64,000 nucleotides of DNA, from assembly GCF_000526515.1 (NCBI RefSeq), contig NZ_JAGF01000001.1, forward strand, positions 2,480,001 through 2,544,000, read 5' to 3'. The notes beneath the pieces are model-generated. The model did no database searches. It was given only the letters and a program-made list of their open reading frames with translations, and was not told the origin of the DNA. This DNA comes from Cellulomonas sp. KRMCY2. Lineage in GTDB: Bacteria; Actinomycetota; Actinomycetes; Actinomycetales; Cellulomonadaceae. Positions 1 through 64,000 of the stretch are shown in pieces. The translations under genes and the position numbers were made by a program. Each line of letters begins with the position of its first letter. Position 1 is the first letter of the stretch.

Positions 1-193
1 GGCCGGAGTCCATCGTGCCGAGCTGCTGGTCGTCCCTCATGTGCAGGTGCACCGTCGATGCACCTGCCTGCCAGCAGCGGTAGGCGTCGGCGGCGATCTG
101 CTCCGGAGTCACCGGGATGTTCTCGTTGAATGATGTCGGGGTGACCGCCCCGGTCAACGCCGCGGAGATGATGACCTTGTTCTCGAGACCCAT
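1..193 (-). CDS. Beta-keto acid cleavage enzyme (BKACE/DUF849), 5' part only
   Basis: This is the first 64 codons of a gene that runs out of the window. The visible N-terminus has the family's typical opening: KVIISAALTGAVTP near residue 6, a PVTPEQIAADAYRCWQAG helix, then the TVHLHMRDD strand whose His pair binds the catalytic metal. BKACE enzymes condense a beta-keto acid with acetyl-CoA, giving acetoacetate and a new acyl-CoA; 3-keto-5-aminohexanoate cleavage enzyme is the prototype. The ATG follows a GAAAGGA ribosome site. It lies 44 nt behind the butyrate kinase stop on the same strand, so the two are probably co-transcribed. Substrate specificity cannot be read from this fragment. Confidence 0.85.
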   Translation of the reverse strand, partial: MGLENKVIISAALTGAVTPTSFNENIPVTPEQIAADAYRCWQAGASTVHLHMRDDQQLGTMDSG

Positions 194-237
194 CGGTCTG
201 TCCTTTCGGTGGTGGTGTCGGTCGCCCGGCGCTGTGG

Positions 238-1362
238 TCAGGCCAGGAAGCTGGGGTGGGCGCGGATCTCCTCGATCGAGGAGTAGCCCGGGGGCAGTGA
301 CTCGTACGGGTACAGCGGCTCCTCGCCGCCCAGGACGCGCAGGCCACCCTCGGCGAGCGCTTCCATCTCCTGCTCGCCGGGCAGCACCGTGACCGGGGCG
401 ATGAAGGACACCAGGTCGCTCACCATCGCGGTGAACTGCGCGGAGTAGGCGATCCCGCCGGTGAGCAGGATCTGGTCGACGCTGCCGGCCCGGACCACGG
501 CCAGCTCGCCGATCGCCTTCGCGACGCCGAGGGCCATCGCCCGGTAGACGAGCTCGGCCCGGGTGTCGCCGGCCACGATCATCGCCTCGACGTCACGCAC
601 GTCCTGCGTGCCGAACCACGCGGCCAGGCCGGCGCCGCCGGCCAGGTACATCCGCATCTGCTGGTGGTTGCGGCTGCCGTCGTAGCAGAGGTCGGCCAGG
701 TAGCGGGTGGGGATCCGCCCGGCGCGCTGCGGTGACATAGGGCCTTCGTCGTCGTACACCCAGTCGACGACCCGCCCGCGCTCGTGCAGTCCCAGCGAGA
801 TGCCACCGCCCAGGTGGGCGATGACCAGGGTGAGCTCGTCGTACCGCTTGCCGACTGATGCGGCATAGGTGCGGCCGGCCTTTCGGGTGTTGAGCAGGTG
901 CAGCACCGGCATGTTCACCACCTCGGGGATGCCGGTGATCTTGGCGACCGGGTCGACGCCGTCCACGCAGGTGGGGTCGTAGATGATCACGGGCACGTCG
1001 GTCCCCGCGACGAGCTCCACACCGATCAGGGCGGAGAGGGACGAGGCATGCTGCGCGGCCGGCGCGTACCTGAGCGTGGCGATCATCAGGTCGTTGACCT
1101 CGTAGGCGCCCGCCTCCGGGACGTGCCAGATGGTCCCGGCACGCGACACGACCATGGCCAGGTCGGCGACGGAGCAGCCATGCTCGGCCAGGAACCCCGT
1201 GACCTGCGCGGTGCGGTAGGCGAGCTGATCGAGCACCTTGGGCATCGTGGCGAGGTCGGCCAGCGGCACGTCCAGCGAGTCCTTGTGCACCATGGTCGCG
1301 TCCTCGAACCACGCGATCTTGGTCGACGTGGACCCGCAGTTGATCGCCAGGAGGCGCTTCAT
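238..1362 (-). CDS. buk: Butyrate kinase family protein
   Basis: A 374-residue ASKHA acetokinase-family enzyme, the usual length for butyrate or branched-chain carboxylate kinase. The phosphate-1 loop NCGSTSTK lies at residues 8-15, the phosphate-2/adenosine region IAHLGGGISLGL at about 181-192, and a C-terminal PGEQEMEALAEG block completes the family pattern. It interconverts acyl-phosphate + ADP and carboxylate + ATP in the cytosol. With the following BKACE gene it could recover ATP from an acyl-CoA released by beta-keto acid cleavage, but a phosphotransacylase is not visible here. The LysR gene is divergent and is the likely regulator. The acyl chain preference is not predictable. Confidence 0.9.
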   Translation of the reverse strand: MKRLLAINCGSTSTKIAWFEDATMVHKDSLDVPLADLATMPKVLDQLAYRTAQVTGFLAEHGCSVADLAMVVSRAGTIWHVPEAGAYEVNDLMIATLRYAPAAQHASSLSALIGVELVAGTDVPVIIYDPTCVDGVDPVAKITGIPEVVNMPVLHLLNTRKAGRTYAASVGKRYDELTLVIAHLGGGISLGLHERGRVVDWVYDDEGPMSPQRAGRIPTRYLADLCYDGSRNHQQMRMYLAGGAGLAAWFGTQDVRDVEAMIVAGDTRAELVYRAMALGVAKAIGELAVVRAGSVDQILLTGGIAYSAQFTAMVSDLVSFIAPVTVLPGEQEMEALAEGGLRVLGGEEPLYPYESLPPGYSSIEEIRAHPSFLA

Positions 1363-1544
1363 CGTTCACTCCTCGTGGTGACGCCGGCGGGCGGCGCGGT
1401 ACGGTCAGCGCGACACGCGCCGGCGCCGGCGCCGGACTTGGGGGCGACCGCGGTCGGCCCACGCCGGACCTTTGTCGCGGCCCGCCCCGGCGGTCCAGCG
1501 CTACGGTCGGCGGTCGGACGGACCGAGCGGCAAGGAGGACACCG

Positions 1545-2450
1545 ATGGACCTGCAGTCGTTGAAGTACTTCCAGTTCGTGGCGATGTACCGGAACTTCAG
1601 CAAGGCGGCCGAGCACTTCTACATCGGCCAGCCCGCGCTGAGCCGTCAGATTGCGGGCCTGGAGAAGGAGCTGGGCGTCCAGCTCTTCAACCGGGACACC
1701 CGCAACGTCGACCTCACCGAGGCCGGTCGGGTGCTCTACGCGCACGTCGACCTGCTGCTGCGGCACCACGAGCACGTGCTGTCCCTGCTGGACGCCGCGA
1801 AGCGGGGCTTCGAAGGCCACCTGAGCATCGCGGCGGTGCGCGACTTCAGCCCGCTGTTCACCGCCTTCGTGGAGCACTTCATGCAGGACTACCCGAACGT
1901 GCACACCCGGGTGGAGGACGTGCCGTTCGACGAGCTCTCCGAAAGCATCATCCACGGCGTCTACGACGCCGCGTTCACCCTCGACTACGCGGTGCCGAAC
2001 AACGACAAGCTCGTGACCATGCCGATCGGTACGGACGAGTTCATCGCGTTGATGCACCGCGACCTCGCACCGCAGCTCGGGGACGCGGTCAGCCTGGCTG
2101 AGCTGCTCGAGCAGCCGCTCCTGATTCCGCATCATGTCGATCCGCCCTTTCTCAAGCAGCTGCGTCTGACGAGCAGACAGCGCGGCGGCAATGGCCCGGG
2201 GATCGAGTACGTCCCGAACACGAGCACCGCCGTTCTCCAGGCCGGCCTTGGCATGGGCATCTGTTTCGTGCCGAGGCGGATCCTCAGTGCATCCGCCGAG
2301 TCCGAGCTGATGAAGTCCTGCCGGCTGAGTGACGTCGACTCCCGTTTCTCCCTGCTGCTGGTGCGGCGGAAGGACAACGAGTCGACGACCCTGCAGAACT
2401 TCGTTGACCTGGTTCGTGACGAGCGGAGGGGGTATCGGGTGGCTCGGTGA
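1545..2450 (+). CDS. LysR-family transcriptional regulator
   Basis: A 301-residue LysR-type regulator. The winged HTH occupies about residues 3-60 (LKYFQFVAMYRNFSKAAEHF, then QPALSRQIAGLEKELG), followed by the linker helix and a periplasmic-binding-protein-like effector domain (about 90-295). It is divergent from butyrate kinase across 182 nt, the classical layout for a LysR protein controlling the neighbouring operon. The start follows a GGAGG-like site. The effector is probably an organic acid or CoA-related metabolite of the divergent operon; this is inference from position only. Confidence 0.9.
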   Translation: MDLQSLKYFQFVAMYRNFSKAAEHFYIGQPALSRQIAGLEKELGVQLFNRDTRNVDLTEAGRVLYAHVDLLLRHHEHVLSLLDAAKRGFEGHLSIAAVRDFSPLFTAFVEHFMQDYPNVHTRVEDVPFDELSESIIHGVYDAAFTLDYAVPNNDKLVTMPIGTDEFIALMHRDLAPQLGDAVSLAELLEQPLLIPHHVDPPFLKQLRLTSRQRGGNGPGIEYVPNTSTAVLQAGLGMGICFVPRRILSASAESELMKSCRLSDVDSRFSLLLVRRKDNESTTLQNFVDLVRDERRGYRVAR

Positions 2451-2492
2451 GCCCTCCGGGACACCGTCATCCGCTCCGCCCGTCACGAAGAC

Positions 2493-2648
2493 TCAGGTCT
2501 CAGTGCTTCTTCGGGGGCTCGGAGCCCTCAGGCCACCGGTGGTCGGCCGGATCCGTCCCCCGGCACGTTGCCGACCAGCAGGTGCTCCTCTGAACATCTC
2601 GGCGACCTCGTCGAACGACGGCCACTTCACGTACTCGGTGTTGGTCAC
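2493..2648 (-). pseudogene. Possible truncated 5' remnant of a second crotonase-type gene
   Basis: A GTG codon at 2648 has a well-placed GAGGGAG site and starts a 51-codon reading frame. Its first 23 residues (VTNTEYVKWPSFDEVAEMF and onward) look like the leader helix of 6-oxocamphor-hydrolase-like crotonases such as the intact gene at 2870-3862. The rest is Arg/Pro/Gly-rich and unlike the family. I read it as the start of a deleted paralogue, or less likely a small independent gene. Confidence 0.35.
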
Positions 2649-2784
2649 CTTGGCTCCCTCAACTTCCGGACCAGGACAGGGACCTGCCGCCGCTGCGCCG
2701 GTTCGCTGACCTGTTGATCGTGCTGGGGGCCGCAGCGGTCGAGAAATGCCCATGACGCATCAGTCGCCCCCCTCCCGCGACGGA

Positions 2785-2821
2785 CAGGAGCCCCGGCCGA
2801 CGCGGTCGACAGGGGCTCCTG
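2785..2821 (-). terminator. Hairpin after the crotonase gene
   Basis: A perfect 10-bp stem, CAGGAGCCCC paired with GGGGCTCCTG around a 17-nt loop. It lies about 50 nt beyond the stop of the minus-strand crotonase gene. There is no strong T run, as is common in GC-rich actinobacteria. Confidence 0.55.
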
Positions 2822-2869
2822 GGAGGGTCGCTGGGGACGCCTGGCGGGCTCGGAAGCCCGCGCGTCCGA

Positions 2870-3862
2870 CTACTTGATCTCGTCCTCCTCCTGGCCCCCG
2901 TTCAGCCGCGGCCGGATGACCTTGCCCCTCTTCTCAGCCGCCCTGACCAGCTCGGCCTCCTCGTGCGCCCACTCCCAGTAGCCCACCTCGTGCGGCGAGT
3001 GCTCGGTGGCGGTGACGAACATCTCCGTGGCGAACGCGTTGCGGAGCTCGTTGGCGATGTCCTCCTTCCACGCCTTGCGCAGCTGCTGAACCGTCATCCG
3101 CCGGGTCACCCGGGTGCCGGCGTGCATGATCAGCTCGGCGATCTCGTGGGCGCGCGCGTAGGCCGCTTCGGTGTCGTCGCAGATCTCGTTGATCATGCCC
3201 AGCTGGAGCGCCTTGCGCGCGGTGATGATCTCGCCGGTCAGCTCGGCGTAGGCGTAGCGCTTGCGGCCCATCAGCTCGCGCCAGGCGATCTGGATGCCGT
3301 CGCCGGGGACCATGTTGACCCGGAAGTGCATCTCCGTCGTCCAGGCGTCCTCGGTGGCCAGCGTGATGTCTGAGAAGAGCACCAGGTCGGTGTGGAAGGC
3401 GGCGCCGTTCCACACGCCGATCGTCGGCACCTCGACGTCGAAGACCTGGCCCTCGACGTCGTTCGTGCCGTCGTAGTACTGGTACTCGTACATCTTCCAG
3501 GCCTCGTCCGGCGCCGAGGCGAACTCGGTCGAGGGCAGCCAGTTGCCGTCCTTGTCCAGGCGGCCGATGCCGCGCATGAAGTCCTTGCCGGTGCCGCCGA
3601 GGATGATCACCTCGTTCTCGGGGTCACGGCCGGCCCAGTCGAAGAAGTAGTGCAGGCCCTGGTGGGCAGGGGCACCCCACTGCAGGCTGTCGCCGTTCGT
3701 GTGCAGACGCGCCTCCAGGATGCCGTTCGTGCGCTTCATCGTGAAGCAGTGCTTGAGCTTCTCCGAGTACTCCTCGAACGGCATGTGCGGGATGGTGCCC
3801 AGCTCCTCGTGGGACATCGCCTTCCGCTTGTCGTGGTCCGACTCGTAGTTGCCGCGGATCAT
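2870..3862 (-). CDS. Enoyl-CoA hydratase/isomerase family protein, 6-oxocamphor hydrolase-like
   Basis: A 330-residue crotonase-fold protein. The N-terminal block (FEEYSEKLKHCFTMKRTNG, then LEARLHTNGDSLQWG) and VIILGGTGKDFMRG resemble 6-oxocamphor hydrolase, a crotonase relative that opens cyclic beta-diketones by retro-Claisen cleavage. Central residues cover the usual oxyanion-hole region, and a charged tail extends the family by some 60 residues. I chose the ATG at 3862 because AGGAGAG sits 8 nt upstream; a longer frame upstream lacks coding character. It precedes an MFS carrier on the same strand. A role in cleaving a ring diketone or hydrating an enoyl-CoA is inferred. Confidence 0.8.
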   Translation of the reverse strand: MIRGNYESDHDKRKAMSHEELGTIPHMPFEEYSEKLKHCFTMKRTNGILEARLHTNGDSLQWGAPAHQGLHYFFDWAGRDPENEVIILGGTGKDFMRGIGRLDKDGNWLPSTEFASAPDEAWKMYEYQYYDGTNDVEGQVFDVEVPTIGVWNGAAFHTDLVLFSDITLATEDAWTTEMHFRVNMVPGDGIQIAWRELMGRKRYAYAELTGEIITARKALQLGMINEICDDTEAAYARAHEIAELIMHAGTRVTRRMTVQQLRKAWKEDIANELRNAFATEMFVTATEHSPHEVGYWEWAHEEAELVRAAEKRGKVIRPRLNGGQEEDEIK

Positions 3863-4051
3863 TTCTTCCACTCTCCTTTGATGGGACTGAGCATCGAGGT
3901 GGCGAGCGAGGCGACACGCTCGACCACCGCCAACTGGCATTCACGCAGTCCCGCGATGAGTGAGCCAATCGCGATGCCGCATAGGTCCGCGGGCGGGCGC
4001 GGCAGGGCAGGGTCGGCCCGCGGCGGGGGTGCGCGGATGACCGAGGCGAAT

Positions 4052-4090
4052 GGGCGGGGCGTGCAGTCCGCGCGGCTGCACGCCCCGCCC
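4052..4090 (-). terminator. Strong GC hairpin downstream of the MFS gene
   Basis: A perfect 15-bp inverted repeat (GGGCGGGGCGTGCAG and its complement) around a 9-nt loop. It starts 18 nt beyond the stop of the MFS gene at 4109-5470 and probably ends that minus-strand transcript. Confidence 0.65.
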
Positions 4091-4108
4091 CGCTTCTGGT
4101 CAGTCAGA

Positions 4109-5470
4109 TCAGTGCAGAATCGAACTGACGCTGCTGGCGGCCTCCTGCATCAGCGAGGCCTTGTCAGCCTTGGCCTGCCGCAGGAACAGCGCCGGGACGA
4201 CGCCCAGAGCGCACACGCCGACCATGATGAGGATCGACACGGTGTAGCGCCCCGTCGCGTGCAGCGCCGCAGCGCCCGCCGCAACACCGGCGGTGCCACC
4301 GAAGACGCCGATGCCCATCGCGTAGCCACCGAGCTTGCCGGTGATGCTGGCCGGGAAGGTCTTGGCGATGTAGCCCAGGGCGTTCGGGTTGACCCAGGCG
4401 AAGAAGAATGCAGCGACACACAGGAAGACGGCCATCAGGCCGGCGCTGGACGTCGCAGCAGGGAGCAGCAGGCCGAGGCCGAACACTGCGCCCATCGTGA
4501 AGCCGATCGTGAGAGCCGGGCGCACGCGACCACGGAAGAACCGCTCCGTGACGATGCCCCCCGCGAAAGCCCCGAGGAAGTTCGCGATCTGGGCGTAGCT
4601 GAGCAGCGTCGAGCCGTTGGCGAAGCCGACGCCGACCGGCGCGGCGAGCCTCAGGTAGGCGGGCGTCAGGTCGTTGAAGGCCTGGAACACCCACGACAGG
4701 ATGACGATGCAAGCGATGGCTGCCCACACGGTCGGGGTAGCCAAGGCCTTGCGCAGGGCGTGCTTGGCCTCTGCGACTTGCTCGGCGGACTCGGCCACTG
4801 CCTCGACCGGCGCCTGCTTGGGGCCGAAGGCGACGACTGCGGTCATCGCGAGGGCGACGACGGCCACGGGCCACAGGCTGACCAGCGCGGACTCCCAGCC
4901 ACCCTGGGACACGGCGAGCTTCGGCATGAACGCCAGGCCGAGACCGATGCCGGCGCTCATCGCCGCACCCTGGGTACCCGTGACGATCGAGCGCTCCTTG
5001 ATCGGGAAGCGCGTGGCAGCAACCGCCGCGGCGGAGGCCATGATCGGGCCCGTGCCGATGCCCTGGATGGTACGGATGACCATCATCCCGTTGTAGGTGT
5101 CGCCGATGGTGCCGACGAGCAGCCACCCTGTGACGATGAGGGCGATGCCGATGACGTAGATCCAGACGAAGCCCAGCTTGTCGACGAAGTACCCGCCGAG
5201 CAGGGCCGCGACGGCGACCGCGAGGTTGAACCAGCCCATCGTCATCCAGGCGATCTGGCCGATGGAGAGCAGACCGTCAGGCAGCGGGACCTCGCCCTTG
5301 AGGACCTGGTCGATCATCGCCGGGTCGGCGAACTGGCTGCCGAAGATGTTCGGGATCAGTGGTGCCGGGGAGATCAGGGCTAGGGCCGTGGTGGCCGTGA
5401 CGATGAACAACGTGGCGAGCACGACCCACCTGAATGGTGAGTACGTGATCTCCTTGATCGGTGTGGACAT
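4109..5470 (-). CDS. MFS transporter
   Basis: A 453-residue major facilitator with about 12 hydrophobic segments, beginning at RWVVLATLFIVTATTAL (residues 14-30) and split by a charged central loop around residues 220-240 (PKQAPVEAVAESAEQVAEAK). The motif-A-like loop GGYFVDKLGFVW follows TM2, and RTIQGIGTG marks TM4. It resembles oxalate/formate-type or organic-anion carriers in overall layout, but substrate cannot be assigned. It sits between the crotonase and flavoprotein genes on the same strand, so it may import the acid those enzymes process. Confidence 0.88.
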   Translation of the reverse strand: MSTPIKEITYSPFRWVVLATLFIVTATTALALISPAPLIPNIFGSQFADPAMIDQVLKGEVPLPDGLLSIGQIAWMTMGWFNLAVAVAALLGGYFVDKLGFVWIYVIGIALIVTGWLLVGTIGDTYNGMMVIRTIQGIGTGPIMASAAAVAATRFPIKERSIVTGTQGAAMSAGIGLGLAFMPKLAVSQGGWESALVSLWPVAVVALAMTAVVAFGPKQAPVEAVAESAEQVAEAKHALRKALATPTVWAAIACIVILSWVFQAFNDLTPAYLRLAAPVGVGFANGSTLLSYAQIANFLGAFAGGIVTERFFRGRVRPALTIGFTMGAVFGLGLLLPAATSSAGLMAVFLCVAAFFFAWVNPNALGYIAKTFPASITGKLGGYAMGIGVFGGTAGVAAGAAALHATGRYTVSILIMVGVCALGVVPALFLRQAKADKASLMQEAASSVSSILH

Positions 5471-5589
5471 GGGTGCACATCCCCTTTGATGAGGTACTGC
5501 TTCGGGTAGGGAGGTTGGGGTGCTGCACCGTCGGGGCCGGAGGACCGTGGGCTCAATCCCAGAACGGCTGTCGTGCGAACTGCGGGGGG

Positions 5590-7095
5590 CTAGAAGCTGT
5601 CGATGTACCGGTTGGCGTGGTACCCGGCCATTCGGCCGGAGTTGATGGCGAAGCCCATGGTGTTGCCGGGCAGGTAGAAGCAGTACGAGTCGCCGAAGAT
5701 GCCGCAGGCGTCGGTGCCTGAGGCGTACAGGCCGTCGATCGGCAGACCCGCCGTGTCGAGCACCTGGAGGTCGTCGTTGACCGCGACGCCGCCGAGGCTG
5801 CCGTAGCCGGCCGGGAAGTGCCGTGCCACGTAGTACTTCGCGCCGGTCAGCGGCCGCAGGTACTTGTACGGCTTGAAGAACTGGTCATCGGTCGTGGCGC
5901 AGAGCTGGTTGTACTCCTCGACGGTGGCCTTCAGGGCTCCGGCGTCGATGCCGGTCAGCTCGGCGACCTCGTCGAGCGTGTCGCACACCCAGAAGTTCTT
6001 GGTGTGCCTCTGCTCATCGTTGTGCAGGTCGGACAGGCCTGAGGCCTCGACCCCCGCGCCGGACACGTACGCGTCGACCTCCTTGTCCCACTTGTCCACC
6101 GTCTTGACGTTGTGGTGGAAGGTGACGTAGTCCAGGCCCTTGGCCCGGTAGTCGTCGATCACCGAGTCGGACACGATCGTGAACGCCACGCGCTCGCGCT
6201 GCCGGGCGATCGCGTTGCCGGTGTAGACGGTGTTGTTCATGATCTCTTCGTCGATGAACCGCTTGCCGTCGAGGTTGACCATGAGGTTCGGCTGACGCAT
6301 GGTCTCGGAGATCGTCTTGAGGACGTCGGTCACGCCGGGCGTGGTGTAGGTGAGCTCCATGGTGGGCTTGGTGCGCCCGGCGCCGACCTCCCAGAGCATC
6401 GACAGACCCTCGCCGTCCACGCCCGGGACCCGGAACGAGTGCAGGTCCTTGCCCCACTCGAAGCCCAGGTGGTCGTTGATCATCTTCGGACTGTTGCCGA
6501 ACCCGCCGGTGGCCACGATCACCGCGTTGCACGCGGCGGTCAGGGCCACGCCGTCCTCGCCGACCAGCTCGACCGCCGCGACCGCACCGACCTCGAGCAC
6601 GATCTTGGTGGCCTTGGTCCGGTACATGATCCGTACGCCGAGGTCCTCGGCCTGCTCGGTGAGCGCCTTGTACAGGCTGGACGCCGCGCGCTCGGCCGGC
6701 TTGTCCGACCCGGCGGTCTTGACCACGTGCCAGGTCTGCTTGGAGGTCTCGAAGTACTTGTAGGCGCCGAGGAACTCCACGCCCATCTTCTCCAGCCAGG
6801 TGATGGTGTCCGCCGACTGCGCGAAGTACTTGCGCACCAGCCGGGCGTCGACCTGCCAGTGGGTGTACTCCATCAGGAAGCGGAACGCGTCCTCCACGGA
6901 CAGGTCGACCATCTGGGCCTTCTGCTGCTTGGACTCCACCGCGAAGAAGCCCATGCCCATGTTTGCCGCACCGCCGGTGGTGCTGCCCTTCTCCAGCACG
7001 ATGACGCTGGCGCCCTTCTCGGCCGCGGCGACAGCCGCCGTGATGCCCGAGGCGCCACCGCCGATGACGATGACGTCCGCTTCCAGGTCGCTCAT
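5590..7095 (-). CDS. FAD-dependent oxidoreductase, fumarate-reductase/3-ketosteroid-dehydrogenase type
   Basis: A 501-residue FAD_binding_2 flavoprotein. The ADP-binding motif VIVIGGGASGITAA lies at residues 9-22 followed by LEKGSTTGGAANMG. The C-terminal FAD closure (YASGTDACGIFGDSY, then GNTMGFAINSGRMAG) is typical of the soluble flavoprotein subunit of fumarate reductase-like enzymes. There is no signal peptide and no haem motif, so electrons must come from a partner. The adjacent iron-sulfur/flavin genes (7131-9865) are obvious candidates. AGGAGG lies 5 nt before the ATG. It probably reduces an alpha,beta-unsaturated acid or ketone; the exact substrate is unknown. Confidence 0.85.
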   Translation of the reverse strand: MSDLEADVIVIGGGASGITAAVAAAEKGASVIVLEKGSTTGGAANMGMGFFAVESKQQKAQMVDLSVEDAFRFLMEYTHWQVDARLVRKYFAQSADTITWLEKMGVEFLGAYKYFETSKQTWHVVKTAGSDKPAERAASSLYKALTEQAEDLGVRIMYRTKATKIVLEVGAVAAVELVGEDGVALTAACNAVIVATGGFGNSPKMINDHLGFEWGKDLHSFRVPGVDGEGLSMLWEVGAGRTKPTMELTYTTPGVTDVLKTISETMRQPNLMVNLDGKRFIDEEIMNNTVYTGNAIARQRERVAFTIVSDSVIDDYRAKGLDYVTFHHNVKTVDKWDKEVDAYVSGAGVEASGLSDLHNDEQRHTKNFWVCDTLDEVAELTGIDAGALKATVEEYNQLCATTDDQFFKPYKYLRPLTGAKYYVARHFPAGYGSLGGVAVNDDLQVLDTAGLPIDGLYASGTDACGIFGDSYCFYLPGNTMGFAINSGRMAGYHANRYIDSF

Positions 7096-7130
7096 GAAAA
7101 CCTCCTCGTTCTCGATGGGGTGGGTTCTGG

Positions 7131-7787
7131 TCAGGAGGGCCGCCGCCGGCGATGCATGCCGCCGGGACCAGCCGGTTCAGCCCCGCCGGACGCGCCGACG
7201 GGGACGGGGGCGGAGGGCAGCCGGGGCTTGATCGGCCCGGCCTTGGCGATCGCGCCCACCGGGCACACCGGCAGGCACGCCGAGCACCGCGTGCACACGG
7301 CGTCGTCGACCACGTGCACCAGCTCCGGGCCGCCCGCGATCGCGCCGACCGGGCAGACCGGTCGGCACGCCTCGCAGCCGGTGCAGGTCGCCGGGTCGAC
7401 GTACACGGTGAACGACATGGTGCAGGTCAGCGAGGTGCACCGCCCGCGGCGCACGTGCCGGTCCCACTCGTCGGCGTGGTCGTCCAACGAGTCAAGCACG
7501 CTGCGCGCCGCCGTCCCTGCCATGGCGCAGGGCACGAGGTCGACCATCAGACCGCACAGCTCCTGGACCAAGGGGAGGTCGCCGGGTTCGCCCTTGCCGA
7601 CGGTGATGTCACTCACGATCGTGGCGACCTGCCGGGTGCCCTCGCGGCAGTAGACCTCGCGTCCGCACGACGACGCCGCCGCCTGCCACATCAGCGCGGC
7701 CGCCTGGGTCACGGGGCACGCGGTCCCGGCGGCGGCCGCCGCGGCGTCGATCAGGGTCAGCGCCTCGGCGCCGCGGTCGCACCTCAT
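7131..7787 (-). CDS. NuoF C-terminal-like / double [4Fe-4S] ferredoxin electron-transfer protein
   Basis: A 218-residue iron-sulfur protein. Residues 35-110 match the C-terminal cluster domain of NuoF (NADH dehydrogenase flavoprotein subunit): SCGREVYCREGT, then VPCAMAG at C87. The FMN/NADH-binding Rossmann part is absent. The second Cys of the usual CxxCxxC is Glu44, leaving C41, C47 and C87, so the N3-type cluster is altered or lost. Residues 130-180 hold two ferredoxin motifs (C135-C145 and C165-C175, each ending CPVGAI). The start overlaps the upstream stop by ATGA, implying translational coupling and a 1:1 complex with the NuoG-GltD fusion. Confidence 0.8.
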   Translation of the reverse strand: MRCDRGAEALTLIDAAAAAAGTACPVTQAAALMWQAAASSCGREVYCREGTRQVATIVSDITVGKGEPGDLPLVQELCGLMVDLVPCAMAGTAARSVLDSLDDHADEWDRHVRRGRCTSLTCTMSFTVYVDPATCTGCEACRPVCPVGAIAGGPELVHVVDDAVCTRCSACLPVCPVGAIAKAGPIKPRLPSAPVPVGASGGAEPAGPGGMHRRRRPS

Positions 7788-9865
7788 GAGCGCGCTCCCC
7801 GGTTCGCCGCACCGGACTGGTAGACCGCGTCGTTCCAGTACTTGACGGTGTCCACGTCCGGGCGCAGCTCGCAGTGCAGGCACCGGGAGGTCTCGGTGAC
7901 GACCGCCTCCGCGGTGCTGCAGTCGGTCCTGGTCAGCTGCGAGAAGCTCGGAATGGTCCCGAGCACAGGGTCGTGCTCTGTGCGGTCGAAGTAGGTGTCC
8001 TCGATGTCGCCGTCGCCGCCCAGGTACCTGTCGATGCTGGACGCTGCGGTGCGGGCCAGCGCGATCGCGCCGATCACCGTCGAGGTGCCGGTGATCGCGT
8101 CGCCGGCGGCGAACACGCCGGGCGTCGAGGTGCTGCCGTCGGGCTGGGTGACCACGAAGTTGCCCCGCCGCAGCTCGACGCCGAACCCCGGCGTGAGGTC
8201 CGACTGCTGGCCGGCGGCGACGATCACGGAGTCCGCCGCGAGCGCCCGCGTGCTGCCGGCGACCTCGTCGAGCGTGAGGCCCTCGGGGGTGAACGCGAAG
8301 GACCGGACGTCGGTCACCCGCAGGCCGACGACCCGGTCGTCCAGCGTGGTCGGCTCGACAGCGACCGACGCATGCACGACGACGCCCTCGGCGATCGCGT
8401 CCCGCACCTCCACCGGGTCGGCCAGCATCTGCCCGAACGGCTCGAGGCAGAGCAGGTGCACCTCGGCGGCACCTGACCGCAGGGCAGACCGGGCGCAGTC
8501 GAACGCGACGTTCCCGCCGCCGAGCACGGCCACGGTGGCACCGAGGTCGGGACGCTCGCCGTCGTTCCAGCGCCGGCAGACGTCCACGCCGTCCACCACG
8601 TTGGCCCATCCGGTCTGGTAGCCGGGTGGGCGCTTGCCGGCCTGCGCGCCGGTGGCGACCAGGACCGCGTCGAACTGCTCGCGCAGCGGTGCGAGGTCGG
8701 TGATGCGGACGTTCGTCTCGATGACGAACGGGGCGACCTCCTGCAGGATCGCGATCTCGCCGTCCACGACCTCCTGAGGCAGCCGGTACCGGGGGATGCC
8801 CCAGCTGAGCATGCCCCCCGCACGCGACCGGCGCTCCAGCACCGTGACCTCGTGACCCTTGCGGGACAGGTAGTGCGCGGCGGTCAGTCCGGCAGGCCCG
8901 CCGCCCACGATGGCGACCCGCTTGCCGGTGGCCGGCTCGACCCAGGTCCGGCCACGCCAGGTCTGCTCCGTGTCGTTCTCGACCGCGAACCGCTTCACCT
9001 CGCGGATCGCGATCGGAGCATCCATCTTCCCGCGCTTGCAGTCCTGCTCGCAGTTGTGGCTGCACACGTAGCCCAGGCTGAGCGGGAAGGTCAGCTTCTC
9101 GCGGAACACCGCGACCGATTCGGCGTACCTGCCCTGGCCGGCGAGCTGCAGGTACAGCGGGATGTCGGTGTGCGCGGGGCAGGCGTTGCTGCACGGCACG
9201 AGCGCCTGTCGGCGCGCCACGTCCTGGCGGAACAGCCCTGGCGGGTCCATCAGCGTGCCGGTCGGGCAGACCTCCACGCAGGCGCTGCAGAACCGGCAGT
9301 CGGTCTGGTCGTGCGGCATGTCGTCGACGGTGCCGACGTACGCCTCGCCGCCGGAGTAGTTCATCTCGAGGATGGAGACGCCACGCAGGTCGCTGCAGGC
9401 CCGGATGCACCGCGTGCACTGGATGCACCGGAACATCTCCTTGGAGATGATCGGGTTCGAGGCGCCGGTCCGCGCCGTCTCCTTCTCGATCTCACGAAGC
9501 CGCGAGTGGGCCACGCCGGTGTACTGCATCAGCGCCTGGAGCTCGCAGTTCAGGTACGCCCTGCAGGACGTGCAGTCCTTGGGGTGCGGCGCCAGGATCA
9601 GCTCGAGCGCCACGTTCCGGATGTGCTCGACCCGCTCGGTCTTGGTCCGCACCACCATCCCGTCGGCGACGGCGACCTCGCACGCCTGGACAGGCTGGCT
9701 GTGCCCGTCGACCTCGACCGTGCACATCCGGCAGCCACCTTCGGCCGGCAGGTCCGGGTGCGAGCACAGGTGCGGGACATAGATGCCGGCGTCGAGACAG
9801 GCGTGGAGGAGGTCCTGGCCGGGTCGCGCCCGCACGGCGACCCCGTCCACCTCGATCCCGACCAT
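7784..9865 (-). CDS. NuoG N-terminal / GltD-like fusion, NAD(P)H-linked iron-sulfur flavoprotein
   Basis: A 693-residue fusion. Residues 1-75 are a NuoG/FdhA-type [2Fe-2S] domain (C34, C45, C48, C62). H94, C98, C101 and C107 form the His-Cys3 [4Fe-4S] site. Two ferredoxin clusters follow (C147-C157 and C190-C200). From about 225 the protein is a glutamate-synthase small-subunit (GltD) oxidoreductase: Cys pairs C225/C229 and C268-C276, FAD motif VAIVGGGPAGLTAA (317-330), then the NAD(P) motif VAVLGGGNVAFDC. I took ATG 9865 because a purine-rich GAGAGG lies upstream and family homology starts there. It likely shuttles electrons between NAD(P)H and the neighbouring flavoprotein. Confidence 0.82.
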   Translation of the reverse strand: MVGIEVDGVAVRARPGQDLLHACLDAGIYVPHLCSHPDLPAEGGCRMCTVEVDGHSQPVQACEVAVADGMVVRTKTERVEHIRNVALELILAPHPKDCTSCRAYLNCELQALMQYTGVAHSRLREIEKETARTGASNPIISKEMFRCIQCTRCIRACSDLRGVSILEMNYSGGEAYVGTVDDMPHDQTDCRFCSACVEVCPTGTLMDPPGLFRQDVARRQALVPCSNACPAHTDIPLYLQLAGQGRYAESVAVFREKLTFPLSLGYVCSHNCEQDCKRGKMDAPIAIREVKRFAVENDTEQTWRGRTWVEPATGKRVAIVGGGPAGLTAAHYLSRKGHEVTVLERRSRAGGMLSWGIPRYRLPQEVVDGEIAILQEVAPFVIETNVRITDLAPLREQFDAVLVATGAQAGKRPPGYQTGWANVVDGVDVCRRWNDGERPDLGATVAVLGGGNVAFDCARSALRSGAAEVHLLCLEPFGQMLADPVEVRDAIAEGVVVHASVAVEPTTLDDRVVGLRVTDVRSFAFTPEGLTLDEVAGSTRALAADSVIVAAGQQSDLTPGFGVELRRGNFVVTQPDGSTSTPGVFAAGDAITGTSTVIGAIALARTAASSIDRYLGGDGDIEDTYFDRTEHDPVLGTIPSFSQLTRTDCSTAEAVVTETSRCLHCELRPDVDTVKYWNDAVYQSGAANRGARS

Positions 9866-10686
9866 CTCGACCGCCTCTCGCTCGCGTCGTGCGGTCCGTG
9901 CCCCGACGCGAGCGCCAGCGACCCGTCCCCCGCGGCGCCGCGCCGGACAGACGGTCGCGGAGCCGTCGTCACGGACAGTAGGTGCGCCACGGTGGATGGT
10001 GACATTCAGTATTCGCATAGGAGGAGGGCGGTCCGACGGCCATTGGTCCCGGGCCGGACGGGGTCTCACCAGAGACTTGGCGGGATGCCGGACCGTGGGT
10101 CCCAGCGAAGCTCGGACCTCTCCGGCAGAGGCGGCGCGCGCCAAGGTCGTCAGCGCGAGCTGCGCCGACGTCACGATGACCGTGGACCGCACCTGCACGC
10201 ACCTGCACGCACCTGTTGGCTCCACGGTTGGCTCCACGACCCAGCTTCCGAGGCGACCGCAGCGCGACTCAGGCCCGCGGCGTCAGTCGCGCCGTCGACA
10301 GCGAGCCCATAGACCGCGCGCGCACTCGCGACGACCGGTCGGAGCGCAACGCCACCGTCTGCGGCATGGTCGAGCTCTCGCCTGCGAGCGATACGCAAGA
10401 CCGGGTTGCCGTCCTGGGGACGACCCGCATCGGCGATCGCCGCGGCGCCCAGCGTCGGGCAGGTCATCCGCCCCCGCGCACCTGCTTGCCGATCGGCCAC
10501 GAGTCGCACCGAGCCGCGGCTGTCGTAGCGCCTGCACGACGCGGTCTGCCGTCCACCCCCCGAAGGCCGCGGGTGCGCCGATGCCCTGGCCCTTCCGGTG
10601 TGCGCGGGCTCGGCGACACGTCGGACAGGACCAGGGCATCAGGTTCCTGCATACCAGCGGGCGTGACGACCGCCGGTAGGTCGAGC
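9866..10686. other. Gene-free stretch with no recognisable protein
   Basis: About 820 nt between the NuoG-GltD fusion and the terminator of the next MFS gene. Open frames exist on both strands, but all are Arg/Pro/Ser-rich and lack motifs or good ribosome sites. A regulator would be expected beside the minus-strand operon but none is visible, so decayed coding DNA is possible. The promoter for the 9865 gene must lie here. The only structure I see is the tandem-repeat patch at 10191-10238. Confidence 0.5.
10191..10238. repeat. Adjacent short tandem repeats
   Basis: Two tandem repeats lie back to back. ACCTGCACGC occurs twice plus half a copy (10191-10215), and GTTGGCTCCACG occurs twice (10215-10226 and 10227-10238). 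Both are exact. They sit in non-coding DNA upstream of the NuoG-GltD operon and could be replication slippage or direct-repeat binding sites. Confidence 0.7.
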
Positions 10687-10734
10687 GAGGCCCGAGCCGG
10701 GGGCACTGTCCACGGTGTCCCCGGCTCGGGCCTC
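10687..10734 (-). terminator. 20-bp-stem terminator hairpin
   Basis: GAGGCCCGAGCCGGGG pairs perfectly with CCCCGGCTCGGGCCTC. Four further inner pairs (one G-T) extend the stem to 20 bp around an 8-nt loop. It starts 12 nt beyond the stop of the minus-strand MFS gene. Confidence 0.75.
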
Positions 10735-10745
10735 AGTTCCTCCCG

Positions 10746-11978
10746 TCAACCGAGGGCGGGCTCACTCACCTCGGGGGCCACGTCGCCCCGCATCTCCGGG
10801 CTGATCTCGTTGTTCTCTTCGGGCACCACGCGTGTCCAGATGAGGTACGCCGTCAGGTACAGCAGGAACATCACCAGCGAGAAGGTCATGAGCGTGCGCG
10901 GCGCCGGGTCGCCGAACACCCCGAGGAGCTTCTCGACGAAGCCGGCCGCGATCTGCCCGAGGAAGAGGGCACCGAACGCGACGGACATCGCGTAGGAGAC
11001 GTTGGCCCGCGGGCCGGTGCCGATCGCCTTCATCTCGATCGAGGGGATCATCAGCCCGTTGCCCAAGCCGTTGATGAAGAAGCCCAGGACGATGATCGGG
11101 ATGCTGTGCGCGCTCAGCACGATCAGGAACGCCACAGCGGTCAGCGCCAGGTAGACCGCGAGGGTGTATCGCTTGAACACGCGGTAGATCCAGCCGAAGC
11201 ACAGCGCGGAGATGCAGGCGCCAGCGGTGTTCGCGGAGAAGCCCATCGCGATCTGCGCGGGTCCGCCGAGCCCGTCCTGGGTCACCATGATCGGCATCTT
11301 CAGGAAGAGCAGCATGCCGGCCATCAGGTTGAGGAAGACGAACCCTGCGATCAGGGCGAGCTTGGCCTTCTGCTTCGGGGTGAACTGCGGCTTCTCGACG
11401 GCTTGGCGGGCAACGGGTGGCGGGATCGACGGAAGGGCGTACGCCTCGAGCAGCAGGACAAGGATGAACACGCCGTAGGCGAAGAAGGTGTAGCGCCAGT
11501 TGATCGCGCCCAGCACGCCCGCGAGCATCGTGATGAACACCGCGAGCAGGCTGTCGAAGCCGTTGGCCCAGCCGAGCATCCTGGCGCGGTCCGGGCCGTG
11601 CCAGAGCTCGGACACGATGCACCCGACCAGCGGCGCCGTCATGCCCGCACCGATGCCGACCAGGCTCCGGGACAAGATGAGCGCCCAGATCGAGTAGCTG
11701 AACAGGTAGCCGCCGAGGCCACCGATGATGTAGATCACCAGGGCGATGAGCACGATCTTCCGTTTGTCATACCGCGCGCCCACTCGTCCGACGATGAACG
11801 AGCACAGGAACATGAATACCACGGAGCTGGTGGAGACCAGGTTGATCAGAACCGGGTCGGCGGTGGGGAACGCCTTGGCTATCTCGCCCAGGGCGCTGTT
11901 GATCAGCGACACCTCGATGTTGAGCAGGAAGATGAAGAGCACGGCCGTGCGGACGAGCCATCCATTCGTCTTGACCAT
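10746..11978 (-). CDS. MFS transporter
   Basis: A 410-residue major facilitator with about 12 hydrophobic segments from residue 10 (TAVLFIFLLNIEVSLINSAL) to about 385. The inter-TM2/3 loop VGRVGARYDKRKIVL is a clear MFS motif A, and SRSLVGIGAGMTAPLVG marks TM4/5, as in drug/solute antiporters. It lies 33 nt behind the DUF8021-like gene on the same strand and opposite a LacI regulator, so a catabolic import role is more likely than efflux. No substrate can be read from the sequence. Confidence 0.88.
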   Translation of the reverse strand: MVKTNGWLVRTAVLFIFLLNIEVSLINSALGEIAKAFPTADPVLINLVSTSSVVFMFLCSFIVGRVGARYDKRKIVLIALVIYIIGGLGGYLFSYSIWALILSRSLVGIGAGMTAPLVGCIVSELWHGPDRARMLGWANGFDSLLAVFITMLAGVLGAINWRYTFFAYGVFILVLLLEAYALPSIPPPVARQAVEKPQFTPKQKAKLALIAGFVFLNLMAGMLLFLKMPIMVTQDGLGGPAQIAMGFSANTAGACISALCFGWIYRVFKRYTLAVYLALTAVAFLIVLSAHSIPIIVLGFFINGLGNGLMIPSIEMKAIGTGPRANVSYAMSVAFGALFLGQIAAGFVEKLLGVFGDPAPRTLMTFSLVMFLLYLTAYLIWTRVVPEENNEISPEMRGDVAPEVSEPALG

Positions 11979-12011
11979 CTGACACCTCTTCTGTTGACAG
12001 CGACGTTGCTG

Positions 12012-12938
12012 CTAGCGGACCTGGGTGCGCGACCAAGGGCTGCGCCCACCGGCCGCCTGGAGCTGGATGTAGCGGTGCATGCCCTGGACCCGGCCGCCGA
12101 AGAACCGGACCATCTCGTACGTGGTCGCCGACGCGGGCATCTGCTGCAGCACCGACCGGCCCGTCAGGTCGGCGATGTCGAGGGTGCGCTGATGGGCGTC
12201 GATCATGATCTCGGGCACGAAGCACGAGGAGTTCTCGTGGTCGACGACGTAGGGGCAGACGTACCCATCCACCGTCAGGCGCGAGACCACCACCCCGTGC
12301 TCCACGTCGACGGCCAGCACCTGCCCGCCGGTCGGGTCGACCGGGCGACCGGGCCACAGACCACCTCCGACAGGAGACGGCTCGGTGTCCTCGGGCACCT
12401 CACGACCCTGCAGGGCCGCCAGGTACTTGGCGTCCTCGAAGACCACACCGCCGATCTCGAGCAGCACGCATTGGTCGGCGGTCTCGTACTCCAGCGCCCC
12501 ATCGGTGTCGTAGATGGCCCGACCGAGCGCTACCAGCTCCTCGCGCGTGGCCCGCTGGCTGGGGTCGATCTCCCTGGTCCAGACCTCCGGCAGTTCGGCC
12601 ATCTGATCGGGCAGGTAGACGAACCCCGAATCGGCGCGAGAGCGGTCCAGGTACAGCTCGATCTCCGTGAACACCTCGGCCTCGACCTTGATCCGACCGA
12701 ACACGATGGTCGGAGAGCCTGCCTCCTCGACCGCTGCGGCGAACACCACGGTGCCGGCCTGGTCGTCGGCCACCACCTGGGACAGGCATCTGACCGCGGT
12801 CACGGTGCGCCACGCGGTCATCAGCGCCAGGGCCGACGGCCGGGAGTCCTCGGTAGCCGCGTAGCGAGCGGCCAGCGGCAGGCGCCCTGGATCATGCGCG
12901 ACCATCGAATCGAGCAGGGCCTGGACGTGCTTCTCCAC
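12012..12938 (-). CDS. DUF8021/SnoaL-like (NTF2-fold) protein, function unknown
   Basis: A 308-residue soluble protein without signal peptide. The opening (ALLDSMVAHDPGRLPLAARY) and the segment GTVVFAAAVEEAGSPTIVFG followed by RIKVEAEVFTEIELYL resemble NTF2-like DUF8021 proteins, which usually carry a small alpha+beta cone domain. A second repeat-like half begins near residue 175. It is first in a two-gene operon with the MFS carrier, divergent from a LacI regulator, so it may act on the imported compound as an isomerase, dehydratase or hydrolase. I would not assign a reaction. Identification rests on remembered family patterns only. Confidence 0.55.
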   Translation of the reverse strand: MEKHVQALLDSMVAHDPGRLPLAARYAATEDSRPSALALMTAWRTVTAVRCLSQVVADDQAGTVVFAAAVEEAGSPTIVFGRIKVEAEVFTEIELYLDRSRADSGFVYLPDQMAELPEVWTREIDPSQRATREELVALGRAIYDTDGALEYETADQCVLLEIGGVVFEDAKYLAALQGREVPEDTEPSPVGGGLWPGRPVDPTGGQVLAVDVEHGVVVSRLTVDGYVCPYVVDHENSSCFVPEIMIDAHQRTLDIADLTGRSVLQQMPASATTYEMVRFFGGRVQGMHRYIQLQAAGGRSPWSRTQVR

Positions 12939-12974
12939 TGGGTCTCCTCGTCGTCAGCGCCACCGGTCGCTCAC

Positions 12975-12986
12975 TTAAGCGCTTCG
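12975..12986. promoter_or_regulatory. Candidate LacI-family operator between divergent genes
   Basis: The palindrome AAGCGCTT (12977-12984) with flanking TT lies between the minus-strand 12012-12938 gene and the LacI gene. Short CG-centred palindromes of this kind are typical LacI-family half-site pairs. Only one copy is seen, so the call is tentative. Confidence 0.4.
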
Positions 12987-13102
12987 GTAACGGCGCTCAC
13001 GCTATCTATGCGCCGACCGTGTGAGGAAAGACCGATCGCGCATAGAACGACGTCGCACGCACGACCGGCCGGGTGGCGGTGCTGTCCGAGTAGGCTCGCG
13101 CC

Positions 13103-14125
13103 GTGGTTCAGGGCCGGAGCAGAGCGCGGTCGGCTCGCGTCACGCTCAAGGACGTCGCGGATCGGGCGGGTGTCTCGCTCAGCACGGCCAGCTACGTGAT
13201 GAACGACGTGGCCGGCCAGTCCATCCCCGCCCCGACCCGCGAACGGGTCCGACGGGCCGCCGACGATCTGCACTACATCCCGTCGGCCGCCGCCCGCACC
13301 CTCGCGCGCGGGCGCAGCGACACGATCCTGGTACTGCTCCCCGATGAACCGATCACCTTCTCCCTCGCGCGGTTCATCGACACCTTCGGCGAGGTCGTCG
13401 CCCGGGCCGGCTACGAGGTGATCTTCCGCGAGCACGCCAGCGGCACCTCGCTGGCCCAGGTGGCCTGCGCCCTCGCACCACTAGCGGTGACCAGCCCCGG
13501 CCCGGTCGCCGCGGCGGACCGGGCAGCTCTGAAAGCCGCCGGAGTGGCCCTGGTCGGCGCGCCAGAGGACGGAGTGCTGGCGGTGCACGACCTACAAGCG
13601 TCGATCGGATACCTCCAGGCCACCCACCTGCTTGACCGCGGGCACGAGCGGATCGTGTACGCAGGATCGAACGATCCGCGTCTGAGCGTCCTCCAGCGAG
13701 GTCGTTGCGCTGGGGTCGAGCGCGCCTGTCGCGAACGGTCGGCTGCTCCTGCCTCCCTCGAGGTGATTGCACTCGACGTCGACTCCGCGACGGAGGCGGT
13801 CGCGAGGTGGGTCTCGGCACAGCCCCGACTGTCGGGCGTATGCACATTCGACGACGACCACGCCCTTGCCGTCCTCGCCGGGATGCGCGCACACCACTTG
13901 GCGGCACCCGCTGACCTCGCGGTGATCGGCGTCAACAACCTTGCGTCCGGCCGGTTCTCGGACCCCCCGCTGACCTCCGTCGATCAGTCCGACGACGTGA
14001 ACGCCAGGGAGCTGGCAAATGCCGTGATCAGCGTCGTCCGCGCGTCAACCGGGGACTCTCCAGGTGGATACCAGCCGCTGGCAACGACGAGCCGAGCGTT
14101 CCTCGTCCAGCGCTCATCGACGTGA
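13103..14125 (+). CDS. LacI-family transcriptional regulator
   Basis: A 340-residue LacI/GalR repressor with a GTG start. The HTH and hinge helix occupy about residues 12-60 (TLKDVADRAGVSLSTASYVM, then the ARTLARG hinge). The periplasmic-binding-like effector domain follows (HERIVYAGSNDPR, GVCTFDDDHALAVL, DLAVIGVNNLASG). Part of the first effector subdomain is short (residues 110-150), but no frame break is evident. It is divergent from the DUF8021-like/MFS pair across about 165 nt and is their probable regulator. Mobile-element debris begins about 100 nt after its stop. Confidence 0.9.
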   Translation: MVQGRSRARSARVTLKDVADRAGVSLSTASYVMNDVAGQSIPAPTRERVRRAADDLHYIPSAAARTLARGRSDTILVLLPDEPITFSLARFIDTFGEVVARAGYEVIFREHASGTSLAQVACALAPLAVTSPGPVAAADRAALKAAGVALVGAPEDGVLAVHDLQASIGYLQATHLLDRGHERIVYAGSNDPRLSVLQRGRCAGVERACRERSAAPASLEVIALDVDSATEAVARWVSAQPRLSGVCTFDDDHALAVLAGMRAHHLAAPADLAVIGVNNLASGRFSDPPLTSVDQSDDVNARELANAVISVVRASTGDSPGGYQPLATTSRAFLVQRSST

Positions 14126-14236
14126 AGACCCGGCGCGCAACCCGGAACGGCCTCGGATGGTCGAGTAGCCACACGCCAGTCATGGACGGCACGGTGCAGG
14201 CTCCGAGTGGTGTCGCGCAGACCCTTCTGTGTCTTG

Positions 14237-14626
14237 TCAACCCGGGCTGGGGTTGGTGATGGTGGTGTTGAGGGTTCGGTAGATCTGGCGGGCGAGGTAG
14301 CGCTTGAGGACGCGGCGGATCTCCTTGGTGGTGCGTCCTTCGGCGCGTCGCATCTCGACGCAGGCGCGGGTAGCGGGGTCGTGTGTCATCCGGACGATTG
14401 TGGCCATGTGCACGGCACGGTTCAGGCGTCTGTCTCCGCCGCGGTTGAGCCGGTGTCGGGCGGTGTTCCCTGACGAGGCGGGGATGGGGTTGACCCCGGC
14501 GAGGCAGGCGAATGCGGCCTCCGACCGCACTCTGCCTGGGTGGGACCAGGCGGTCAGCGCGATCGCGGCGGTCACGGGCCCGATGCCGGTCTTCTCCAGC
14601 AGTACCGCGGCGCGCGACTTGGCCAC
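14237..14626 (-). pseudogene. IS110-family transposase, C-terminal remnant
   Basis: About 130 codons with the IS110/IS116 C-terminal transposase pattern: LEKTGIGPVTAAIALTAWS, AFACLAGVNPIPASSGN, HRLNRGGDRRLNRAVHM, then the Arg-rich RRVLKRYLARQIYRTL end. The N-terminal DEDD catalytic half is missing; homology stops at about 14600, exactly where an IstB fragment begins on the other strand. The element is inactive. Confidence 0.85.
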
Positions 14627-14915
14627 CGGCGCCTACCTGGCCGCCGGGGAACCCGTCGTGCTCCTCGGAGACTCCGGCACCGGCAAGACCCACCTGCTCA
14701 TCGGCCTGGGCGTCGCGGCCTGCGAACAAGGCCACCGGGTCCGCTACGTGACGACCGCCCACCTGGTCAACGAGCTCGCCGAAGCCGCCGACAACCGCAC
14801 CCTGTCACGCGTCGTGGCCCGCTACGCCCGCCTGGACCTGCTGCTCCTCGACGAGCTCGGCTACGTCCAGATCGACCCCCGCGGCGCCGAACTGCTCTTC
14901 CACGTCATCCAGGTT
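14605..14915 (+). pseudogene. IS21-type helper ATPase (IstB) remnant
   Basis: An open frame with a Walker A motif (LLGDSGTGKTHLLIGLG, about 14660-14710), the central region RYVTTAHLVNELAEAADN, and a Walker B DLLLLDELGYVQIDPRGAELLF typical of IstB. Both ends are missing: it begins at the junction with the IS110 remnant and leaves the family just after AELLFHVI near 14911. No IstA gene is present. It is a scrap of an IS21-like element. Confidence 0.82.
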
Positions 14916-15228
14916 CGCTCGGGCACGCCGATCAGCTCACAGAACCTCGCGGTCGGCATGCCCGCCTCGACCCGGACTACCTCGAGGTCCTCGAAGGGCC
15001 CAGGCGGCCCTCCGCACTCTTCTTCCGCACCCGGATCTCGACTGCGGCCTCACCCAGCGCCTGAGTCTCCCGGTGGCGGGTCATCGTCAGGCGGATCGGG
15101 CGACTCCTGACTGACTGACGCCAGGGCGATCGTCGGCGACACCGCTGGTCGCTGAAGGTCAGAGGCGTGACGGCTGGCCAGGAGTTCCGCCTCGTCCCGG
15201 CAGTCGCAGGTTCCCGGTGCTTGCCTGG

Positions 15229-15423
15229 CTACGTGAGGTCGCGCCCGTTCCTGAAGTCGATCACCAGTTGACGCACCTGTTCCCTCATGAGCCGCCCCAG
15301 GTCGTCCCACAGGACCTGAACACGCTCCGGTGGCGCGCCGCCTTCGCGGGCATCCCACCAGGCGTTCCTGGCGGCGAGGATGTCCTCATCTGTCAGATCG
15401 ACCCGCCACGCGACATCCTCCAC
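15229..15423 (-). CDS. Small hypothetical protein
   Basis: A 64-residue frame from a GTG, with coding-like composition: VEDVAWRVDLTDEDILAARN, AWWDAREGG, then an amphipathic helix LWDDLGRLMREQVRQLVIDF. No family is recognised with confidence and no good ribosome site is seen, so the true start may lie further upstream. It lies in debris next to IS remnants and may be a fragment. Confidence 0.4.
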   Translation of the reverse strand: MEDVAWRVDLTDEDILAARNAWWDAREGGAPPERVQVLWDDLGRLMREQVRQLVIDFRNGRDLT

Positions 15424-15795
15424 CGGAGGAGTCTGACGCGCGTCGACCCAGGGCGCATCGCCCGTCGGAGTGAACGTAACGGGAAGGTTAACGAGACCGG
15501 CCCCTGGGCAAGCGGACGGTACGCCGCAGCGGCCTCCACGAGACCAGGCCTTCCAGCGCCCCCGGACCAGTCGTCGACCACTCTGCCGGATGCCGCTGCA
15601 GCCTTCGCTGGTGGTGCTCGGGGCTTGTCGCAGGGACGCGCGAGGGCGAGACGGGGGAGCCGAGGGCAAGGGTGTCGAGTCTCGCAAGGGAGGTTTCACC
15701 CGGCGTCCGGGGCGGCCTGTCACACCAGACGTGACCATGATGGGTGTGGCGGATGACTACTGGGTCCGCCACTCGGTGTGTTCGGGAGTGGTGGG
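15424..15795. other. Non-coding stretch upstream of the EAL gene
   Basis: About 370 nt between the small hypothetical gene and the EAL gene. It has a locally AT-richer patch (15469-15495, GAACGTAACGGGAAGGTTAACG-like) that could hold promoters in either direction. No gene or repeat was recognised. Confidence 0.4.
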
Positions 15796-17112
15796 ATGCG
15801 GCTCACGGGGAGCGAGACACGGCACGGTGCTGGGGCGCGACCGGGGGCCGGCTTCCGGAGCCGCATCTCGATGGACCGGGTGGTCAGCTGGGGCCCGACG
15901 GTCCCGCGATGGGCGGCGGTCGTGGTGGTCGGCGCGCTGCTGGCCATGGCCTGGGGGGTGGTCTATGCCGCCGGGGGCACGAAGACCGCCACACCGCACC
16001 TGTTCTACATCCCGATCCTTCTCGCGGTCGTGCTCTTCGGGATACGAGGTGCGTCGGTGGTCGCGGTGGTCGCCGCTGTCCTGGCCGGTTCGTTCCTGCC
16101 GATCGATACCGGCACCGGTGAGCAGCAGGCCCTCGTGGGCATGCTGGTCCGCGGATCGTCGTTCTTGTCGGTGGGCGTGTTGGCATCGTTGTTCCTGGTC
16201 CGAGGGCAGCGGCTCGACGGCGAACTGGCTGCCCGAGACGTTCAGGACCTACTCAGTGGCCCGCCGGCGCCGGCGGTCACGATCGACACGGCTCTGATCC
16301 CGTTGGTCGCCGACATCTTGAGCCGGCGGGCGTTCCACCCGGTGTTCCAGCCGATCTACTCCCTGCACAATGGCCGGCTGGTGGCGGTCGAGGCCCTGAC
16401 GCGGTTCGACGTCGAGCCCTACCGTCCCCCGGATGTGTGGTTCGCCGCCGCGGAGCTCGCCGGTCTGGGAGCGGACCTGGAGATCGCAGCGATCGAGGCG
16501 GCCATCGAGGCGACCACCGACCTGCCCGGAGACGTCAGCCTGTCGCTCAACGCTTCCCCGGCCACTCTGGCCGATCCCCGCCTCCATGAGTTGCTGTTGG
16601 CCCGGGACGGGCGCGACTTCACCCTGGAGCTCACCGAGCACGCCGTCATCGAGGACTACGACCTGCTCGAGGTGCCCCTGGCGGCCCTGCGCGGCGCCGG
16701 TGTGATGATCGCGGTGGACGACGCGGGGGCGGGGTTCGCCAGCCTCCAGCACATCGTCCAGCTGTCCCCGGACGTGATCAAGCTCGACATCTCGCTGACC
16801 CAGAACATGGGCTTGAGCGCGGTTCGCCGGGCCCTGGGACGCGCCCTGGTCGAGTTCGTTCACCACACCGGGGCGATGCTCGTTGTCGAGGGCATCGAGG
16901 ACGAAGCCGACCTGCGCGCCTGGTCCGAGCTCGATGCTGATGCCGTCCAGGGCTACCTCGTGGGCCGACCGGGCTCTCTGCCGGCCGAGCCCGCGAGTCC
17001 GATCATCACGGCACTGCTCGACATGCAGTCCGACGCCATACCCGCCACCGCAGGCCTGCCCGTACAGCGGTCATGGCCTGAGCAGCCTGTGAGCGCGTCG
17101 CCGCCGAGGTAG
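15796..17112 (+). CDS. Membrane EAL-domain c-di-GMP phosphodiesterase
   Basis: A 438-residue protein. Residues 36-135 hold three or four hydrophobic segments, resembling short DUF4118/MASE-like membrane sensors (HLFYIPILLAVVLFGIRG). A cytosolic EAL domain fills about 165-415. Catalytic-type residues look intact: EAL at 199-201 in VAVEALTRF, Asn in SLNASP, Glu in LELTEH, DDAGAGFASL in place of DDFGTGYSSL, Lys in VIKLD, and QGYLVGRP. It should hydrolyse c-di-GMP to pGpG. GGGAG lies 7 nt before ATG 15796; a start at 15871 is the alternative. It stands alone, between debris and a pseudogene. Confidence 0.85.
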   Translation: MRLTGSETRHGAGARPGAGFRSRISMDRVVSWGPTVPRWAAVVVVGALLAMAWGVVYAAGGTKTATPHLFYIPILLAVVLFGIRGASVVAVVAAVLAGSFLPIDTGTGEQQALVGMLVRGSSFLSVGVLASLFLVRGQRLDGELAARDVQDLLSGPPAPAVTIDTALIPLVADILSRRAFHPVFQPIYSLHNGRLVAVEALTRFDVEPYRPPDVWFAAAELAGLGADLEIAAIEAAIEATTDLPGDVSLSLNASPATLADPRLHELLLARDGRDFTLELTEHAVIEDYDLLEVPLAALRGAGVMIAVDDAGAGFASLQHIVQLSPDVIKLDISLTQNMGLSAVRRALGRALVEFVHHTGAMLVVEGIEDEADLRAWSELDADAVQGYLVGRPGSLPAEPASPIITALLDMQSDAIPATAGLPVQRSWPEQPVSASPPR

Positions 17113-17234
17113 ACGGCCAGCCGAGAGCCAGAGCCGCGATCGACGGGCGCGTGCGCCGGCGATCCGATGTTGCGAAGCCGCCGGAGGGCCGTCGTGCTCT
17201 TCGGCTTGCGGGCGACGACCATCGGGCTCCCGGC

Positions 17235-17561
17235 CTCGGTGCGGTGTGGGCCTTCCTGGCGCTGTGCGGGCGGGCCGGTGTACCGGTGTCGGTGCCCGAC
17301 GGTACCGACGCACCGTGCTGTGGCACCCTGTGGGCGTCGAAGGGCTTCACCGCAGGCAACGACGTGATCGCGACGCGAGCCTTCGAGGCGCTCTCGGGCG
17401 CGAGTGGTGAGGGCCGACCGCCGGTCGTCTGCGACGCGTCGTCGTGCCCGCACGGACTGCGCCAGATGCGCCCACACCCGGAACCGGACGGCCAGGCGAG
17501 ACTCGACCGCCTGACCGTTCTGGACTCCGTGACCTTCGTGCGCACCAACGTGCTGCCGGGA
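17235..17561 (+). pseudogene. C-terminal fragment of a D-lactate/glycolate dehydrogenase iron-sulfur protein (CCG domain)
   Basis: An in-frame stretch with the Cys-rich CCG domain of FAD-linked D-lactate dehydrogenases and LutA/GlpC-type proteins: RAGVPVSVPDGTDAPCCGT, WASKGF, VVCDASSCPHGLRQM, then LTVLDSVTFVRTNVLP. The upstream FAD and ferredoxin parts and the last CCG block are missing, and no start codon or ribosome site fits. It is the tail of a decayed gene, now stranded between the EAL gene and the ABC operon. Confidence 0.75.
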
Positions 17562-17644
17562 CGACACTCGCGAGGTCCCCGCCCGCGTGCTCTCGCACGG
17601 GTGCTCGGTCGTCAGGTTCAGGAACGGCGGCCGGAACCGGCGGG

Positions 17645-18409
17645 TCACCTGAAGGTCGATGCGCCCGTGACCTGGGCGACCAGGTCGACGCCCGTGACGT
17701 CCGACGTGCGGTGCCCGTCGACGACGCGACCTCCCCGCATGACCCAGACCTGCTGGGACAACCTCATGACCTGCTCGAAGTTGTGCGAGATGACGAGCAC
17801 GGTCGTCCCGTTGTCGACTATCCGGCGTACGAGGTCTTCCACCTGCGCCGTCTCCCGTAGGCCCAGGGCAGCAGTCGGCTCGTCCATGATGACGAACTGG
17901 CTGGACCACATGACGGCCCGAGCGATCGCCACTGCCTGGCGCTGACCCCCCGAGAGCCGCTTCACCGACTTGGTGACCGACGGGACGGTCACGGCCAGTC
18001 CGTCGACGAGGGCGGCCGCCTGCCGTCGCATCTCGGCCCGTCGCATCGCACGGAAGGGCCCGACCCCCCGCGTCAGCTCCCGGTTCAGGAAGATGTTCTG
18101 CCACACCGCGAGCTGGTCTGCCAGAGCGAGATCCTGGTAGACAGTCTCGATACCGGCTCGACGTGCGTCGAGAGGCGAGCTGAACCGGACAGGTGCGCCG
18201 TCGACCAGGATCTGCCCCTGGTCCGGGGCGTGGTAGCCGGACAGGCACTTGATCAAGGTCGACTTGCCTGCGCCGTTGTCGCCGACGATGGCGGTCACCT
18301 CCCCGGCGTTCGCGTACATCGACGCCCCACGCAGGGCCTCGACGCTCCCGAACGACTTGGTGACATCGACGACCTCGACCTTGTGCTGCGACCTGCTCTC
18401 CGCGCTCAT
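17645..18409 (-). CDS. Sugar ABC transporter, ATP-binding protein (single domain)
   Basis: A 254-residue ABC ATPase. Walker A is GDNGAGKST, the Q-loop VYQDLALADQL, the signature LSGGQRQAVAIARAV, Walker B FVIMDEPTAALG and the H-loop VLVISHNFEQV. It resembles FrcA-type CUT2 ATPases that have one ATPase domain rather than the double RbsA. The start overlaps the permease stop by ATGA. It energises import of a monosaccharide through the neighbouring permease. Confidence 0.92.
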   Translation of the reverse strand: MSAESRSQHKVEVVDVTKSFGSVEALRGASMYANAGEVTAIVGDNGAGKSTLIKCLSGYHAPDQGQILVDGAPVRFSSPLDARRAGIETVYQDLALADQLAVWQNIFLNRELTRGVGPFRAMRRAEMRRQAAALVDGLAVTVPSVTKSVKRLSGGQRQAVAIARAVMWSSQFVIMDEPTAALGLRETAQVEDLVRRIVDNGTTVLVISHNFEQVMRLSQQVWVMRGGRVVDGHRTSDVTGVDLVAQVTGASTFR

Positions 18410-19416
18410 CTCCTTCCTCGCATCAGTGTCGCGGCCGCCAGGACGACGACGCCCACGACGGCAGGTTCGTAGAAGGCCTCGACACCGACCATGGTCAGGC
18501 CGGTCTGCATGACGGTGAGCAGGAGGGCACCGAGCATCGGACCCCAGATCGTCGCCCTGCCCCCGAACAGGCTGGTGCCGCCCAGGACGGTGGCGGCCAC
18601 GGCCTTCATGACGTAGTCCGTGTTCGTGGCGGGCTGGGTTGCTCCCACGTAGAGCACGAGGAAGATGCCGGCCGTACCGGACATGGCGCCGGCGATCACG
18701 TACCCGATGAGCTTGGTCCGCGGGACTCGCAGGCCCATGGCCTTGCTCGCGTCGACGTTGTCGCCGACGGCCAGCAGGTGGGTCCCCGTCGGGCGGTAGG
18801 TCAGCACGAAGTGCAGCACGGCACCGATGAGGAGCACGATCATGATGTTGTAGCGGAGGAACCCGACGGACTGGCTCGACACCGTCCGCAGGACCGGGTC
18901 GGCGACCGGGACCGGGATGCCCCTCGACACGATGAGACCGATGCCCTGCACCAGACCCATCGTGCCCAGAGTCACGATCATGTCGGGGATCCGCACCCGG
19001 CCCACGAAGAACCCGTTCGTCGCCCCTACCGCAACCCCCACGCCAACGGCCAGCGTGCACGCCAGGGCGAGGCCCCAGCCGGCCGAGTACGCCATGCCGA
19101 AGACCACGCTCGCCAGGGCGAGAGTTCCGGCCATCGACAGGTCGATGCCTGCGAGCATCACCGCGAAGGTCATCCCGATGGCGAGCAGCATCGGGATGGC
19201 TGCGTCAGCGAGCATGCCGTTGACGTTCTGCCACGTCGCGAAGTAGGGGGACAAGAGCGAGAAGGCGATGAAGCTCAGGACCAGGGCGGTGGGTGCAGTC
19301 GCCTTCGTCCAGGTCTCCTCGAGTCGCGCCACGCGCACGAACCTCTGGCCCCGGGTCGGGGCGGCGGGTGCTGGCGCTGGCGCGCGGGTCAATGTGGACA
19401 CGGGTGCGGATCCCAT
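18406..19416 (-). CDS. Sugar ABC transporter permease, RbsC/FrcC type
   Basis: A 336-residue CUT2 permease with about 9-10 hydrophobic segments after a Pro/Ala-rich cytosolic N-terminus (residues 1-35). Family marks include MLLAIGMTFAVMLAGIDLSM (about 75-94), the coupling loop LLAVGDNVDASKAMGL and AVAATVLGGTSLFGGRAT. It is expected to be a homodimer in the membrane, partnering with the single ATPase downstream and the lipoprotein upstream. Only 10 nt separate it from the lipoprotein stop. Confidence 0.92.
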   Translation of the reverse strand: MGSAPVSTLTRAPAPAPAAPTRGQRFVRVARLEETWTKATAPTALVLSFIAFSLLSPYFATWQNVNGMLADAAIPMLLAIGMTFAVMLAGIDLSMAGTLALASVVFGMAYSAGWGLALACTLAVGVGVAVGATNGFFVGRVRIPDMIVTLGTMGLVQGIGLIVSRGIPVPVADPVLRTVSSQSVGFLRYNIMIVLLIGAVLHFVLTYRPTGTHLLAVGDNVDASKAMGLRVPRTKLIGYVIAGAMSGTAGIFLVLYVGATQPATNTDYVMKAVAATVLGGTSLFGGRATIWGPMLGALLLTVMQTGLTMVGVEAFYEPAVVGVVVLAAATLMRGRR

Positions 19417-19426
19417 CAGTAGCTGG

Positions 19427-20512
19427 TCAGTCCTCGAACGGGTTCGGAACCTCGAAGTCCTCGGGCGGTGCGGGGGAGGAGGCCAGCGCAGCGGCGGCGT
19501 TGTCCTTCGTCACGATCATCACCGGAGTGTCGACACGCTCCGGCAGGGTCGAGCCCTCGTGCGCCGCGACGCATGCCTGCACGGCCTGGTAGCCCATGAG
19601 GTACGGGAACTGCTCGACGGTCGAGGCCAGCTTGCCGTCCGCGATCGACTGCAGCTCCTCCTCGGTGCCGTCGATGCCCACCACGACGACCTCCCCGGTG
19701 CGACCCTCCTGTTCGATGGCCTCCTGGATGCCCATGGCCTGCGTCCCGGCCGGCGTGAAGAAGCCCTTGACGTCGGGGTTCGCACGCATGATCGCAGCCG
19801 CAGCGTTCTTGGCCTTGACGCGGTCGGCGTCGGCCGAGACGGTCTGGACCACTTCGAGCTTCCCCTCGACGACGGAGTTGAAGCCTGCCTGGCGCGCGAT
19901 GTTGCCCGCGTCCTGAGCGAGGGTGCCGATGATGGCCACCTGAGAGCCTTCAGGGACCAGGCCGAGCATCGCCTCGCCTCCAGCGGCCCCGGCGTCCTCG
20001 TTGACCGTCCCGATGAACGTGGTCACGTCGACGCCCTGAGCCGCCGCCCCCTCGAAGTCCATCTCGAGGTCGATGTTGATGATGGTCGCGTCACCTGCGC
20101 TCGTGAGCGGGGTGATCAGGTTGGTCGGGCTGGTCGGGTTGAGGATGTAGCAGTCGAAGCCCTGCGAGACCAGGCTGCTGAGCTTTGAGGCCTGCCCGGT
20201 GTCATCGCTGACGTTCTGGGCGGCGGCGACCATGAGGTCGACACCCAGGGCCTCGGCCGCCGCCTCGCCGCCAGTCACCATGGAGCCGAAGTAGACGTTG
20301 TCGAGCGGCTTGGTGATGAATGCCACCCTGACCTGGTCGTCACCGGCCGCATCGTCGGCCGGTGCCGCTGTCACGTCCCCGGCAGCCTCGGTGGCCTCGC
20401 CGGCCGTGTCCGTGTCGTCGGTCGCCGTCGTGCCGCAGGCGGCGAGCGCGAGGAGCGCGACGAGGGTTGTGCCGAGGGGCGTCAGGCGACGCCTCGAGGT
20501 GGGGATGCTCAT
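19427..20512 (-). CDS. Sugar ABC transporter substrate-binding lipoprotein, RbsB family
   Basis: A 361-residue periplasmic-binding-protein family 4 (CUT2) lipoprotein. The signal peptide has Arg-rich SRRRLTP, a hydrophobic core and lipobox LALAAC with the lipidated Cys near residue 25, then a Thr/Asp/Ala linker. The mature part has the RbsB pattern: VRVAFITKPLDNVYFGSMVT, FDCYILNPTSPTNLITPL, VKGFFTPAGTQAMG and VVVVGIDGTEEE. ATG 20512 follows GAGAGG. The gene is led by an operator-like palindrome (20620-20631) matched in front of the aldolase gene. Confidence 0.92.
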   Translation of the reverse strand: MSIPTSRRRLTPLGTTLVALLALAACGTTATDDTDTAGEATEAAGDVTAAPADDAAGDDQVRVAFITKPLDNVYFGSMVTGGEAAAEALGVDLMVAAAQNVSDDTGQASKLSSLVSQGFDCYILNPTSPTNLITPLTSAGDATIINIDLEMDFEGAAAQGVDVTTFIGTVNEDAGAAGGEAMLGLVPEGSQVAIIGTLAQDAGNIARQAGFNSVVEGKLEVVQTVSADADRVKAKNAAAAIMRANPDVKGFFTPAGTQAMGIQEAIEQEGRTGEVVVVGIDGTEEELQSIADGKLASTVEQFPYLMGYQAVQACVAAHEGSTLPERVDTPVMIVTKDNAAAALASSPAPPEDFEVPNPFED

Positions 20513-20619
20513 GGGGGCTACCTCTCTTCGTTGAGATGCCGTCCGGATCACGCCGATCCGAACGGACCACGATCTGCGACTGAACAGTCCACGTCGCTGA
20601 CTCATGCTGTCCTGTTTCT

Positions 20620-20631
20620 GACAGCGTTGTC
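20620..20631. promoter_or_regulatory. LacI-type operator candidate upstream of the binding-protein gene
   Basis: GACAGCGTTGTC is a near-perfect 12-bp palindrome (consensus GACAACGTTGTC). It overlaps a TAGACA -10-like hexamer on the minus strand. A sibling site lies at 22102-22113. The likely ligand is the LacI protein encoded at 23219-24310. Confidence 0.55.
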
Positions 20632-20660
20632 TAGCCCTGTCCGACGACGTGACTGATCTG

Positions 20661-22031
20661 TTACCCCGTCTCCGTGTAACCGTTGCCCGATGTGTCCGTT
20701 GTCAGGCGCCTTGCTCCCGGCATGTCAGCGGTGTCGGACCACCAGCCGCAGGCCATCCCGGCGATCGCTGCTGCTCCGCGCGCGACCGTCTCGGTCGCCT
20801 GCGAGACCACCGGAGACGTCGCGCCGAGTGCGGCCTTCGCGGCGACCCATCGAGGCGATCTCAGACCGCCGCCGGTCAGGAGCGTCACGCCGGACGCTCC
20901 CGTGGCTGCGCGGACCGCCTGCTCGCCCTTCGCGGCCATCACGGCGTAGTGATCCAGGATCTGGGCCCACGAGCTCGGACCTTCGGGAAGGTGGCAGGCG
21001 CCCCCCTGCTCGAGGGTGCGGACGGCGTCCGGGGCGGGGAGCCCGGCGGTCCCCGGAGGCGGCGCCTGGGCATCGAGGGCCGCCCGGTCCCCGCGTGTCG
21101 CATCGAGGAATGTCTGCATCGCCAGGCCGGGCCGCAGGCCCTCCCAGATGAGGGCGACGTCACCCGTGGACGGCCATGACTCGACGGTCAGACCATCAGC
21201 GACCAGCCGGGCGACCTCCGCGTGGCTGGGCCTGGGCGTGCTGCGGGTCACCGCCGCAAGAACGGGTTCGCCGGTGCCCATGGAGTCGACTACCTCACCC
21301 GCCCGGGCGCCCGTCCCCACCGCGGCAACGGGGTGGTCATGTCCCGCGATGACCACCATCGCCCCAGGTCGGAGGCCTAGTCGGCGCGCCAGCGCAGTGT
21401 CGGCCGGCGTGCCCGTCGCAGGCGGGGTGACCCGTGCGGGCCTCACGCCACCCAGCCCCGCCGAGACCCAGATGGCCTCGACGTACTGTCCTTCTACGGG
21501 GTCGAAGGCGCCACTGGTCGACGCGAGTGACGCCTCCTGGACGGCCTGGCCGGTCAGGCGCCATGCAACGGCGCCGGCAAGACCGAGGAACGTCCCGTCG
21601 ACCAGCCGTCCATGCGCGCTCAACCAGGCCAGCTTGGCCAGGGACGAGGTCGAGCGGACGTGGCCGCCGGTTCGCCCGGCGAGCCAGGACCGTCCGAACG
21701 CCTCCTCAAGGGCCCGCACGACATCCGCTCCCCGGTCGTCGTACCAGGCCGGGAAGTCGATGTGCTGCAGACGGGAGCCGGCAAGGATGGTGCCGACCTC
21801 ACCCATGGTGCCAATGCCCACGCCGACGATCGGCGAGCCGCGTAGCCCCATACCCTCGATCAGCGACTCGACGGTGTCGAGCATGGCCAGGACGGGGAAG
21901 TCCACGGCACCGGCGATGTTCCCGATCGGCGTGGGTGAGGCACGGAACGTGACCGCCCGGCCGTCGCGCCCATAGGCGGCAACCTTCGTCCGCGACGTGC
22001 CGATGTCGATCCCGAGCACAAGCTCATCCAC
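20661..22031 (-). CDS. FGGY-family carbohydrate kinase
   Basis: A 456-residue FGGY kinase. The N-terminal phosphate motif LVLGIDIGTSRTKVAAYG (residues 4-21), catalytic Asp in VIAGHDHPVAAVGTG, and C-terminal adenosine motif LLTGGGLRSPRWVAAKAAL are all present. Two ASKHA domains are complete. It is upstream of the ABC genes on the same strand and divergent from the aldolase, fitting a scheme of import, phosphorylation and aldol cleavage. A ketose or deoxy-sugar is expected; the exact sugar is not predictable. Confidence 0.88.
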   Translation of the reverse strand: MDELVLGIDIGTSRTKVAAYGRDGRAVTFRASPTPIGNIAGAVDFPVLAMLDTVESLIEGMGLRGSPIVGVGIGTMGEVGTILAGSRLQHIDFPAWYDDRGADVVRALEEAFGRSWLAGRTGGHVRSTSSLAKLAWLSAHGRLVDGTFLGLAGAVAWRLTGQAVQEASLASTSGAFDPVEGQYVEAIWVSAGLGGVRPARVTPPATGTPADTALARRLGLRPGAMVVIAGHDHPVAAVGTGARAGEVVDSMGTGEPVLAAVTRSTPRPSHAEVARLVADGLTVESWPSTGDVALIWEGLRPGLAMQTFLDATRGDRAALDAQAPPPGTAGLPAPDAVRTLEQGGACHLPEGPSSWAQILDHYAVMAAKGEQAVRAATGASGVTLLTGGGLRSPRWVAAKAALGATSPVVSQATETVARGAAAIAGMACGWWSDTADMPGARRLTTDTSGNGYTETG

Positions 22032-22101
22032 GTGTCTGTCCTCGCCCGTGTGTTGTCGCCGCGCGGAAGGCGTGACGTGTCCCGTTTAGTGCACTAGTCT
22101 G

Positions 22102-22113
22102 TCCAACGTTGTC
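22102..22113. promoter_or_regulatory. LacI-type operator candidate upstream of the aldolase
   Basis: TCCAACGTTGTC contains the perfect palindrome CAACGTTG and shares CGTTGTC plus CA with the 20620 site. It lies directly after TAGTCT (22096-22101), a plausible -10 for the plus-strand aldolase gene. A second perfect palindrome, TAGTGCACTA, lies at 22087-22096. Confidence 0.55.
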
Positions 22114-22153
22114 AGACGAAACAACCACCACCTTCATCATCCCGGGAGACACG

Positions 22154-23146
22154 ATGACCCTGATCACACTGAGGAACGCCCTCGACGAGGCACGCAAGGG
22201 GGGGTATGGGGTCGGTGCGTTCAACGTCACCGACGTGCTCCAGGTGGAGGCGGTCCTGGATGCGGCGGCTCGCACCAGCTCGCCGGTGATCGTGCAGACG
22301 ATCGTGGGTGCCTCGGCGTTCGCGTCGGACGAGCTGTTCTGGGACCTCATCCTGCGGGCGATCTCCCACTACCCCGATGTGCCCGTCGTCCTGCACCTGG
22401 ACCACGGCCCGGACGAGGAGTCCTGCCGGCGTGCGATCGACGCGGGGTTCAGCAGCGTGATGATCGACGGGAGCCTCGACCGCCAGACCCATCAGCCGGC
22501 CTCCTTCGAGGAGAATGTTGCCGTGACCGCCAGGGTCGTCGAGTATGCGCACGCACGCGGCGTGTCGGTGGAGGGCGAGCTCGGGACGATCGGCGGTTCG
22601 GAGGACGGGTCGAAGCACGCCGAGATCGTCCTCGCGGACCCCGAGCAGGCAGCCGAGTTCGTTCGCCGTACGGGTGTCGATGCCCTCGCCGTCGCGATCG
22701 GCACCTCGCACGGCGCCTACAAGTTCTCGAGCCCGCCGGACGGGTCGGTGCTCCACATGGACCTGATCTCGGAGATCGCGGGGCGCGTGCCTGGCACCCA
22801 CCTCGTGATGCACGGGTCCTCCTCCCTGCCGGGGGACCTGCGAGCCGTGATCAACACCTACGGGGGCACCCTGCCGGAGTCCTGGGGCGTGCCGGAGGAC
22901 GAGAAGGCCCGATCGACCAAGCTCGGTGTCACGAAGATCAACCAGGGCATGGACTCCCACATGGCCTTCATGGCGGAGGTCCGCCGGTCTCTCGCGACCG
23001 ACGGGCTCACGGCGGATCCCGCTCCTGCTCTGCGCGCCGGACGTCGGGCGATGACCGACCTCATCGCGGAGCGCATGGAGGTCTTCGGACAGGCAGGGCA
23101 CGCCGGTGACTACGTCGCCGAGCCATTCCACGCCGTCGCCCGGTGA
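22154..23146 (+). CDS. Class II ketose-bisphosphate aldolase (fructose/tagatose-bisphosphate type)
   Basis: A 330-residue class II aldolase. The zinc-binding and catalytic region VVLHLDHGPDEESCRRAIDA, the SVMIDGS strand, Glu in VEGELGTIGGSEDG, IGTSHGAYKF and VMHGSSSLPGD match the GatY/KbaY/Fba family. It cleaves a ketose (bis)phosphate into glycerone phosphate and an aldehyde in the cytosol. ATG 22154 has GGGAG 5 nt upstream; the longer frame starts inside the operator region. It forms an operon with the LacI gene that follows and is divergent from the FGGY kinase. Confidence 0.9.
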   Translation: MTLITLRNALDEARKGGYGVGAFNVTDVLQVEAVLDAAARTSSPVIVQTIVGASAFASDELFWDLILRAISHYPDVPVVLHLDHGPDEESCRRAIDAGFSSVMIDGSLDRQTHQPASFEENVAVTARVVEYAHARGVSVEGELGTIGGSEDGSKHAEIVLADPEQAAEFVRRTGVDALAVAIGTSHGAYKFSSPPDGSVLHMDLISEIAGRVPGTHLVMHGSSSLPGDLRAVINTYGGTLPESWGVPEDEKARSTKLGVTKINQGMDSHMAFMAEVRRSLATDGLTADPAPALRAGRRAMTDLIAERMEVFGQAGHAGDYVAEPFHAVAR

Positions 23147-23218
23147 ACGAGGGGACGTGAGGCCGGACACGGCCGACCGTCGCCGCCGGTTTCGCGGGCG
23201 AGCCACTAACCTCACGCC

Positions 23219-24310
23219 ATGAGCGGTGACGAGGTGGTCAGCCCGCGGGCGCCCAGGGGTTTCCCCCGAGCCGCACGCCTGGTCGACATAGCCGAGGCCG
23301 CCGGGGTGTCGATCAAGACCGTCTCCCGTGTGCTCAACGGCGAGCCGTACGTCACCGACGCGATGCGCGAGCGGGTGCTCGGCGCGGTCGACGACCTGGG
23401 CTACACGACGGACAACCGCGCGCGGTTGCTCCGGACGAGCAAGTCGGGCTACCTCGGTCTGATCGTGCCTGACATCCGTAACGGCTTCTTCGCGGGTCTG
23501 ACCCACAACATCGAGAAGCGCCTGAGCTCGAGTGGACAGACGATCCTCCTCGGTATCTCCGACGAGTCCCCCGAGAAGGAGGAACGCTACCTGCGGCTGT
23601 TCCGGCAGCAGAGGGTGGACGGGCTCATCGTCCTTCCTGCGGGTGCACCGAGCCTTGCCGACGTCTCCCGGCGCCTTCCGATCGTCGTGCTCGACCGGAC
23701 AGTCGAGAGCATCCGCTCGAGAGCCGACCACGTCCTGGTGAACAACCGCGAGGCCGCTCGGGTCTTGACACGCCACCTGGTGGAGCACCACCGCCTGCGA
23801 CAGGTCGCCATGGTCACGGGCGAGGCAGCGATTTCGAGCGTCCACGAACGTCAGCTCGGCTACGCCGACGTGCTGGCCGAGGCGGGGCTCCAGCCGTTCG
23901 AGTCCAGCGGTCACACCTCGCAGGGGGAGGCCGCGGCGGGCGCGCTGCAGCTCTTCCGCACCATGGAGCCGCCGTTCGGCGTGCTGGCGACGGGCAACCG
24001 CATGTTCAGCGCGGCGATGACCGCGATCACCCGGCTCGGGCTCCGGGTGCCGCGGGACGTCGCGATCGTCACCTTCGACGGTGTCGGGGACCCGGACCTC
24101 ACCGGGATGACGCCGACACGGGCGACCTTGCCCGTGCCGACGATGGCGGCGCGCGCCCTGCAGCTGCTCACCGAGCGGTCGAACGACCCCGCGCGCCCGT
24201 TCCGCGAGATCCTGCTGGACTGCGACATCGAGTACGGCGTCACCTGTGGATGCGTCGAGGCGGACCAGACCCCGCCCCTGAAGGTCGCCCGTCGGACGGC
24301 CGACCGGTAG
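23219..24310 (+). CDS. LacI-family transcriptional regulator
   Basis: A 363-residue LacI/GalR protein. The HTH RLVDIAEAAGVSIKTVSRVL occupies residues 20-39 and is followed by the hinge RARLLRTSKSG. The effector domain is full length (LIVPDIRNGFFAGLTHNIEK, VDGLIVLPAG, VAIVTFDGVGDPDLTGM, TRATLPVPTMAARAL). It lies 72 nt after the aldolase. It is the natural candidate to bind the two GACAACGTTGTC-like sites controlling the transporter/kinase and aldolase transcripts. Confidence 0.92.
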   Translation: MSGDEVVSPRAPRGFPRAARLVDIAEAAGVSIKTVSRVLNGEPYVTDAMRERVLGAVDDLGYTTDNRARLLRTSKSGYLGLIVPDIRNGFFAGLTHNIEKRLSSSGQTILLGISDESPEKEERYLRLFRQQRVDGLIVLPAGAPSLADVSRRLPIVVLDRTVESIRSRADHVLVNNREAARVLTRHLVEHHRLRQVAMVTGEAAISSVHERQLGYADVLAEAGLQPFESSGHTSQGEAAAGALQLFRTMEPPFGVLATGNRMFSAAMTAITRLGLRVPRDVAIVTFDGVGDPDLTGMTPTRATLPVPTMAARALQLLTERSNDPARPFREILLDCDIEYGVTCGCVEADQTPPLKVARRTADR

Positions 24311-24323
24311 TGCCACGAGCGCA

Positions 24324-24500
24324 TTCGACGGTGTGCGGGTACCTCTGGGTGGTCATGACCTGGGCGTGGCCCATGCGCTCCATCACGGACTTCAGGTCCG
24401 CTCCGCCGGCCAGGAGGCAGGACGCGTGGGCGTGGCGCAGGTCGTGCATGCGGACCGGGAAGTCGATGCCGGCGCGGGCCACGGCCGGGCGCCAGTAGCA
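24324..24500 (-). pseudogene. Tyrosine-recombinase (phage-type integrase) C-terminal remnant
   Basis: About 59 codons with the catalytic C-terminus of a tyrosine integrase: MHDLRHAHASCLLAGGADL (box II Arg and flanking His), MERMGHAQVMTTQRYPH with the nucleophilic Tyr. The fragment begins without a start codon at YWRPAVARAG next to a hairpin and runs into the 3' end of the LacI gene. It is the stub of a lost integrated element; no att repeat could be recognised. Confidence 0.8.
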
Positions 24501-24502
24501 TC

Positions 24503-24538
24503 AGAGGCCCTTTCGATCTTCGGATCGGGAGGGTCTCT
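24503..24538. terminator. Hairpin with UUCG tetraloop
   Basis: A 36-nt inverted repeat: two 16-nt arms (AGAGGCCCTTTCGATC and GATCGGGAGGGTCTCT), paired throughout including a few G-T pairs and closed by CTTCGG, the very stable UUCG tetraloop. It lies between the LacI gene and the SDR gene beside the integrase remnant and probably insulates the SDR from upstream transcription. Confidence 0.7.
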
Positions 24539-24639
24539 TGCGTTGGATGTGGGCTCGAACCTGCGGCGCGCGACCGGTGCGCCGCGCTCCGCAGGGCTCC
24601 GGCTATGGTCGATCAGACACTCTTCGGAAGGGGACGGCC

Positions 24640-25314
24640 ATGCCTACCATCGCGATCATCGGTGCTGGACCGGGCCTCGGGGCCGCCGTCGCGCGCAGGT
24701 TCGGTGCGGAGGGCTTCTCGATCGCGCTCATCTCTCGGGATCAGGCGAAGCTGGACGCGTTGGCGGCCCAGCTCCAGGACGGTGGTCTGGTCGCGCGCGG
24801 CTACGCGGCGGATGTCCTTGACCCTGCCGCCCTCGAGGTCGCCCTGGCGCGTGCCGCGGCCGAGCTGGGCCCGATCGCCGTGCTGCAGTACAGCCCGCTG
24901 CCGTCCAGGGAGTACCTCGAACCGGTGCTCGAGATGACGCCCGAGCTGGCGCTGGAGGCGCTGCGGTTCTCGGCCCTGGGGCTCATCCACGCGGTTCGAT
25001 CGGTGCTGCCGGCGATGCGGACGGCGGGCGACGGCAGCATCATCCTCGTCAACGGCGGCACGTCGGTGAAGGCGCGAAGCGGCTTCGCGGGCACCTCGAT
25101 CGCGTTCCCTGCCGAGAGCGCGTACGGCGAGATGCTCCACGACGCGCTGCAGGACGAGGGCATCCGCGTCATCCAGCTCGTCATCCCGGGAGGCATCCCG
25201 AAGCTTCGGCTCGAGAACGGGATCGACGACGTGGCGGCGCGCATCTGGGAGCTCCACGGCTCCCGGGGCCCGTTCCGGACCATGCTCATCCCGCTGGAGG
25301 ACGGCCGAGAGTGA
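24640..25314 (+). CDS. Short-chain dehydrogenase/reductase family protein
   Basis: A 224-residue Rossmann protein starting at ATG 24640 (GGAAGGGG upstream). The cofactor motif is IIGAGPGLGAAVARRFG (residues 6-22), a GxGxG spacing typical of an atypical SDR subgroup. The catalytic Ser/Tyr region is altered: after ILVNGGTSVKA the expected YxxxK reads SAYGEMLHDAL, so Lys is missing. It may therefore be an NAD(P)-binding protein without classical dehydrogenase activity. No neighbour suggests a substrate. Confidence 0.75.
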   Translation: MPTIAIIGAGPGLGAAVARRFGAEGFSIALISRDQAKLDALAAQLQDGGLVARGYAADVLDPAALEVALARAAAELGPIAVLQYSPLPSREYLEPVLEMTPELALEALRFSALGLIHAVRSVLPAMRTAGDGSIILVNGGTSVKARSGFAGTSIAFPAESAYGEMLHDALQDEGIRVIQLVIPGGIPKLRLENGIDDVAARIWELHGSRGPFRTMLIPLEDGRE

Positions 25315-25420
25315 GGCGCGTGCGTCCGACGCGCGACGCGCACGACCGTGACGTGCAGCCCGTGGTGCTCCGCGCCCACCCTCCTCGGCAGCCCGCCGGG
25401 GCTCGGGTACGGTCGCCGGG

Positions 25421-26245
25421 ATGAGGCGAGCAGTGTTCCTGGACGTCGACGGCACCTACGCTCACCACGGTGAGGTCCCCGCGGCGCACGCGTCGGCGGT
25501 GCGCGCAGCTCGCGCAGCAGGGCATGCCGTCCTGCTGTGCACCGGGCGCCCCAAGTCGATGCTGCCGGCGCGCATCCTTGGTGCGGGCTTCGACGGGATC
25601 GTGGCCGCCGCCGGCGGGTACGTGGAGGTCGACGGCGAGGTGCTCGCGGACCGACGGTTCCCCGCGCCGCTTGCCGAGCGGGCGGTCGCTGCGCTCCGGG
25701 CCCACGACGTCGCATTCATCCTCGAAGCGCCAGACGCGCTCTACGGGCCGCTGGGCCTCGACCGCAGGCTCGCCGCGCTGTTCGGCGCGCACCTGCACCC
25801 TCAGCCCGGCGAGCGCCACGGAGGGCCGTCGGACATCTTGGACGGCCTGACGATGTCCGACGACCTGGCCGGTGCGTCGTTCGGCAAGATCACCTGCTTC
25901 GGCTCGTCCGTGCCCGTCGTCACGCTCCGGGACGAGATCGGCGGTCCGCTCGGAGTGCTCCCGAGCTCGATCCCCGGCATGGGCGAGTCCGCGGGCGAGA
26001 TCTACCTCGAGGGCGTCCACAAGGCCGTCGGGATGCGGATCGCCGCTCAGCATGTCGGCGTCGCGCTCGCGGACGTCATCGCGTTCGGCGACGGGCTCAA
26101 CGACCTGGAGATGATCGCCGAGGCCGGGATCGGGGTGGCCATCGAGGGGGCGGACCCACGGGTGCTCGCCGTGGCAGACCGCGTCGCCGCCGGTCCGGAG
26201 CGTGCGGGCCTGGTCAGCGCCTTCGAGGATCTCGGGCTGATCTGA
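25421..26245 (+). CDS. HAD-superfamily (Cof-type) sugar phosphatase
   Basis: A 274-residue HAD-IIB hydrolase. Motif I is VFLDVDGTYA (nucleophile Asp, residues 4-13), motif II LLCTGRPKSM, and motif IV FGDGLNDLEMI. A C2B cap lies between. Such enzymes dephosphorylate sugar phosphates or flavin precursors in the cytosol. It sits just upstream of the beta-glucoside PTS locus but ends before that locus's own promoter and leader, so it is probably transcribed separately. Confidence 0.88.
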   Translation: MRRAVFLDVDGTYAHHGEVPAAHASAVRAARAAGHAVLLCTGRPKSMLPARILGAGFDGIVAAAGGYVEVDGEVLADRRFPAPLAERAVAALRAHDVAFILEAPDALYGPLGLDRRLAALFGAHLHPQPGERHGGPSDILDGLTMSDDLAGASFGKITCFGSSVPVVTLRDEIGGPLGVLPSSIPGMGESAGEIYLEGVHKAVGMRIAAQHVGVALADVIAFGDGLNDLEMIAEAGIGVAIEGADPRVLAVADRVAAGPERAGLVSAFEDLGLI

Positions 26246-26316
26246 GACGGACCGCGGGGTGGCCCGGGGCCATGGCCGCGCGCACGCCCCTCGTCGACGC
26301 GGTCGAGAGTCGGGGG

Positions 26317-26346
26317 TTTACACGGACGGGCCCGGTGGTCTAGGTT
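26317..26346 (+). promoter_or_regulatory. Promoter of the beta-glucoside PTS operon
   Basis: TTTACA (26317-26322) and TAGGTT (26341-26346) are separated by 18 nt, a reasonable sigma-70-type pair. A transcript starting near 26353 would carry the RAT/terminator leader described next. Confidence 0.55.
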
Positions 26347-26380
26347 CCGACTCGGGCGCCCAGTGCGTCCCCGATGTCTG

Positions 26381-26408
26381 GGATTGTTACTGCACGGCAG
26401 GCAAAACC
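26381..26408 (+). promoter_or_regulatory. Ribonucleic antiterminator (RAT) of BglG/LicT type
   Basis: The RNA motif GGATTGTTACTGC, a short ACG loop and GCAGGCAAAACC match the RAT consensus recognised by LicT/SacT/BglG proteins almost base for base. Its 3' half shares AAAACC with the 5' arm of the overlapping terminator (26403-26466), so protein binding and termination are mutually exclusive. The cognate antiterminator is encoded at 30006-30887. Confidence 0.92.
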
Positions 26409-26466
26409 CAAGCTGGCATCCGTTCGGCCCTCACGGTCGAGTCGGTTGCACGGCTTGGGTTTTTTT
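26403..26466 (+). terminator. Regulated intrinsic terminator in the PTS leader
   Basis: AAAACCCAAGC (26403-26413) pairs with GCTTGGGTTTT (26453-26463), followed by a T run to 26466. It overlaps the RAT and lies about 50 nt before the EIIBCA start. Without active LicT protein it should stop transcription ahead of the PTS genes. Confidence 0.9.
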
Positions 26467-26518
26467 GTTGCCTCAGGCAAGGCCCACGCTGCGGACGTGA
26501 CGGGTTCAAGGAGGAATC

Positions 26519-29921
<3,403 letters not shown>

Positions 29922-29926
29922 CAGGT

Positions 29927-29960
29927 GGTGCCGTGGTCGCTGTCCGGCGGCCACGGCACC
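29927..29960 (+). terminator. Hairpin after the phospho-beta-glucosidase gene
   Basis: GGTGCCGTGG pairs with CCACGGCACC, with three further inner pairs. It begins 6 nt after the stop codon and lies 46 nt before the licT start, so it may reduce read-through into the regulator and phosphotransfer genes. Confidence 0.55.
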
Positions 29961-30005
29961 CGCCAGGATGGGATACCGGACTCTCGACGAGGAGAGGAGG
30001 AGCAG

Positions 30006-30887
30006 GTGCAGGTCGTCAAGGTCTTCAACAACAACGTCGTGCTCGGAGTGGATGACCGCGGGGTCGAGCGGGTCCTCCTCGGGCGAGGTCTGGGCTTCCA
30101 GATGAGCCCGGGTACGGAGGTGGACCCCGCCAGGATCGAGCGCGTCTTCGTGCCGAGCGGCGCCACGAGCGCCGAGCGGATCGCGGCGTTCGTGGACGAG
30201 ATCCCGATGGCCGACATCGAGCTCACGGAGAAGGTCGTCGCGATGGCACGCGAGCGGCTCGGGCCGCACGTCACCGAGCACGTGCTCGTCCCGCTGGCCG
30301 ACCACCTGAGCTTCGCGCTGCGCCGCGCCGCCGGGGGCACGACCGAGATCGAGTACCCGCTGCGGTGGGAGGTGCAGTACCTGTACCCCGGCGAGGTCGC
30401 CGTGGCGCGGGCCGCACTCGACCTCGTCGAGCAGGAGCGGGGTGTGCGGCTGCCCGACATCGAGGCCGTGCCGATCGCGCTGCACCTGGTCAACGCCCAG
30501 TTCGGCGCGAGCGACCTCGGCCAGATGGTCCAGATGACCGCGCTGCTGCACCAGATCCTCGCGGTCATCCGCGAGGAGTACGGCACCGAGATCGACGAGG
30601 ACTCCGTCGAGGTGGCCCGGTTCGTCACCCATCTGCGCTACCTCTTCCTCCGGGAACGGCAGGGCAAGAAGCTGAGCGAGACCCCGGCCGAGCTGCATGC
30701 GGCGCTGCGGAACGCCCGTCCCCGGGAGTACACGTCGGCCGGGCGGGTCGGGGAGCTGCTGCACGACGAGTTCGGCTGGACCATCACGATCGACGAGGTG
30801 CTCTACCTCGCCCTGCACGTGAGCCGGCTCGTCGACGTGGCGTCCCCGACACCCGTCACGGGGCCAGGTCGAGAGGTCGAGCCATGA
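30006..30887 (+). CDS. licT: BglG/LicT-family transcription antiterminator
   Basis: A 293-residue antiterminator starting at GTG 30006 after a GGAGG site. Residues 1-58 form the CAT RNA-binding domain (VVKVFNNNVVLGVDD, LLGRGLGFQMSPG). Two PTS regulation domains follow (about 65-170 and 175-285) with the expected His residues, for example LADHLSFAL, ALHLVNAQF, FVTHLRYLF and LALHVSRL. It binds the RAT at 26381-26408 and lets RNA polymerase pass the terminator. EIIBCA and HPr are the expected phosphoryl donors controlling it. Confidence 0.95.
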   Translation: MQVVKVFNNNVVLGVDDRGVERVLLGRGLGFQMSPGTEVDPARIERVFVPSGATSAERIAAFVDEIPMADIELTEKVVAMARERLGPHVTEHVLVPLADHLSFALRRAAGGTTEIEYPLRWEVQYLYPGEVAVARAALDLVEQERGVRLPDIEAVPIALHLVNAQFGASDLGQMVQMTALLHQILAVIREEYGTEIDEDSVEVARFVTHLRYLFLRERQGKKLSETPAELHAALRNARPREYTSAGRVGELLHDEFGWTITIDEVLYLALHVSRLVDVASPTPVTGPGREVEP

Positions 30888-31144
30888 GTCTCGCCGCGGA
30901 GCTGCTCGACGCCGTCGGCGGGCCCGAGAACGTCGCGGCGCTGACCCACTGCTGGGCCAGGCTCCGCTTCGAGCTGCACGACGACGCGGCGGTCGACGAG
31001 CCGCGCGTCGAGGCCCTGCCCGAGGTCACGATGGCGGTGCACCAGCACGGGCAGTACCACGTCGTCCTGGGCGGCAGGTTGCTCGAGACCTTCGACGACC
31101 TGACCGCTCTCATCAACCGGCACCACGAGGTTCACCATGGCTGA
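30884..31144 (+). CDS. Stand-alone EIIB-domain PTS protein
   Basis: An 86-residue protein that is essentially one glucose-family EIIB domain. Phospho-Cys23 sits in LTHCWARLRFEL, matching SVTHCATRLRFQL of EIIBCA, and YHVVLGGRLLETFDDL resembles the EIIB C-terminal half. There is no EIIC or EIIA partner in the gene. It overlaps the licT stop (ATGA) and the HPr start by 8 nt, so it is translated with them. It may be a phosphocarrier, a spare EIIB for a split transporter elsewhere, or a regulator of LicT; these are inferences. Confidence 0.82.
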   Translation: MSLAAELLDAVGGPENVAALTHCWARLRFELHDDAAVDEPRVEALPEVTMAVHQHGQYHVVLGGRLLETFDDLTALINRHHEVHHG

Positions 31145-31397
31145 GCGCACCGTCGTCGTCGCATCGAGGGTCGGACTGCACGCCCGTCCCGCGATGCTGT
31201 TCACGCAGGTGGTTGCCGCCGGCGGGGGGGCAGTGACCATCGCCCGCCCGGGCCAGGAGCCCGTGGACGCCTCGAGCATCCTGCTCGTCATGAGCATGGG
31301 CGTGAAGAACGGTGCGGAGGTCGTGCTCGCCGGCGAGGACACGGCGCTGCTCGACCGGCTGGTCGAGATGCTCGAGACCGACCTGGACGCCGAGTGA
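31137..31397 (+). CDS. ptsH: Phosphocarrier protein HPr
   Basis: An 86-residue HPr. The active-site His15 is in VGLHARPAML, and the VDASSILLVMSMGV segment aligns with the regulatory-Ser helix (S47 at the Ser46 position). It carries phosphate from enzyme I to the EIIA domain of EIIBCA. It overlaps both neighbours (solo EIIB upstream, ptsI downstream by GTGA), so the four genes licT to ptsI are translationally linked. Confidence 0.95.
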   Translation: MAERTVVVASRVGLHARPAMLFTQVVAAGGGAVTIARPGQEPVDASSILLVMSMGVKNGAEVVLAGEDTALLDRLVEMLETDLDAE

Positions 31398-33085
31398 GCT
31401 CGCCGATGCGTGTGATCACCGGGGTCGGCGTGGGGCGGGGCGCGGTGCTCGGGCCGGTGGCCCGGGCCCATCCGGTACCGCACGTTCCCGCCGGCGCGCC
31501 GGCGCACTCTGATCCTGAGGTCGCCGCTGCGCACCTCGCGGCCACGTTCGACGCCGTCGCGGACTCGCTGCAGGAGCGGGCGGAGGCCGCGCAGGGCACC
31601 CTCAGAGACGTGCTGCACGCGACGAGCCTGATGGCCAAGGATCCGGCGTTCGCCTCGCAGTCCACGGCCAAGGTGCGTGCGGGGACCGATCCGGCGCTCG
31701 CGGTCTGGGAGGTCGCCGGGCAGTTCATCGACATGTTCACCGCGGCGGGCGGGTACCTGGCCGAGCGTGCCACGGACCTGGCCTCCGTGCGCGATCGCGT
31801 CGTCGCCCGCCTGCAGGGGCTGCCCGAGCCGGGCGTTCCCGCACTGTGGCGCCCGTCCGTCGTGGTGGCTGAGGACCTCTCGCCGGCGGACACCGCGGTG
31901 CTGGACCTGTCGCTGGTGCTGGGCATCGTGATCGAGAAGGGCGGCCCGACGAGCCACACCGCGATCATCGCCGGACAGCTCGGGCTGCCGTGCGTGGTGC
32001 GCGCCGGCGATGCGGCCAGCCTGCGGGACGGCGACGAGGTGGCCGTGGACGCCGCCCGCGGCACGGTCACGGTGGACCCGGACGACGTCGCGCGCGCCGC
32101 GGTGCGCCGGCGCTGCCAGTCCCTCGCCACGCTCGCCGAGGACACCGCTGCGGGCGCGACCTCCGACGGACACGCGGTCCAGCTCCTGGCGAACATCGGC
32201 ACCGCCGACGACGCCGAGCGGCTGACCGACCTGGCCGTCCAGGGCGTCGGGCTGTTCCGGACCGAGGTGCTGTTCCTCGACGCGTCGACCGCGCCGACCG
32301 AGGACGACCAGGCGGCGGTCTATGCCCGGGCGCTGACCGCGCTGGGCGACCGGAAGGTGGTCATCCGGACCCTGGACGCGGGCGCGGACAAGCCGTTGTC
32401 GTTCGTCACCCAGCCCGGCGAGGAGAACCCGGCACTGGGGGTGCGCGGCTACCGGTTGATCCGCACGGCGCCTGGCCTGATGGACGCCCAGCTCGCCGCC
32501 ATCGCCCGCGCCGCGCGGCAGACCGGCGAGCACCCGTGGGTGATGGCTCCGATGATCGCGACCGTGGACGAGGCCGCCGAGTTCGCCTCCCGCGCACGCG
32601 CCGCGGGGATCGGGACCGTAGGTGTGATGGTCGAGGTGCCCGCTGTCGCGCTGCGTGCGCGCGAGGTGCTCGCCGAGGTCGACTTCGTGTCCGTGGGCAC
32701 CAACGACCTGGCCCAGTACACGATGGCGACCGACCGGCTGCGCGGTGAGCTCGCCGATCTGCTGGACATCTGGCAGCCCGCGGTGCTGGACCTCGTCGCG
32801 GCGACCGCGGCGGCCGGCCTCGATCTGGGCAAGCCGGTGGGTGTGTGCGGGGAGTCCGCGGGCGACCCTGTCATGGCCCTCGCGCTGACCGGCATGGGCA
32901 TCACATCGTTGTCGATGTCACCGGCATCGGTGCCGGGAGTGCGGTTCGCGCTCCGCCTGCACACTCTGGACCAGTGCCGTCAGATCGCCGCGGCGGCCCG
33001 AGCCGCTGGCTCGGCCGCCCGTGCCCGGGCTGCGGCGCTCGCCCTGGTCGACCCGCAGGCCCGCGAGCTCCTCGCGCTGGACTGA
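31394..33085 (+). CDS. ptsI: PTS enzyme I (phosphoenolpyruvate-protein phosphotransferase)
   Basis: A 563-residue enzyme I of normal length. The phospho-His188 is in KGGPTSHTAIIAGQLGLPCV, PEP-binding Arg motifs are LFRTEVLFLD and ALGVRGYRLI, and the catalytic Cys is in PVGVCGESAGDP near residue 490. It starts PTS phosphoryl transfer from PEP to HPr. Having both general PTS genes at the end of a sugar-specific operon suggests that this may be the cell's main, or only, PTS. Confidence 0.95.
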   Translation: MSSPMRVITGVGVGRGAVLGPVARAHPVPHVPAGAPAHSDPEVAAAHLAATFDAVADSLQERAEAAQGTLRDVLHATSLMAKDPAFASQSTAKVRAGTDPALAVWEVAGQFIDMFTAAGGYLAERATDLASVRDRVVARLQGLPEPGVPALWRPSVVVAEDLSPADTAVLDLSLVLGIVIEKGGPTSHTAIIAGQLGLPCVVRAGDAASLRDGDEVAVDAARGTVTVDPDDVARAAVRRRCQSLATLAEDTAAGATSDGHAVQLLANIGTADDAERLTDLAVQGVGLFRTEVLFLDASTAPTEDDQAAVYARALTALGDRKVVIRTLDAGADKPLSFVTQPGEENPALGVRGYRLIRTAPGLMDAQLAAIARAARQTGEHPWVMAPMIATVDEAAEFASRARAAGIGTVGVMVEVPAVALRAREVLAEVDFVSVGTNDLAQYTMATDRLRGELADLLDIWQPAVLDLVAATAAAGLDLGKPVGVCGESAGDPVMALALTGMGITSLSMSPASVPGVRFALRLHTLDQCRQIAAAARAAGSAARARAAALALVDPQARELLALD

Positions 33086-33271
33086 GGCGGTCCGGTCGCG
33101 CGCCCGGACGGGGCGCACCCGCATGTGCGGCCGGTACCTCGACATCACGCAGCCGACAGCCTCCGCGCACGACCACGCGGAGGCGATCCTGTGGTTCGCC
33201 TCCGGCGCGATCCCCGTTCGACCCGCATGCTTGGCAGGTCGGATCGTGGACTGCGGGCGAGGGGGCCTCGG

Positions 33272-35224
33272 ATGGACGTCAAGCCGTTGGGTCGTGCGCG
33301 TTCCGCGGCCGGCCGCGTGCCGTTCCTCGTGCGGTGGGTCCTGGCGGTGACACTGAGCGTCGTCAGCGCCGGCCTGATCGAGTACGCGGTCGCCTCGGGC
33401 CAGGTGGAGCAGCGGACCCTGGAAGCGGCGATCGGGACCTATGAGGCTGAGATCGTCGGCCTCGAGGCGGTCCTTGCCGCAGATCTGGCGCCGGACGCTC
33501 GGCGGGCAGCGGTGGCGGCGCAGCTGGAGCACATCGCGGTGACCAACGGGACCGAGTACGTCGGCCTGTTCGACGCGGACGGACGACCCGTCGGTGTCGT
33601 AGGGACCGGCACGAACACCGTCGACGCGGAGCGGCTCGACGCCGTCCTCCTGTCCGGAGAGCCGTCGGCCGACTCCGAACGTGACGTGGGCGAAGCCGGG
33701 CAGTCGGAGCGGTACGAGTTCCTGCTGCCGGTGCGCTCACCGGACGGGATGCTGGTCATCGAGATCGATCAGCGGGCCGAGATCATCGGCAACGTGCTGG
33801 CCGACCTACGGGTGAGCCAGGTCTATGGGCTGCTGCTCGGGCTGGTGCTCGCCATCCCGCTCTCCTACCTGTTCGGGGGACGTACGCTGCACCGGCAGCA
33901 TCGTCGGGCGCAGCGGACGGCGAACACCGATGCGTTGACCGGGATCGCTGCACGACGCCCGTTCCGTCCCGCGCTGGAGGCCGCGCTCGCGGACCACACC
34001 GCCACGAACGTCGTGCTGGGTCTGATCGACATCGACGACTTCAAGCAGGTCAACGATCGGCTGGGCCACACCTACGGCGACCGGGTCCTGTGTGCGTTGG
34101 CGGACTCCTTCGACACGTTGCGCGCGTCCGACACCCCCTTCCGGCTGGGTGGTGACGAGTTCGCCGTCCTGCTCGTCAACAGCACCGACGTGCAGGCCGA
34201 CGAGGCGCTCGAGCGGGTCCGTCGCTCGTTGACGGAACGGGCGCCCGGCATCACGTTCAGCGCCGGCATCGCGTCGGCCCGGCCGCACGACGAGGTCGCC
34301 GCTCAGGAGCTGTGGGAGCGCGCGGACGCCGCGCTGTACGACGCCAAGGCCCGCGGCCGCCGCCAGACCGTGACCTTCGACTCGATGTCCACCGGGCTGA
34401 CGGTCAGCGCGGAGAAGCTCGACGCGATGTCCTCCCTCCTCACCGACGACGGCGGACTGACCGTCGCGTTCCAGCCCATCTGGGACCTTCGCCGAGGTCA
34501 GATCATCGGCCACGAGGCCCTCCTTCGGCTTCCCGCGGGCGTACCGATCGACGGCCCGCAGGAGGCCTTCGAGCTGGCCCGACGCCTGGGTCTTGCCGCC
34601 GAGCTCGACGAGTGCGCCCGCCGGACGGTCCTGGCGAGCGTCCGTGCACGGCACTGGGACGGGCTGCTGTTCGTCAACGTCCATCCCGACGCGCTGCCTC
34701 GGCTCGATGTCGAGGCGCTCGTCGCCGAGGCAGCGTCGGCCGGCCTCGCTCCGAGAGACGTCATCCTCGAGGTCACCGAGCACACCGGCCTCGATCTGCC
34801 CGAGCCCATCGGGGTGCTCAGGCGGGCACACGCCCTTGGCTTCCGGCTGGCCCTGGACGACATGGGCCGGGGCAACGCGGGCCTCCGCGCCCTGACGCAC
34901 GTCCGCTTCGACGTGGTCAAGATCGACCGCCACGTGATCGCCCGACTCGGTCTCGACCCGGCCTCCGACGCGACAGTTGCCGCGGCGACGACGTTCGTCC
35001 AGCAGACGGGCGGCTGGGTCGTGGCCGAAGGCATCGAGGACGCGGACATGCTCGGCGCGGTCCTCGGCATCGGCCGTGGACCGTCCGCGGTCGCCGGGAT
35101 CGCCGGGCAAGGGTCCTTCCTCGGCCGCCCCGCCGCTGCCCCGACGGCGATCACCACTCACCTTGACGTCCTGCCCGCCCCAGAGCGTCCGTCGCCGCCG
35201 GCCGCGCCGCCGCTCGGCACCTGA
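33272..35224 (+). CDS. Dual GGDEF-EAL c-di-GMP signalling protein
   Basis: A 650-residue protein. Two TM segments (about 16-38 and 184-204) flank an extracellular sensor of about 145 residues with a PAS/Cache-like YVGLFDADGRPVGVV. The GGDEF domain (about 212-370) has intact GGDEF at 293-297 and an inhibitory-site RASD at 284-287, exactly five residues upstream. The EAL domain (about 385-620) has EAL at 415-417, EVTEHT, LALDDMGRG, VVKIDRHV and VAEGIED. Both cyclase and phosphodiesterase residues look intact. ATG 33272 follows GAGGGGG; it lies 186 nt after ptsI. Confidence 0.9.
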   Translation: MDVKPLGRARSAAGRVPFLVRWVLAVTLSVVSAGLIEYAVASGQVEQRTLEAAIGTYEAEIVGLEAVLAADLAPDARRAAVAAQLEHIAVTNGTEYVGLFDADGRPVGVVGTGTNTVDAERLDAVLLSGEPSADSERDVGEAGQSERYEFLLPVRSPDGMLVIEIDQRAEIIGNVLADLRVSQVYGLLLGLVLAIPLSYLFGGRTLHRQHRRAQRTANTDALTGIAARRPFRPALEAALADHTATNVVLGLIDIDDFKQVNDRLGHTYGDRVLCALADSFDTLRASDTPFRLGGDEFAVLLVNSTDVQADEALERVRRSLTERAPGITFSAGIASARPHDEVAAQELWERADAALYDAKARGRRQTVTFDSMSTGLTVSAEKLDAMSSLLTDDGGLTVAFQPIWDLRRGQIIGHEALLRLPAGVPIDGPQEAFELARRLGLAAELDECARRTVLASVRARHWDGLLFVNVHPDALPRLDVEALVAEAASAGLAPRDVILEVTEHTGLDLPEPIGVLRRAHALGFRLALDDMGRGNAGLRALTHVRFDVVKIDRHVIARLGLDPASDATVAAATTFVQQTGGWVVAEGIEDADMLGAVLGIGRGPSAVAGIAGQGSFLGRPAAAPTAITTHLDVLPAPERPSPPAAPPLGT

Positions 35225-35292
35225 GGGTGTGGGGGAGTGCGATGTGCCAAACTCGGTTGTCGCGCGAGGATCTGGCTAGCCGTGGAGGGTTG

Positions 35293-36210
35293 ATGGTTCG
35301 GGAGCCGAACACGTTGCCGCTCCTTGAACGGCTCACGAACCACAGCGAACGGCTGCGTCCCTCGGAGCTCAAGGTCGCCAGGGCCGTGCTCGCTGATCCG
35401 GCTGCGGCCGTGCGGGTGAACATGGCAGCCCTGGCCGCCAGCGCCGGGGTCAGCGAGCCGACGGTCATGCGCTTCTGCAACGGCCTCGGTTTCGACGGCT
35501 TCCAGTCGTTCCGCTTCGCACTCGCCGAAGCCCTCGCCATCGGCATCCCGGTCACCCACTCGGCCATCAGCGTCGACGACTCCGTCGCCGAGATGGCGAC
35601 GAAGATCTTCGACCACACCCTGAGCAGTCTCGACCGCGCCCGCCGTGGACTCGACACGACAGCCGTGACGACAGCGGTCGACGTCCTGCTCGAAGCGAGC
35701 CGGGTGGTCCTCGTGGGCCTCGGCGCCTCGGGCATCATCGCTCAGGATGCGCTGCAGCAGGCCGTGCTCCTGGGCGTGCCGTGCGCCGCCCCGATCGACC
35801 TGCACCAGCAGTTCATGGCCGCCTCGATGATGGAGCCCGGCAGCGTCCTCGTCGCGATCTCGAACACGGGCCGGTCGCGATCGATCCTCGAGATCACGGT
35901 GGAGGCGAAGCGCAACGGAGCCACGATCATCGGCGTGGTCGGTGGTCCGAGCCCGCTCCTCGACCTCGCCGACGTCGGTATCGTGCTCCGGACGTTCGAG
36001 GACACCAACACCTACACGCCCACCGTGAGCCGACTCGCCGGCCTGGTCCTGGTCGATGTGCTTGCGACCGCGGTGGCCGTCCGCCGTGGACCGGGTCACC
36101 TGGAGCGGCTGCGGGAGATGAAGGCGGCGCTCTCCGAGTTCCGGGGGAGCTTCGAACCGGGGAGCCCGGACGGCGACCCGCATCCGTCGGCCGGCCCTGG
36201 CGTCGGCTGA
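35293..36210 (+). CDS. RpiR/MurR-family regulator (first of two paralogues)
   Basis: A 305-residue regulator. The N-terminal RpiR HTH (about 1-77: LRPSELKVARAVLADPAAAV, AASAGVSEPTVMRFCNGLGF) precedes a SIS sugar-phosphate-binding domain (about 115-260: VVLVGLGASGIIAQDALQQA, VLVAISNTGRSRSILEI). ATG 35293 has GGAG about 5 nt upstream; a start at 35227 is possible. It is very similar to the RpiR protein at 40610. It is convergent with the phosphotriesterase-like gene and is a candidate reader of the GTAGT-N3-ACTAC operators. The effector is probably a sugar phosphate. Confidence 0.92.
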   Translation: MVREPNTLPLLERLTNHSERLRPSELKVARAVLADPAAAVRVNMAALAASAGVSEPTVMRFCNGLGFDGFQSFRFALAEALAIGIPVTHSAISVDDSVAEMATKIFDHTLSSLDRARRGLDTTAVTTAVDVLLEASRVVLVGLGASGIIAQDALQQAVLLGVPCAAPIDLHQQFMAASMMEPGSVLVAISNTGRSRSILEITVEAKRNGATIIGVVGGPSPLLDLADVGIVLRTFEDTNTYTPTVSRLAGLVLVDVLATAVAVRRGPGHLERLREMKAALSEFRGSFEPGSPDGDPHPSAGPGVG

Positions 36211-36246
36211 CGCCGGACTGTCGGATCTGCGCCCTCGGCGCGCGGC

Positions 36247-37224
36247 TCAGCGCAGGGTCAGCAGGCGTGCGGGGTTGTCGACCAGCAGCTGTTCGGCCAG
36301 GTGCCCGCCGACGCGCCGGCGCAGGCGGGGCACGAAGCGCAGCGGCAGGTACGTCAGCCCCGGCATGCCCCCGTAGGAGTGGTACCGATGACGTCGTGCG
36401 ACGTCGCCGCCGAGCAGGACACGGCCCGGGTCTCCGGTGGCGAGCACCCGCTCGAGGCAGTCGAGGATGGCGGAGTCGGGAGCCTCGCGGTGGCGCGCCA
36501 TGCCGTCGTAGCCGAGGTAGGCACCCGCGAGGGTGAGCTCGGCATGCAGGCCGGGATCCAGGTTGCGGTCGACGTGCGCGAGCACGACCCGTTCGGCGGG
36601 CAGCCCCTCCGCTGCCAGGACGTCCAGCACCTCCCAGGTCGCCGAGCCGTGCTCGAGGTGCACCATGACACTGACGCCGGTCTCGCCGGCGGCAGCCGCG
36701 ACGGCGGCGAGCACCCGACGCTCGAAGGGGTCGATCCGCCAGTATCCGATACCGGCCTTGAGCAGGCCTGCCCGCACGGGTTCACCGGACGGGCCACGGG
36801 CAGTCGGACCGCGATCGGGGACGTCCTCGTCGGGCAAGCCGTCGCGGATGTCGCGCGTGAAGCGGTCTGCCAGGTCCGTGACCCCCTCCGCCAAGAGCCA
36901 GTGGCCCGCGGCGTAGTGCTCGGAGCGATGGGCGCCGCTCACGTGGACGACGGCGAGCCCCGTCGCCTCGCTGATCCGGGCGACCCCGGCGGGGTCACGG
37001 CCCAGGCCCGTCGGGGTGGCCTCGACCATGGTGGTGATGTCCGCGGCTCTGAGCTCGGCCGCCTCCCGGCGACTGGAGTCCTCGTCGTCGAGCTCGTCGC
37101 CGGCGAGGAGCGGGGACGTCTGGAAGAGGTGGTCGTGGTAGTCGCAGCGACCGAGCTCGCTCGCCGGTCGGTCGCCGAGCACCGTGCGGACGAGGCCGTG
37201 GTCGTGCGCTGTGCTGGACGACAT
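36247..37224 (-). CDS. Phosphotriesterase-family (PTE-like) metal-dependent hydrolase, probable lactonase
   Basis: A 325-residue amidohydrolase-fold protein of the PTE/Php family. The first metal ligands are H30 and H32 in YHDHLF. A Lys lies in LLKAGIGYW, then VMVHLEHGS, VLAHVDRN and LLGGDVAR supply the remaining His and Asp ligands in the right order. Members hydrolyse lactones, including sugar lactones, and phosphoesters. It is divergent from the catabolic operon and has its own copy of the RpiR-type operator (37292-37304), so a sugar-acid lactonase role in that pathway is likely. Confidence 0.82.
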   Translation of the reverse strand: MSSSTAHDHGLVRTVLGDRPASELGRCDYHDHLFQTSPLLAGDELDDEDSSRREAAELRAADITTMVEATPTGLGRDPAGVARISEATGLAVVHVSGAHRSEHYAAGHWLLAEGVTDLADRFTRDIRDGLPDEDVPDRGPTARGPSGEPVRAGLLKAGIGYWRIDPFERRVLAAVAAAAGETGVSVMVHLEHGSATWEVLDVLAAEGLPAERVVLAHVDRNLDPGLHAELTLAGAYLGYDGMARHREAPDSAILDCLERVLATGDPGRVLLGGDVARRHRYHSYGGMPGLTYLPLRFVPRLRRRVGGHLAEQLLVDNPARLLTLR

Positions 37225-37291
37225 GCTCTCTTCGGCTCCCTGTGCTCGGCGCAGGCCCGTGCCTCAGCAGGCTGGCTGAGCTCCGATCCCA

Positions 37292-37304
37292 GTAGTACCA
37301 CTAC
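37292..37304. promoter_or_regulatory. Operator copy 1: GTAGTACCACTAC
   Basis: A perfect 5+5 inverted repeat with a 3-nt spacer, 68 nt upstream of the PTE-like start. Two further copies lie at 37377 and 48834. The pattern resembles the TGTARTwwwAYTACA class bound by HexR, itself an RpiR-family protein. The two RpiR genes bracket the locus. Confidence 0.75.
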
Positions 37305-37354
37305 GCACGAGGTGGCGTACAGACGCAGACCGGCGCGTTCACCCGTGCGGAGGG

Positions 37355-37389
37355 TTGCGCGGGGTGCGGGCAGTCAGTAGTCTCACTAC
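37355..37389 (+). promoter_or_regulatory. Promoter plus operator copy 2 of the sugar-catabolic operon
   Basis: TTGCGC (37355-37360), a 17-nt spacer and TAGTCT (37378-37383) form a plausible promoter. The operator GTAGTCTCACTAC (37377-37389) overlaps the -10 element completely, so a bound RpiR protein would block polymerase. It lies 29 nt before the cupin gene start. Confidence 0.72.
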
Positions 37390-37418
37390 AACACGCTCCG
37401 ACGACGAGGGGGAGACCG

Positions 37419-38066
37419 ATGCCGGCGATGCCAGAGCCGACGCCCATGGACCTGGACGCTCCGGACGTCCTCATGCAGCCCGGGCTGCTGACGATCGGTG
37501 CCGACGGTGCCATGGCGGGCCGGACCGGCGCGTACGACAAGGTCCTGGGAGACCTGGTCGGCGTGTACGCCGACGGGGACGCGTTCGAGGCAGCCGTGCG
37601 GTCGCAGGGCGCGGATCGTCTCGTCTACCACGTCGACGAGCACCGCGGGGCCGACGGCGCCGGTGCGCTGATCATCGGGACCAGCACCGTGCTGCCCGGC
37701 CGGATCGGTGACGAGTTCGCCGTGACGCGCGGCCACCTGCACGCCAAGGCCGACCGCGCCGAGCTCTACCACTGCCTCAGCGGCCGTGGCGTGATGCTCC
37801 TCGAGACGCTCTCCGGGGAGAGCAAGGCCATCCCGCTCTCCGCCGGGGAGGCCGTGCACGTCCCCGGGCACTGGATCCACCGGAGCGTCAACGTCGGCAG
37901 CGAGCCGTTCGTCACCCTGTTCTGCTACGCGGCGGACAGTGGCCAGGACTACGGGCTGATCGCCGACGCGGGCGGGATGGCCCAGCTGGTCGTCACCGAC
38001 GGGGCCGGCGGCTGGACCACGCGGCCGAACCCCCAGCACGTCGGCTACCGGGCGACGCGCGGATGA
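37419..38066 (+). CDS. Cupin-type glucose-6-phosphate isomerase family protein
   Basis: A 215-residue cupin resembling archaeal phosphoglucose isomerase (GPI, cupin class). Metal ligands H106, H108, E115 and H154 have exactly the spacing of that family (TRGHLHAKADRAELYHCL, then VPGHWIHRSVNVG). A YAADSGQDYGLI tail is also family-like. It would interconvert an aldose 6-phosphate and a ketose 6-phosphate, or a related sugar. It is the first gene of the operon and overlaps the aldolase gene (ATGA). A second, non-glucose substrate is quite possible in this setting. Confidence 0.8.
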   Translation: MPAMPEPTPMDLDAPDVLMQPGLLTIGADGAMAGRTGAYDKVLGDLVGVYADGDAFEAAVRSQGADRLVYHVDEHRGADGAGALIIGTSTVLPGRIGDEFAVTRGHLHAKADRAELYHCLSGRGVMLLETLSGESKAIPLSAGEAVHVPGHWIHRSVNVGSEPFVTLFCYAADSGQDYGLIADAGGMAQLVVTDGAGGWTTRPNPQHVGYRATRG

Positions 38067-38725
38067 ACGCCCAGGACCTTCTCGCGGCCGTCGAGCGGCA
38101 CGGTGTGGTGCCCGTCGTCGAGATCGACGACGTGGCAGACGCGGTTCCGCTGGCCCGCACGCTCGTCGAGGCGGGGCTGCCGGTCATCGAGGTGACCCTG
38201 CGCACGTCGTCGGCGCTCGAGTCGGTCGCCCGGATCGCCGCGGAGGTGCCGGAGTGCCTGCTGGGCGCCGGGACCTTGCTGACCGCCGCCATGGTGGCCG
38301 CCGCGGTGGACGCCGGTGCCCAGTTCGGCGTGTCGCCGGGCGTCTCGGCCGCGCTGCTGACCGCGGCCGCAGAGCGGGACCTGCCGTTCATCCCCGGGGC
38401 GGTGACCCCGAGCGAGATCATCGTGATACTCGACGCCGGGATCCGCCACGTGAAGTTCTTCCCGGCCGGCGCCTACGGCGGTGTCCCGACCCTCAAGGCC
38501 CTCGCCGGGCCGTTCGCCGCGACCGGGGTGCGCTTCATGCCCACCGGCGGGGCGACCGCCGCGAACGTCGGCGACTACCTCGCGCTGTCCAGCGTCTTCG
38601 CCGTCGGAGGGACGTGGGTCGCACCCCGTGCCGACGTCGCGGCCCGGCGCTGGGACGACATCGGGGCGAGGGCTCGCGCCATCGTGACGGCGTGCAGCGC
38701 ACGGGCCGAGGCGGTGACCCGGTGA
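38063..38725 (+). CDS. eda: KDPG/KHG-type 2-dehydro-3-deoxy aldolase
   Basis: A 220-residue class I aldolase. Catalytic E43 and R47 lie in VIEVTLRT, and Schiff-base K131 in RHVKFFPAGAYGG; FMPTGGAT and VFAVGGTWV complete the TIM barrel. It cleaves a 2-keto-3-deoxy-(phospho)sugar acid into pyruvate and an aldehyde. It overlaps both neighbours by 4 nt. Because no matching dehydratase is seen in the operon, the precise substrate (KDPG, KDPGal or another keto-deoxy acid) is open. Confidence 0.92.
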   Translation: MNAQDLLAAVERHGVVPVVEIDDVADAVPLARTLVEAGLPVIEVTLRTSSALESVARIAAEVPECLLGAGTLLTAAMVAAAVDAGAQFGVSPGVSAALLTAAAERDLPFIPGAVTPSEIIVILDAGIRHVKFFPAGAYGGVPTLKALAGPFAATGVRFMPTGGATAANVGDYLALSSVFAVGGTWVAPRADVAARRWDDIGARARAIVTACSARAEAVTR

Positions 38726-39687
38726 CCGTTGCCACCGGCACCACCGACCCCCTGCCGGCGGCAGCGGACGTGCCGACGATCTACTTCATCGGTGTCACCA
38801 CGGGGAAGTCCTCGATCCGCACGGTGTTCCCGCGATGGGCCACGGAGCTCGGCCTCGGCGACGTGCGGCTGGTCGGCATCGACCTGCCGCTGCATGCGCC
38901 GGCCGAGGACTACCGCCGCGTCGTGGACTTCATCGCCCACGACCCGTTGAGCCGCGGCGCACTCGTGACCACGCACAAGATCGACCTCTACGACGCGTGC
39001 CGGGACATGTTCGACGTGATCGACCCGCACGCTGAGCTCATGGGGGAGACGAGCTGCCTGTCGAAGCGCGACGGCCGGCTCGTGTGCCACGCCAAGGACC
39101 CGATCTCCTCGGGCCTGGCCATCGACGCGTTCCTGCCGCCGGGCCACTGGCAGCGCACGGGCGCCGACGCGTTCGTCATGGGTGCGGGCGGGTCGGCGAT
39201 CGCCATCAGCTGGTACCTCTCGCGTCCCGAGCGCGGTGCGGATCGCCCCGCGCGCATCGTCGTGGCGAACCGCAGCACGCCACGTCTGGAGGCCTTGCGC
39301 CGGGTGCACGACGAGCTGGGCACCGACGTCCCGGTCGAGGTCGTGCACACTCCGACGCCGCAGGCCAGTGATGCCATCCTCGCGACGCTGGCGCCGGGCT
39401 CGCTGGTCGTGAACGCGACGGGCCTCGGCAAGGACGCCCCGGGGTCGCCGCTCACGGATGCGGCGGCCTTCCCGCTGGACGCCGTGGCCTGGGACCTCAA
39501 CTACCGGGGTGACCTGGTGTTCCTGGACCAGGCGCGCGCCGCGGGGCACGTGCAGGTGGAGGACGGCTGGGTCTACTTCCTGCACGGCTGGACGCAGGTC
39601 GTCGCCGAGGTGTTCGACCTCGAGATCCCGACCTCGGGGCCGGTCTTCGACGCGCTGGACCGGATCGCCACGGACACCCGGCGATGA
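38722..39687 (+). CDS. Shikimate-dehydrogenase-like protein
   Basis: A 321-residue protein with the shikimate dehydrogenase layout. The N-terminal substrate domain has the catalytic-type Lys86 in VTTHKIDLYDAC, and the Rossmann domain opens with VMGAGGSAIAIS, followed by VVANRSTPR and LVVNATGLGKD. It is about 40 residues longer than AroE, and its opening YFIGVTTGKSS replaces the usual SxS shikimate clamp. In a sugar operon it probably oxidises a different polyol or keto acid. GTG 38722 overlaps the aldolase stop. Confidence 0.8.
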   Translation: MTVATGTTDPLPAAADVPTIYFIGVTTGKSSIRTVFPRWATELGLGDVRLVGIDLPLHAPAEDYRRVVDFIAHDPLSRGALVTTHKIDLYDACRDMFDVIDPHAELMGETSCLSKRDGRLVCHAKDPISSGLAIDAFLPPGHWQRTGADAFVMGAGGSAIAISWYLSRPERGADRPARIVVANRSTPRLEALRRVHDELGTDVPVEVVHTPTPQASDAILATLAPGSLVVNATGLGKDAPGSPLTDAAAFPLDAVAWDLNYRGDLVFLDQARAAGHVQVEDGWVYFLHGWTQVVAEVFDLEIPTSGPVFDALDRIATDTRR

Positions 39688-40613
39688 CGGCCGGCAGGGT
39701 GCTCGTGACGCCGCGGTCGCTCACCGAGGCGGGTCTGGAGACCGTCCCCGAGCTCGCCCCCGTCCGCGAGCGCGGGTACGAGCTCGTCGGCGCGCCCCCC
39801 GGCCGGATGCCCACCGAGGACCAGCTGCTCGAGGTCGTACCCGGCTGCGTCGGCTGGTTGGCCGGTGTGGAGCGGATCAGCGAGCGGGTGCTCGGCAGCG
39901 CCACCGGTCTGCGGGTGATCAGCCGCAACGGGTCCGGGACCGACGCGATCGACATGGCGGCCGCCGCCCGCGCCGGCGTCCGGGTCGAGCGGGCCGTCGG
40001 CTCCAACGCCCAGGGCGTGGCCGAGCTCGCCCTCGCGCTCAGCCTGAGCGCCCTGCGCAGCGTGCCGTGGAGCGCCGCGGCCCTCGTCGCCGGCCGGTGG
40101 GAGCGGACGCCGGGTGCGGAGCTCCCGGACTGCACTGTCGGCATCGTCGGCCTCGGCGCCATCGGGCGGCGGACGGCACAGGCCTTCTCGGCGCTGGGCT
40201 CCCGGGTGGTCGGCTTCGACCCGTTCGTCGCCGCCACCGACGTGCCCCTGATGGACCTCGACGACCTTCTCGAGGTGTGCGACGTCATCAGCCTGCACTG
40301 CCCACCGGCGGCGGACGGCGCACCGATGATCGACGCCGCCAGGCTCTCGCACGTGGCCAGGGGCGCCGTCCTGGTGAACACGGCGCGGTCGGCGCTCGTG
40401 GACGACGACGCCGTGCTCGCGGCGCTCGAGGCCGGCACGCTGGGCGCGTACGCCGTCGACGCGTTCGACGTGGAGCCGCCGGAGATCACGGCGCTGCTGC
40501 GCCACCCCCGGGTGATCTCGACGCCGCACCTGGGCGGCTACACGCACGCGAGCATCCGGCGGTCCACGACCCAGGCCGTCGAGAACCTCATCCACGCCCT
40601 CGACCAGGGATGA
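39684..40613 (+). CDS. D-isomer-specific 2-hydroxyacid dehydrogenase
   Basis: A 309-residue SerA-type dehydrogenase. NAD motif VGIVGLGAIGRRTAQAF lies at 152-168. The catalytic triad is R235 (VNTARSALVD), E264 (DVEPPE) and H282 (TPHLGGYTH), all in place. It oxidises or reduces a 2-hydroxy/2-keto acid with NAD(H). No ACT regulatory domain is present, so it is not a serine-pathway SerA. It overlaps both neighbouring genes by 4 nt and likely works on an acid intermediate of the same pathway. Confidence 0.9.
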   Translation: MTAGRVLVTPRSLTEAGLETVPELAPVRERGYELVGAPPGRMPTEDQLLEVVPGCVGWLAGVERISERVLGSATGLRVISRNGSGTDAIDMAAAARAGVRVERAVGSNAQGVAELALALSLSALRSVPWSAAALVAGRWERTPGAELPDCTVGIVGLGAIGRRTAQAFSALGSRVVGFDPFVAATDVPLMDLDDLLEVCDVISLHCPPAADGAPMIDAARLSHVARGAVLVNTARSALVDDDAVLAALEAGTLGAYAVDAFDVEPPEITALLRHPRVISTPHLGGYTHASIRRSTTQAVENLIHALDQG

Positions 40614-41542
40614 GGCCGGCGATGGTGGCGGCAGCACCCCTGGCGCTGATGGAGCGGCTGAGCACCATCGAGGGCCGCCTTCGGCCGTCGGAGCGCAAGG
40701 TCGCCGAGCTCGTCCTGAGGGACCCGGCCGCGACGATGGGCATGGGTATGGCCGGCCTCGCCGCGACCGTGGGGGTGAGCGAGCCGACAGTCATGCGGTT
40801 CTGCAACGCGCTGGGCTTCGACGGGTTCCAGACGTTCAAGTTCGCCCTCGCCCAGGCGCTCGCGATCGGCATCCCGGTCACGCACTCGGCGATCCAGCTC
40901 GACGACACGGTCGAGGCCATGGCGATGAAGATCTTCGATCACACGGTGAGCAGCCTGGACCGGGCGCGCCGCGCGCTCGACACCCGCGCGGTGGCCTCGG
41001 CCGTGGACGTCCTCCTCGACGCCCGCGACCTCCTGTTCGTGGGCCTGGGCGCATCCGGGATCATCGCGCAGGACGCCCTGCAGCAGGCCGTGCTGTTCGG
41101 CGTGCCGTGCGCCGCGCCCATCGACCTGCACCAGCAGTTCATGACGGCCTCGATGAGCGGGCCCGGTACCGTGATCGTGGCCATCTCCAACACGGGCCGC
41201 TCGACCTCCGTCCTGGACATCGCCGCCCAGGGCAAGCACCGAGGAGCAACGCTGATCGGGATCGCCGGTGGTCCCAGCCCGCTGATCGACCACGCCGACG
41301 TCGGCCTGATCCTGCGCACGTTCGAGGACACCGACGTCTACACGCCCACCGTGAGCCGCCTGGCCGGGCTCGTCCTGATCGACGTGCTCGCGACGGCCGT
41401 CGCCGTCCAGCGCGGTCGCGACCACCTCGAACGGCTCGGCGAGATGAAGCAGGCGTTGTCCTCGTTCCGCGGCAGCGCCGCACGAGATCGGCGCCGCACG
41501 AGATCGGCGGCGCGCGACGGCCACGGGAGCGGCCGACCATGA
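40610..41542 (+). CDS. RpiR/MurR-family regulator (second paralogue)
   Basis: A 310-residue RpiR protein inside the operon. The HTH (about 1-80: LAATVGVSEPTVMRFCNALG) and SIS domain (LLFVGLGASGIIAQDALQQA, VIVAISNTGRSTSVLDI) are almost the same as in the protein at 35293, including VPCAAPIDLHQQFM. The two clearly arose by duplication. Its Arg-rich C-terminus is encoded by a 16-bp tandem duplication (41477-41508). Autoregulation through the 37377 operator is likely. It overlaps neighbours on both sides. Confidence 0.92.
   Translation: MRPAMVAAAPLALMERLSTIEGRLRPSERKVAELVLRDPAATMGMGMAGLAATVGVSEPTVMRFCNALGFDGFQTFKFALAQALAIGIPVTHSAIQLDDTVEAMAMKIFDHTVSSLDRARRALDTRAVASAVDVLLDARDLLFVGLGASGIIAQDALQQAVLFGVPCAAPIDLHQQFMTASMSGPGTVIVAISNTGRSTSVLDIAAQGKHRGATLIGIAGGPSPLIDHADVGLILRTFEDTDVYTPTVSRLAGLVLIDVLATAVAVQRGRDHLERLGEMKQALSSFRGSAARDRRRTRSAARDGHGSGRP
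41477..41508 (+). repeat. 16-bp tandem duplication inside the RpiR C-terminus
   Basis: GCCGCACGAGATCGGC occurs twice head to tail. Because 16 is not a multiple of 3, gain or loss of a copy changes the last residues and the stop position of the RpiR gene, and its coupling to the FGGY kinase start. Confidence 0.85.
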
Positions 41543-43080
41543 ACGCGGAAGCGGTGCTCGGCATCGATCTCGGGACCAGCGTGGTCAAGGCCGGCATCTA
41601 CGGCTTCGACGGCGCGATGCACGCGAGCGCGAGCTGCCCGCTGACGTTGAGCCACTCGGGGCCGGGCCGGGCCGAGCAGGACCTGGACGACTTCTACGAG
41701 GCCGCGGCCGCTGCGAGCCGGGTGTGCCTCGCCGGGGGGTACGCCCCCGAGCGGATCGGGGCGGTCGCGATGGTCGGTCAGATGGCGGGGGTCGGCATCG
41801 TCGACAAGGATCACCGGCCGCTCGCCGCCTTCGACTCGTGGCTCGACACCCGCTGCGGCGACGTCGCCGACGAGCTCTCGCGCACCCTCGGCGATCGGAT
41901 CACCGCGACGGCCGGGTGCGCCCCGACGATCAGCATCGGACCGAAGATGCTCTGGTGGCGTCGCCATCGCCCCGACGTCTGCCGCGACGCGGCGTCGTTC
42001 GTCACGGCAGCCGGGTACGTGGCCGGCCGGGCCACGGCGACGGTGGGCCGGTCCGCCTTCATCGACCCCTCGTACCTGCACTTCACCTCCGTCGCCGACG
42101 TGGGACGCGCCGCGTGGGACGAGGCGCTGGTGGACGCCGTCGGCGTCGATCCGGATCTCCTGCCCCGGATCGTCGAGAGCGCCGAGATCGTCGGCACCCT
42201 GACCGACCGGGCTGCGGCGGACTTCGGTCTGCGGCCTGGTGTGCCGGTGGCGGCCGGCTGCGGTGACACGGCCGCGAGTGCGCTCGGGGCGGGCGCCGCG
42301 CGGGCCGGTCAGGCGTTCGACATCGCCGGCACCGCCGCGGTCTTCGGCGTCTGTCTGCCGGTGTTCGCACCGGACGCGTCGGACGGGACGCTCATGACGA
42401 TGCGGGCGGCCCTGCCCGGCCGGTGGTACTCGCTCGCCTACGTGGGTGGTGCGGGGCAGGTCGTGGAGTGGGTGTGTCGCGAGGTGCTCGGACACGCGTC
42501 CGTCGACCCCGACGCGTACGCCGACCTCGCGGCCGCGGCGTCGAGCGTGCCGCCCGGCAGCGACGGCGTGATGGTCTCCCCGCACTTCTCGGGGCGCGTG
42601 GCCCCGGTGTCGCCCAGCATGCGCGGCTCGATCGTCGGGCTGTCGGCCGTGACCGGCCGCGCGCACCTGGCCAGGGCGGCGCTCGAGGCGATCGCCTTCG
42701 AGTACCGGCGCTACGCCGACATCGCCCGCGGCGCAGCACCGGATGTCGCGGTCACGGAGATCATCGGTACGGGTGGCGGCAGCCGGCTCGACGTGTGGAA
42801 CCAGATCAAGGCGGACGTCCTCGCGACGCCGTACCGGCCTGTCGTGGGCGCCGAGTCGGGAACCCGGGGCGCCGCGATGGTCGCGATGGCCGCGATCGGG
42901 CAGGAGCTGCCCGAGCTCGAGCCGTCCGCGTACGGACCGGTCGCGCGCCCCGATCCCGCCACGACGGCCGCCTACGCGGCCGCCACCGAGAGCTACCAGC
43001 GGTGGTCGGCGCGATGGGCCGCCGGCTACCGCAGCGAGTCAGCACTGACCGAGCACCACGGAACGGGAGACACCATCTGA
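41539..43080 (+). CDS. FGGY-family carbohydrate kinase, xylulokinase-like
   Basis: A 513-residue FGGY kinase. N-terminal phosphate motif VLGIDLGTSVVKAGIY (residues 6-21), catalytic Asp in AAGCGDTAASALGAG, and C-terminal IGTGGGSRLDVWNQIKADVL match xylulokinase/gluconate-type kinases. It should phosphorylate a ketose, polyol or sugar acid produced by the neighbouring dehydrogenases and isomerase, ahead of the Eda-type aldolase. It overlaps the RpiR stop by 4 nt and the next gene by 1 nt. Confidence 0.9.
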   Translation: MNAEAVLGIDLGTSVVKAGIYGFDGAMHASASCPLTLSHSGPGRAEQDLDDFYEAAAAASRVCLAGGYAPERIGAVAMVGQMAGVGIVDKDHRPLAAFDSWLDTRCGDVADELSRTLGDRITATAGCAPTISIGPKMLWWRRHRPDVCRDAASFVTAAGYVAGRATATVGRSAFIDPSYLHFTSVADVGRAAWDEALVDAVGVDPDLLPRIVESAEIVGTLTDRAAADFGLRPGVPVAAGCGDTAASALGAGAARAGQAFDIAGTAAVFGVCLPVFAPDASDGTLMTMRAALPGRWYSLAYVGGAGQVVEWVCREVLGHASVDPDAYADLAAAASSVPPGSDGVMVSPHFSGRVAPVSPSMRGSIVGLSAVTGRAHLARAALEAIAFEYRRYADIARGAAPDVAVTEIIGTGGGSRLDVWNQIKADVLATPYRPVVGAESGTRGAAMVAMAAIGQELPELEPSAYGPVARPDPATTAAYAAATESYQRWSARWAAGYRSESALTEHHGTGDTI

Positions 43081-44150
43081 TGGCGACGAAGCGGCTGTGC
43101 ATGGTCGGTGCGGGACGCGTCGGTCGGCTCCACACCCGGAGCATCACCGAGCACGTCGGGCACCGAGCCGAGGTGACGGCGATCTGCGACCCGAGCCGCG
43201 AGATCGCCGCCGAGCTGGCCGCCGACTACGGCGTCGGCCTGGTGTGCGCCACCCTGGCGGAGGCGCTCGAGCGCGGGACCTACGACGGGGTCGTGATCAC
43301 GACCCCGACCTTCACCCACCACCCGCTCGCGCTGACGGCGATCCGCGCCGGCCTGCACGTGCACCTCGAGAAGCCGATGGCGATGAACCTCGTCGAGTGC
43401 GCGGAGATCAGCGGGGCCGCCGAAGCCGCCGGGATCGCGCTGCAGCTCGGCTTCATGCGTCGCTTCGACAGCGACTTCGTCGCAGGCGCCGAGCTGCTCC
43501 GCAGCGGGGAGATCGGCGACCCGATGATCATCAAGTCCCTCACCCACGGACCGGGCCTGCCGCCGGCGTGGGCCAACGACATCCGGACCTCCAACGGCAT
43601 GATCGCGGAGGTCAACAGCCACGACCTCGACACGATCAGCTGGTACGCCGGATCCGAGCCGGTGGACATCCACACCCGGGTCGCCAACTTCAAGGGCGCC
43701 CAGCGGGGCGTCGTCACGGAGCACTTCTACGACACGTTGGTCGCGACAGTGACCTTCGAGTCGGGGGCCATCGCCACCGTGGCCGGGGTCTGTCCCGCCG
43801 ACTACGGCTACGACGCGCGGGTCGAGGTGACCTGCACGGCGGGCATGGTGCAGGTGGGTCACACCGGGCCCGGCGGGCCGGCGAGCATCGTCGCCGGCAC
43901 GGCGCTGCGGGGCGAGGCGGTGTACCGCTCGTGGCGCGACCGGTTCGCCGACGCCTACGTGCGGGAGATGGTGGCCTTCGTCGACGCGATGGATGGCGCC
44001 CCCCTGCGGGTCGGCGCCGCCGACGGCACCCGAGCCGTCGGCCTGGTCCTCGCCGGGACGCTCTCGATGCTCGAGGGCCGGACCGTGACGGTCGCCGAGG
44101 TGCAGGCGGCGGGATTCGTCCCCGCCTGGCAGACGCGGACGGGGCAGTGA
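43080..44150 (+). CDS. Gfo/Idh/MocA-family oxidoreductase
   Basis: A 356-residue NAD(P)-dependent sugar or inositol dehydrogenase. Cofactor motif VGAGRVGRLH (residues 9-18), the EKP motif at 97-99 (VHLEKPMAMN) with catalytic Lys98, and the EVNSHDLDTISWY segment giving the second catalytic pair are intact; it looks most like myo-/scyllo-inositol dehydrogenases. Start and previous stop share one base (TGATG). It may introduce the keto group that starts the pathway. Confidence 0.9.
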   Translation: MATKRLCMVGAGRVGRLHTRSITEHVGHRAEVTAICDPSREIAAELAADYGVGLVCATLAEALERGTYDGVVITTPTFTHHPLALTAIRAGLHVHLEKPMAMNLVECAEISGAAEAAGIALQLGFMRRFDSDFVAGAELLRSGEIGDPMIIKSLTHGPGLPPAWANDIRTSNGMIAEVNSHDLDTISWYAGSEPVDIHTRVANFKGAQRGVVTEHFYDTLVATVTFESGAIATVAGVCPADYGYDARVEVTCTAGMVQVGHTGPGGPASIVAGTALRGEAVYRSWRDRFADAYVREMVAFVDAMDGAPLRVGAADGTRAVGLVLAGTLSMLEGRTVTVAEVQAAGFVPAWQTRTGQ

Positions 44151-44152
44151 CC

Positions 44153-45220
44153 ATGCGCGCCGTGGTGTACCGGGGCCCGCGCGACCTCGTCGTGGCCGAC
44201 GTCGACGTCCGGCCCCTGGGTCCCGGGGACGTGCGCGTCGCCGTGGACAGCGCGGGGGTGTGCGGCACCGACGTCCGGATCTTCAAGGGCGAGCACTCCG
44301 GGTTCGCGAACGGGACGGGACGCGTGCCCGGCCACGAGGTGGTCGGCCGAGTGAGCGAGGTGGGCCCGGGTGCGGCCCCGCCCGGCCTTGCCGTCGGCGA
44401 CGTGGTCTTCGTCGCTCCCAACATCGGCTGCGGCGTGTGTGCCCAGTGCCGACGGGGGAACGAGAACCTGTGCCCGACGACCGAGGCGATAGGCATCTCG
44501 CTGGACGGGGGCTTCGCCCAGAGCGTCCTGGTCCCCGCCCGCGCCGTCGCGCGCGGGAACCTCATCCCGCTCGGTGCGGTGTCGTCGGACGCCGGGGTCC
44601 TCATCGAACCGCTCGCCTGCGTGCTCCGGGGCCAGGACAAGGTCGACGTCCACGAGGGTGACACGGTCCTCGTCGCGGGCGCGGGGCCGGTCGGGCTCCT
44701 GCACGTGGCGCTCGCGCGCACCAGGGGGGCCGCGCTGGTGATCTGCTCCGAGCCGTCGGCCGTCCGGCGCGAGGCGGCCCAGCGCGCCGGGGCCGCGGTC
44801 GTCGTCGACCCGACCGCGGCCGACCCGTACGAGAGCGTCGCCGCGGCGACCGGGGGTCTCGGCGCCGACGTCGTCATCACCGCCGCTCCGGTGCACGCCC
44901 TCCAGTCCGCGGCGCTGCACCTCGCCGCGACCGGCGGGCGGGTGCTGTACTTCGGTGGTCTGCCCAGGAGCCGGCCAACCGTCGAGCTCGACACCAACCT
45001 CATCCACTACAAGGAGCTGCTCGTCGCAGGCACGACGGCATCCACGCTCGACGACTGCCGCCGGGCGGCCGAGCTGGTCGGCGGGGGCCGGCTCGAGCTC
45101 GACTGGATGGTCTCGGACCGCTACGCCCTCGAGGACTTCGCGGCGGCCGTCGGTCGCGCCCAGGACCCGGCTGCGCTCAAGGTCGTCGTCAAGCCCTCGC
45201 TCTCACGGAAGGCACTGTGA
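44153..45220 (+). CDS. Zinc-dependent alcohol dehydrogenase (MDR family)
   Basis: A 355-residue medium-chain dehydrogenase. Catalytic-zinc ligands C37 (GVCGTD) and H61-E62 (PGHEV), structural-zinc Cys C93, C96, C99 and C107, and the cofactor motif VLVAGAGPVGLLHVAL are all present. It resembles sorbitol/threonine/galactitol dehydrogenases. It likely oxidises a sugar or polyol in this operon. ATG 44153 is 2 nt after the preceding stop; a GTG two codons earlier is possible. Confidence 0.92.
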   Translation: MRAVVYRGPRDLVVADVDVRPLGPGDVRVAVDSAGVCGTDVRIFKGEHSGFANGTGRVPGHEVVGRVSEVGPGAAPPGLAVGDVVFVAPNIGCGVCAQCRRGNENLCPTTEAIGISLDGGFAQSVLVPARAVARGNLIPLGAVSSDAGVLIEPLACVLRGQDKVDVHEGDTVLVAGAGPVGLLHVALARTRGAALVICSEPSAVRREAAQRAGAAVVVDPTAADPYESVAAATGGLGADVVITAAPVHALQSAALHLAATGGRVLYFGGLPRSRPTVELDTNLIHYKELLVAGTTASTLDDCRRAAELVGGGRLELDWMVSDRYALEDFAAAVGRAQDPAALKVVVKPSLSRKAL

Positions 45221-46551
45221 TCATGAAGCCGGGTCTGCTGCCCGTCCACCTCGAAGACGTCCCGAGCGAGACGTTCGTCCGCCAGCTCGGCAAGCTCAAG
45301 GAGCTGACGAGCGAGCTCGTCGACTGGCTCGAGCCCGCGCACATCGACCGCCCGGTCCCCGCCGGGACGAGTGCTGTCGTCGTGCCGGACCTCAGTGGTC
45401 TGGCGTACCGCATGGTCGACTCGTTCCGCCGGATCGATGTGCCGATCCTGCTCCTGTCGACCGAGTTCGGCAGCGTCCTGATGTGGGACTGGGAGATCCG
45501 CGACCACCTGCGCCGCAAGGGCGTCGCCACGATCGCACCGACCTCCCTGACCGAGTGCGAGGACGTCTGCCGCACGCTCGCCACCCAGAAGACCCTCCGG
45601 CACTCCTCGATGCTCGCCTACCAGGACGACCTCGGTGCCGGCATGCAGCCGGACATCTTCAAGCGGTTCTACTGGTGGGAGGACGAGTGCGTCCTCGACC
45701 TGCAGAAGGCCTTCGGGGTACGCGTCGAGCGGCGCAGCTTCCACGACCTCGCCGCGCGTGCGGCCGCCGTGCCGGACGCCCGGGTCGAGGCCGCCTGGGA
45801 CCGCCTGTCGGCCCGCACGCCCATCGTCGGCCTGGCCCCCAGAGGCAGGGCGGACGCCCTGCGGCTGTACGTCGCGCTCGGCGACGAGCTCGACGAGACC
45901 GGCGACGTCATCGCGGCCGGCATCAACTGCCTGAACGAGTCGACGACGTCTCCCACGACGCCGTGCCTGGCCTGGAACCTGCTCTTCGAGGAGCGCGGCC
46001 TGATGTGGGGCTGCGAGGCCGACCTGACCTCGATGATCACCAAGACGCTGGTGCACAAGTCGCTCAAGGCCCCGGTCATGATGACCAACCTGTACCCCTA
46101 TCTGATGGGCCAGGCCGCGCTCGCGCACGAGCGCATCCCGTTCTTCCCCCCGGTCGACGAGGAGCCCGAGAACCACGTCCTCGTGGCGCACTGCGGCTTC
46201 CTCGGCGTCGTGCCGCAGTCCTTCGCCACCGAGTGGACCTTGCGGCCGCGCGTGCTGGAGATCGTCGACCCGAGCGCCAACGTGATCGACGCGCGGCTCG
46301 CCGAGGGTGCGACCACGATCGTCAAGATCGCCGGCGACATGAAGACGCTGGTGGTCGCCCCGTCCGTCCTGACGGGCTACCACCAGTTCACGAACTCGGA
46401 CTGTCTCAACGGGGCGGTGCTCCGCGTCGAGGACGGCTACCGCTTCGTCGAGAACCTGCCGTCCCATCACGCGATCCTCGCCACGGGTGACCTGGTGCGT
46501 CGCCTCGAGGTGATGTCGAGCGTGCTCGGGCTGGACGTGCTGAAGATCTGA
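45217..46551 (+). CDS. L-fucose/L-arabinose isomerase-family protein (FucI-like)
   Basis: A 444-residue protein with the general layout of the FucI/AraA-like fold: an N-terminal sugar-binding Rossmann part (AVVVPDLSGLAYRMV, PILLLSTEFGSVLMWDWE), a central domain with AGINCLNESTTSPTTPCLAW and GLMWGCEADLTSMITKTL, and a C-terminal barrel with VLVAHCGFLGVVPQSF. Metal-binding Glu/Asp/His residues are plausible in GCEADLTSM and AHCGF. It probably interconverts an aldose and a ketose. It overlaps the dehydrogenase gene by GTGA; ATG 45223 is an alternative start. Confidence 0.72.
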   Translation: MIMKPGLLPVHLEDVPSETFVRQLGKLKELTSELVDWLEPAHIDRPVPAGTSAVVVPDLSGLAYRMVDSFRRIDVPILLLSTEFGSVLMWDWEIRDHLRRKGVATIAPTSLTECEDVCRTLATQKTLRHSSMLAYQDDLGAGMQPDIFKRFYWWEDECVLDLQKAFGVRVERRSFHDLAARAAAVPDARVEAAWDRLSARTPIVGLAPRGRADALRLYVALGDELDETGDVIAAGINCLNESTTSPTTPCLAWNLLFEERGLMWGCEADLTSMITKTLVHKSLKAPVMMTNLYPYLMGQAALAHERIPFFPPVDEEPENHVLVAHCGFLGVVPQSFATEWTLRPRVLEIVDPSANVIDARLAEGATTIVKIAGDMKTLVVAPSVLTGYHQFTNSDCLNGAVLRVEDGYRFVENLPSHHAILATGDLVRRLEVMSSVLGLDVLKI

Positions 46552-46670
46552 CGGCGAGGTGCGCGGAGGTCCGGTGCTGCGGGCGGCGGGCCCCCGGGCG
46601 GGCACCGGTGATGCGGGTCGGAGGTGCCGTCCCGGTGCAGGGTGCACCGGCAGGAGCGGGAGGGAAACAG

Positions 46671-47513
46671 GTGTCGGAGAGCCAGCAGGAGCGCGGTCGG
46701 GTCGTGGAGCTCTTCGACGGGACGACGCTCGACGGGTGGCACGCGGTGCCGCGGCTGCCCGTCGCCGCCTGGCCCGGGGGACCGGCGCCGGACCCCGGTT
46801 CTGCCGAGTACCTGGCGGCGGCGAGCAGCGTCGGCGGGTGGTCGGTCCAGGACGGTGCCATCGTGGGGACCCAGAGCCCCGCCGGCTCGGGTCTCGGTGG
46901 CTACCTGCTCACGGATGACCGGTACGACGACTTCCGGCTGACGTACGAGGTGCGACCCGACTGGCCTGCGGACACGGGCGTGCTCGTACGGGCCAGCGAC
47001 CTGGGCGCCCAGGGGTTCCAGGTGCTGATCGACCACCGCAGGTCGGGGGGGATCGGCGGCTTCTACGGCAACGGCATCGGCGGCTTCCACGCCCTCGCCT
47101 ACGGCGTGGACGTCGCACGGGACGAGTCCGGCCGGCCCGTCGGCCTCGTCGAGGACGACCCGGCCACCACGCTCGAACCCGTCACGGCCGCGAAGCGGGC
47201 CCTGCTCTCGTACGCGGCACCGGCCGAGGAGTTCTTCCGGGCGTGGCGATGGGGCGACTGGAACGAGATGTCCGTCCGCTGCGTCGGCGCGTACCCCGTG
47301 CTGACGAGCTCGGTCAACGGGGTCACGATCTACGAGGTCGACACCGGTGCGATCTCGCACCCGACCTATGACCGAGCGGCCGTCGCGGCACTGCTCGGCA
47401 GGAGCGGGCACATCGCGCTCGAGGTCCACGACAACGACGAGCCGATGGGCGCGGACCGCTGGGCGCCCGACGCGGCAGTCCGGTGGCGCAATCTCAGGAT
47501 CGAGACCCTGTAG
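46671..47513 (+). CDS. DUF1080 / 3-keto-disaccharide hydrolase family protein
   Basis: A 280-residue jelly-roll (concanavalin-like) protein. The family opening ELFDGTTLDGWH, WSVQDGAIVGTQSP, DFRLTYEVRPDWPADTGVLV and the closing VRWRNLRIETL are characteristic of DUF1080, a family now tied to hydrolysis of 3-keto-glycosides. No signal peptide is seen, so it should be cytosolic. GTG 46671 has GGGAGGG 7 nt upstream. It follows the FucI-like gene after a 119-nt gap and precedes a Gfo/Idh/MocA gene, the usual partner that makes the 3-keto group. Confidence 0.82.
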   Translation: MSESQQERGRVVELFDGTTLDGWHAVPRLPVAAWPGGPAPDPGSAEYLAAASSVGGWSVQDGAIVGTQSPAGSGLGGYLLTDDRYDDFRLTYEVRPDWPADTGVLVRASDLGAQGFQVLIDHRRSGGIGGFYGNGIGGFHALAYGVDVARDESGRPVGLVEDDPATTLEPVTAAKRALLSYAAPAEEFFRAWRWGDWNEMSVRCVGAYPVLTSSVNGVTIYEVDTGAISHPTYDRAAVAALLGRSGHIALEVHDNDEPMGADRWAPDAAVRWRNLRIETL

Positions 47514-47613
47514 GCGACGCCGCGGATGAACCTCCGCCGCTCCGGACGGGCCGGCAGCCGTCGGGAGCGGGGGCAGATCGAGCAATGACGACGACGACAG
47601 GGAGAGACCGACA

Positions 47614-48738
47614 GTGACGAGTGCAGTGGGCAGTGCTGGGAACGACATCGGCGGCGCCGGGGGACCGGCCCGGTACGCGGTGGTGGGCAACGGCTGGCGG
47701 GCGGGGTTCTACCTACGGCTCGCGAGGACCTTCCCCGAGCGGCTGCAGGTGACGTCCGTCGTGACCCCGAAGGCCGAGACGGGCCTGGCGGCCGAGCGGC
47801 AGTGGGGCCTGCCGTCCGTGCGCACCATCAGGGATGCGATCACTGGCGACCGGCCTGACTTCGTGGTCGCCGCGGTGCCGTGGTCGGCGACGCCGCGGGT
47901 GATCAGGGAGGCCGTGGCCGCCGACGTCCCCGTCCTGAGCGAGACGCCCCCGGCCGCCGACGTCCCGGGCCTGCTGGAGCTGTGGTCCCAGGTCGGCGGA
48001 TCGGGACTCGTCCAGGTCGCCGAGCAGTACCCGCTGTACCCGGGGCACGCGGCCCGGATCCAGCTCATCAAGAACGGGCTCCTCGGCACGGTCAGCAACG
48101 TCCAGGTCTCCTCGACGCACCAGTACCACGCGATCGCGCTGATGCGCGCGATGCTCGGCGTGGGCTTCGAGAACGCCGCCGTGACGGCGCACCGCAGCGA
48201 GTTCCCGCTCGTCAGCCCCATCGGCCGGGACAGCTGGACCAAGGACCTCACGCCGCTGCCGGCGTGGAACCTCCTGTCCCACCTCGACTTCGGTGCCGGT
48301 CGGACCGGGCTGTACGACTTCACCGACAACCAGTGGCACAACGAGCTCCGCAGCAACCGCATCCTCGTCCGCGGCAGCCTCGGCGAGCTGGTGACCGATC
48401 ACGTCGTGCACGTGCGGGACGAGCTCACCGTGCTGGAGTCCGACCTCGTGCGTCGCCAGCTGGGCGTCGACATGAACTTCGAGGGCTTCGACCTGGACCA
48501 CATCACGTTCGAGGGCGACGTCGTGTACCGCAACGCCTGGCAGGGCGGCCGGCTCGCCGACGACGAGATCGCCGTCGCGTCCGTGCTCGAGCGGATGGGC
48601 GCCTGGGTCCGCGGCGAGGGCCCGGCGCCCTACCCCCTCGCGGAGGGGTGCCAGGACCACATGCTCGCCCTGGCGATGGACGAGTCGCTCGCCGTCGGGG
48701 CCACCGTGCGCACCACGCGTCAGCCCTGGGCCTCCTGA
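47614..48738 (+). CDS. Gfo/Idh/MocA-family protein lacking the EKP lysine
   Basis: A 374-residue member of the oxidoreductase family with a weak cofactor loop (YAVVGNGWRAGFYLRL, residues 21-36). Where relatives have EKP, it reads E110-T111-P112, so the catalytic Lys is absent. The C-terminal domain is complete (WNLLSHLDFGAGRTGLYDFTD, then FEGFDLDHITFEGDVVYRN). It may be a non-redox lyase, hydrolase or isomerase on a keto-sugar, or a structural partner. GTG start after AGGGAGAG; it lies 100 nt after the DUF1080 gene. Confidence 0.8.
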   Translation: MTSAVGSAGNDIGGAGGPARYAVVGNGWRAGFYLRLARTFPERLQVTSVVTPKAETGLAAERQWGLPSVRTIRDAITGDRPDFVVAAVPWSATPRVIREAVAADVPVLSETPPAADVPGLLELWSQVGGSGLVQVAEQYPLYPGHAARIQLIKNGLLGTVSNVQVSSTHQYHAIALMRAMLGVGFENAAVTAHRSEFPLVSPIGRDSWTKDLTPLPAWNLLSHLDFGAGRTGLYDFTDNQWHNELRSNRILVRGSLGELVTDHVVHVRDELTVLESDLVRRQLGVDMNFEGFDLDHITFEGDVVYRNAWQGGRLADDEIAVASVLERMGAWVRGEGPAPYPLAEGCQDHMLALAMDESLAVGATVRTTRQPWAS

Positions 48739-48810
48739 ACGACAGCGCCGCGGGCGACCGGCGGGCGCCGCCCGACGACCGGTCGCAGCGGCCGCGTCCG
48801 GGTGGGCGTG

Positions 48811-48847
48811 TTGACGGTGGCGGACATCGGTATGTAGTGTCACTACA
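48811..48847 (+). promoter_or_regulatory. Promoter plus operator copy 3
   Basis: TTGACG (48811-48816), an 18-nt spacer and TAGTGT (48835-48840). The full 15-bp palindrome TGTAGTGTCACTACA covers 48833-48847. The -10 sits inside the operator in the same geometry as at 37377, which argues for one regulator controlling both transcripts. It drives the VOC-to-GH1 gene group. Confidence 0.75.
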
Positions 48848-48923
48848 AAGCCAGGGCGCCAGCGGCGGGACCTGGCACCACGGGCTGACCGAGCACCACA
48901 CGAGCTGGGAGTGCGATCTGAGC

Positions 48924-49697
48924 ATGGCGATCCACAACGTCCTGATCAATGTCTCGGATGTCGCCCGATCCGCCGACTTCTACGCGCGCCTCCTCGGCGG
49001 GCAGCAGCTCGGGGCGGCGACGGCCGACGGCGCCGTGCTCGACTTCGTGACCGCGACGATCGAGCTCCGGCGGGTCGACGGCGCGGTGCCGTCCACCTGG
49101 CACGAGGACGACCAGCACCTCGGCTTCCGGCACGTGGGCTTCAAGGTGGCGCAGGTCGACCCCCTCGTGGCCGAGCTGAGGCTCGCGGGGGTTCCGTTCC
49201 GCCTCGAGCCGGTCGACGCGGTCGGCGGCGTCCGGATCGCCTTCTTCTTCGACCCCGACGGCACGGTGCTGGAGGTCGTCGAGGGCAACCTTCAGTACCA
49301 CGACGTCGTGGACCGGGACGCCGTCGCGGCCGAGCGCGCGACGGCGACGCCGTCGCGCCCGCGCTTCGACCACGTGGGGGTCACCATCCGCGACCTGGCC
49401 GCGACCGCCGACCTGTACCGGCCCCTCGGCTTCCAGAACATCGGCACGCTGTTCTTCCAGGACGACCCGCGCGGGTTCCGGATCGACTACCTCAAGGGTG
49501 GTGGGTCGGTCATCGAGGTCTTCAGCTTCGACGTCGAGGTCTTCCCGGTACCGCCGCTCACCGACGCGCTCGGCTTTCTCGCCGTCGAGCTCGAGGGCGA
49601 TGCGACGGCGCTGCCGCAGCTGTCGACGGTCGGCACCGTCGCCGGCCGGACGGTGTACGCGGACGCGAACGACTTCGCGGTCATGGTCGGGCGGTAG
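48924..49697 (+). CDS. Two-domain VOC-family protein
   Basis: A 257-residue protein with two vicinal-oxygen-chelate domains (about 3-128 and 138-257). The first has IHNVLINVSDVARSADFYARL, HVGFKV and FDPDGTVLEVVEG; the second has FDHVGVTIRDLAATADLYRPL. This is a glyoxalase/dioxygenase/epimerase fold with metal sites in each half. A role on a keto-sugar or dicarbonyl intermediate is likely from context. It is the first gene after promoter/operator copy 3 and 5 nt before the aldo/keto reductase. Confidence 0.82.
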   Translation: MAIHNVLINVSDVARSADFYARLLGGQQLGAATADGAVLDFVTATIELRRVDGAVPSTWHEDDQHLGFRHVGFKVAQVDPLVAELRLAGVPFRLEPVDAVGGVRIAFFFDPDGTVLEVVEGNLQYHDVVDRDAVAAERATATPSRPRFDHVGVTIRDLAATADLYRPLGFQNIGTLFFQDDPRGFRIDYLKGGGSVIEVFSFDVEVFPVPPLTDALGFLAVELEGDATALPQLSTVGTVAGRTVYADANDFAVMVGR

Positions 49698-49702
49698 GGG
49701 CG

Positions 49703-50652
49703 ATGGCAGCCGCGTACCGGCCCCGACTGCTCGGCTCGACCGGCCTACGGGTCACGGCCCTGTGCGTGGGCGGGGGCCGCTGGGCAGCATGCCGGAGGCC
49801 TTCGGCTACGCCGTCGCCGAGGACGACGCGATCGACCTCGTCACGGCCGTGCTGGCGAGCCCGATCAGGGTGATCGACACCTCGAACGGCTACTCGGACG
49901 GGCAGAGCGAGCGCCGGATCGGTGCCGGCATCGCGCGCGCCGGCGGCCTCCCGGACGACTTCCTCGTCGTGACCAAGGTCGATGCGCGCGACGCGGACTA
50001 CTCCGGTGCGCGGGTGCGGGAGTCGGTCCGGGAGAGCAAGGAGCGGCTGGGCCTCGACACCCTGCCCCTGGTGCACCTGCACGACCCGGAGTTCCACGAC
50101 TTCGGCGACCTGACGGCACCCGGGGGTGCGGTCGAGACGCTCGTGCAGCTCCGGGACGAGGGCGAGATCGGCCACATCGGCGTCGCCGGCGGTGACGTGC
50201 ACGTGATGTCCCGCTACCTCGACCTCGGCGTCTTCGAGGCGATGCTCGTGCACAGCCGGTGGACGATCGTCGACCGCAGCGCGGGAGAGCTCATCGAACG
50301 GGCCGCCGCGAGCGGGGTGGGCGTCATCAACGCCGCGGTCTACGGCGGAGGCATCCTCGCCGATCCTTCGGGCGGCTCGACCCGGTACGGGTACCGACCG
50401 GCGTCGGCGGCGACCCTGGACGCGATCGTCCGGATGAGCGAGCTCTGTTCCCGCTGGGACACCGACCTGCCGACCGCGGCGCTGCAGTTCTCGCTGCGCG
50501 ACCCTCGGGTGGGTCTCACCGTCGTCGGGATCAGCAAGAGGCGTCGCCTCGACGGCCTGCTCGAGGCCGCCCGGGTCGATCTCGCCCAGGAGTTCTGGGA
50601 CGAGCTCGAGACCCTGGTCCCCGCACCGCAGCACTGGCTCGATGCCCGGTAG
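49703..50652 (+). pseudogene. Aldo/keto reductase with a single-base frameshift
   Basis: The ATG at 49703 opens MAAAYRPRLLGSTGLRVTAL then CVGGG, the normal start of a D-threo-aldose-1-dehydrogenase-like aldo/keto reductase. The family sequence continues (PLGSMPEAFGYAV, VIDTSNGYSDGQSERRIG with the catalytic Asp and Tyr, then VVTKVDARD, LVHLHDP, TAALQFSLRDPRVGLTVVG) only in another frame. The break is at 49771-49779 in a run of five G and two C; restoring one base gives an unbroken protein of about 316 residues. It is either a true indel inactivating the gene or a sequencing error in the homopolymer. Confidence 0.85.
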
Positions 50653-50701
50653 GTCCCGCACCGGCCTTCGGTCGGTGCACCCCGACGAAAGGACTGTCGT
50701 C

Positions 50702-50770
50702 ATGCCGCTCGTCCGAGTCGACGCTCGCGTCGCGACCGAGCTCGACCCCGAAGGGGGCCTGGCGTCATGA
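50702..50770 (+). CDS. 22-codon leader peptide coupled to the GH1 gene
   Basis: An ATG with GAAAGGA 8 nt upstream starts a 22-residue frame (MPLVRVDARVATELDPEGGL and two more). Its TGA overlaps the GH1 ATG by 4 nt. The GH1 gene has no good ribosome site of its own, so translation of this peptide probably delivers ribosomes to it. It may be a remnant of a small gene; MPLVRVD recalls tautomerase N-termini, but that is weak. Confidence 0.45.
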   Translation: MPLVRVDARVATELDPEGGLAS

Positions 50771-52158
50771 GCTTCGACCGCAGGGACTTCCCGGCGGACT
50801 TCGCCTGGGGCACGGCCACCGCGTCGTACCAGATCGAGGGCGCCACCGACGTCGACGGCCGCGGGCCGAGCATCTGGGACGCCTTCACGCGCGTGCCCGG
50901 CGCGATCGCCGACGGTCGCACCGGCGACCTCGCCGACGACCACTACCGCCGCTTCCGCGAGGACGTCGCGATCATGGCGGACCTCGGCGTCAACGCCTAC
51001 CGCTTCTCCATCGCGTGGCCGCGGATCCAGGCGGACGGTACCGGCCCGGTGAACCCCGCGGGCATCGGCTTCTACCGTGAGCTCTCCGAGGCGCTGCTCG
51101 AGCGGGGGATCACGCCGTACGCGACCCTCTACCACTGGGACCTCCCCGGAGCGCTGGAGGACCGGGGTGGCTGGCTCGAGCGGGACACCGCTGAGCGCTT
51201 CGGCGACTACTCCGGTCTCGTGGCCACCGAGCTGGGCGACGTCATCACGCACTGGATCACGCTCAACGAACCGTGGTGCTCGGCCTTCCTCGGCTACGCC
51301 TCCGGCGTCCACGCGCCGGGCAAGCGGCTCGGTTCGCTGTCGAGCCACGCAGCCCACCACCTGCTGCTGGGGCACGGGCGCGCGGTACCGGCCATCCGCG
51401 CCGCACAGCCGGACGCGACCGTCGGCGTGACGCTGAACCTGTACTCGATGCGGGCGGCGACCGACAGCGCGGCGGACCGGGACGGGGCCCGACGGATCGA
51501 CGGGCTCACCAACCGGATATTCCTTGAGCCGATCCTTGCCGGGCACTACCCGCCGGACGTCATCACCGACCTCGGCGAAGGGGAGTGGTTCGACCGGAAC
51601 CCGGCCGCGGACGCCGCCGACATCGCCGCGCCGATCGACTTCCTCGGGATCAACTACTACAGCCGGCACACGGTCGCCGCTCCGCCGCTCGGTTCGTCGG
51701 TGACGGGTGCGGCGGCCGGCCTGACGTACCCGGGCAGCGAGGGTCTGCAGCTCGTCGACACGGGCGCGGACCGCACCCAGATGGGCTGGCCCATCCACCC
51801 GGAGGGCATGCTCGACGTCCTCGAGCTCGCCCACGCGTACCGGCCGGACCTTCCGCTGTACATCACCGAGAACGGCTCGGCCTATCCGGACGCGATGGTC
51901 GACGGCGAGGTCGAGGACGAGGACCGTCGCCGGTACCTCGAGCAGCACGTGATGGCCTGCGCGGCCGCCCTCCACAAGGGGATCCCGCTCAAGGGGTACT
52001 TCGTCTGGACGCTCGCGGACAACTTCGAGTGGGCGTGGGGCTACTCCCGCAGGTTCGGTCTCGTGCATGTCGACTACTCGACGCAGAAGCGCACGATCAA
52101 GCGCAGCGGCAGATGGTTCGCGGCGTTCCTCGGTGGACCGGCAGGTGGTGCGGGCTGA
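50767..52158 (+). CDS. Beta-glucosidase, glycoside hydrolase family 1
   Basis: A 463-residue GH1 enzyme. Acid/base E168 is in TLNEPW and nucleophile E368 in LYITENGSAY; FAWGTATASYQIEG and DNFEWAWGYSRRFGL are typical. The aglycone/6-position region has the Trp-containing motif of free beta-glucosidases, not the Ser-Lys-Tyr phosphate site of the PTS-linked GH1 at 28494. There is no signal peptide, so it acts on imported glycosides in the cytosol. It is coupled to the 22-codon leader and follows the reductase gene. Confidence 0.93.
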   Translation: MSFDRRDFPADFAWGTATASYQIEGATDVDGRGPSIWDAFTRVPGAIADGRTGDLADDHYRRFREDVAIMADLGVNAYRFSIAWPRIQADGTGPVNPAGIGFYRELSEALLERGITPYATLYHWDLPGALEDRGGWLERDTAERFGDYSGLVATELGDVITHWITLNEPWCSAFLGYASGVHAPGKRLGSLSSHAAHHLLLGHGRAVPAIRAAQPDATVGVTLNLYSMRAATDSAADRDGARRIDGLTNRIFLEPILAGHYPPDVITDLGEGEWFDRNPAADAADIAAPIDFLGINYYSRHTVAAPPLGSSVTGAAAGLTYPGSEGLQLVDTGADRTQMGWPIHPEGMLDVLELAHAYRPDLPLYITENGSAYPDAMVDGEVEDEDRRRYLEQHVMACAAALHKGIPLKGYFVWTLADNFEWAWGYSRRFGLVHVDYSTQKRTIKRSGRWFAAFLGGPAGGAG

Positions 52159-52192
52159 GCTGCCGTGCGACAGGGGGTTGTGCCGGGCAACA

Positions 52193-52220
52193 TTTGACTT
52201 TTGCATTCTCACTGTACAAA
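52193..52220 (+). promoter_or_regulatory. AT-rich promoter region upstream of the Gfo/Idh-TIM-barrel operon
   Basis: TTGACT (52194-52199) and TACAAA (52215-52220) are 15 nt apart in a conspicuously AT-rich patch. The patch contains ACTTTTGCATTC, which resembles AACTTTTGTGTC in front of the ABC operon (60120-60131). Both may be bound by the ROK regulator at 58730-59902. Confidence 0.4.
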
Positions 52221-52228
52221 GATGAACC

Positions 52229-53386
52229 ATGCCCGAATCGACTCCAGCCACCATGACGTTCGGCGGTGCTCGACGAAGGTCGACCTCCGGGCTGCGGTCC
52301 GGGATCGTCGGGCTCGGTTTCATCGGCGAGGTCCACGCGCGGGCGGTGCGCGCGTCCGGCGGGACCCTGGCCGCGGTCGCCGACTCGTCGGCGACGGACG
52401 TCGAGGACCTGGCACGCCAGCTCGGGGCCACCCGGGGTGCCGCGTCAGCCGAGGAGCTCGTGACCTCGCCCGATGTCGACGTCGTGCACATCTGCACGCC
52501 GAACCACCTGCACGCCCCGTTGGTCCGGATGGCGCTCGGCGCCGGCAAGCACGTCATCTGCGAGAAGCCGCTCGCCACGAGCAGGGCGGACGCCGCCGAG
52601 CTCGTGGAGCTGGCGCGCGCGGCCGGCGTCGTCGCAGCCGTGCCGTTCATCTACCGGTACTACCCGACGGTCCGGGAGTCGCGGGCGCGCGTCGCGAGCG
52701 GCGCGAGCGGTCCGATCCATCTGATCCACGGCTCGTACCTTCAGGACTGGCTCTCGACCGCCAAGGACCAGAACTGGCGCGTCGACCCGACCCTCGGCGG
52801 CGCGTCGCGCACCTTCGCCGACATCGGGGTCCACTGGTGCGACCTCGTGGAGTTCGCGACCGGGCACCGGATCACAGCGCTCGCGGCCCGCCTCATCACC
52901 GCCGTGCCCGAGCGGGCCAACGGTGCGGGCGTCCCGGCAGCGACGCAGCGGGTGGCCACCGAGGACGCTGCGACGCTCGTCTTCGAGACCGACCAGGGAG
53001 CCATCGGCTCGCTGGTGGTCAGCCAGGTCACGCCCGGACGCAAGAACCGGCTCTGGTTCTCGCTCGACGGCGCCGACACGTCCATGGCATTCGACCAGGA
53101 GCTCCCCGAGAGCCTGTGGGTCGGCAGCCGTGCGAGCACGACGCTCGTCCAGCGCGGTTCGAGCGACATGTCGCAGGACGCGCAGCGGCTGTCGGTCCTG
53201 CCTGCGGGCCACCCGCAGGGGTACCAGGAGTGCTTCAACGGGTTCGTCGCCGACGTCTACGCTGCGGTCGCGGGTGAGGCGCCCGAGGGGATGCCCCGCT
53301 TCGAGGACGGCCTGCGTGCGGCGGAGCTCACCGAGGCCGTCCTGGCGTCGGCGGCTGCACGGTCCTGGGTGGAGACCTCCAGGTAG
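52229..53386 (+). CDS. Gfo/Idh/MocA-family oxidoreductase
   Basis: A 385-residue dehydrogenase. Cofactor motif GIVGLGFIGEVHARA (residues 25-39) and EKP at 112-114 (VICEKPLATS) with catalytic Lys113; the downstream ASRTFADIGVHWCDL carries the Asp/His pair. It probably oxidises a hydroxyl of a glycoside or sugar with bound or free NAD(P)+. It is first of a six-gene operon running to 57982. Confidence 0.9.
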   Translation: MPESTPATMTFGGARRRSTSGLRSGIVGLGFIGEVHARAVRASGGTLAAVADSSATDVEDLARQLGATRGAASAEELVTSPDVDVVHICTPNHLHAPLVRMALGAGKHVICEKPLATSRADAAELVELARAAGVVAAVPFIYRYYPTVRESRARVASGASGPIHLIHGSYLQDWLSTAKDQNWRVDPTLGGASRTFADIGVHWCDLVEFATGHRITALAARLITAVPERANGAGVPAATQRVATEDAATLVFETDQGAIGSLVVSQVTPGRKNRLWFSLDGADTSMAFDQELPESLWVGSRASTTLVQRGSSDMSQDAQRLSVLPAGHPQGYQECFNGFVADVYAAVAGEAPEGMPRFEDGLRAAELTEAVLASAAARSWVETSR

Positions 53387-53435
53387 GACGACGAGGTGGT
53401 GACCGCGGTGCGGCTTCGCTCGACGAGGAGACAAG

Positions 53436-54182
53436 ATGTCCGGCTCTGACCTCTCGGTCCAGCTCTACACGATCAGGCACGCGCTGGCCGAGGATCGCGG
53501 CGCGGCGCTGTCGCGCCTCGCGGACCTCGGCTTCCGGGCCGTCGAGCTGTTCGACTTCGTCGATCGGGCGGACGCCTACGCCGACCTGCTGGGCGAGCGC
53601 GGGCTCGCGGCCCCCTCGGGTCACGCGATGCTCATCGGCGAGGACGCCGGCAAGGTCTTCGACGCAGCGCTGACGATCGGGATGCGGACCGTGATCCAGC
53701 CCATGGTGGCGGCGGACCGCTGGGCGGAGCTGGACGACGTGGTGGGCACCGCGCGTGCCCTCAACGAGATCGCCGAGAAGGCCGCCGATCGCGGACTCGT
53801 CGTCGGCTACCACAACCACTGGTGGGAGCTGGAGAGCCGGATCGGCGGTACCTCGGCCCTCGAGGTGCTTGCCGAGAACCTGGATGACGCGGTCGTGCTG
53901 GAGATCGACACCTACTGGGCGGAGGTCGGCGGCGAGGGGGCGGTCGAGCTGCTCGGGCGCCTCGGCGACCGGGTGGGCCTCCTGCACGTGAAGGACGGAC
54001 CTGGCACGCAGGTGATGAGCGACCAGGTCGCCGTCGGCTCGGGCAGCCTGGACGTCCTGGCGATCATGGCCGCTGCGCCCCGGGCGCTGCGCGTGGTCGA
54101 GCTCGACGACTTCGCCGGCGACGTCTTCGACGCGCTGCGCGACAGCCTCGCCTACCTGACCGCCCACGGCAGCAGAGCCTGA
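53436..54182 (+). CDS. Sugar phosphate isomerase/epimerase (xylose-isomerase-like TIM barrel)
   Basis: A 248-residue AP-endonuclease-2/xylose-isomerase-like barrel. SVQLYTIRHALAEDRGAALS opens strand 1, VGYHNHWWELESR gives the His pair, VVLEIDTYWAEVGG the metal Glu/Asp, and VGLLHVKDGPG the C-terminal His. The fold hosts isomerases, epimerases and the eliminating subunits of keto-glycoside deglycosylases. Between a Gfo/Idh gene and a second barrel, a role on a keto-sugar (isomerisation or beta-elimination) is plausible. Confidence 0.85.
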   Translation: MSGSDLSVQLYTIRHALAEDRGAALSRLADLGFRAVELFDFVDRADAYADLLGERGLAAPSGHAMLIGEDAGKVFDAALTIGMRTVIQPMVAADRWAELDDVVGTARALNEIAEKAADRGLVVGYHNHWWELESRIGGTSALEVLAENLDDAVVLEIDTYWAEVGGEGAVELLGRLGDRVGLLHVKDGPGTQVMSDQVAVGSGSLDVLAIMAAAPRALRVVELDDFAGDVFDALRDSLAYLTAHGSRA

Positions 54183-54202
54183 ACCGGAAGATCGGAGGAG
54201 CC

Positions 54203-55231
54203 ATGGCAGACACCCGTACCCGCGCCACCCGGCCGGTGACGCTCTTCACCGGCCAGTGGGCCGACCTGACCCTCGAGCAGGTCGCCGCGTACGCGAGTGC
54301 TTGGGGGTACGACGGTCTGGAGATCGCCTGCTCGGGCGAGCACCTCGACGTCTGGCGCGCGGCGCAGGACCCCGGCTACCTGCAGGGCCGTCTCGACATC
54401 CTCGACCGGCACGGCCTGAAGGTGTGGGCGATCTCGAACCACCTCAAGGGCCAGGCGGTCTGCGACGACCCGATCGACTTCCGGCACGAGGCGATCGTCG
54501 GCTCCCGGGTGTGGGGGGACGGCGACGCCGAGGGCGTGCGGCAGCGCGCGGCCCAGGAGCTGAAGCTCACCGCCAGGGTCGCGCGGATGCTGGGCGTCGA
54601 GACGGTGGTGGGCTTCACGGGTTCGAAGATCTGGCCCTACGTCGCGATGTTCCCGCCCGTCCCCGCCGCGGTGATCGACGCGGGGTACCAGGACTTCGCC
54701 GACCGGTGGAACCCGATCCTCGACGTGTTCGACGGCGAGGGGGTGCGGTTCGCGCACGAGGTGCACCCGAGCGAGATCGCCTACGACTACTGGAGCACCG
54801 TTCGCGCGCTCGAGGCGATCGACCACCGTGCGGCGTTCGGTCTGAACTGGGACCCGAGCCACATGATGTGGCAGGGGATCGACCCGGTCGGGTTCATCGT
54901 CGATTTCGCCGACCGCATCTACCACGTCGACTGCAAGGACACCCGCCTGCGCCCGGCCAACGGTCGGGCGGGTGTGCTCGGCTCCCACCTCGCCTGGGGT
55001 GACCCCCACCGAGGCTGGGACTTCGTGTCCACCGGGCACGGTGACGTGCCGTGGGAGGACGCGTTCCGTGCCCTGAGCTCGATCGGCTATGCGGGCCCGA
55101 TCTCGGTGGAGTGGGAGGACGCCGGCATGGACCGGCTGCACGGTGCACAGGAGGCGGTCGCCTTCGTCCGATCCAAGCTCTGGGAACAACCGGCCCAGTC
55201 GTTCGACGCCGCTTTCAGCAACCAGGAGTAG
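54203..55231 (+). CDS. Sugar phosphate isomerase/epimerase (second TIM barrel)
   Basis: A 342-residue member of the same superfamily, about 90 residues longer and only distantly similar. Metal residues appear in VRFAHEVHPSEIAYDYW (Glu/His), FGLNWDPSHMMWQG (Asp/His), RIYHVDCKDTRL (His/Asp) and ISVEWEDAG (Glu). DLTLEQVAAYASAWGYDGLE is the typical first helix. It lies 20 nt behind the shorter barrel with a GGAGG site. The two barrels probably act in consecutive steps, or form a heteromeric enzyme. Confidence 0.88.
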   Translation: MADTRTRATRPVTLFTGQWADLTLEQVAAYASAWGYDGLEIACSGEHLDVWRAAQDPGYLQGRLDILDRHGLKVWAISNHLKGQAVCDDPIDFRHEAIVGSRVWGDGDAEGVRQRAAQELKLTARVARMLGVETVVGFTGSKIWPYVAMFPPVPAAVIDAGYQDFADRWNPILDVFDGEGVRFAHEVHPSEIAYDYWSTVRALEAIDHRAAFGLNWDPSHMMWQGIDPVGFIVDFADRIYHVDCKDTRLRPANGRAGVLGSHLAWGDPHRGWDFVSTGHGDVPWEDAFRALSSIGYAGPISVEWEDAGMDRLHGAQEAVAFVRSKLWEQPAQSFDAAFSNQE

Positions 55232-55235
55232 AGAC

Positions 55236-56123
55236 ATGCCCCCACGCACCTTGCGCCCCGGCCAGCGGGCGGAGCTTCACGTGATCGACGTCACCACCGG
55301 TGAGCGCGAGCTCGTGCACTCCTCGTCGACGCTCCTCTTCGAGGCACCGAACTGGACGCCGGACGGCGGGTCGCTCGTGGTCAACGGCGACGGCCTCCTG
55401 TTCCGGGTCCCGGCCTCCGGCCGCGGCGAGCCGGAGGAGATCCCGCTCGGCGGCATCCCGCCGATCAACAACGACCACGTGCTCAGCCCGGACGGGCGCA
55501 CGGTGTACGTGTCCGCCGACGACGGGCACCTGTACGCGGTGGACATCGCGACCGGGCGGCCGACGCGCGTCTCGAACGACCACGGGCCCGAGTTCCACTA
55601 CTTCCTGCACGGGATCTCGCCCGACGGCGCGACGCTGGCGTACATCGGGCTCGTGGAGAACCCCGACGGGACGGCGACCACCAACGTCTACACGATCCCG
55701 GCCGCGGGCGGCGAGGACGCGCAGCTGACGGACGACTCCTACGCGGACGACGGCTCGGAGTTCAGCCCTGACGGCGAGTGGATCTACTTCAACTCCGAGC
55801 GGGGCTCGGCCCTCCCGGGTCACGCCCAGCTGTTCCGGGTGTCCCTGGACGGGGCGAGGGTCGAGCAGCTCACCGAGGACGAGCGGGTCAACTGGTTCCC
55901 GCACGTCTCCCCGGACGGGAACCGGATCGCCTACATCAGCTTCCCGAGCGGCACGCTCGGCCACCCGGCCGATCGGGACGTCATCCTTCGGCTGATCGAG
56001 AACGGCACGACGGCCCGCGACCTGGTGCACCTGTTCGGTGGGCAGGGGACGATCAACGTCCCCAGCTGGTCCCCGGACAGCCGCAGGATCGCCTACGTGG
56101 CGTACCCGATCGAGCTGCCGTGA
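55236..56123 (+). CDS. PD40/TolB-like beta-propeller protein
   Basis: A 295-residue propeller built from repeats such as APNWTPDGGSLVVNG, NDHVLSPDGRTVYVS, LHGISPDGATLAYIG, GSEFSPDGEWIYFNS, FPHVSPDGNRIAYIS and VPSWSPDSRRIAYVA, about six blades. No signal peptide is present, so it is probably cytosolic, unlike TolB. Similar proteins sit beside Gfo/Idh and isomerase genes in glycoside clusters and resemble oligogalacturonate-lyase-like propellers. It starts 4 nt after the TIM-barrel stop. It could be a lyase, mutarotase-like enzyme or binding protein; function is open. Confidence 0.78.
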   Translation: MPPRTLRPGQRAELHVIDVTTGERELVHSSSTLLFEAPNWTPDGGSLVVNGDGLLFRVPASGRGEPEEIPLGGIPPINNDHVLSPDGRTVYVSADDGHLYAVDIATGRPTRVSNDHGPEFHYFLHGISPDGATLAYIGLVENPDGTATTNVYTIPAAGGEDAQLTDDSYADDGSEFSPDGEWIYFNSERGSALPGHAQLFRVSLDGARVEQLTEDERVNWFPHVSPDGNRIAYISFPSGTLGHPADRDVILRLIENGTTARDLVHLFGGQGTINVPSWSPDSRRIAYVAYPIELP

Positions 56124-56911
56124 GCCGGCGACCGCAGCAGGGCACGTCCGTTCTCGACAGCTTCAGCCTCGCCGGCAGGACCGCCGTGGTCACCGGCGCG
56201 ACCCGCGGACTGGGCCGGGCGTTCGCCCGCGCCCTGGCCGAGGCGGGCGCGAACGTCGTCGTCGTCGGGCGCGACGCGGTGGCGGCAGCCGAGGTCGAGG
56301 CGGAGATCGCCTCGCTCGGCGTGGGCGCTACGACGGTGATCGCCGATGTGACCCGCCGGGACGACGTCGAGCGGATCCTCGCCCGGACCGTGGCGGTCTT
56401 CGGCCGTGCCGACGTGCTGATCAACAACGCCGGGACGTGCATCCACAAGCCGGCGGTCGAGGTCACCGACGCCGACTGGCGCGCTGTCATGGATGTCAAC
56501 CTCGACGCGGTGTGGGTGACGAGCCAGGTGTTCGGTCGGCACATGATCGAGCAGGGTGGCGGCTCGATCGTGAACGTGGGTTCGATGTCCGCGTCGATCG
56601 TCAACCGGCCGCAGTGGCAGCCCGCGTACAACGCGTCGAAGGCTGCCGTGCATCACCTGACCCGGAGCCTCGCGGCCGAGTGGGCACCGGTGAACGTGCG
56701 GGTCAACGCGATCGCACCCGGGTACATGCGGACGGACATGTCACCGATCGACGAACCGCGGTTCCAGCGCTACTGGATCGAGGACACACCCCAGCGCCGC
56801 GCGGGCGAACCCCACGAGCTCGGTCCTGCCGTCGTCTTCCTCGCGAGCGACGCGTCGAGCTTCATGACCGGGTCTGTGCTCACGATCGACGGCGGGTACA
56901 GCGTGTTCTGA
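56120..56911 (+). CDS. SDR-family oxidoreductase
   Basis: A 263-residue classical SDR. Cofactor motif VVTGATRGLGRAFARALAEAG (TGxxxGxG) near residues 24-35, NNAG, catalytic Ser in VNVGSMSAS and YNASK (Tyr-Lys pair) are complete; the C-terminus IDGGYSVF is typical of gluconate 5-dehydrogenase/3-oxoacyl reductase relatives. GTG 56120 overlaps the propeller stop. It likely reduces or oxidises a keto-sugar or sugar acid of this pathway, for instance a 3-keto product. Confidence 0.9.
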   Translation: MSRRPQQGTSVLDSFSLAGRTAVVTGATRGLGRAFARALAEAGANVVVVGRDAVAAAEVEAEIASLGVGATTVIADVTRRDDVERILARTVAVFGRADVLINNAGTCIHKPAVEVTDADWRAVMDVNLDAVWVTSQVFGRHMIEQGGGSIVNVGSMSASIVNRPQWQPAYNASKAAVHHLTRSLAAEWAPVNVRVNAIAPGYMRTDMSPIDEPRFQRYWIEDTPQRRAGEPHELGPAVVFLASDASSFMTGSVLTIDGGYSVF

Positions 56912-57001
56912 GCGACCTCGGACGTCGCGTGCCGGACGTCGGATGCCGGGCGACGGCGCCGTGACCGAGCTGCCACATCGAGGTCTGTGAGAGGAGTGCC
57001 A

Positions 57002-57982
57002 GTGCTGCGGATCGGGGTGCTGGGTGCCGCGGGGATCGCTCCGCAGGCGATCATCCGGCCGGCGGGCCGGCGTGACGACGTCGTGATCGCGGCCGTCGCG
57101 TCACGCAGCGAGCAGTCGGCCGTCGCGTATGGCCGGGCGAACGCGATACCGGTGGCCTACGGCAGCTACCAGGCGCTCCTGGACGACGACTCGATCGACC
57201 TCGTGTACAACGCCTTGCCGCCGTCGGAGCACGCACGGTGGTCGATCGCGGCGCTGGAGAGCGGCAAGCACGTCCTGTGCGAGAAGCCGATCGCGATGAG
57301 TGCCGCCGAGGCCGGGGCGATGGCGAGCGTGGCCTTGCGCACGGGCCGGCGGCTCATCGAGGCGTTCCACGATCGGTACCACCCGTTGAGCGAGTACCTG
57401 CTGGGGGTCCGGGAGTCCGGTGAGCTCGGCCGGCTCCGCTCGCTCGACGCCGCCTTCACGGTGGCGATCCCGTTCGACCGGACGTCGATCCGGCACGATC
57501 CGGCGCTCGGGGGCGGCGCTCTGATGGACCTCGGCTGCTACCCGGTGCACTGGGTGCGGTTCTTCGCCGGCGAGGAGCCCGAGGTCGTCGAGGCCTCCTG
57601 CACCCCGAACGCGATGGGTGCCGACGAGACGGTCGAGGCCGGCCTGCGATTCCCTTCGGGTGTCGAGGCGAGGGTTCTGGCGAGCATGGCGGAGAAGGAG
57701 ACGTTCTGCGCATCGCTGGTCGCCGTGGGGACCCGCGGGCGGCTCGAGGTGGACAACCCCGTCCTGCCGCACAACGGGCACAGCGTGCGCATCACGACCG
57801 ACGGCGTGCGGCGCACGCTCACCATCGGAGGGGCCGAGACCTACGACCACCAGCTGGACGCCGTGGTGAAGGGCATCCTCAGCGGGGAGCCGCTTCCGAC
57901 GGAGTCGGTGGACTTCGTCGCGAACATGACGACGATCGATGCGATCTACCGGGTGGCCGGTCTCGACCGGGGGCACGCATAG
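57002..57982 (+). CDS. Gfo/Idh/MocA-family oxidoreductase
   Basis: A 326-residue dehydrogenase with a trans-dihydrodiol/glucose-fructose-oxidoreductase-like sequence. Cofactor loop VLGAAGIAPQAIIRPA (residues 6-21), VASRS, EKP at 94-96 (LCEKPIAMS), then GGGALMDLGCYPVHWVRF with the Asp and His. GTG 57002 has GAGGAG 5 nt upstream and best matches the family start; GTGs at 56987 and 56996 are alternatives. It ends the operon and is convergent with a VOC gene. Confidence 0.9.
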   Translation: MLRIGVLGAAGIAPQAIIRPAGRRDDVVIAAVASRSEQSAVAYGRANAIPVAYGSYQALLDDDSIDLVYNALPPSEHARWSIAALESGKHVLCEKPIAMSAAEAGAMASVALRTGRRLIEAFHDRYHPLSEYLLGVRESGELGRLRSLDAAFTVAIPFDRTSIRHDPALGGGALMDLGCYPVHWVRFFAGEEPEVVEASCTPNAMGADETVEAGLRFPSGVEARVLASMAEKETFCASLVAVGTRGRLEVDNPVLPHNGHSVRITTDGVRRTLTIGGAETYDHQLDAVVKGILSGEPLPTESVDFVANMTTIDAIYRVAGLDRGHA

Positions 57983-58004
57983 GCGCTGCCCGCAGGCCGA
58001 TGCC

Positions 58005-58463
58005 CTACATGTGCGGCTTGATGTTGAGGTTCACGCCGAGGCCGGCCTCGCCGTCCACGATCGTCCAGCTGCCGCCCGGGTACATGCCGATCGTGCGCAT
58101 CACGTAGCCCAGTCCCTCGAGCTCGCCGATCACTGCATCACGGGCCTCGCCCACCTGGAAGCCGATGTGGTGCACGCCGTTGCCGTGCTGGTCGAGGAAC
58201 TCCCTGAAGGTGGAGGGGTTCTCGTCGGGCTCGTGCAGCTCGACGATGAAGCCGCGCTCCTTGCAGTCGATCACCGCGAGCTTCAGCCCGTAGGCGGCCG
58301 TGCTTCCGCGGTACGTCTCGCTCGGGTTCGGTGTCGCATCGGTGACCCGGACGTCCGGTCGGGGAGCGTCGAACAGCTCACACCACGCGTCGAGGGCGCG
58401 CTCGATGTCGCCGACGACCACGGCGATCTGGATGAGGCCTGTGAGGGGGATCGGGTTCTGCAT
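58005..58463 (-). CDS. VOC-family protein, methylmalonyl-CoA-epimerase-like
   Basis: A 152-residue single-domain VOC protein. LIQIAVVVGDIERALDAWCEL opens the domain, with Gln where the first metal His is often found. GFIVELHEP, GVHHIGFQV and a final LGVNLNIKP supply the other ligand positions. Such proteins are epimerases, isomerases or small dioxygenases. It is on the minus strand in front of the ROK gene and convergent with the Gfo/Idh gene, hence transcribed apart from the main operons. Confidence 0.78.
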   Translation of the reverse strand: MQNPIPLTGLIQIAVVVGDIERALDAWCELFDAPRPDVRVTDATPNPSETYRGSTAAYGLKLAVIDCKERGFIVELHEPDENPSTFREFLDQHGNGVHHIGFQVGEARDAVIGELEGLGYVMRTIGMYPGGSWTIVDGEAGLGVNLNIKPHM

Positions 58464-58729
58464 CGGGTCTTCTCCTTGGCGTGGCTCTGCTGTCGGCTGT
58501 CGTGGGTGCCCTCCGTCGATCGTGGATCACGACGCCGGAGCGTTCGGGATCGACGAGGCCCGAGCCGGCCGCGCGCGAGCGTGACTCCGTCGGGTCCGCC
58601 TCACGAGTGCCGCTGGACATCTGTCGATCGCCGTCAGAAGACTGACAGGCCAGTGCGCGAAGTGCAAGTCCGGGTAGGCAGATGAGACAGTCGTCAGAGG
58701 GGAAGTCGGGAGCGGCCGCCCGGCAGCGG

Positions 58730-59902
58730 CTACAGGAGCGCTTCGAGGCCGTCCCTGGACAGGACGTGGTCGATGACCATGGTGCTCGCGCCGACGATGC
58801 CGGCACGGCCCTTGGTGCGACTGGTGACGATGCTCAGGTGCTGCGTGGCGAGCGGGAGCGACCGCCCGTAGACCACCTCGCGGATTCCCGCCAGCAGGTG
58901 CTCGCCGGCCTCCGCCATCCGCCCGCCGATCACGATCACGGACGGGTTCAGCATGCTCACGCAGGTAGCCAGCACCCGCCCGAGATCGCGGCCCGCCTCA
59001 CGCACCGCGCTGGACGCCCGGACGTCGCCGGCCCGGACCAGGGCGATGACGTCGGCGCCCGACGCGGCCGGCAGGCCTGCCGCCGTGAGCTTGGCGGCGA
59101 TCGCGCGACCGCTGGCGAGTGCCTCCAGGCATCCGACGTTGCCGCAGCGGCAGATCACCTCCCGCCCCCCGGGTACCGCGACGTGGCCCAGGTCGCCGGC
59201 GGCTCCCTGAGCACCACGCCGGATGGCGCCGTCGCTGATCACGCCCGCGCCGATCCCCGTCGCGACCTTGACGAAGAGCAGGTGGTCGACAGTGGGGAAG
59301 TCCGACTGGTGCTCGCCCAGCGCCATCAGGTTGACGTCGTTGTCGACCAGGACGGGGGCGCCGCCGAGCAGCGGGCTGAGCTGGCCGACGACGTCCGCGC
59401 CGTCCCACCCCGGCATGATCGGCGGGTTCATCGGCCGGCCCGTGCTGAAGTCGACCGGACCCGGCAGCCCGACGCCGACCCCGACCAGCTCGGACATCGT
59501 GCGTCCGCTCCGCTCGATCAGCTCGACGGTCATCGCGGCAGCCCGGGCGAGCACCAGCTCCGGTCCGTCACCGATCACGATGGTCTCGAGATGCTCGGCG
59601 ATGGCCTTCGAGGCGAGGTCGGTGATGGCGATCCGCGCGTGCGTGGCGCCGAGGTCCACAGCGGCGACGATGCGGGCGCCCGGACTGAAGGCGAACGTCG
59701 CGGGCGGTCGACCGCCGGTCGAGACCGCGTCGCCGGTCGGCGTGATGAGTCCGGACTCGAGGAGCTGCTCCACGCGCGCGGCAACCGTCGACCGGGCCTG
59801 GCCGGTGATCTGGGCGAGTTCCGCCCGCGTGTGCGGGTTCCCGTCTCGAAGCAGCCCCAAAGTGCCGCTCAAGTCCCCTGAGTTCTGCATGTTCCATGAC
59901 AC
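58730..59902 (-). CDS. ROK-family transcriptional regulator
   Basis: A 390-residue ROK repressor. The N-terminal winged HTH (about 20-75: TRAELAQITGQARSTVAARVEQLLESGL) precedes a ROK sugar-kinase-like domain with AAVDLGATHARIAITDL, GVGVGLPGPVD and VLVDNDVNLMALGE. The zinc motif CRCGNVGCLEALASG is intact. The start may be GTG 59902 or ATG 59890; neither has a clear ribosome site, so a leaderless transcript is possible. It is divergent from the ABC importer and probably controls it in response to a sugar. Confidence 0.9.
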   Translation of the reverse strand: MSWNMQNSGDLSGTLGLLRDGNPHTRAELAQITGQARSTVAARVEQLLESGLITPTGDAVSTGGRPPATFAFSPGARIVAAVDLGATHARIAITDLASKAIAEHLETIVIGDGPELVLARAAAMTVELIERSGRTMSELVGVGVGLPGPVDFSTGRPMNPPIMPGWDGADVVGQLSPLLGGAPVLVDNDVNLMALGEHQSDFPTVDHLLFVKVATGIGAGVISDGAIRRGAQGAAGDLGHVAVPGGREVICRCGNVGCLEALASGRAIAAKLTAAGLPAASGADVIALVRAGDVRASSAVREAGRDLGRVLATCVSMLNPSVIVIGGRMAEAGEHLLAGIREVVYGRSLPLATQHLSIVTSRTKGRAGIVGASTMVIDHVLSRDGLEALL

Positions 59903-60230
59903 AGGTCAAGTGAATCATGCCGAGCGAGCGCCGCCGTGCATCATGAAGGCCGCGTGATCACAACGTTGCCTGCTCGGCGTCGACCGGTACGCCACCGAGG
60001 CGCGCCGCACCGAGTCACGGCGGCAAAGCGTCGGCGGCCGACCGGGGGCACCGCGGGCGGAGCTGGCCGAGCCCTCGCGCAGCCGGATGCCGGCCGTGCC
60101 CATCGGCTGCGCACAGTGTAACTTTTGTGTCTCGATCAACCGAAGGCCCTTGGAGTTTGACTACATCGCTGCTACTTTTTCTCTCACTGGCCCCAACGAC
60201 GACGTGGGCCCACTCGAGAGAGGGAACCCC
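59903..60230. other. Divergent intergenic region between the ROK gene and the ABC operon
   Basis: About 330 nt with no gene. A GC-rich half lies near the ROK gene and an AT-rich half near the ABC genes. It contains AACTTTTGTGTC (60120-60131), the promoter at 60150-60178, and a long leader before the binding-protein gene. Confidence 0.6.
60150..60178 (+). promoter_or_regulatory. Promoter of the carbohydrate ABC operon
   Basis: TTGGAG (60150-60155) and TACTTT (60173-60178) are separated by 17 nt. The ACTTTTGTG motif lies about 20 nt upstream of the -35. The first gene starts at 60231. Confidence 0.5.
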
Positions 60231-61631
60231 ATGACCCACCTGGGAATGGGAGCGTTGCGAACCCGCAGGGCAGCGGCGGTCGCCGCGGTCGCGGCTGCCT
60301 CCCTGGCGCTGGCGGCATGTAGCAGCAGCGGCGGCGGCGATGGCGGCGACGAGGCCCCTGCCGCCGAGTCCGGCGAGGTCAGCTGGTGGGGCTGGACGCC
60401 GGACACCCCGGTGGCCGAGCGCTACATCGCCGAGTTCAACAAGGAGTACCCGGACATCACGGTCACCTACAAGAACTTCGAGAACGTCGACTTCCGCAAC
60501 GCCCTCGCCCCGGCGCTCGACTCCGGTGAGGGCCCGGACGTCTTCGACCTCTCGCCGGCGGGCGGCTCTCCCGACACGTGGGGCCCGTACGCGCTCGACC
60601 TCGCGCCGTTCGCCGAGGAGGTTCTCGGTGCCGACTGGGAGTCGAAGTTCGGCGCCGACTACGTGCGCCAGCTGAGCGACTCCGAGGGCCGCGTGGTCTC
60701 GCTGCCGCTCGGCGGCATGGCCGCGGGCTTCGTCTGGGTCAACCAGGACATCTTCGACGAGGCCGGCGCCGAGGTGCCGACCGACTACGACTCGTGGCTC
60801 GCGGCCTGCGAGAAGATCACGGCCATCGGGAAGAAGTGCTTCGCGGTCGGCGCCGGCGGCGAGGACACGTTCCCGACCGAGATGTTCCACTCGATCGCCA
60901 ACTCCGTCGACCCCGAGTTCTTCCTCAAGGCGGCTGTCGGCGACGCCCGGTGGGATGACCCGGAGGGCATCGAGACCCTCGAGATCATCAAGAGCATGAG
61001 GGACGACGGGATCATCGCCGACAACGTCCTCGACGCCGGGCAGTACCCGCTGGCGAACGAGGAGTTCATGAAGGGCGAGGCCGCGATGGTGCAGATGGGC
61101 TTCTGGTACACCCAGTACTCAGGCGCCGAGTCCTGCCTCGCCGCGATGGAGAGCGCCGGCGTCAGCAACCCCGAGTGCTTCGTCCAGCTGCCCGCCGAGT
61201 TCCCGGACGTCGCAGGCCGCGGCAACGGCTCCGAGTACTTCGGTGAGGCGGACTACGGCCTCGCGATCAATGCCGACTCGGCGAACATCGGCCCGGCGAA
61301 GACCTTCATCCAGTGGATGACGATGTCGGAGGCCGGTCAGCAGAATGTCGCGAACGCGCTCGACCTGCTGCCCTCGCTCGGCGGCGTGGCCCCGAACTGG
61401 GAGACCATCGCCCTGGTGGACCAGGAGGTGCAGCAACCTGCCATCGAGCAGCTGATCGAGGCCAGCAACGCCACGACCCAGTCCCGCCAGTGGCAGACCA
61501 CCGAAGACACGCTGGACGCCATCGTCCTGGCCATCCAGCAAGTCCTCGACCCGACGATCGACATCTCGATCGAGGACATCGCTGCCCAGCTGCAGGAGTC
61601 GTCGGTCCCGAGCACCGTGGGCGTCGAGTAG
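60231..61631 (+). CDS. Carbohydrate ABC transporter substrate-binding lipoprotein (CUT1)
   Basis: A 466-residue lipoprotein. The signal peptide (TRRAAAVAAVAAASLALAAC) ends at lipidated Cys30 and a Ser/Gly-rich linker follows. The mature part is a UgpB/MalE-type family 1 binding protein: VSWWGWTPDTPVAERYIAEF, DVFDLSPAG, LPLGGMAAGFVWVNQDIFDE and FMKGEAAMVQMGFWYTQYSG. GAGAGGG lies 8 nt before ATG 60231; a longer upstream frame is not coding. It delivers an oligosaccharide or glycoside to the two permeases. No ATPase gene is present, so a shared MsiK-type ATPase is expected. Confidence 0.93.
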   Translation: MTHLGMGALRTRRAAAVAAVAAASLALAACSSSGGGDGGDEAPAAESGEVSWWGWTPDTPVAERYIAEFNKEYPDITVTYKNFENVDFRNALAPALDSGEGPDVFDLSPAGGSPDTWGPYALDLAPFAEEVLGADWESKFGADYVRQLSDSEGRVVSLPLGGMAAGFVWVNQDIFDEAGAEVPTDYDSWLAACEKITAIGKKCFAVGAGGEDTFPTEMFHSIANSVDPEFFLKAAVGDARWDDPEGIETLEIIKSMRDDGIIADNVLDAGQYPLANEEFMKGEAAMVQMGFWYTQYSGAESCLAAMESAGVSNPECFVQLPAEFPDVAGRGNGSEYFGEADYGLAINADSANIGPAKTFIQWMTMSEAGQQNVANALDLLPSLGGVAPNWETIALVDQEVQQPAIEQLIEASNATTQSRQWQTTEDTLDAIVLAIQQVLDPTIDISIEDIAAQLQESSVPSTVGVE

Positions 61632-61661
61632 TCCACCCGACAGGACTGGAGTTCGTAACTG

Positions 61662-62651
61662 ATGGCGATCCTCGAAAGGTCGGCCGGTTCACTGAATTCC
61701 ACCCCGGGTGCGAAGGGAGGTGGGTGGCTCCGTCCAGGGGCCGCCCACCTCGTCCCGGGTGGTCTGAAGTGGATCCTCCCCGGCTTCATCTTGTCCGTAG
61801 GCCTGATCTACTACAGCATCATCTACTCGGGCTACCTGTCCTTCTTCGACTGGCCGGGCGGCCGACAGCCGATGACCGCGGTCGGCCTGGTCAACTACCT
61901 CGAGGTCTTCTCGGACCCGGTGTTCTGGATCGCCATCCGGAACACGCTCGTCTACTTCGTCGTGATCTTCACCGTCCAGGTGATCGGTGGGATCTCCTTC
62001 GCGGCGGCGATGCACTCGAAGGTCTACCTGGCGAACATCTACAAGATCATCATCATCGTGCCGGTCGTCGTGGCCCCGGCCACGATGGCGCCGGCCCACA
62101 TCGAGGTCTGGCAGACCAACGGCACCTTCAACACCATCCTGCGAGCCATCGGCCTGGACGCGTGGACGCAGGGCTGGATCGGGCAGTCCACCACGTCGCT
62201 GCTGGTCATCATCATGGCGGGGTGCTGGGGTGCGATCGGGTTCGGCTTCATCCTGTACTTCGCGGCGATGGGGCAGATCGACCCGGAGATCATCGAGGCC
62301 GCACGGATCGACGGCGCGGGCAACGTCCGCCTCCTCACGTCGATCGTGCTGCCGAGCGTCCGCTCGGTGACGATCTCGCTCGGCATCCTCAACTTCATGA
62401 CCGCGCTGAAGCTCTTCGACGGGCCGTGGCTGCTGACCCAAGGCGGCCCCGCCCACTCGTCGGAGTTCCTCGGCACGATGATCTACGCGGAGACGGCCGG
62501 CTCGTCGCGCAACCTCGGGTACGCGGCGGCGCTGTCGATCGTCCTGCTCGTGCTGGCGATCGGGACGTCGATCGCGATCCAGCTGCGCTCCCGCGAGAAG
62601 AGCCCGACGGGCGTCCGCAAGCCGAAGGTGAGGGTGGCGAACGATGTTTGA
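61662..62651 (+). CDS. Carbohydrate ABC transporter permease, MalF/UgpA type
   Basis: A 329-residue membrane protein with six main hydrophobic segments, first at about 38-58 (WILPGFILSVGLIYYSIIYS). The ATPase-coupling EAA loop is IIEAARIDGAGNVRLLTSIVLPS-like around residues 208-230. It is the first permease of a CUT1 importer. It starts 30 nt after the binding-protein stop and overlaps the second permease by 8 nt. Confidence 0.92.
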   Translation: MAILERSAGSLNSTPGAKGGGWLRPGAAHLVPGGLKWILPGFILSVGLIYYSIIYSGYLSFFDWPGGRQPMTAVGLVNYLEVFSDPVFWIAIRNTLVYFVVIFTVQVIGGISFAAAMHSKVYLANIYKIIIIVPVVVAPATMAPAHIEVWQTNGTFNTILRAIGLDAWTQGWIGQSTTSLLVIIMAGCWGAIGFGFILYFAAMGQIDPEIIEAARIDGAGNVRLLTSIVLPSVRSVTISLGILNFMTALKLFDGPWLLTQGGPAHSSEFLGTMIYAETAGSSRNLGYAAALSIVLLVLAIGTSIAIQLRSREKSPTGVRKPKVRVANDV

Positions 62652-63432
62652 GACGCGGACCCGCTGGTCCCAGATCGTGCTCCAGGTGCTCGTCACCATC
62701 GCGGTGATCCCGTTCCTCATCCCGCTCGTCACCATGGTGTCGCGCTCGCTCGAGGGACGCGGGTGGGGCAACTACCTGGCCGTGCTCGAGGTGCCGGGCT
62801 TCCTGACCTTCTTCCGCAACTCGGCGATCGTCGCGGGCGGCTCCATCGTCATCATCTACCTGGCGACGATGGCCGGCGCCTTCGGCTTCTCGAAGCTGCG
62901 GATCCGGCACAAGGAGGTCTTCTTCTGGATGATGATGGCAGCGCTGACGCTGCCGGAGGTCGTCCTGATCGCTCCGCTGTACGCCACTGCGGTGCGGCTC
63001 GGGATGATGGGCACGTTCTGGTCGGTGATCCTGCCGATCGCCGCACTCCAGGTGCCGTTCACCATCCTGCTCACCCGCGGGTACATGGACGGCATCCCCG
63101 ACACGCTGTTCGAGGCCGCCCGCCTCGACGGGGCGAACACCTGGCGGTTCTTCTGGTCGATCCTCGTGCCGCTGGCCCGGCCGATGGCGACGGCCATCAT
63201 CATCCTCGTGCTGATCAACGCGTGGAACTCGTACCTCTTGCCCAAGGTGTTCCTCATCAACGACAACATGGGCGTCGTCACGCTGCTGCCGGAGTTCTTC
63301 CGCCGCCAGTACAACGACGACACCCCGAAGATCCTTGCGGCGGCGGTGGTCACGGCGATCCCGACGATCGTCGCCTACATCGCGATGCAGAAGCAGTTCG
63401 AGCGCGGCATGGCGGCGGGCGCGCTCAAGTAG
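62644..63432 (+). CDS. Carbohydrate ABC transporter permease, MalG/UgpE type
   Basis: A 262-residue membrane protein with six hydrophobic segments. The EAA coupling loop is LFEAARLDGANTWRFFWSIL (about 155-175), followed by the VPLARPMATAIIILVLINAWN helix. It is the second permease of the importer. It is the last gene of the operon; a 7-bp hairpin (63569-63591) beyond it is only a weak terminator candidate. Confidence 0.92.
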   Translation: MFETRTRWSQIVLQVLVTIAVIPFLIPLVTMVSRSLEGRGWGNYLAVLEVPGFLTFFRNSAIVAGGSIVIIYLATMAGAFGFSKLRIRHKEVFFWMMMAALTLPEVVLIAPLYATAVRLGMMGTFWSVILPIAALQVPFTILLTRGYMDGIPDTLFEAARLDGANTWRFFWSILVPLARPMATAIIILVLINAWNSYLLPKVFLINDNMGVVTLLPEFFRRQYNDDTPKILAAAVVTAIPTIVAYIAMQKQFERGMAAGALK

Positions 63433-63642
63433 CACCGGGGTCCACGACGACTCGCGGGGCGGGCACCCCTGGAGACCGGCGTCGACCCTGCCCGTCTCCC
63501 GGAGGGCGCTGCCGGTTGGCTCCCGTCGCGCCGGGTCGGGCGCACGCTAGCCTGGGGTGATCGTGTGCACGCCGCCGATCCGGTGCGGCGTCGTTGGGAG
63601 TTCGGCTCCCGGGTGGGTGGGCTCGTCCAGAGAGGCGCGCCC

Positions 63643-64000
63643 ATGACCCACCCCTACCTCACCCTGGTGCGCACACCGGGTGTCCCGGTCCGGCTCGGCG
63701 CGGTCTTCGTCAGCGCCGTCACCCTGGGCATGATGTCGCTGACCGTCGTGCTCTGCGTGCGCGAGTGGACCGGCTCCTTCGCCCTGGCCGGAGTCGCCAG
63801 CGGACTCTTCAGTCTCGGCAACGCGGCCGGGATCGCCCTGCAGGGCCGCCTCCTGGACCGCGCGGGCGGTGGGGCTGTGGTCGGTGTCGCGGGAGCCGTC
63901 TGCGCGTCGGCCATCCTGGTCTTCGTCGTCGCGGGCTCGGCCGGCGCACCATCGGGCGTCCTGCTCGTCTCCGTGGTCGTCGCGGGTGGCACCGTCCCCG
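63643..64000 (+). CDS. MFS transporter, 5' part only
   Basis: About 119 codons, open to the window end. After MTHPYLTLVRTPGVPVRLG come alternating hydrophobic segments (AVFVSAVTLGMMSLTVVLCV, FALAGVASGLFSLGNAAGIA, VVGVAGAVCASAILVFVVAG). The loop LQGRLLDRAGGGAVVG is the MFS motif A between TM2 and TM3. AGAGG lies upstream of the ATG. It is probably independent of the ABC operon; substrate is unknown. Confidence 0.75.
   Translation, partial: MTHPYLTLVRTPGVPVRLGAVFVSAVTLGMMSLTVVLCVREWTGSFALAGVASGLFSLGNAAGIALQGRLLDRAGGGAVVGVAGAVCASAILVFVVAGSAGAPSGVLLVSVVVAGGTVP

Follow-up and report, generated by a model that had tools for sequence, protein, structure and literature searches.

A sugar locus of Cellulomonas sp. 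KRMCY2 that may encode an Entner-Doudoroff-like branch with enzymes of other folds

Results

Organization of the locus

We analysed a window of 64,000 nucleotides from Cellulomonas sp. KRMCY2 (contig NZ_JAGF01000001.1, positions 2,480,001 to 2,544,000), in which a nine-gene operon, a divergent hydrolase gene and a repeated palindrome may form a catabolic regulon for an unusual C5/C6 polyol or ketose. The route would be phosphorylative, lactone-forming and Entner-Doudoroff-like, a reading to which we give close to, though a little short of, an even chance. Its core, composed of an FGGY kinase, a cupin isomerase, an AroE-like protein, a hydrolase of phosphotriesterase (PTE) or MBL fold, a D-2-hydroxyacid dehydrogenase (HADH), often a KDPG-type aldolase, and a HexR-like regulator, recurs across several phyla with differing front ends.

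The operon (37419..46551) lies on the forward strand. All nine genes are real and intact, and they overlap at 8/8 junctions, where the sequence-only reading had described them as overlapping or nearly touching. The first encodes a cupin of the phosphoglucose-isomerase type (37419..38066; Pfam GPI, E 1.4e-36). It is followed by a KDPG-type aldolase (38063..38725; NCBIfam TIGR01182, eda, 229.4 bits for a cut-off of 156.05), the AroE-like dehydrogenase (38722..39687), the HADH (39684..40613; Pfam 2-Hacid_dh_C, E 2.3e-44) and the HexR-like RpiR regulator (40610..41542). Then come an FGGY kinase (41539..43080; Pfam FGGY_N and FGGY_C, top NCBIfam model XylB with 258.6 against a cut-off of 380.25), an IolG-like Gfo/Idh/MocA dehydrogenase (43080..44150), an IolM/Tdh-like zinc alcohol dehydrogenase (44147..45220; NF041097 186 against 450, tdh 185 against 458) and a protein with the L-arabinose/L-fucose isomerase fold, termed FucI-like (45217..46551). 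The kinase and isomerase-type proteins named in the sequence-only reading are borne out.

The earlier description of a fixed nine-gene module stands as to the module but set its extent too small: a divergent PTE-family hydrolase, a putative lactonase (36247..37224, reverse strand; Pfam PTE, E 8.9e-35), travels along with it. That hydrolase, the HexR-like nature of the regulator with its proposed operator, and an alphaproteobacterial plasmid version had all been overlooked. Beyond the hydrolase lies a second RpiR-family regulator (35227..36210, forward strand; Pfam HTH_6 and SIS), 74.6% identical over 279 amino acids to that of the operon.

Further genes on the forward strand follow the operon. 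A 3-keto-disaccharide hydrolase domain protein (46608..47513; PF06439, 73.9 bits), 56 bases 3' of the operon, and a Gfo/Idh/MocA protein (47626..48738; PF01408, 35.3 bits) may belong to the locus; a 51% relative of the latter adjoins the FucI-like gene in locus L019. Downstream are genes for a VOC-family protein (48924..49697, the start being our choice), an aldo/keto reductase (AKR; 49762..50652, Pfam Aldo_ket_red on a longer frame) and a GH1 beta-glucosidase (50767..52158; TIGR03356, 575.8 bits for a cut-off of 478.5). Another Gfo/Idh/MocA protein, weakly resembling levoglucosan dehydrogenase (52229..53386; NF052479, 158 against 650), and two AP_endonuc_2 proteins (53436..54182 and 54203..55231; PF01261, 43.8 and 132.5 bits) would also be candidate members. 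AP_endonuc_2 proteins with weak IolE matches could be dehydratases.

Conservation of the core

Comparison was made with 78 related loci, chosen by FucI-like (55) or AroE-like (23) matches and many of them incomplete at their ends. Among 51 AroE-bearing loci, the cupin is present in 42, the FGGY kinase in 39, the HADH in 38 and the aldolase in 25. A PTE hydrolase occurs in 21 of them, an MBL hydrolase in 10 and both in 0; the other 20/51 have neither, several of these being incomplete at their ends. The exchange of hydrolase types may merely follow taxonomy. The core is not constant, as no cupin, HADH or aldolase could be detected in loci L125-L128 and L132.

Gene order is common to actinobacteria and alphaproteobacteria. 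On annotated alphaproteobacterial plasmids, it reads cupin, aldolase, AroE-like, HADH, MBL hydrolase and RpiR, the aldolase being absent from one (15 matches listed of 18 records, eight of the records examined, one of these unannotated; a Listeria record lay outside these eight). These clusters also carry SDRs, an FGGY kinase and a ribose-type binding protein resembling 4ry9, whose ligand we take to be D-talitol. Binding proteins of the Chloroflexota and spirochaete loci were set aside as guides to the substrate, since they matched many sugar-binding proteins.

Residues characteristic of each family are intact. In the PTE hydrolase, H30, H32, K156, H189, H217 and D274, presumably the binuclear metal site of this family, are kept in at least 95% of 21 rows. 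Its top PDB match is 3pnz (143 bits), and the nearest model is that of phospho-furanose lactonase, far under its cut-off (NF045706, 100.7 against 630). H106, H108, E115 and H154 of the cupin are kept in at least 95% of 42 rows, and R235, E264 and H282 of the HADH in at least 95% of 36; the nearest relatives of the latter are phosphoglycerate dehydrogenases and glyoxylate reductases. E43 and K131, already noted as intact in the aldolase, are both conserved.

The AroE-like protein

The AroE-like protein matches AroE models weakly (TIGR00507, 38.7 for a cut-off of 200.2), and the Pfam scan gave no match. K86 and D126, which we take to be the catalytic Lys and Asp positions of shikimate dehydrogenases, are nevertheless kept in at least 95% of 37 aligned rows, and an NRS motif is present. 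Because these dehydrogenase-family features are retained, the protein looks, from its residues, like a dehydrogenase, and the suggestion that it covers the missing dehydration does not hold. A housekeeping role was ruled out, one true AroE being encoded elsewhere in the genome; the sequence-only reading was right to find an aromatic pathway out of place here. Substrate residues of the two proteins were compared by eye, the pairwise alignment having misplaced the N-terminus.

Among 20 listed of 43 plasmid records, a clean gap separates AroE-like proteins (at least 55%) from AroE (about 30%), and a middle group at 39-47% appears in a sample of 296 genomes from the window's class. We also searched 12 of the 27 genomes whose FucI-like locus shows no adjoining AroE-like gene, and found the latter encoded elsewhere in 10/12. 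These two samples differ in taxonomy, because the 296 genomes all come from the window's class.

The palindrome and the HexR-like regulator

A 13-bp palindrome, GTAGTNNNACTAC, has three exact matches in the 4.5-Mb genome, 3/3 within this locus. Two copies lie between the PTE hydrolase gene and the operon, GTAGTACCACTAC (37292..37304) and GTAGTCTCACTAC (37377..37389, 29 bases 5' of the cupin gene), and one, GTAGTGTCACTAC (48834..48846), precedes the VOC/AKR/GH1 genes at 48.8 kb; all three are proposed operators, the last for the genes that follow it. With the alternative VOC start at 48837, this third copy would fall at the start of the gene. A site of the same type precedes the cupin gene in the matching alphaproteobacterial plasmid clusters. 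In total, the 78 related loci contain 23 sites, where shuffling gives a mean of 0.6. They are found in 16/78 loci and in 0 Chloroflexota loci, which counts against the Entner-Doudoroff-like reading.

The operon regulator is closest to HexR models, below the cut-off (247.3 against 296), as is the S. meliloti regulator of locus L079 (283.6 against 296). HexR sites are presumably palindromes with a 3-base spacer near the genes controlled, a kind of site for which GTAGTNNNACTAC is a candidate. We infer that the RpiR/HexR-like protein binds GTAGTNNNACTAC, where it would sense a KDPG-like intermediate as its effector. The shared palindrome would offer a direct handle, as an inducer of the regulon would name the substrate.

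The FucI-like protein

Along its whole length, the FucI-like protein shares the fold of arabinose and fucose isomerases, with 14-17% identity to arabinose isomerases; by sequence, it matched no Pfam or NCBIfam family. At the position of the second acidic metal ligand of L-arabinose and L-fucose isomerases (presumably E333 of AraA and D361 of FucI), it has instead an asparagine, N291, invariant in 50 rows. This placement rests on one hhalign alignment, in which N291 pairs with an Asp of the FucI-type relative L076 (E 3.4e-5, probability 72), the match to AraA alone being too weak to place the position. Several other rows in that comparison were translated in wrong frames, so that the match depends on L076. 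A search for FucI-like proteins in plasmids gave no match.

The missing dehydratase

The observation that the aldolase has no dehydratase gene beside it is borne out at the locus and, for the families searched, across the 78 related loci. Nine IlvD/Edd, MR_MLE and DHDPS queries match in 3/78 of them, just one strongly. The IlvD/Edd queries matched in 1/78 loci, in a separate operon, so that Edd is not in the gene set. Three ILVD_EDD-family genes are present elsewhere in the genome, and the one scanned scores, over part of its length, 492 bits as IlvD and 150 as Edd (cut-off 708).

Discussion

A possible Entner-Doudoroff-like route

In the Entner-Doudoroff-like scheme, the Gfo and ADH, the isomerase-fold protein and perhaps glycoside cleavage would supply the substrate in this organism. 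The FGGY kinase would produce a ketose phosphate, which the cupin may convert to an aldose phosphate. Next, the AroE-like enzyme, which probably uses NADP, would act on the ring form and yield a lactone phosphate, in the manner of glucose-6-phosphate dehydrogenase; the PTE-family enzyme (the MBL-fold one in alphaproteobacteria) would open the lactone. The HADH would form a 2-keto acid phosphate to be cleaved by the KDPG-family aldolase, so that kinase and aldolase would act within one linear path. Substrate, reactions and their order are deduced from the gene content. Tetrose substrates were set aside, because a 1,4-lactone requires a free 4-OH. Counting against the scheme, none of the HexR, PTE-lactonase, IolG, IolM and XylB models reaches its cut-off. 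The scheme also does not explain, no dehydratase being linked, the source of the 2-keto-3-deoxy acid required by aldolases of this type.

The same gap is treated differently if, with an ordinary, non-deoxy substrate, the HADH forms or reduces a 2-keto-aldonate phosphate, after which hydroxypyruvate is freed by the aldolase or the path is completed by a dehydratase encoded elsewhere. The kinship of the HADH and the three ILVD_EDD-family genes would fit, but the gene scanned scores better as IlvD than as Edd and we know of no KDPG-type aldolase that releases hydroxypyruvate; we judge this improbable. A 3-deoxy hexose, hexitol or ketose would need no dehydratase: kinase, cupin, AroE-like enzyme and lactonase would lead to a 3-deoxy-aldonate 6-phosphate, and the HADH directly to KDPG. 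This would use all core enzymes in a linear path and account for the HexR-like regulator, yet no result points toward a deoxy substrate and the presumed D-talitol ligand of 4ry9 is non-deoxy, making the proposal quite unlikely.

An equally unlikely course is a cyclitol pathway, in which IolG- and IolM-like inositol dehydrogenases precede ring opening of a ketone by the PTE enzyme, the remainder handling an open-chain acid along the lines of the Thermotoga inositol pathway. IolG and IolM are the top NCBIfam models for Gfo and ADH, and several PDB matches of the Gfo are inositol dehydrogenases, but the scores are far under the cut-offs (TIGR04380 229.2 of 355; IolM 186 of 450). SDRs and other dehydrogenases replace both proteins in the plasmid clusters and L124, so neither belongs to the core. 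Least probable is a set of separate sugar functions sharing regulator and place, which the widely varying front ends and occasional loss of core members would allow, but which the gene order common to two phyla and the AroE-like genes elsewhere in 10/12 genomes speak against.

Returning to the Entner-Doudoroff-like reading, the literature searched held no description of the gene set, in keeping with the earlier view that no standard pathway has these steps. We tentatively propose, as a rather doubtful extension, an undescribed phosphorylative pathway of Actinomycetota, Pseudomonadota, Chloroflexota, spirochaetes and other phyla. In it, an AroE fold would serve as glucose-6-phosphate dehydrogenase, a PTE or MBL fold as 6-phosphogluconolactonase, and the HADH would make the aldolase substrate without a dehydratase, under a HexR-like regulon, one branch being fed by a new family that combines the arabinose-isomerase fold with a changed metal site. 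If true, the upper Entner-Doudoroff pathway would have a counterpart assembled from unrelated folds. Functions would follow for the subfamily that carries the label shikimate dehydrogenase on several plasmids, for an isomerase-fold family that no Pfam or NCBIfam model covers and for two interchangeable hydrolase types; the record labels shikimate dehydrogenase, phosphoglycerate dehydrogenase and glucose-6-phosphate isomerase would be misleading in these clusters.

Comparison with known systems

An AroE-family enzyme with a sugar substrate is known in 5-ketofructose reductase (PDB 7cok), a weak match (E 6.2e-4); shikimate dehydrogenases of the usual kind match the AroE-like protein at least as well (1nvt, E 9.1e-5). 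The D-altritol and galactitol pathways of Agrobacterium, reportedly described by Wichelecki in 2015, are said to use a hexitol dehydrogenase and a ketose kinase and to end by epimerisation of a ketose phosphate. They recall the SDRs, FGGY kinase and ribose-type binding protein of the plasmid clusters, but are not known to include an AroE-like protein, lactonase or HADH. AroE-like, cupin, FGGY and HADH proteins are presumably not part of the Thermotoga inositol pathway either. The likeness lies in the Gfo and zinc ADH of our locus, nearest to IolG and IolM models although below cut-off. Passages of PMC5931981 place IolG and IolM, among others, in that pathway. HexR is reported, in passages of PMC5343134, to control zwf-pgl together with edd and eda. 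The Entner-Doudoroff set under HexR (zwf, pgl, edd, eda) resembles the locus in isomerase, dehydrogenase, lactonase-type hydrolase, KDPG-type aldolase and HexR-like regulator, whereas the locus has a dehydrogenase and a lactonase of other folds, an HADH replacing the dehydratase, and a ketose kinase.

The operon and its neighborhood

The nine genes that the sequence-only reading placed at 37419..46551 are all intact on the plus strand, with 4-bp overlaps at seven junctions and a 1-bp overlap at one. Their names held less evenly. Seven of the nine are backed by Pfam; AroE models match the AroE-like dehydrogenase (38722..39687) weakly, and searches of the FucI-like protein (45217..46551) against Pfam and other family models returned no family. 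The latter is nevertheless predicted to adopt the arabinose/fucose isomerase fold over its entire length.

The locus reads as a sugar catabolic operon, and the unit extends beyond the nine genes. A phosphotriesterase-family (PTE) hydrolase gene, a proposed lactonase, occupies 36247-37224 on the minus strand, its start 195 bases from the operon and directed away from it. PTE relatives are found within the matching L010 cluster (59% identity) and in the same cluster of actinobacterial loci L011, L013, L018-L020, L022 and L023 (57-76%). Two RpiR regulators, at 35227-36210 and, within the operon, at 40610-41542, lie either side of the system's start and are 74.6% identical, a recent-looking duplication.

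Farther upstream, 30365-35224 encodes a GGDEF-EAL protein and PTS EIIB and enzyme-I-type domains. On the 3' side of the operon, the products of two genes (46608-48738), one with a 3-keto-disaccharide hydrolase domain and the other of the Gfo family, suggest adjoining glycoside 3-oxidation chemistry. The carbohydrate locus goes on at 55257-63432 with a PD40 beta-propeller protein, a further Gfo protein and an ABC transporter of the SBP_bac_1 type.

A shared core with different front ends

Scanning genome contigs with the FucI-like alignment yielded 54 loci. Most belong to Actinomycetota and Chloroflexota; spirochaetes, Atribacteria and Verrucomicrobiota are among the other groups represented. 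By tblastn, the AroE-like protein matched 18 plasmid records, with 60-80% identity in at least 12 among the matches listed. The core recurs in alphaproteobacterial plasmids and in L124, from another genome of the window's order, with other front ends. The order cupin, aldolase, AroE-like, D-2-hydroxyacid dehydrogenase (HADH), MBL-fold hydrolase, RpiR is seen on Sinorhizobium, Marinovum, Pararhizobium, Lichenicola and Rhizobium plasmids; a Shinella plasmid carries cluster genes in a different order. One plasmid cluster misses the aldolase, and in another, lacking a cupin annotation, the cupin was found by tblastn. Most of these clusters are close to genes for an FGGY kinase, a ribose-type ABC transporter and dehydrogenases belonging to other families. 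L124 has the core plus an SDR, with no Gfo, ADH or FucI-like match. These loci thus have a core in common and a front end that is swapped.

In a sample of 78 loci (55 selected by the FucI-like protein, 23 by the AroE-like one), the AroE-like gene is present in 51, accompanied by cupin in 42, FGGY in 39, HADH in 38, FucI-like in 28 and aldolase in 25. Twelve genomes were tested among the 27 without it at their FucI-like locus, and ten encode it elsewhere (weakest E 1.7e-78). In a sample of 296 genomes belonging to the window's class, it is matched at E <=1e-70 in 10 and at E 0.001 in 21. FucI-like frequently adjoins AP_endonuc_2 and a levoglucosan-dehydrogenase-like Gfo in Chloroflexota and spirochaete loci resembling L042 (7748-11329), whose own Gfo scores 404 of 650 bits against the levoglucosan dehydrogenase model.

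Conserved residues

Several residues are conserved in at least 95% of alignment rows, at what we take to be family functional positions: K86 and D126 in the AroE-like protein (37 rows), H30, H32, K156, H189, H217 and D274 in PTE (21), R235, E264 and H282 in HADH (36), E43 and K131 in the aldolase (23), and H106, H108, E115 and H154 in the cupin (42). In a single profile alignment, FucI-like E267, H325 and the His pair 417-418 match residues of the FucI-type protein of L076, presumably including ligand positions. In the same alignment N291, invariant in 50 rows, stands opposite an Asp, so that a role as a plain aldose-ketose isomerase is not assured.

A clustered palindrome and a HexR-like regulator

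The palindrome GTAGTNNNACTAC has exact copies at 37292, 37377 and 48834, the first two in the stretch between the PTE gene and the operon, and these are the only exact copies in the 4,495,232-base genome. Because the pattern read backwards gives 8 matches per strand, their number is ordinary; what is unusual is their clustering. The third site precedes one gene each for a VOC protein, aldo/keto reductase, GH1 beta-glucosidase and Gfo protein, together with two AP_endonuc_2 genes, some of them having relatives near the FucI-like gene in L011, L016, L017, L019 and L023. Relaxed to GTARTNNNAYTAC, the motif has 23 sites spread over 16 of the 78 loci (1,296,444 bases), whereas 20 shuffles gave 0.6 on average and never more than 2; all but one of the 23 sites are outside mapped genes. 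Five annotated plasmid clusters have a site 16-66 bases upstream of the cupin gene, and in S. meliloti L079 both sites precede other genes of the region. No site was found in the Chloroflexota loci of the sample, where GntR and ROK regulators are frequent. A S. meliloti pSymA cluster that lacks AroE-like, L085, has the same palindrome at 8804-8816, upstream of its cupin; it also encodes a sugar kinase, a ribose-type ABC transporter and a zinc dehydrogenase.

HexR is the best-scoring model for the operon regulator (247 of 296 bits, below cut-off); the L079 regulator reaches 284 of 296. The effector of HexR is KDPG. Gammaproteobacterial HexR is described as a regulator of zwf-pgl together with edd and eda (PMC5343134).

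Proposed route and substrate

The best reading of the gene set is a pathway in which FGGY would phosphorylate a ketose, the cupin would isomerize the ketose phosphate to an aldose phosphate, and the AroE-like protein would oxidize the latter to a lactone phosphate. PTE or MBL would then open it to the acid phosphate, HADH would produce the 2-keto acid phosphate, and the aldolase would perform aldol cleavage. Among the 51 AroE-like loci, 21 have PTE and 10 have MBL, making 31 with either and none with both; several of the remaining 20 stop within the module. This interchange argues for a single hydrolysis step, and UlaG is an MBL-fold sugar-phosphate lactonase. It may also merely track taxonomy, MBL being the hydrolase of the alphaproteobacterial clusters.

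The aldolase without a dehydratase, already apparent to the sequence-only reading, extends to the related loci: nine dehydratase queries, from the IlvD/Edd, MR_MLE and DHDPS families, match just three of the 78 loci, two of them weakly, and the third match is a Marinovum IlvD/Edd protein, itself a query, encoded beside a TRAP transporter in a different operon. The boldest answer is a 3-deoxy substrate, which would supply the aldolase's 2-keto-3-deoxy compound. Two further Eda paralogues of the genome have MR_MLE matches nearby, at distances of about 120 bases and 2.5 kb. The closer pair, Eda with an MR_MLE dehydratase match at G000:C1:1717982-1719306, is the usual pairing, which the window's aldolase lacks.

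In the literature covered, which leaves out most subscription papers, we found no published account of this gene set, and there is a fair chance that the set encodes an undescribed pathway. Judged by protein similarity, a C5 chain is favored by XylB as the best kinase model and by the nearest named PTE relative, a pentose-type lactonase whose substrates we take to be of that type. C6 is favored by the KDPG aldolase, the HexR-like regulator and the plasmid clusters' binding protein, which resembles 4ry9 (393 bits). The ligand of 4ry9 is presumably D-talitol, which is the same compound as D-altritol. In a study of alditol dehydrogenases, D-altritol is converted in vitro to D-psicose and D-tagatose (PMC12193009), reactions that would be relevant here if hexitols feed the pathway.
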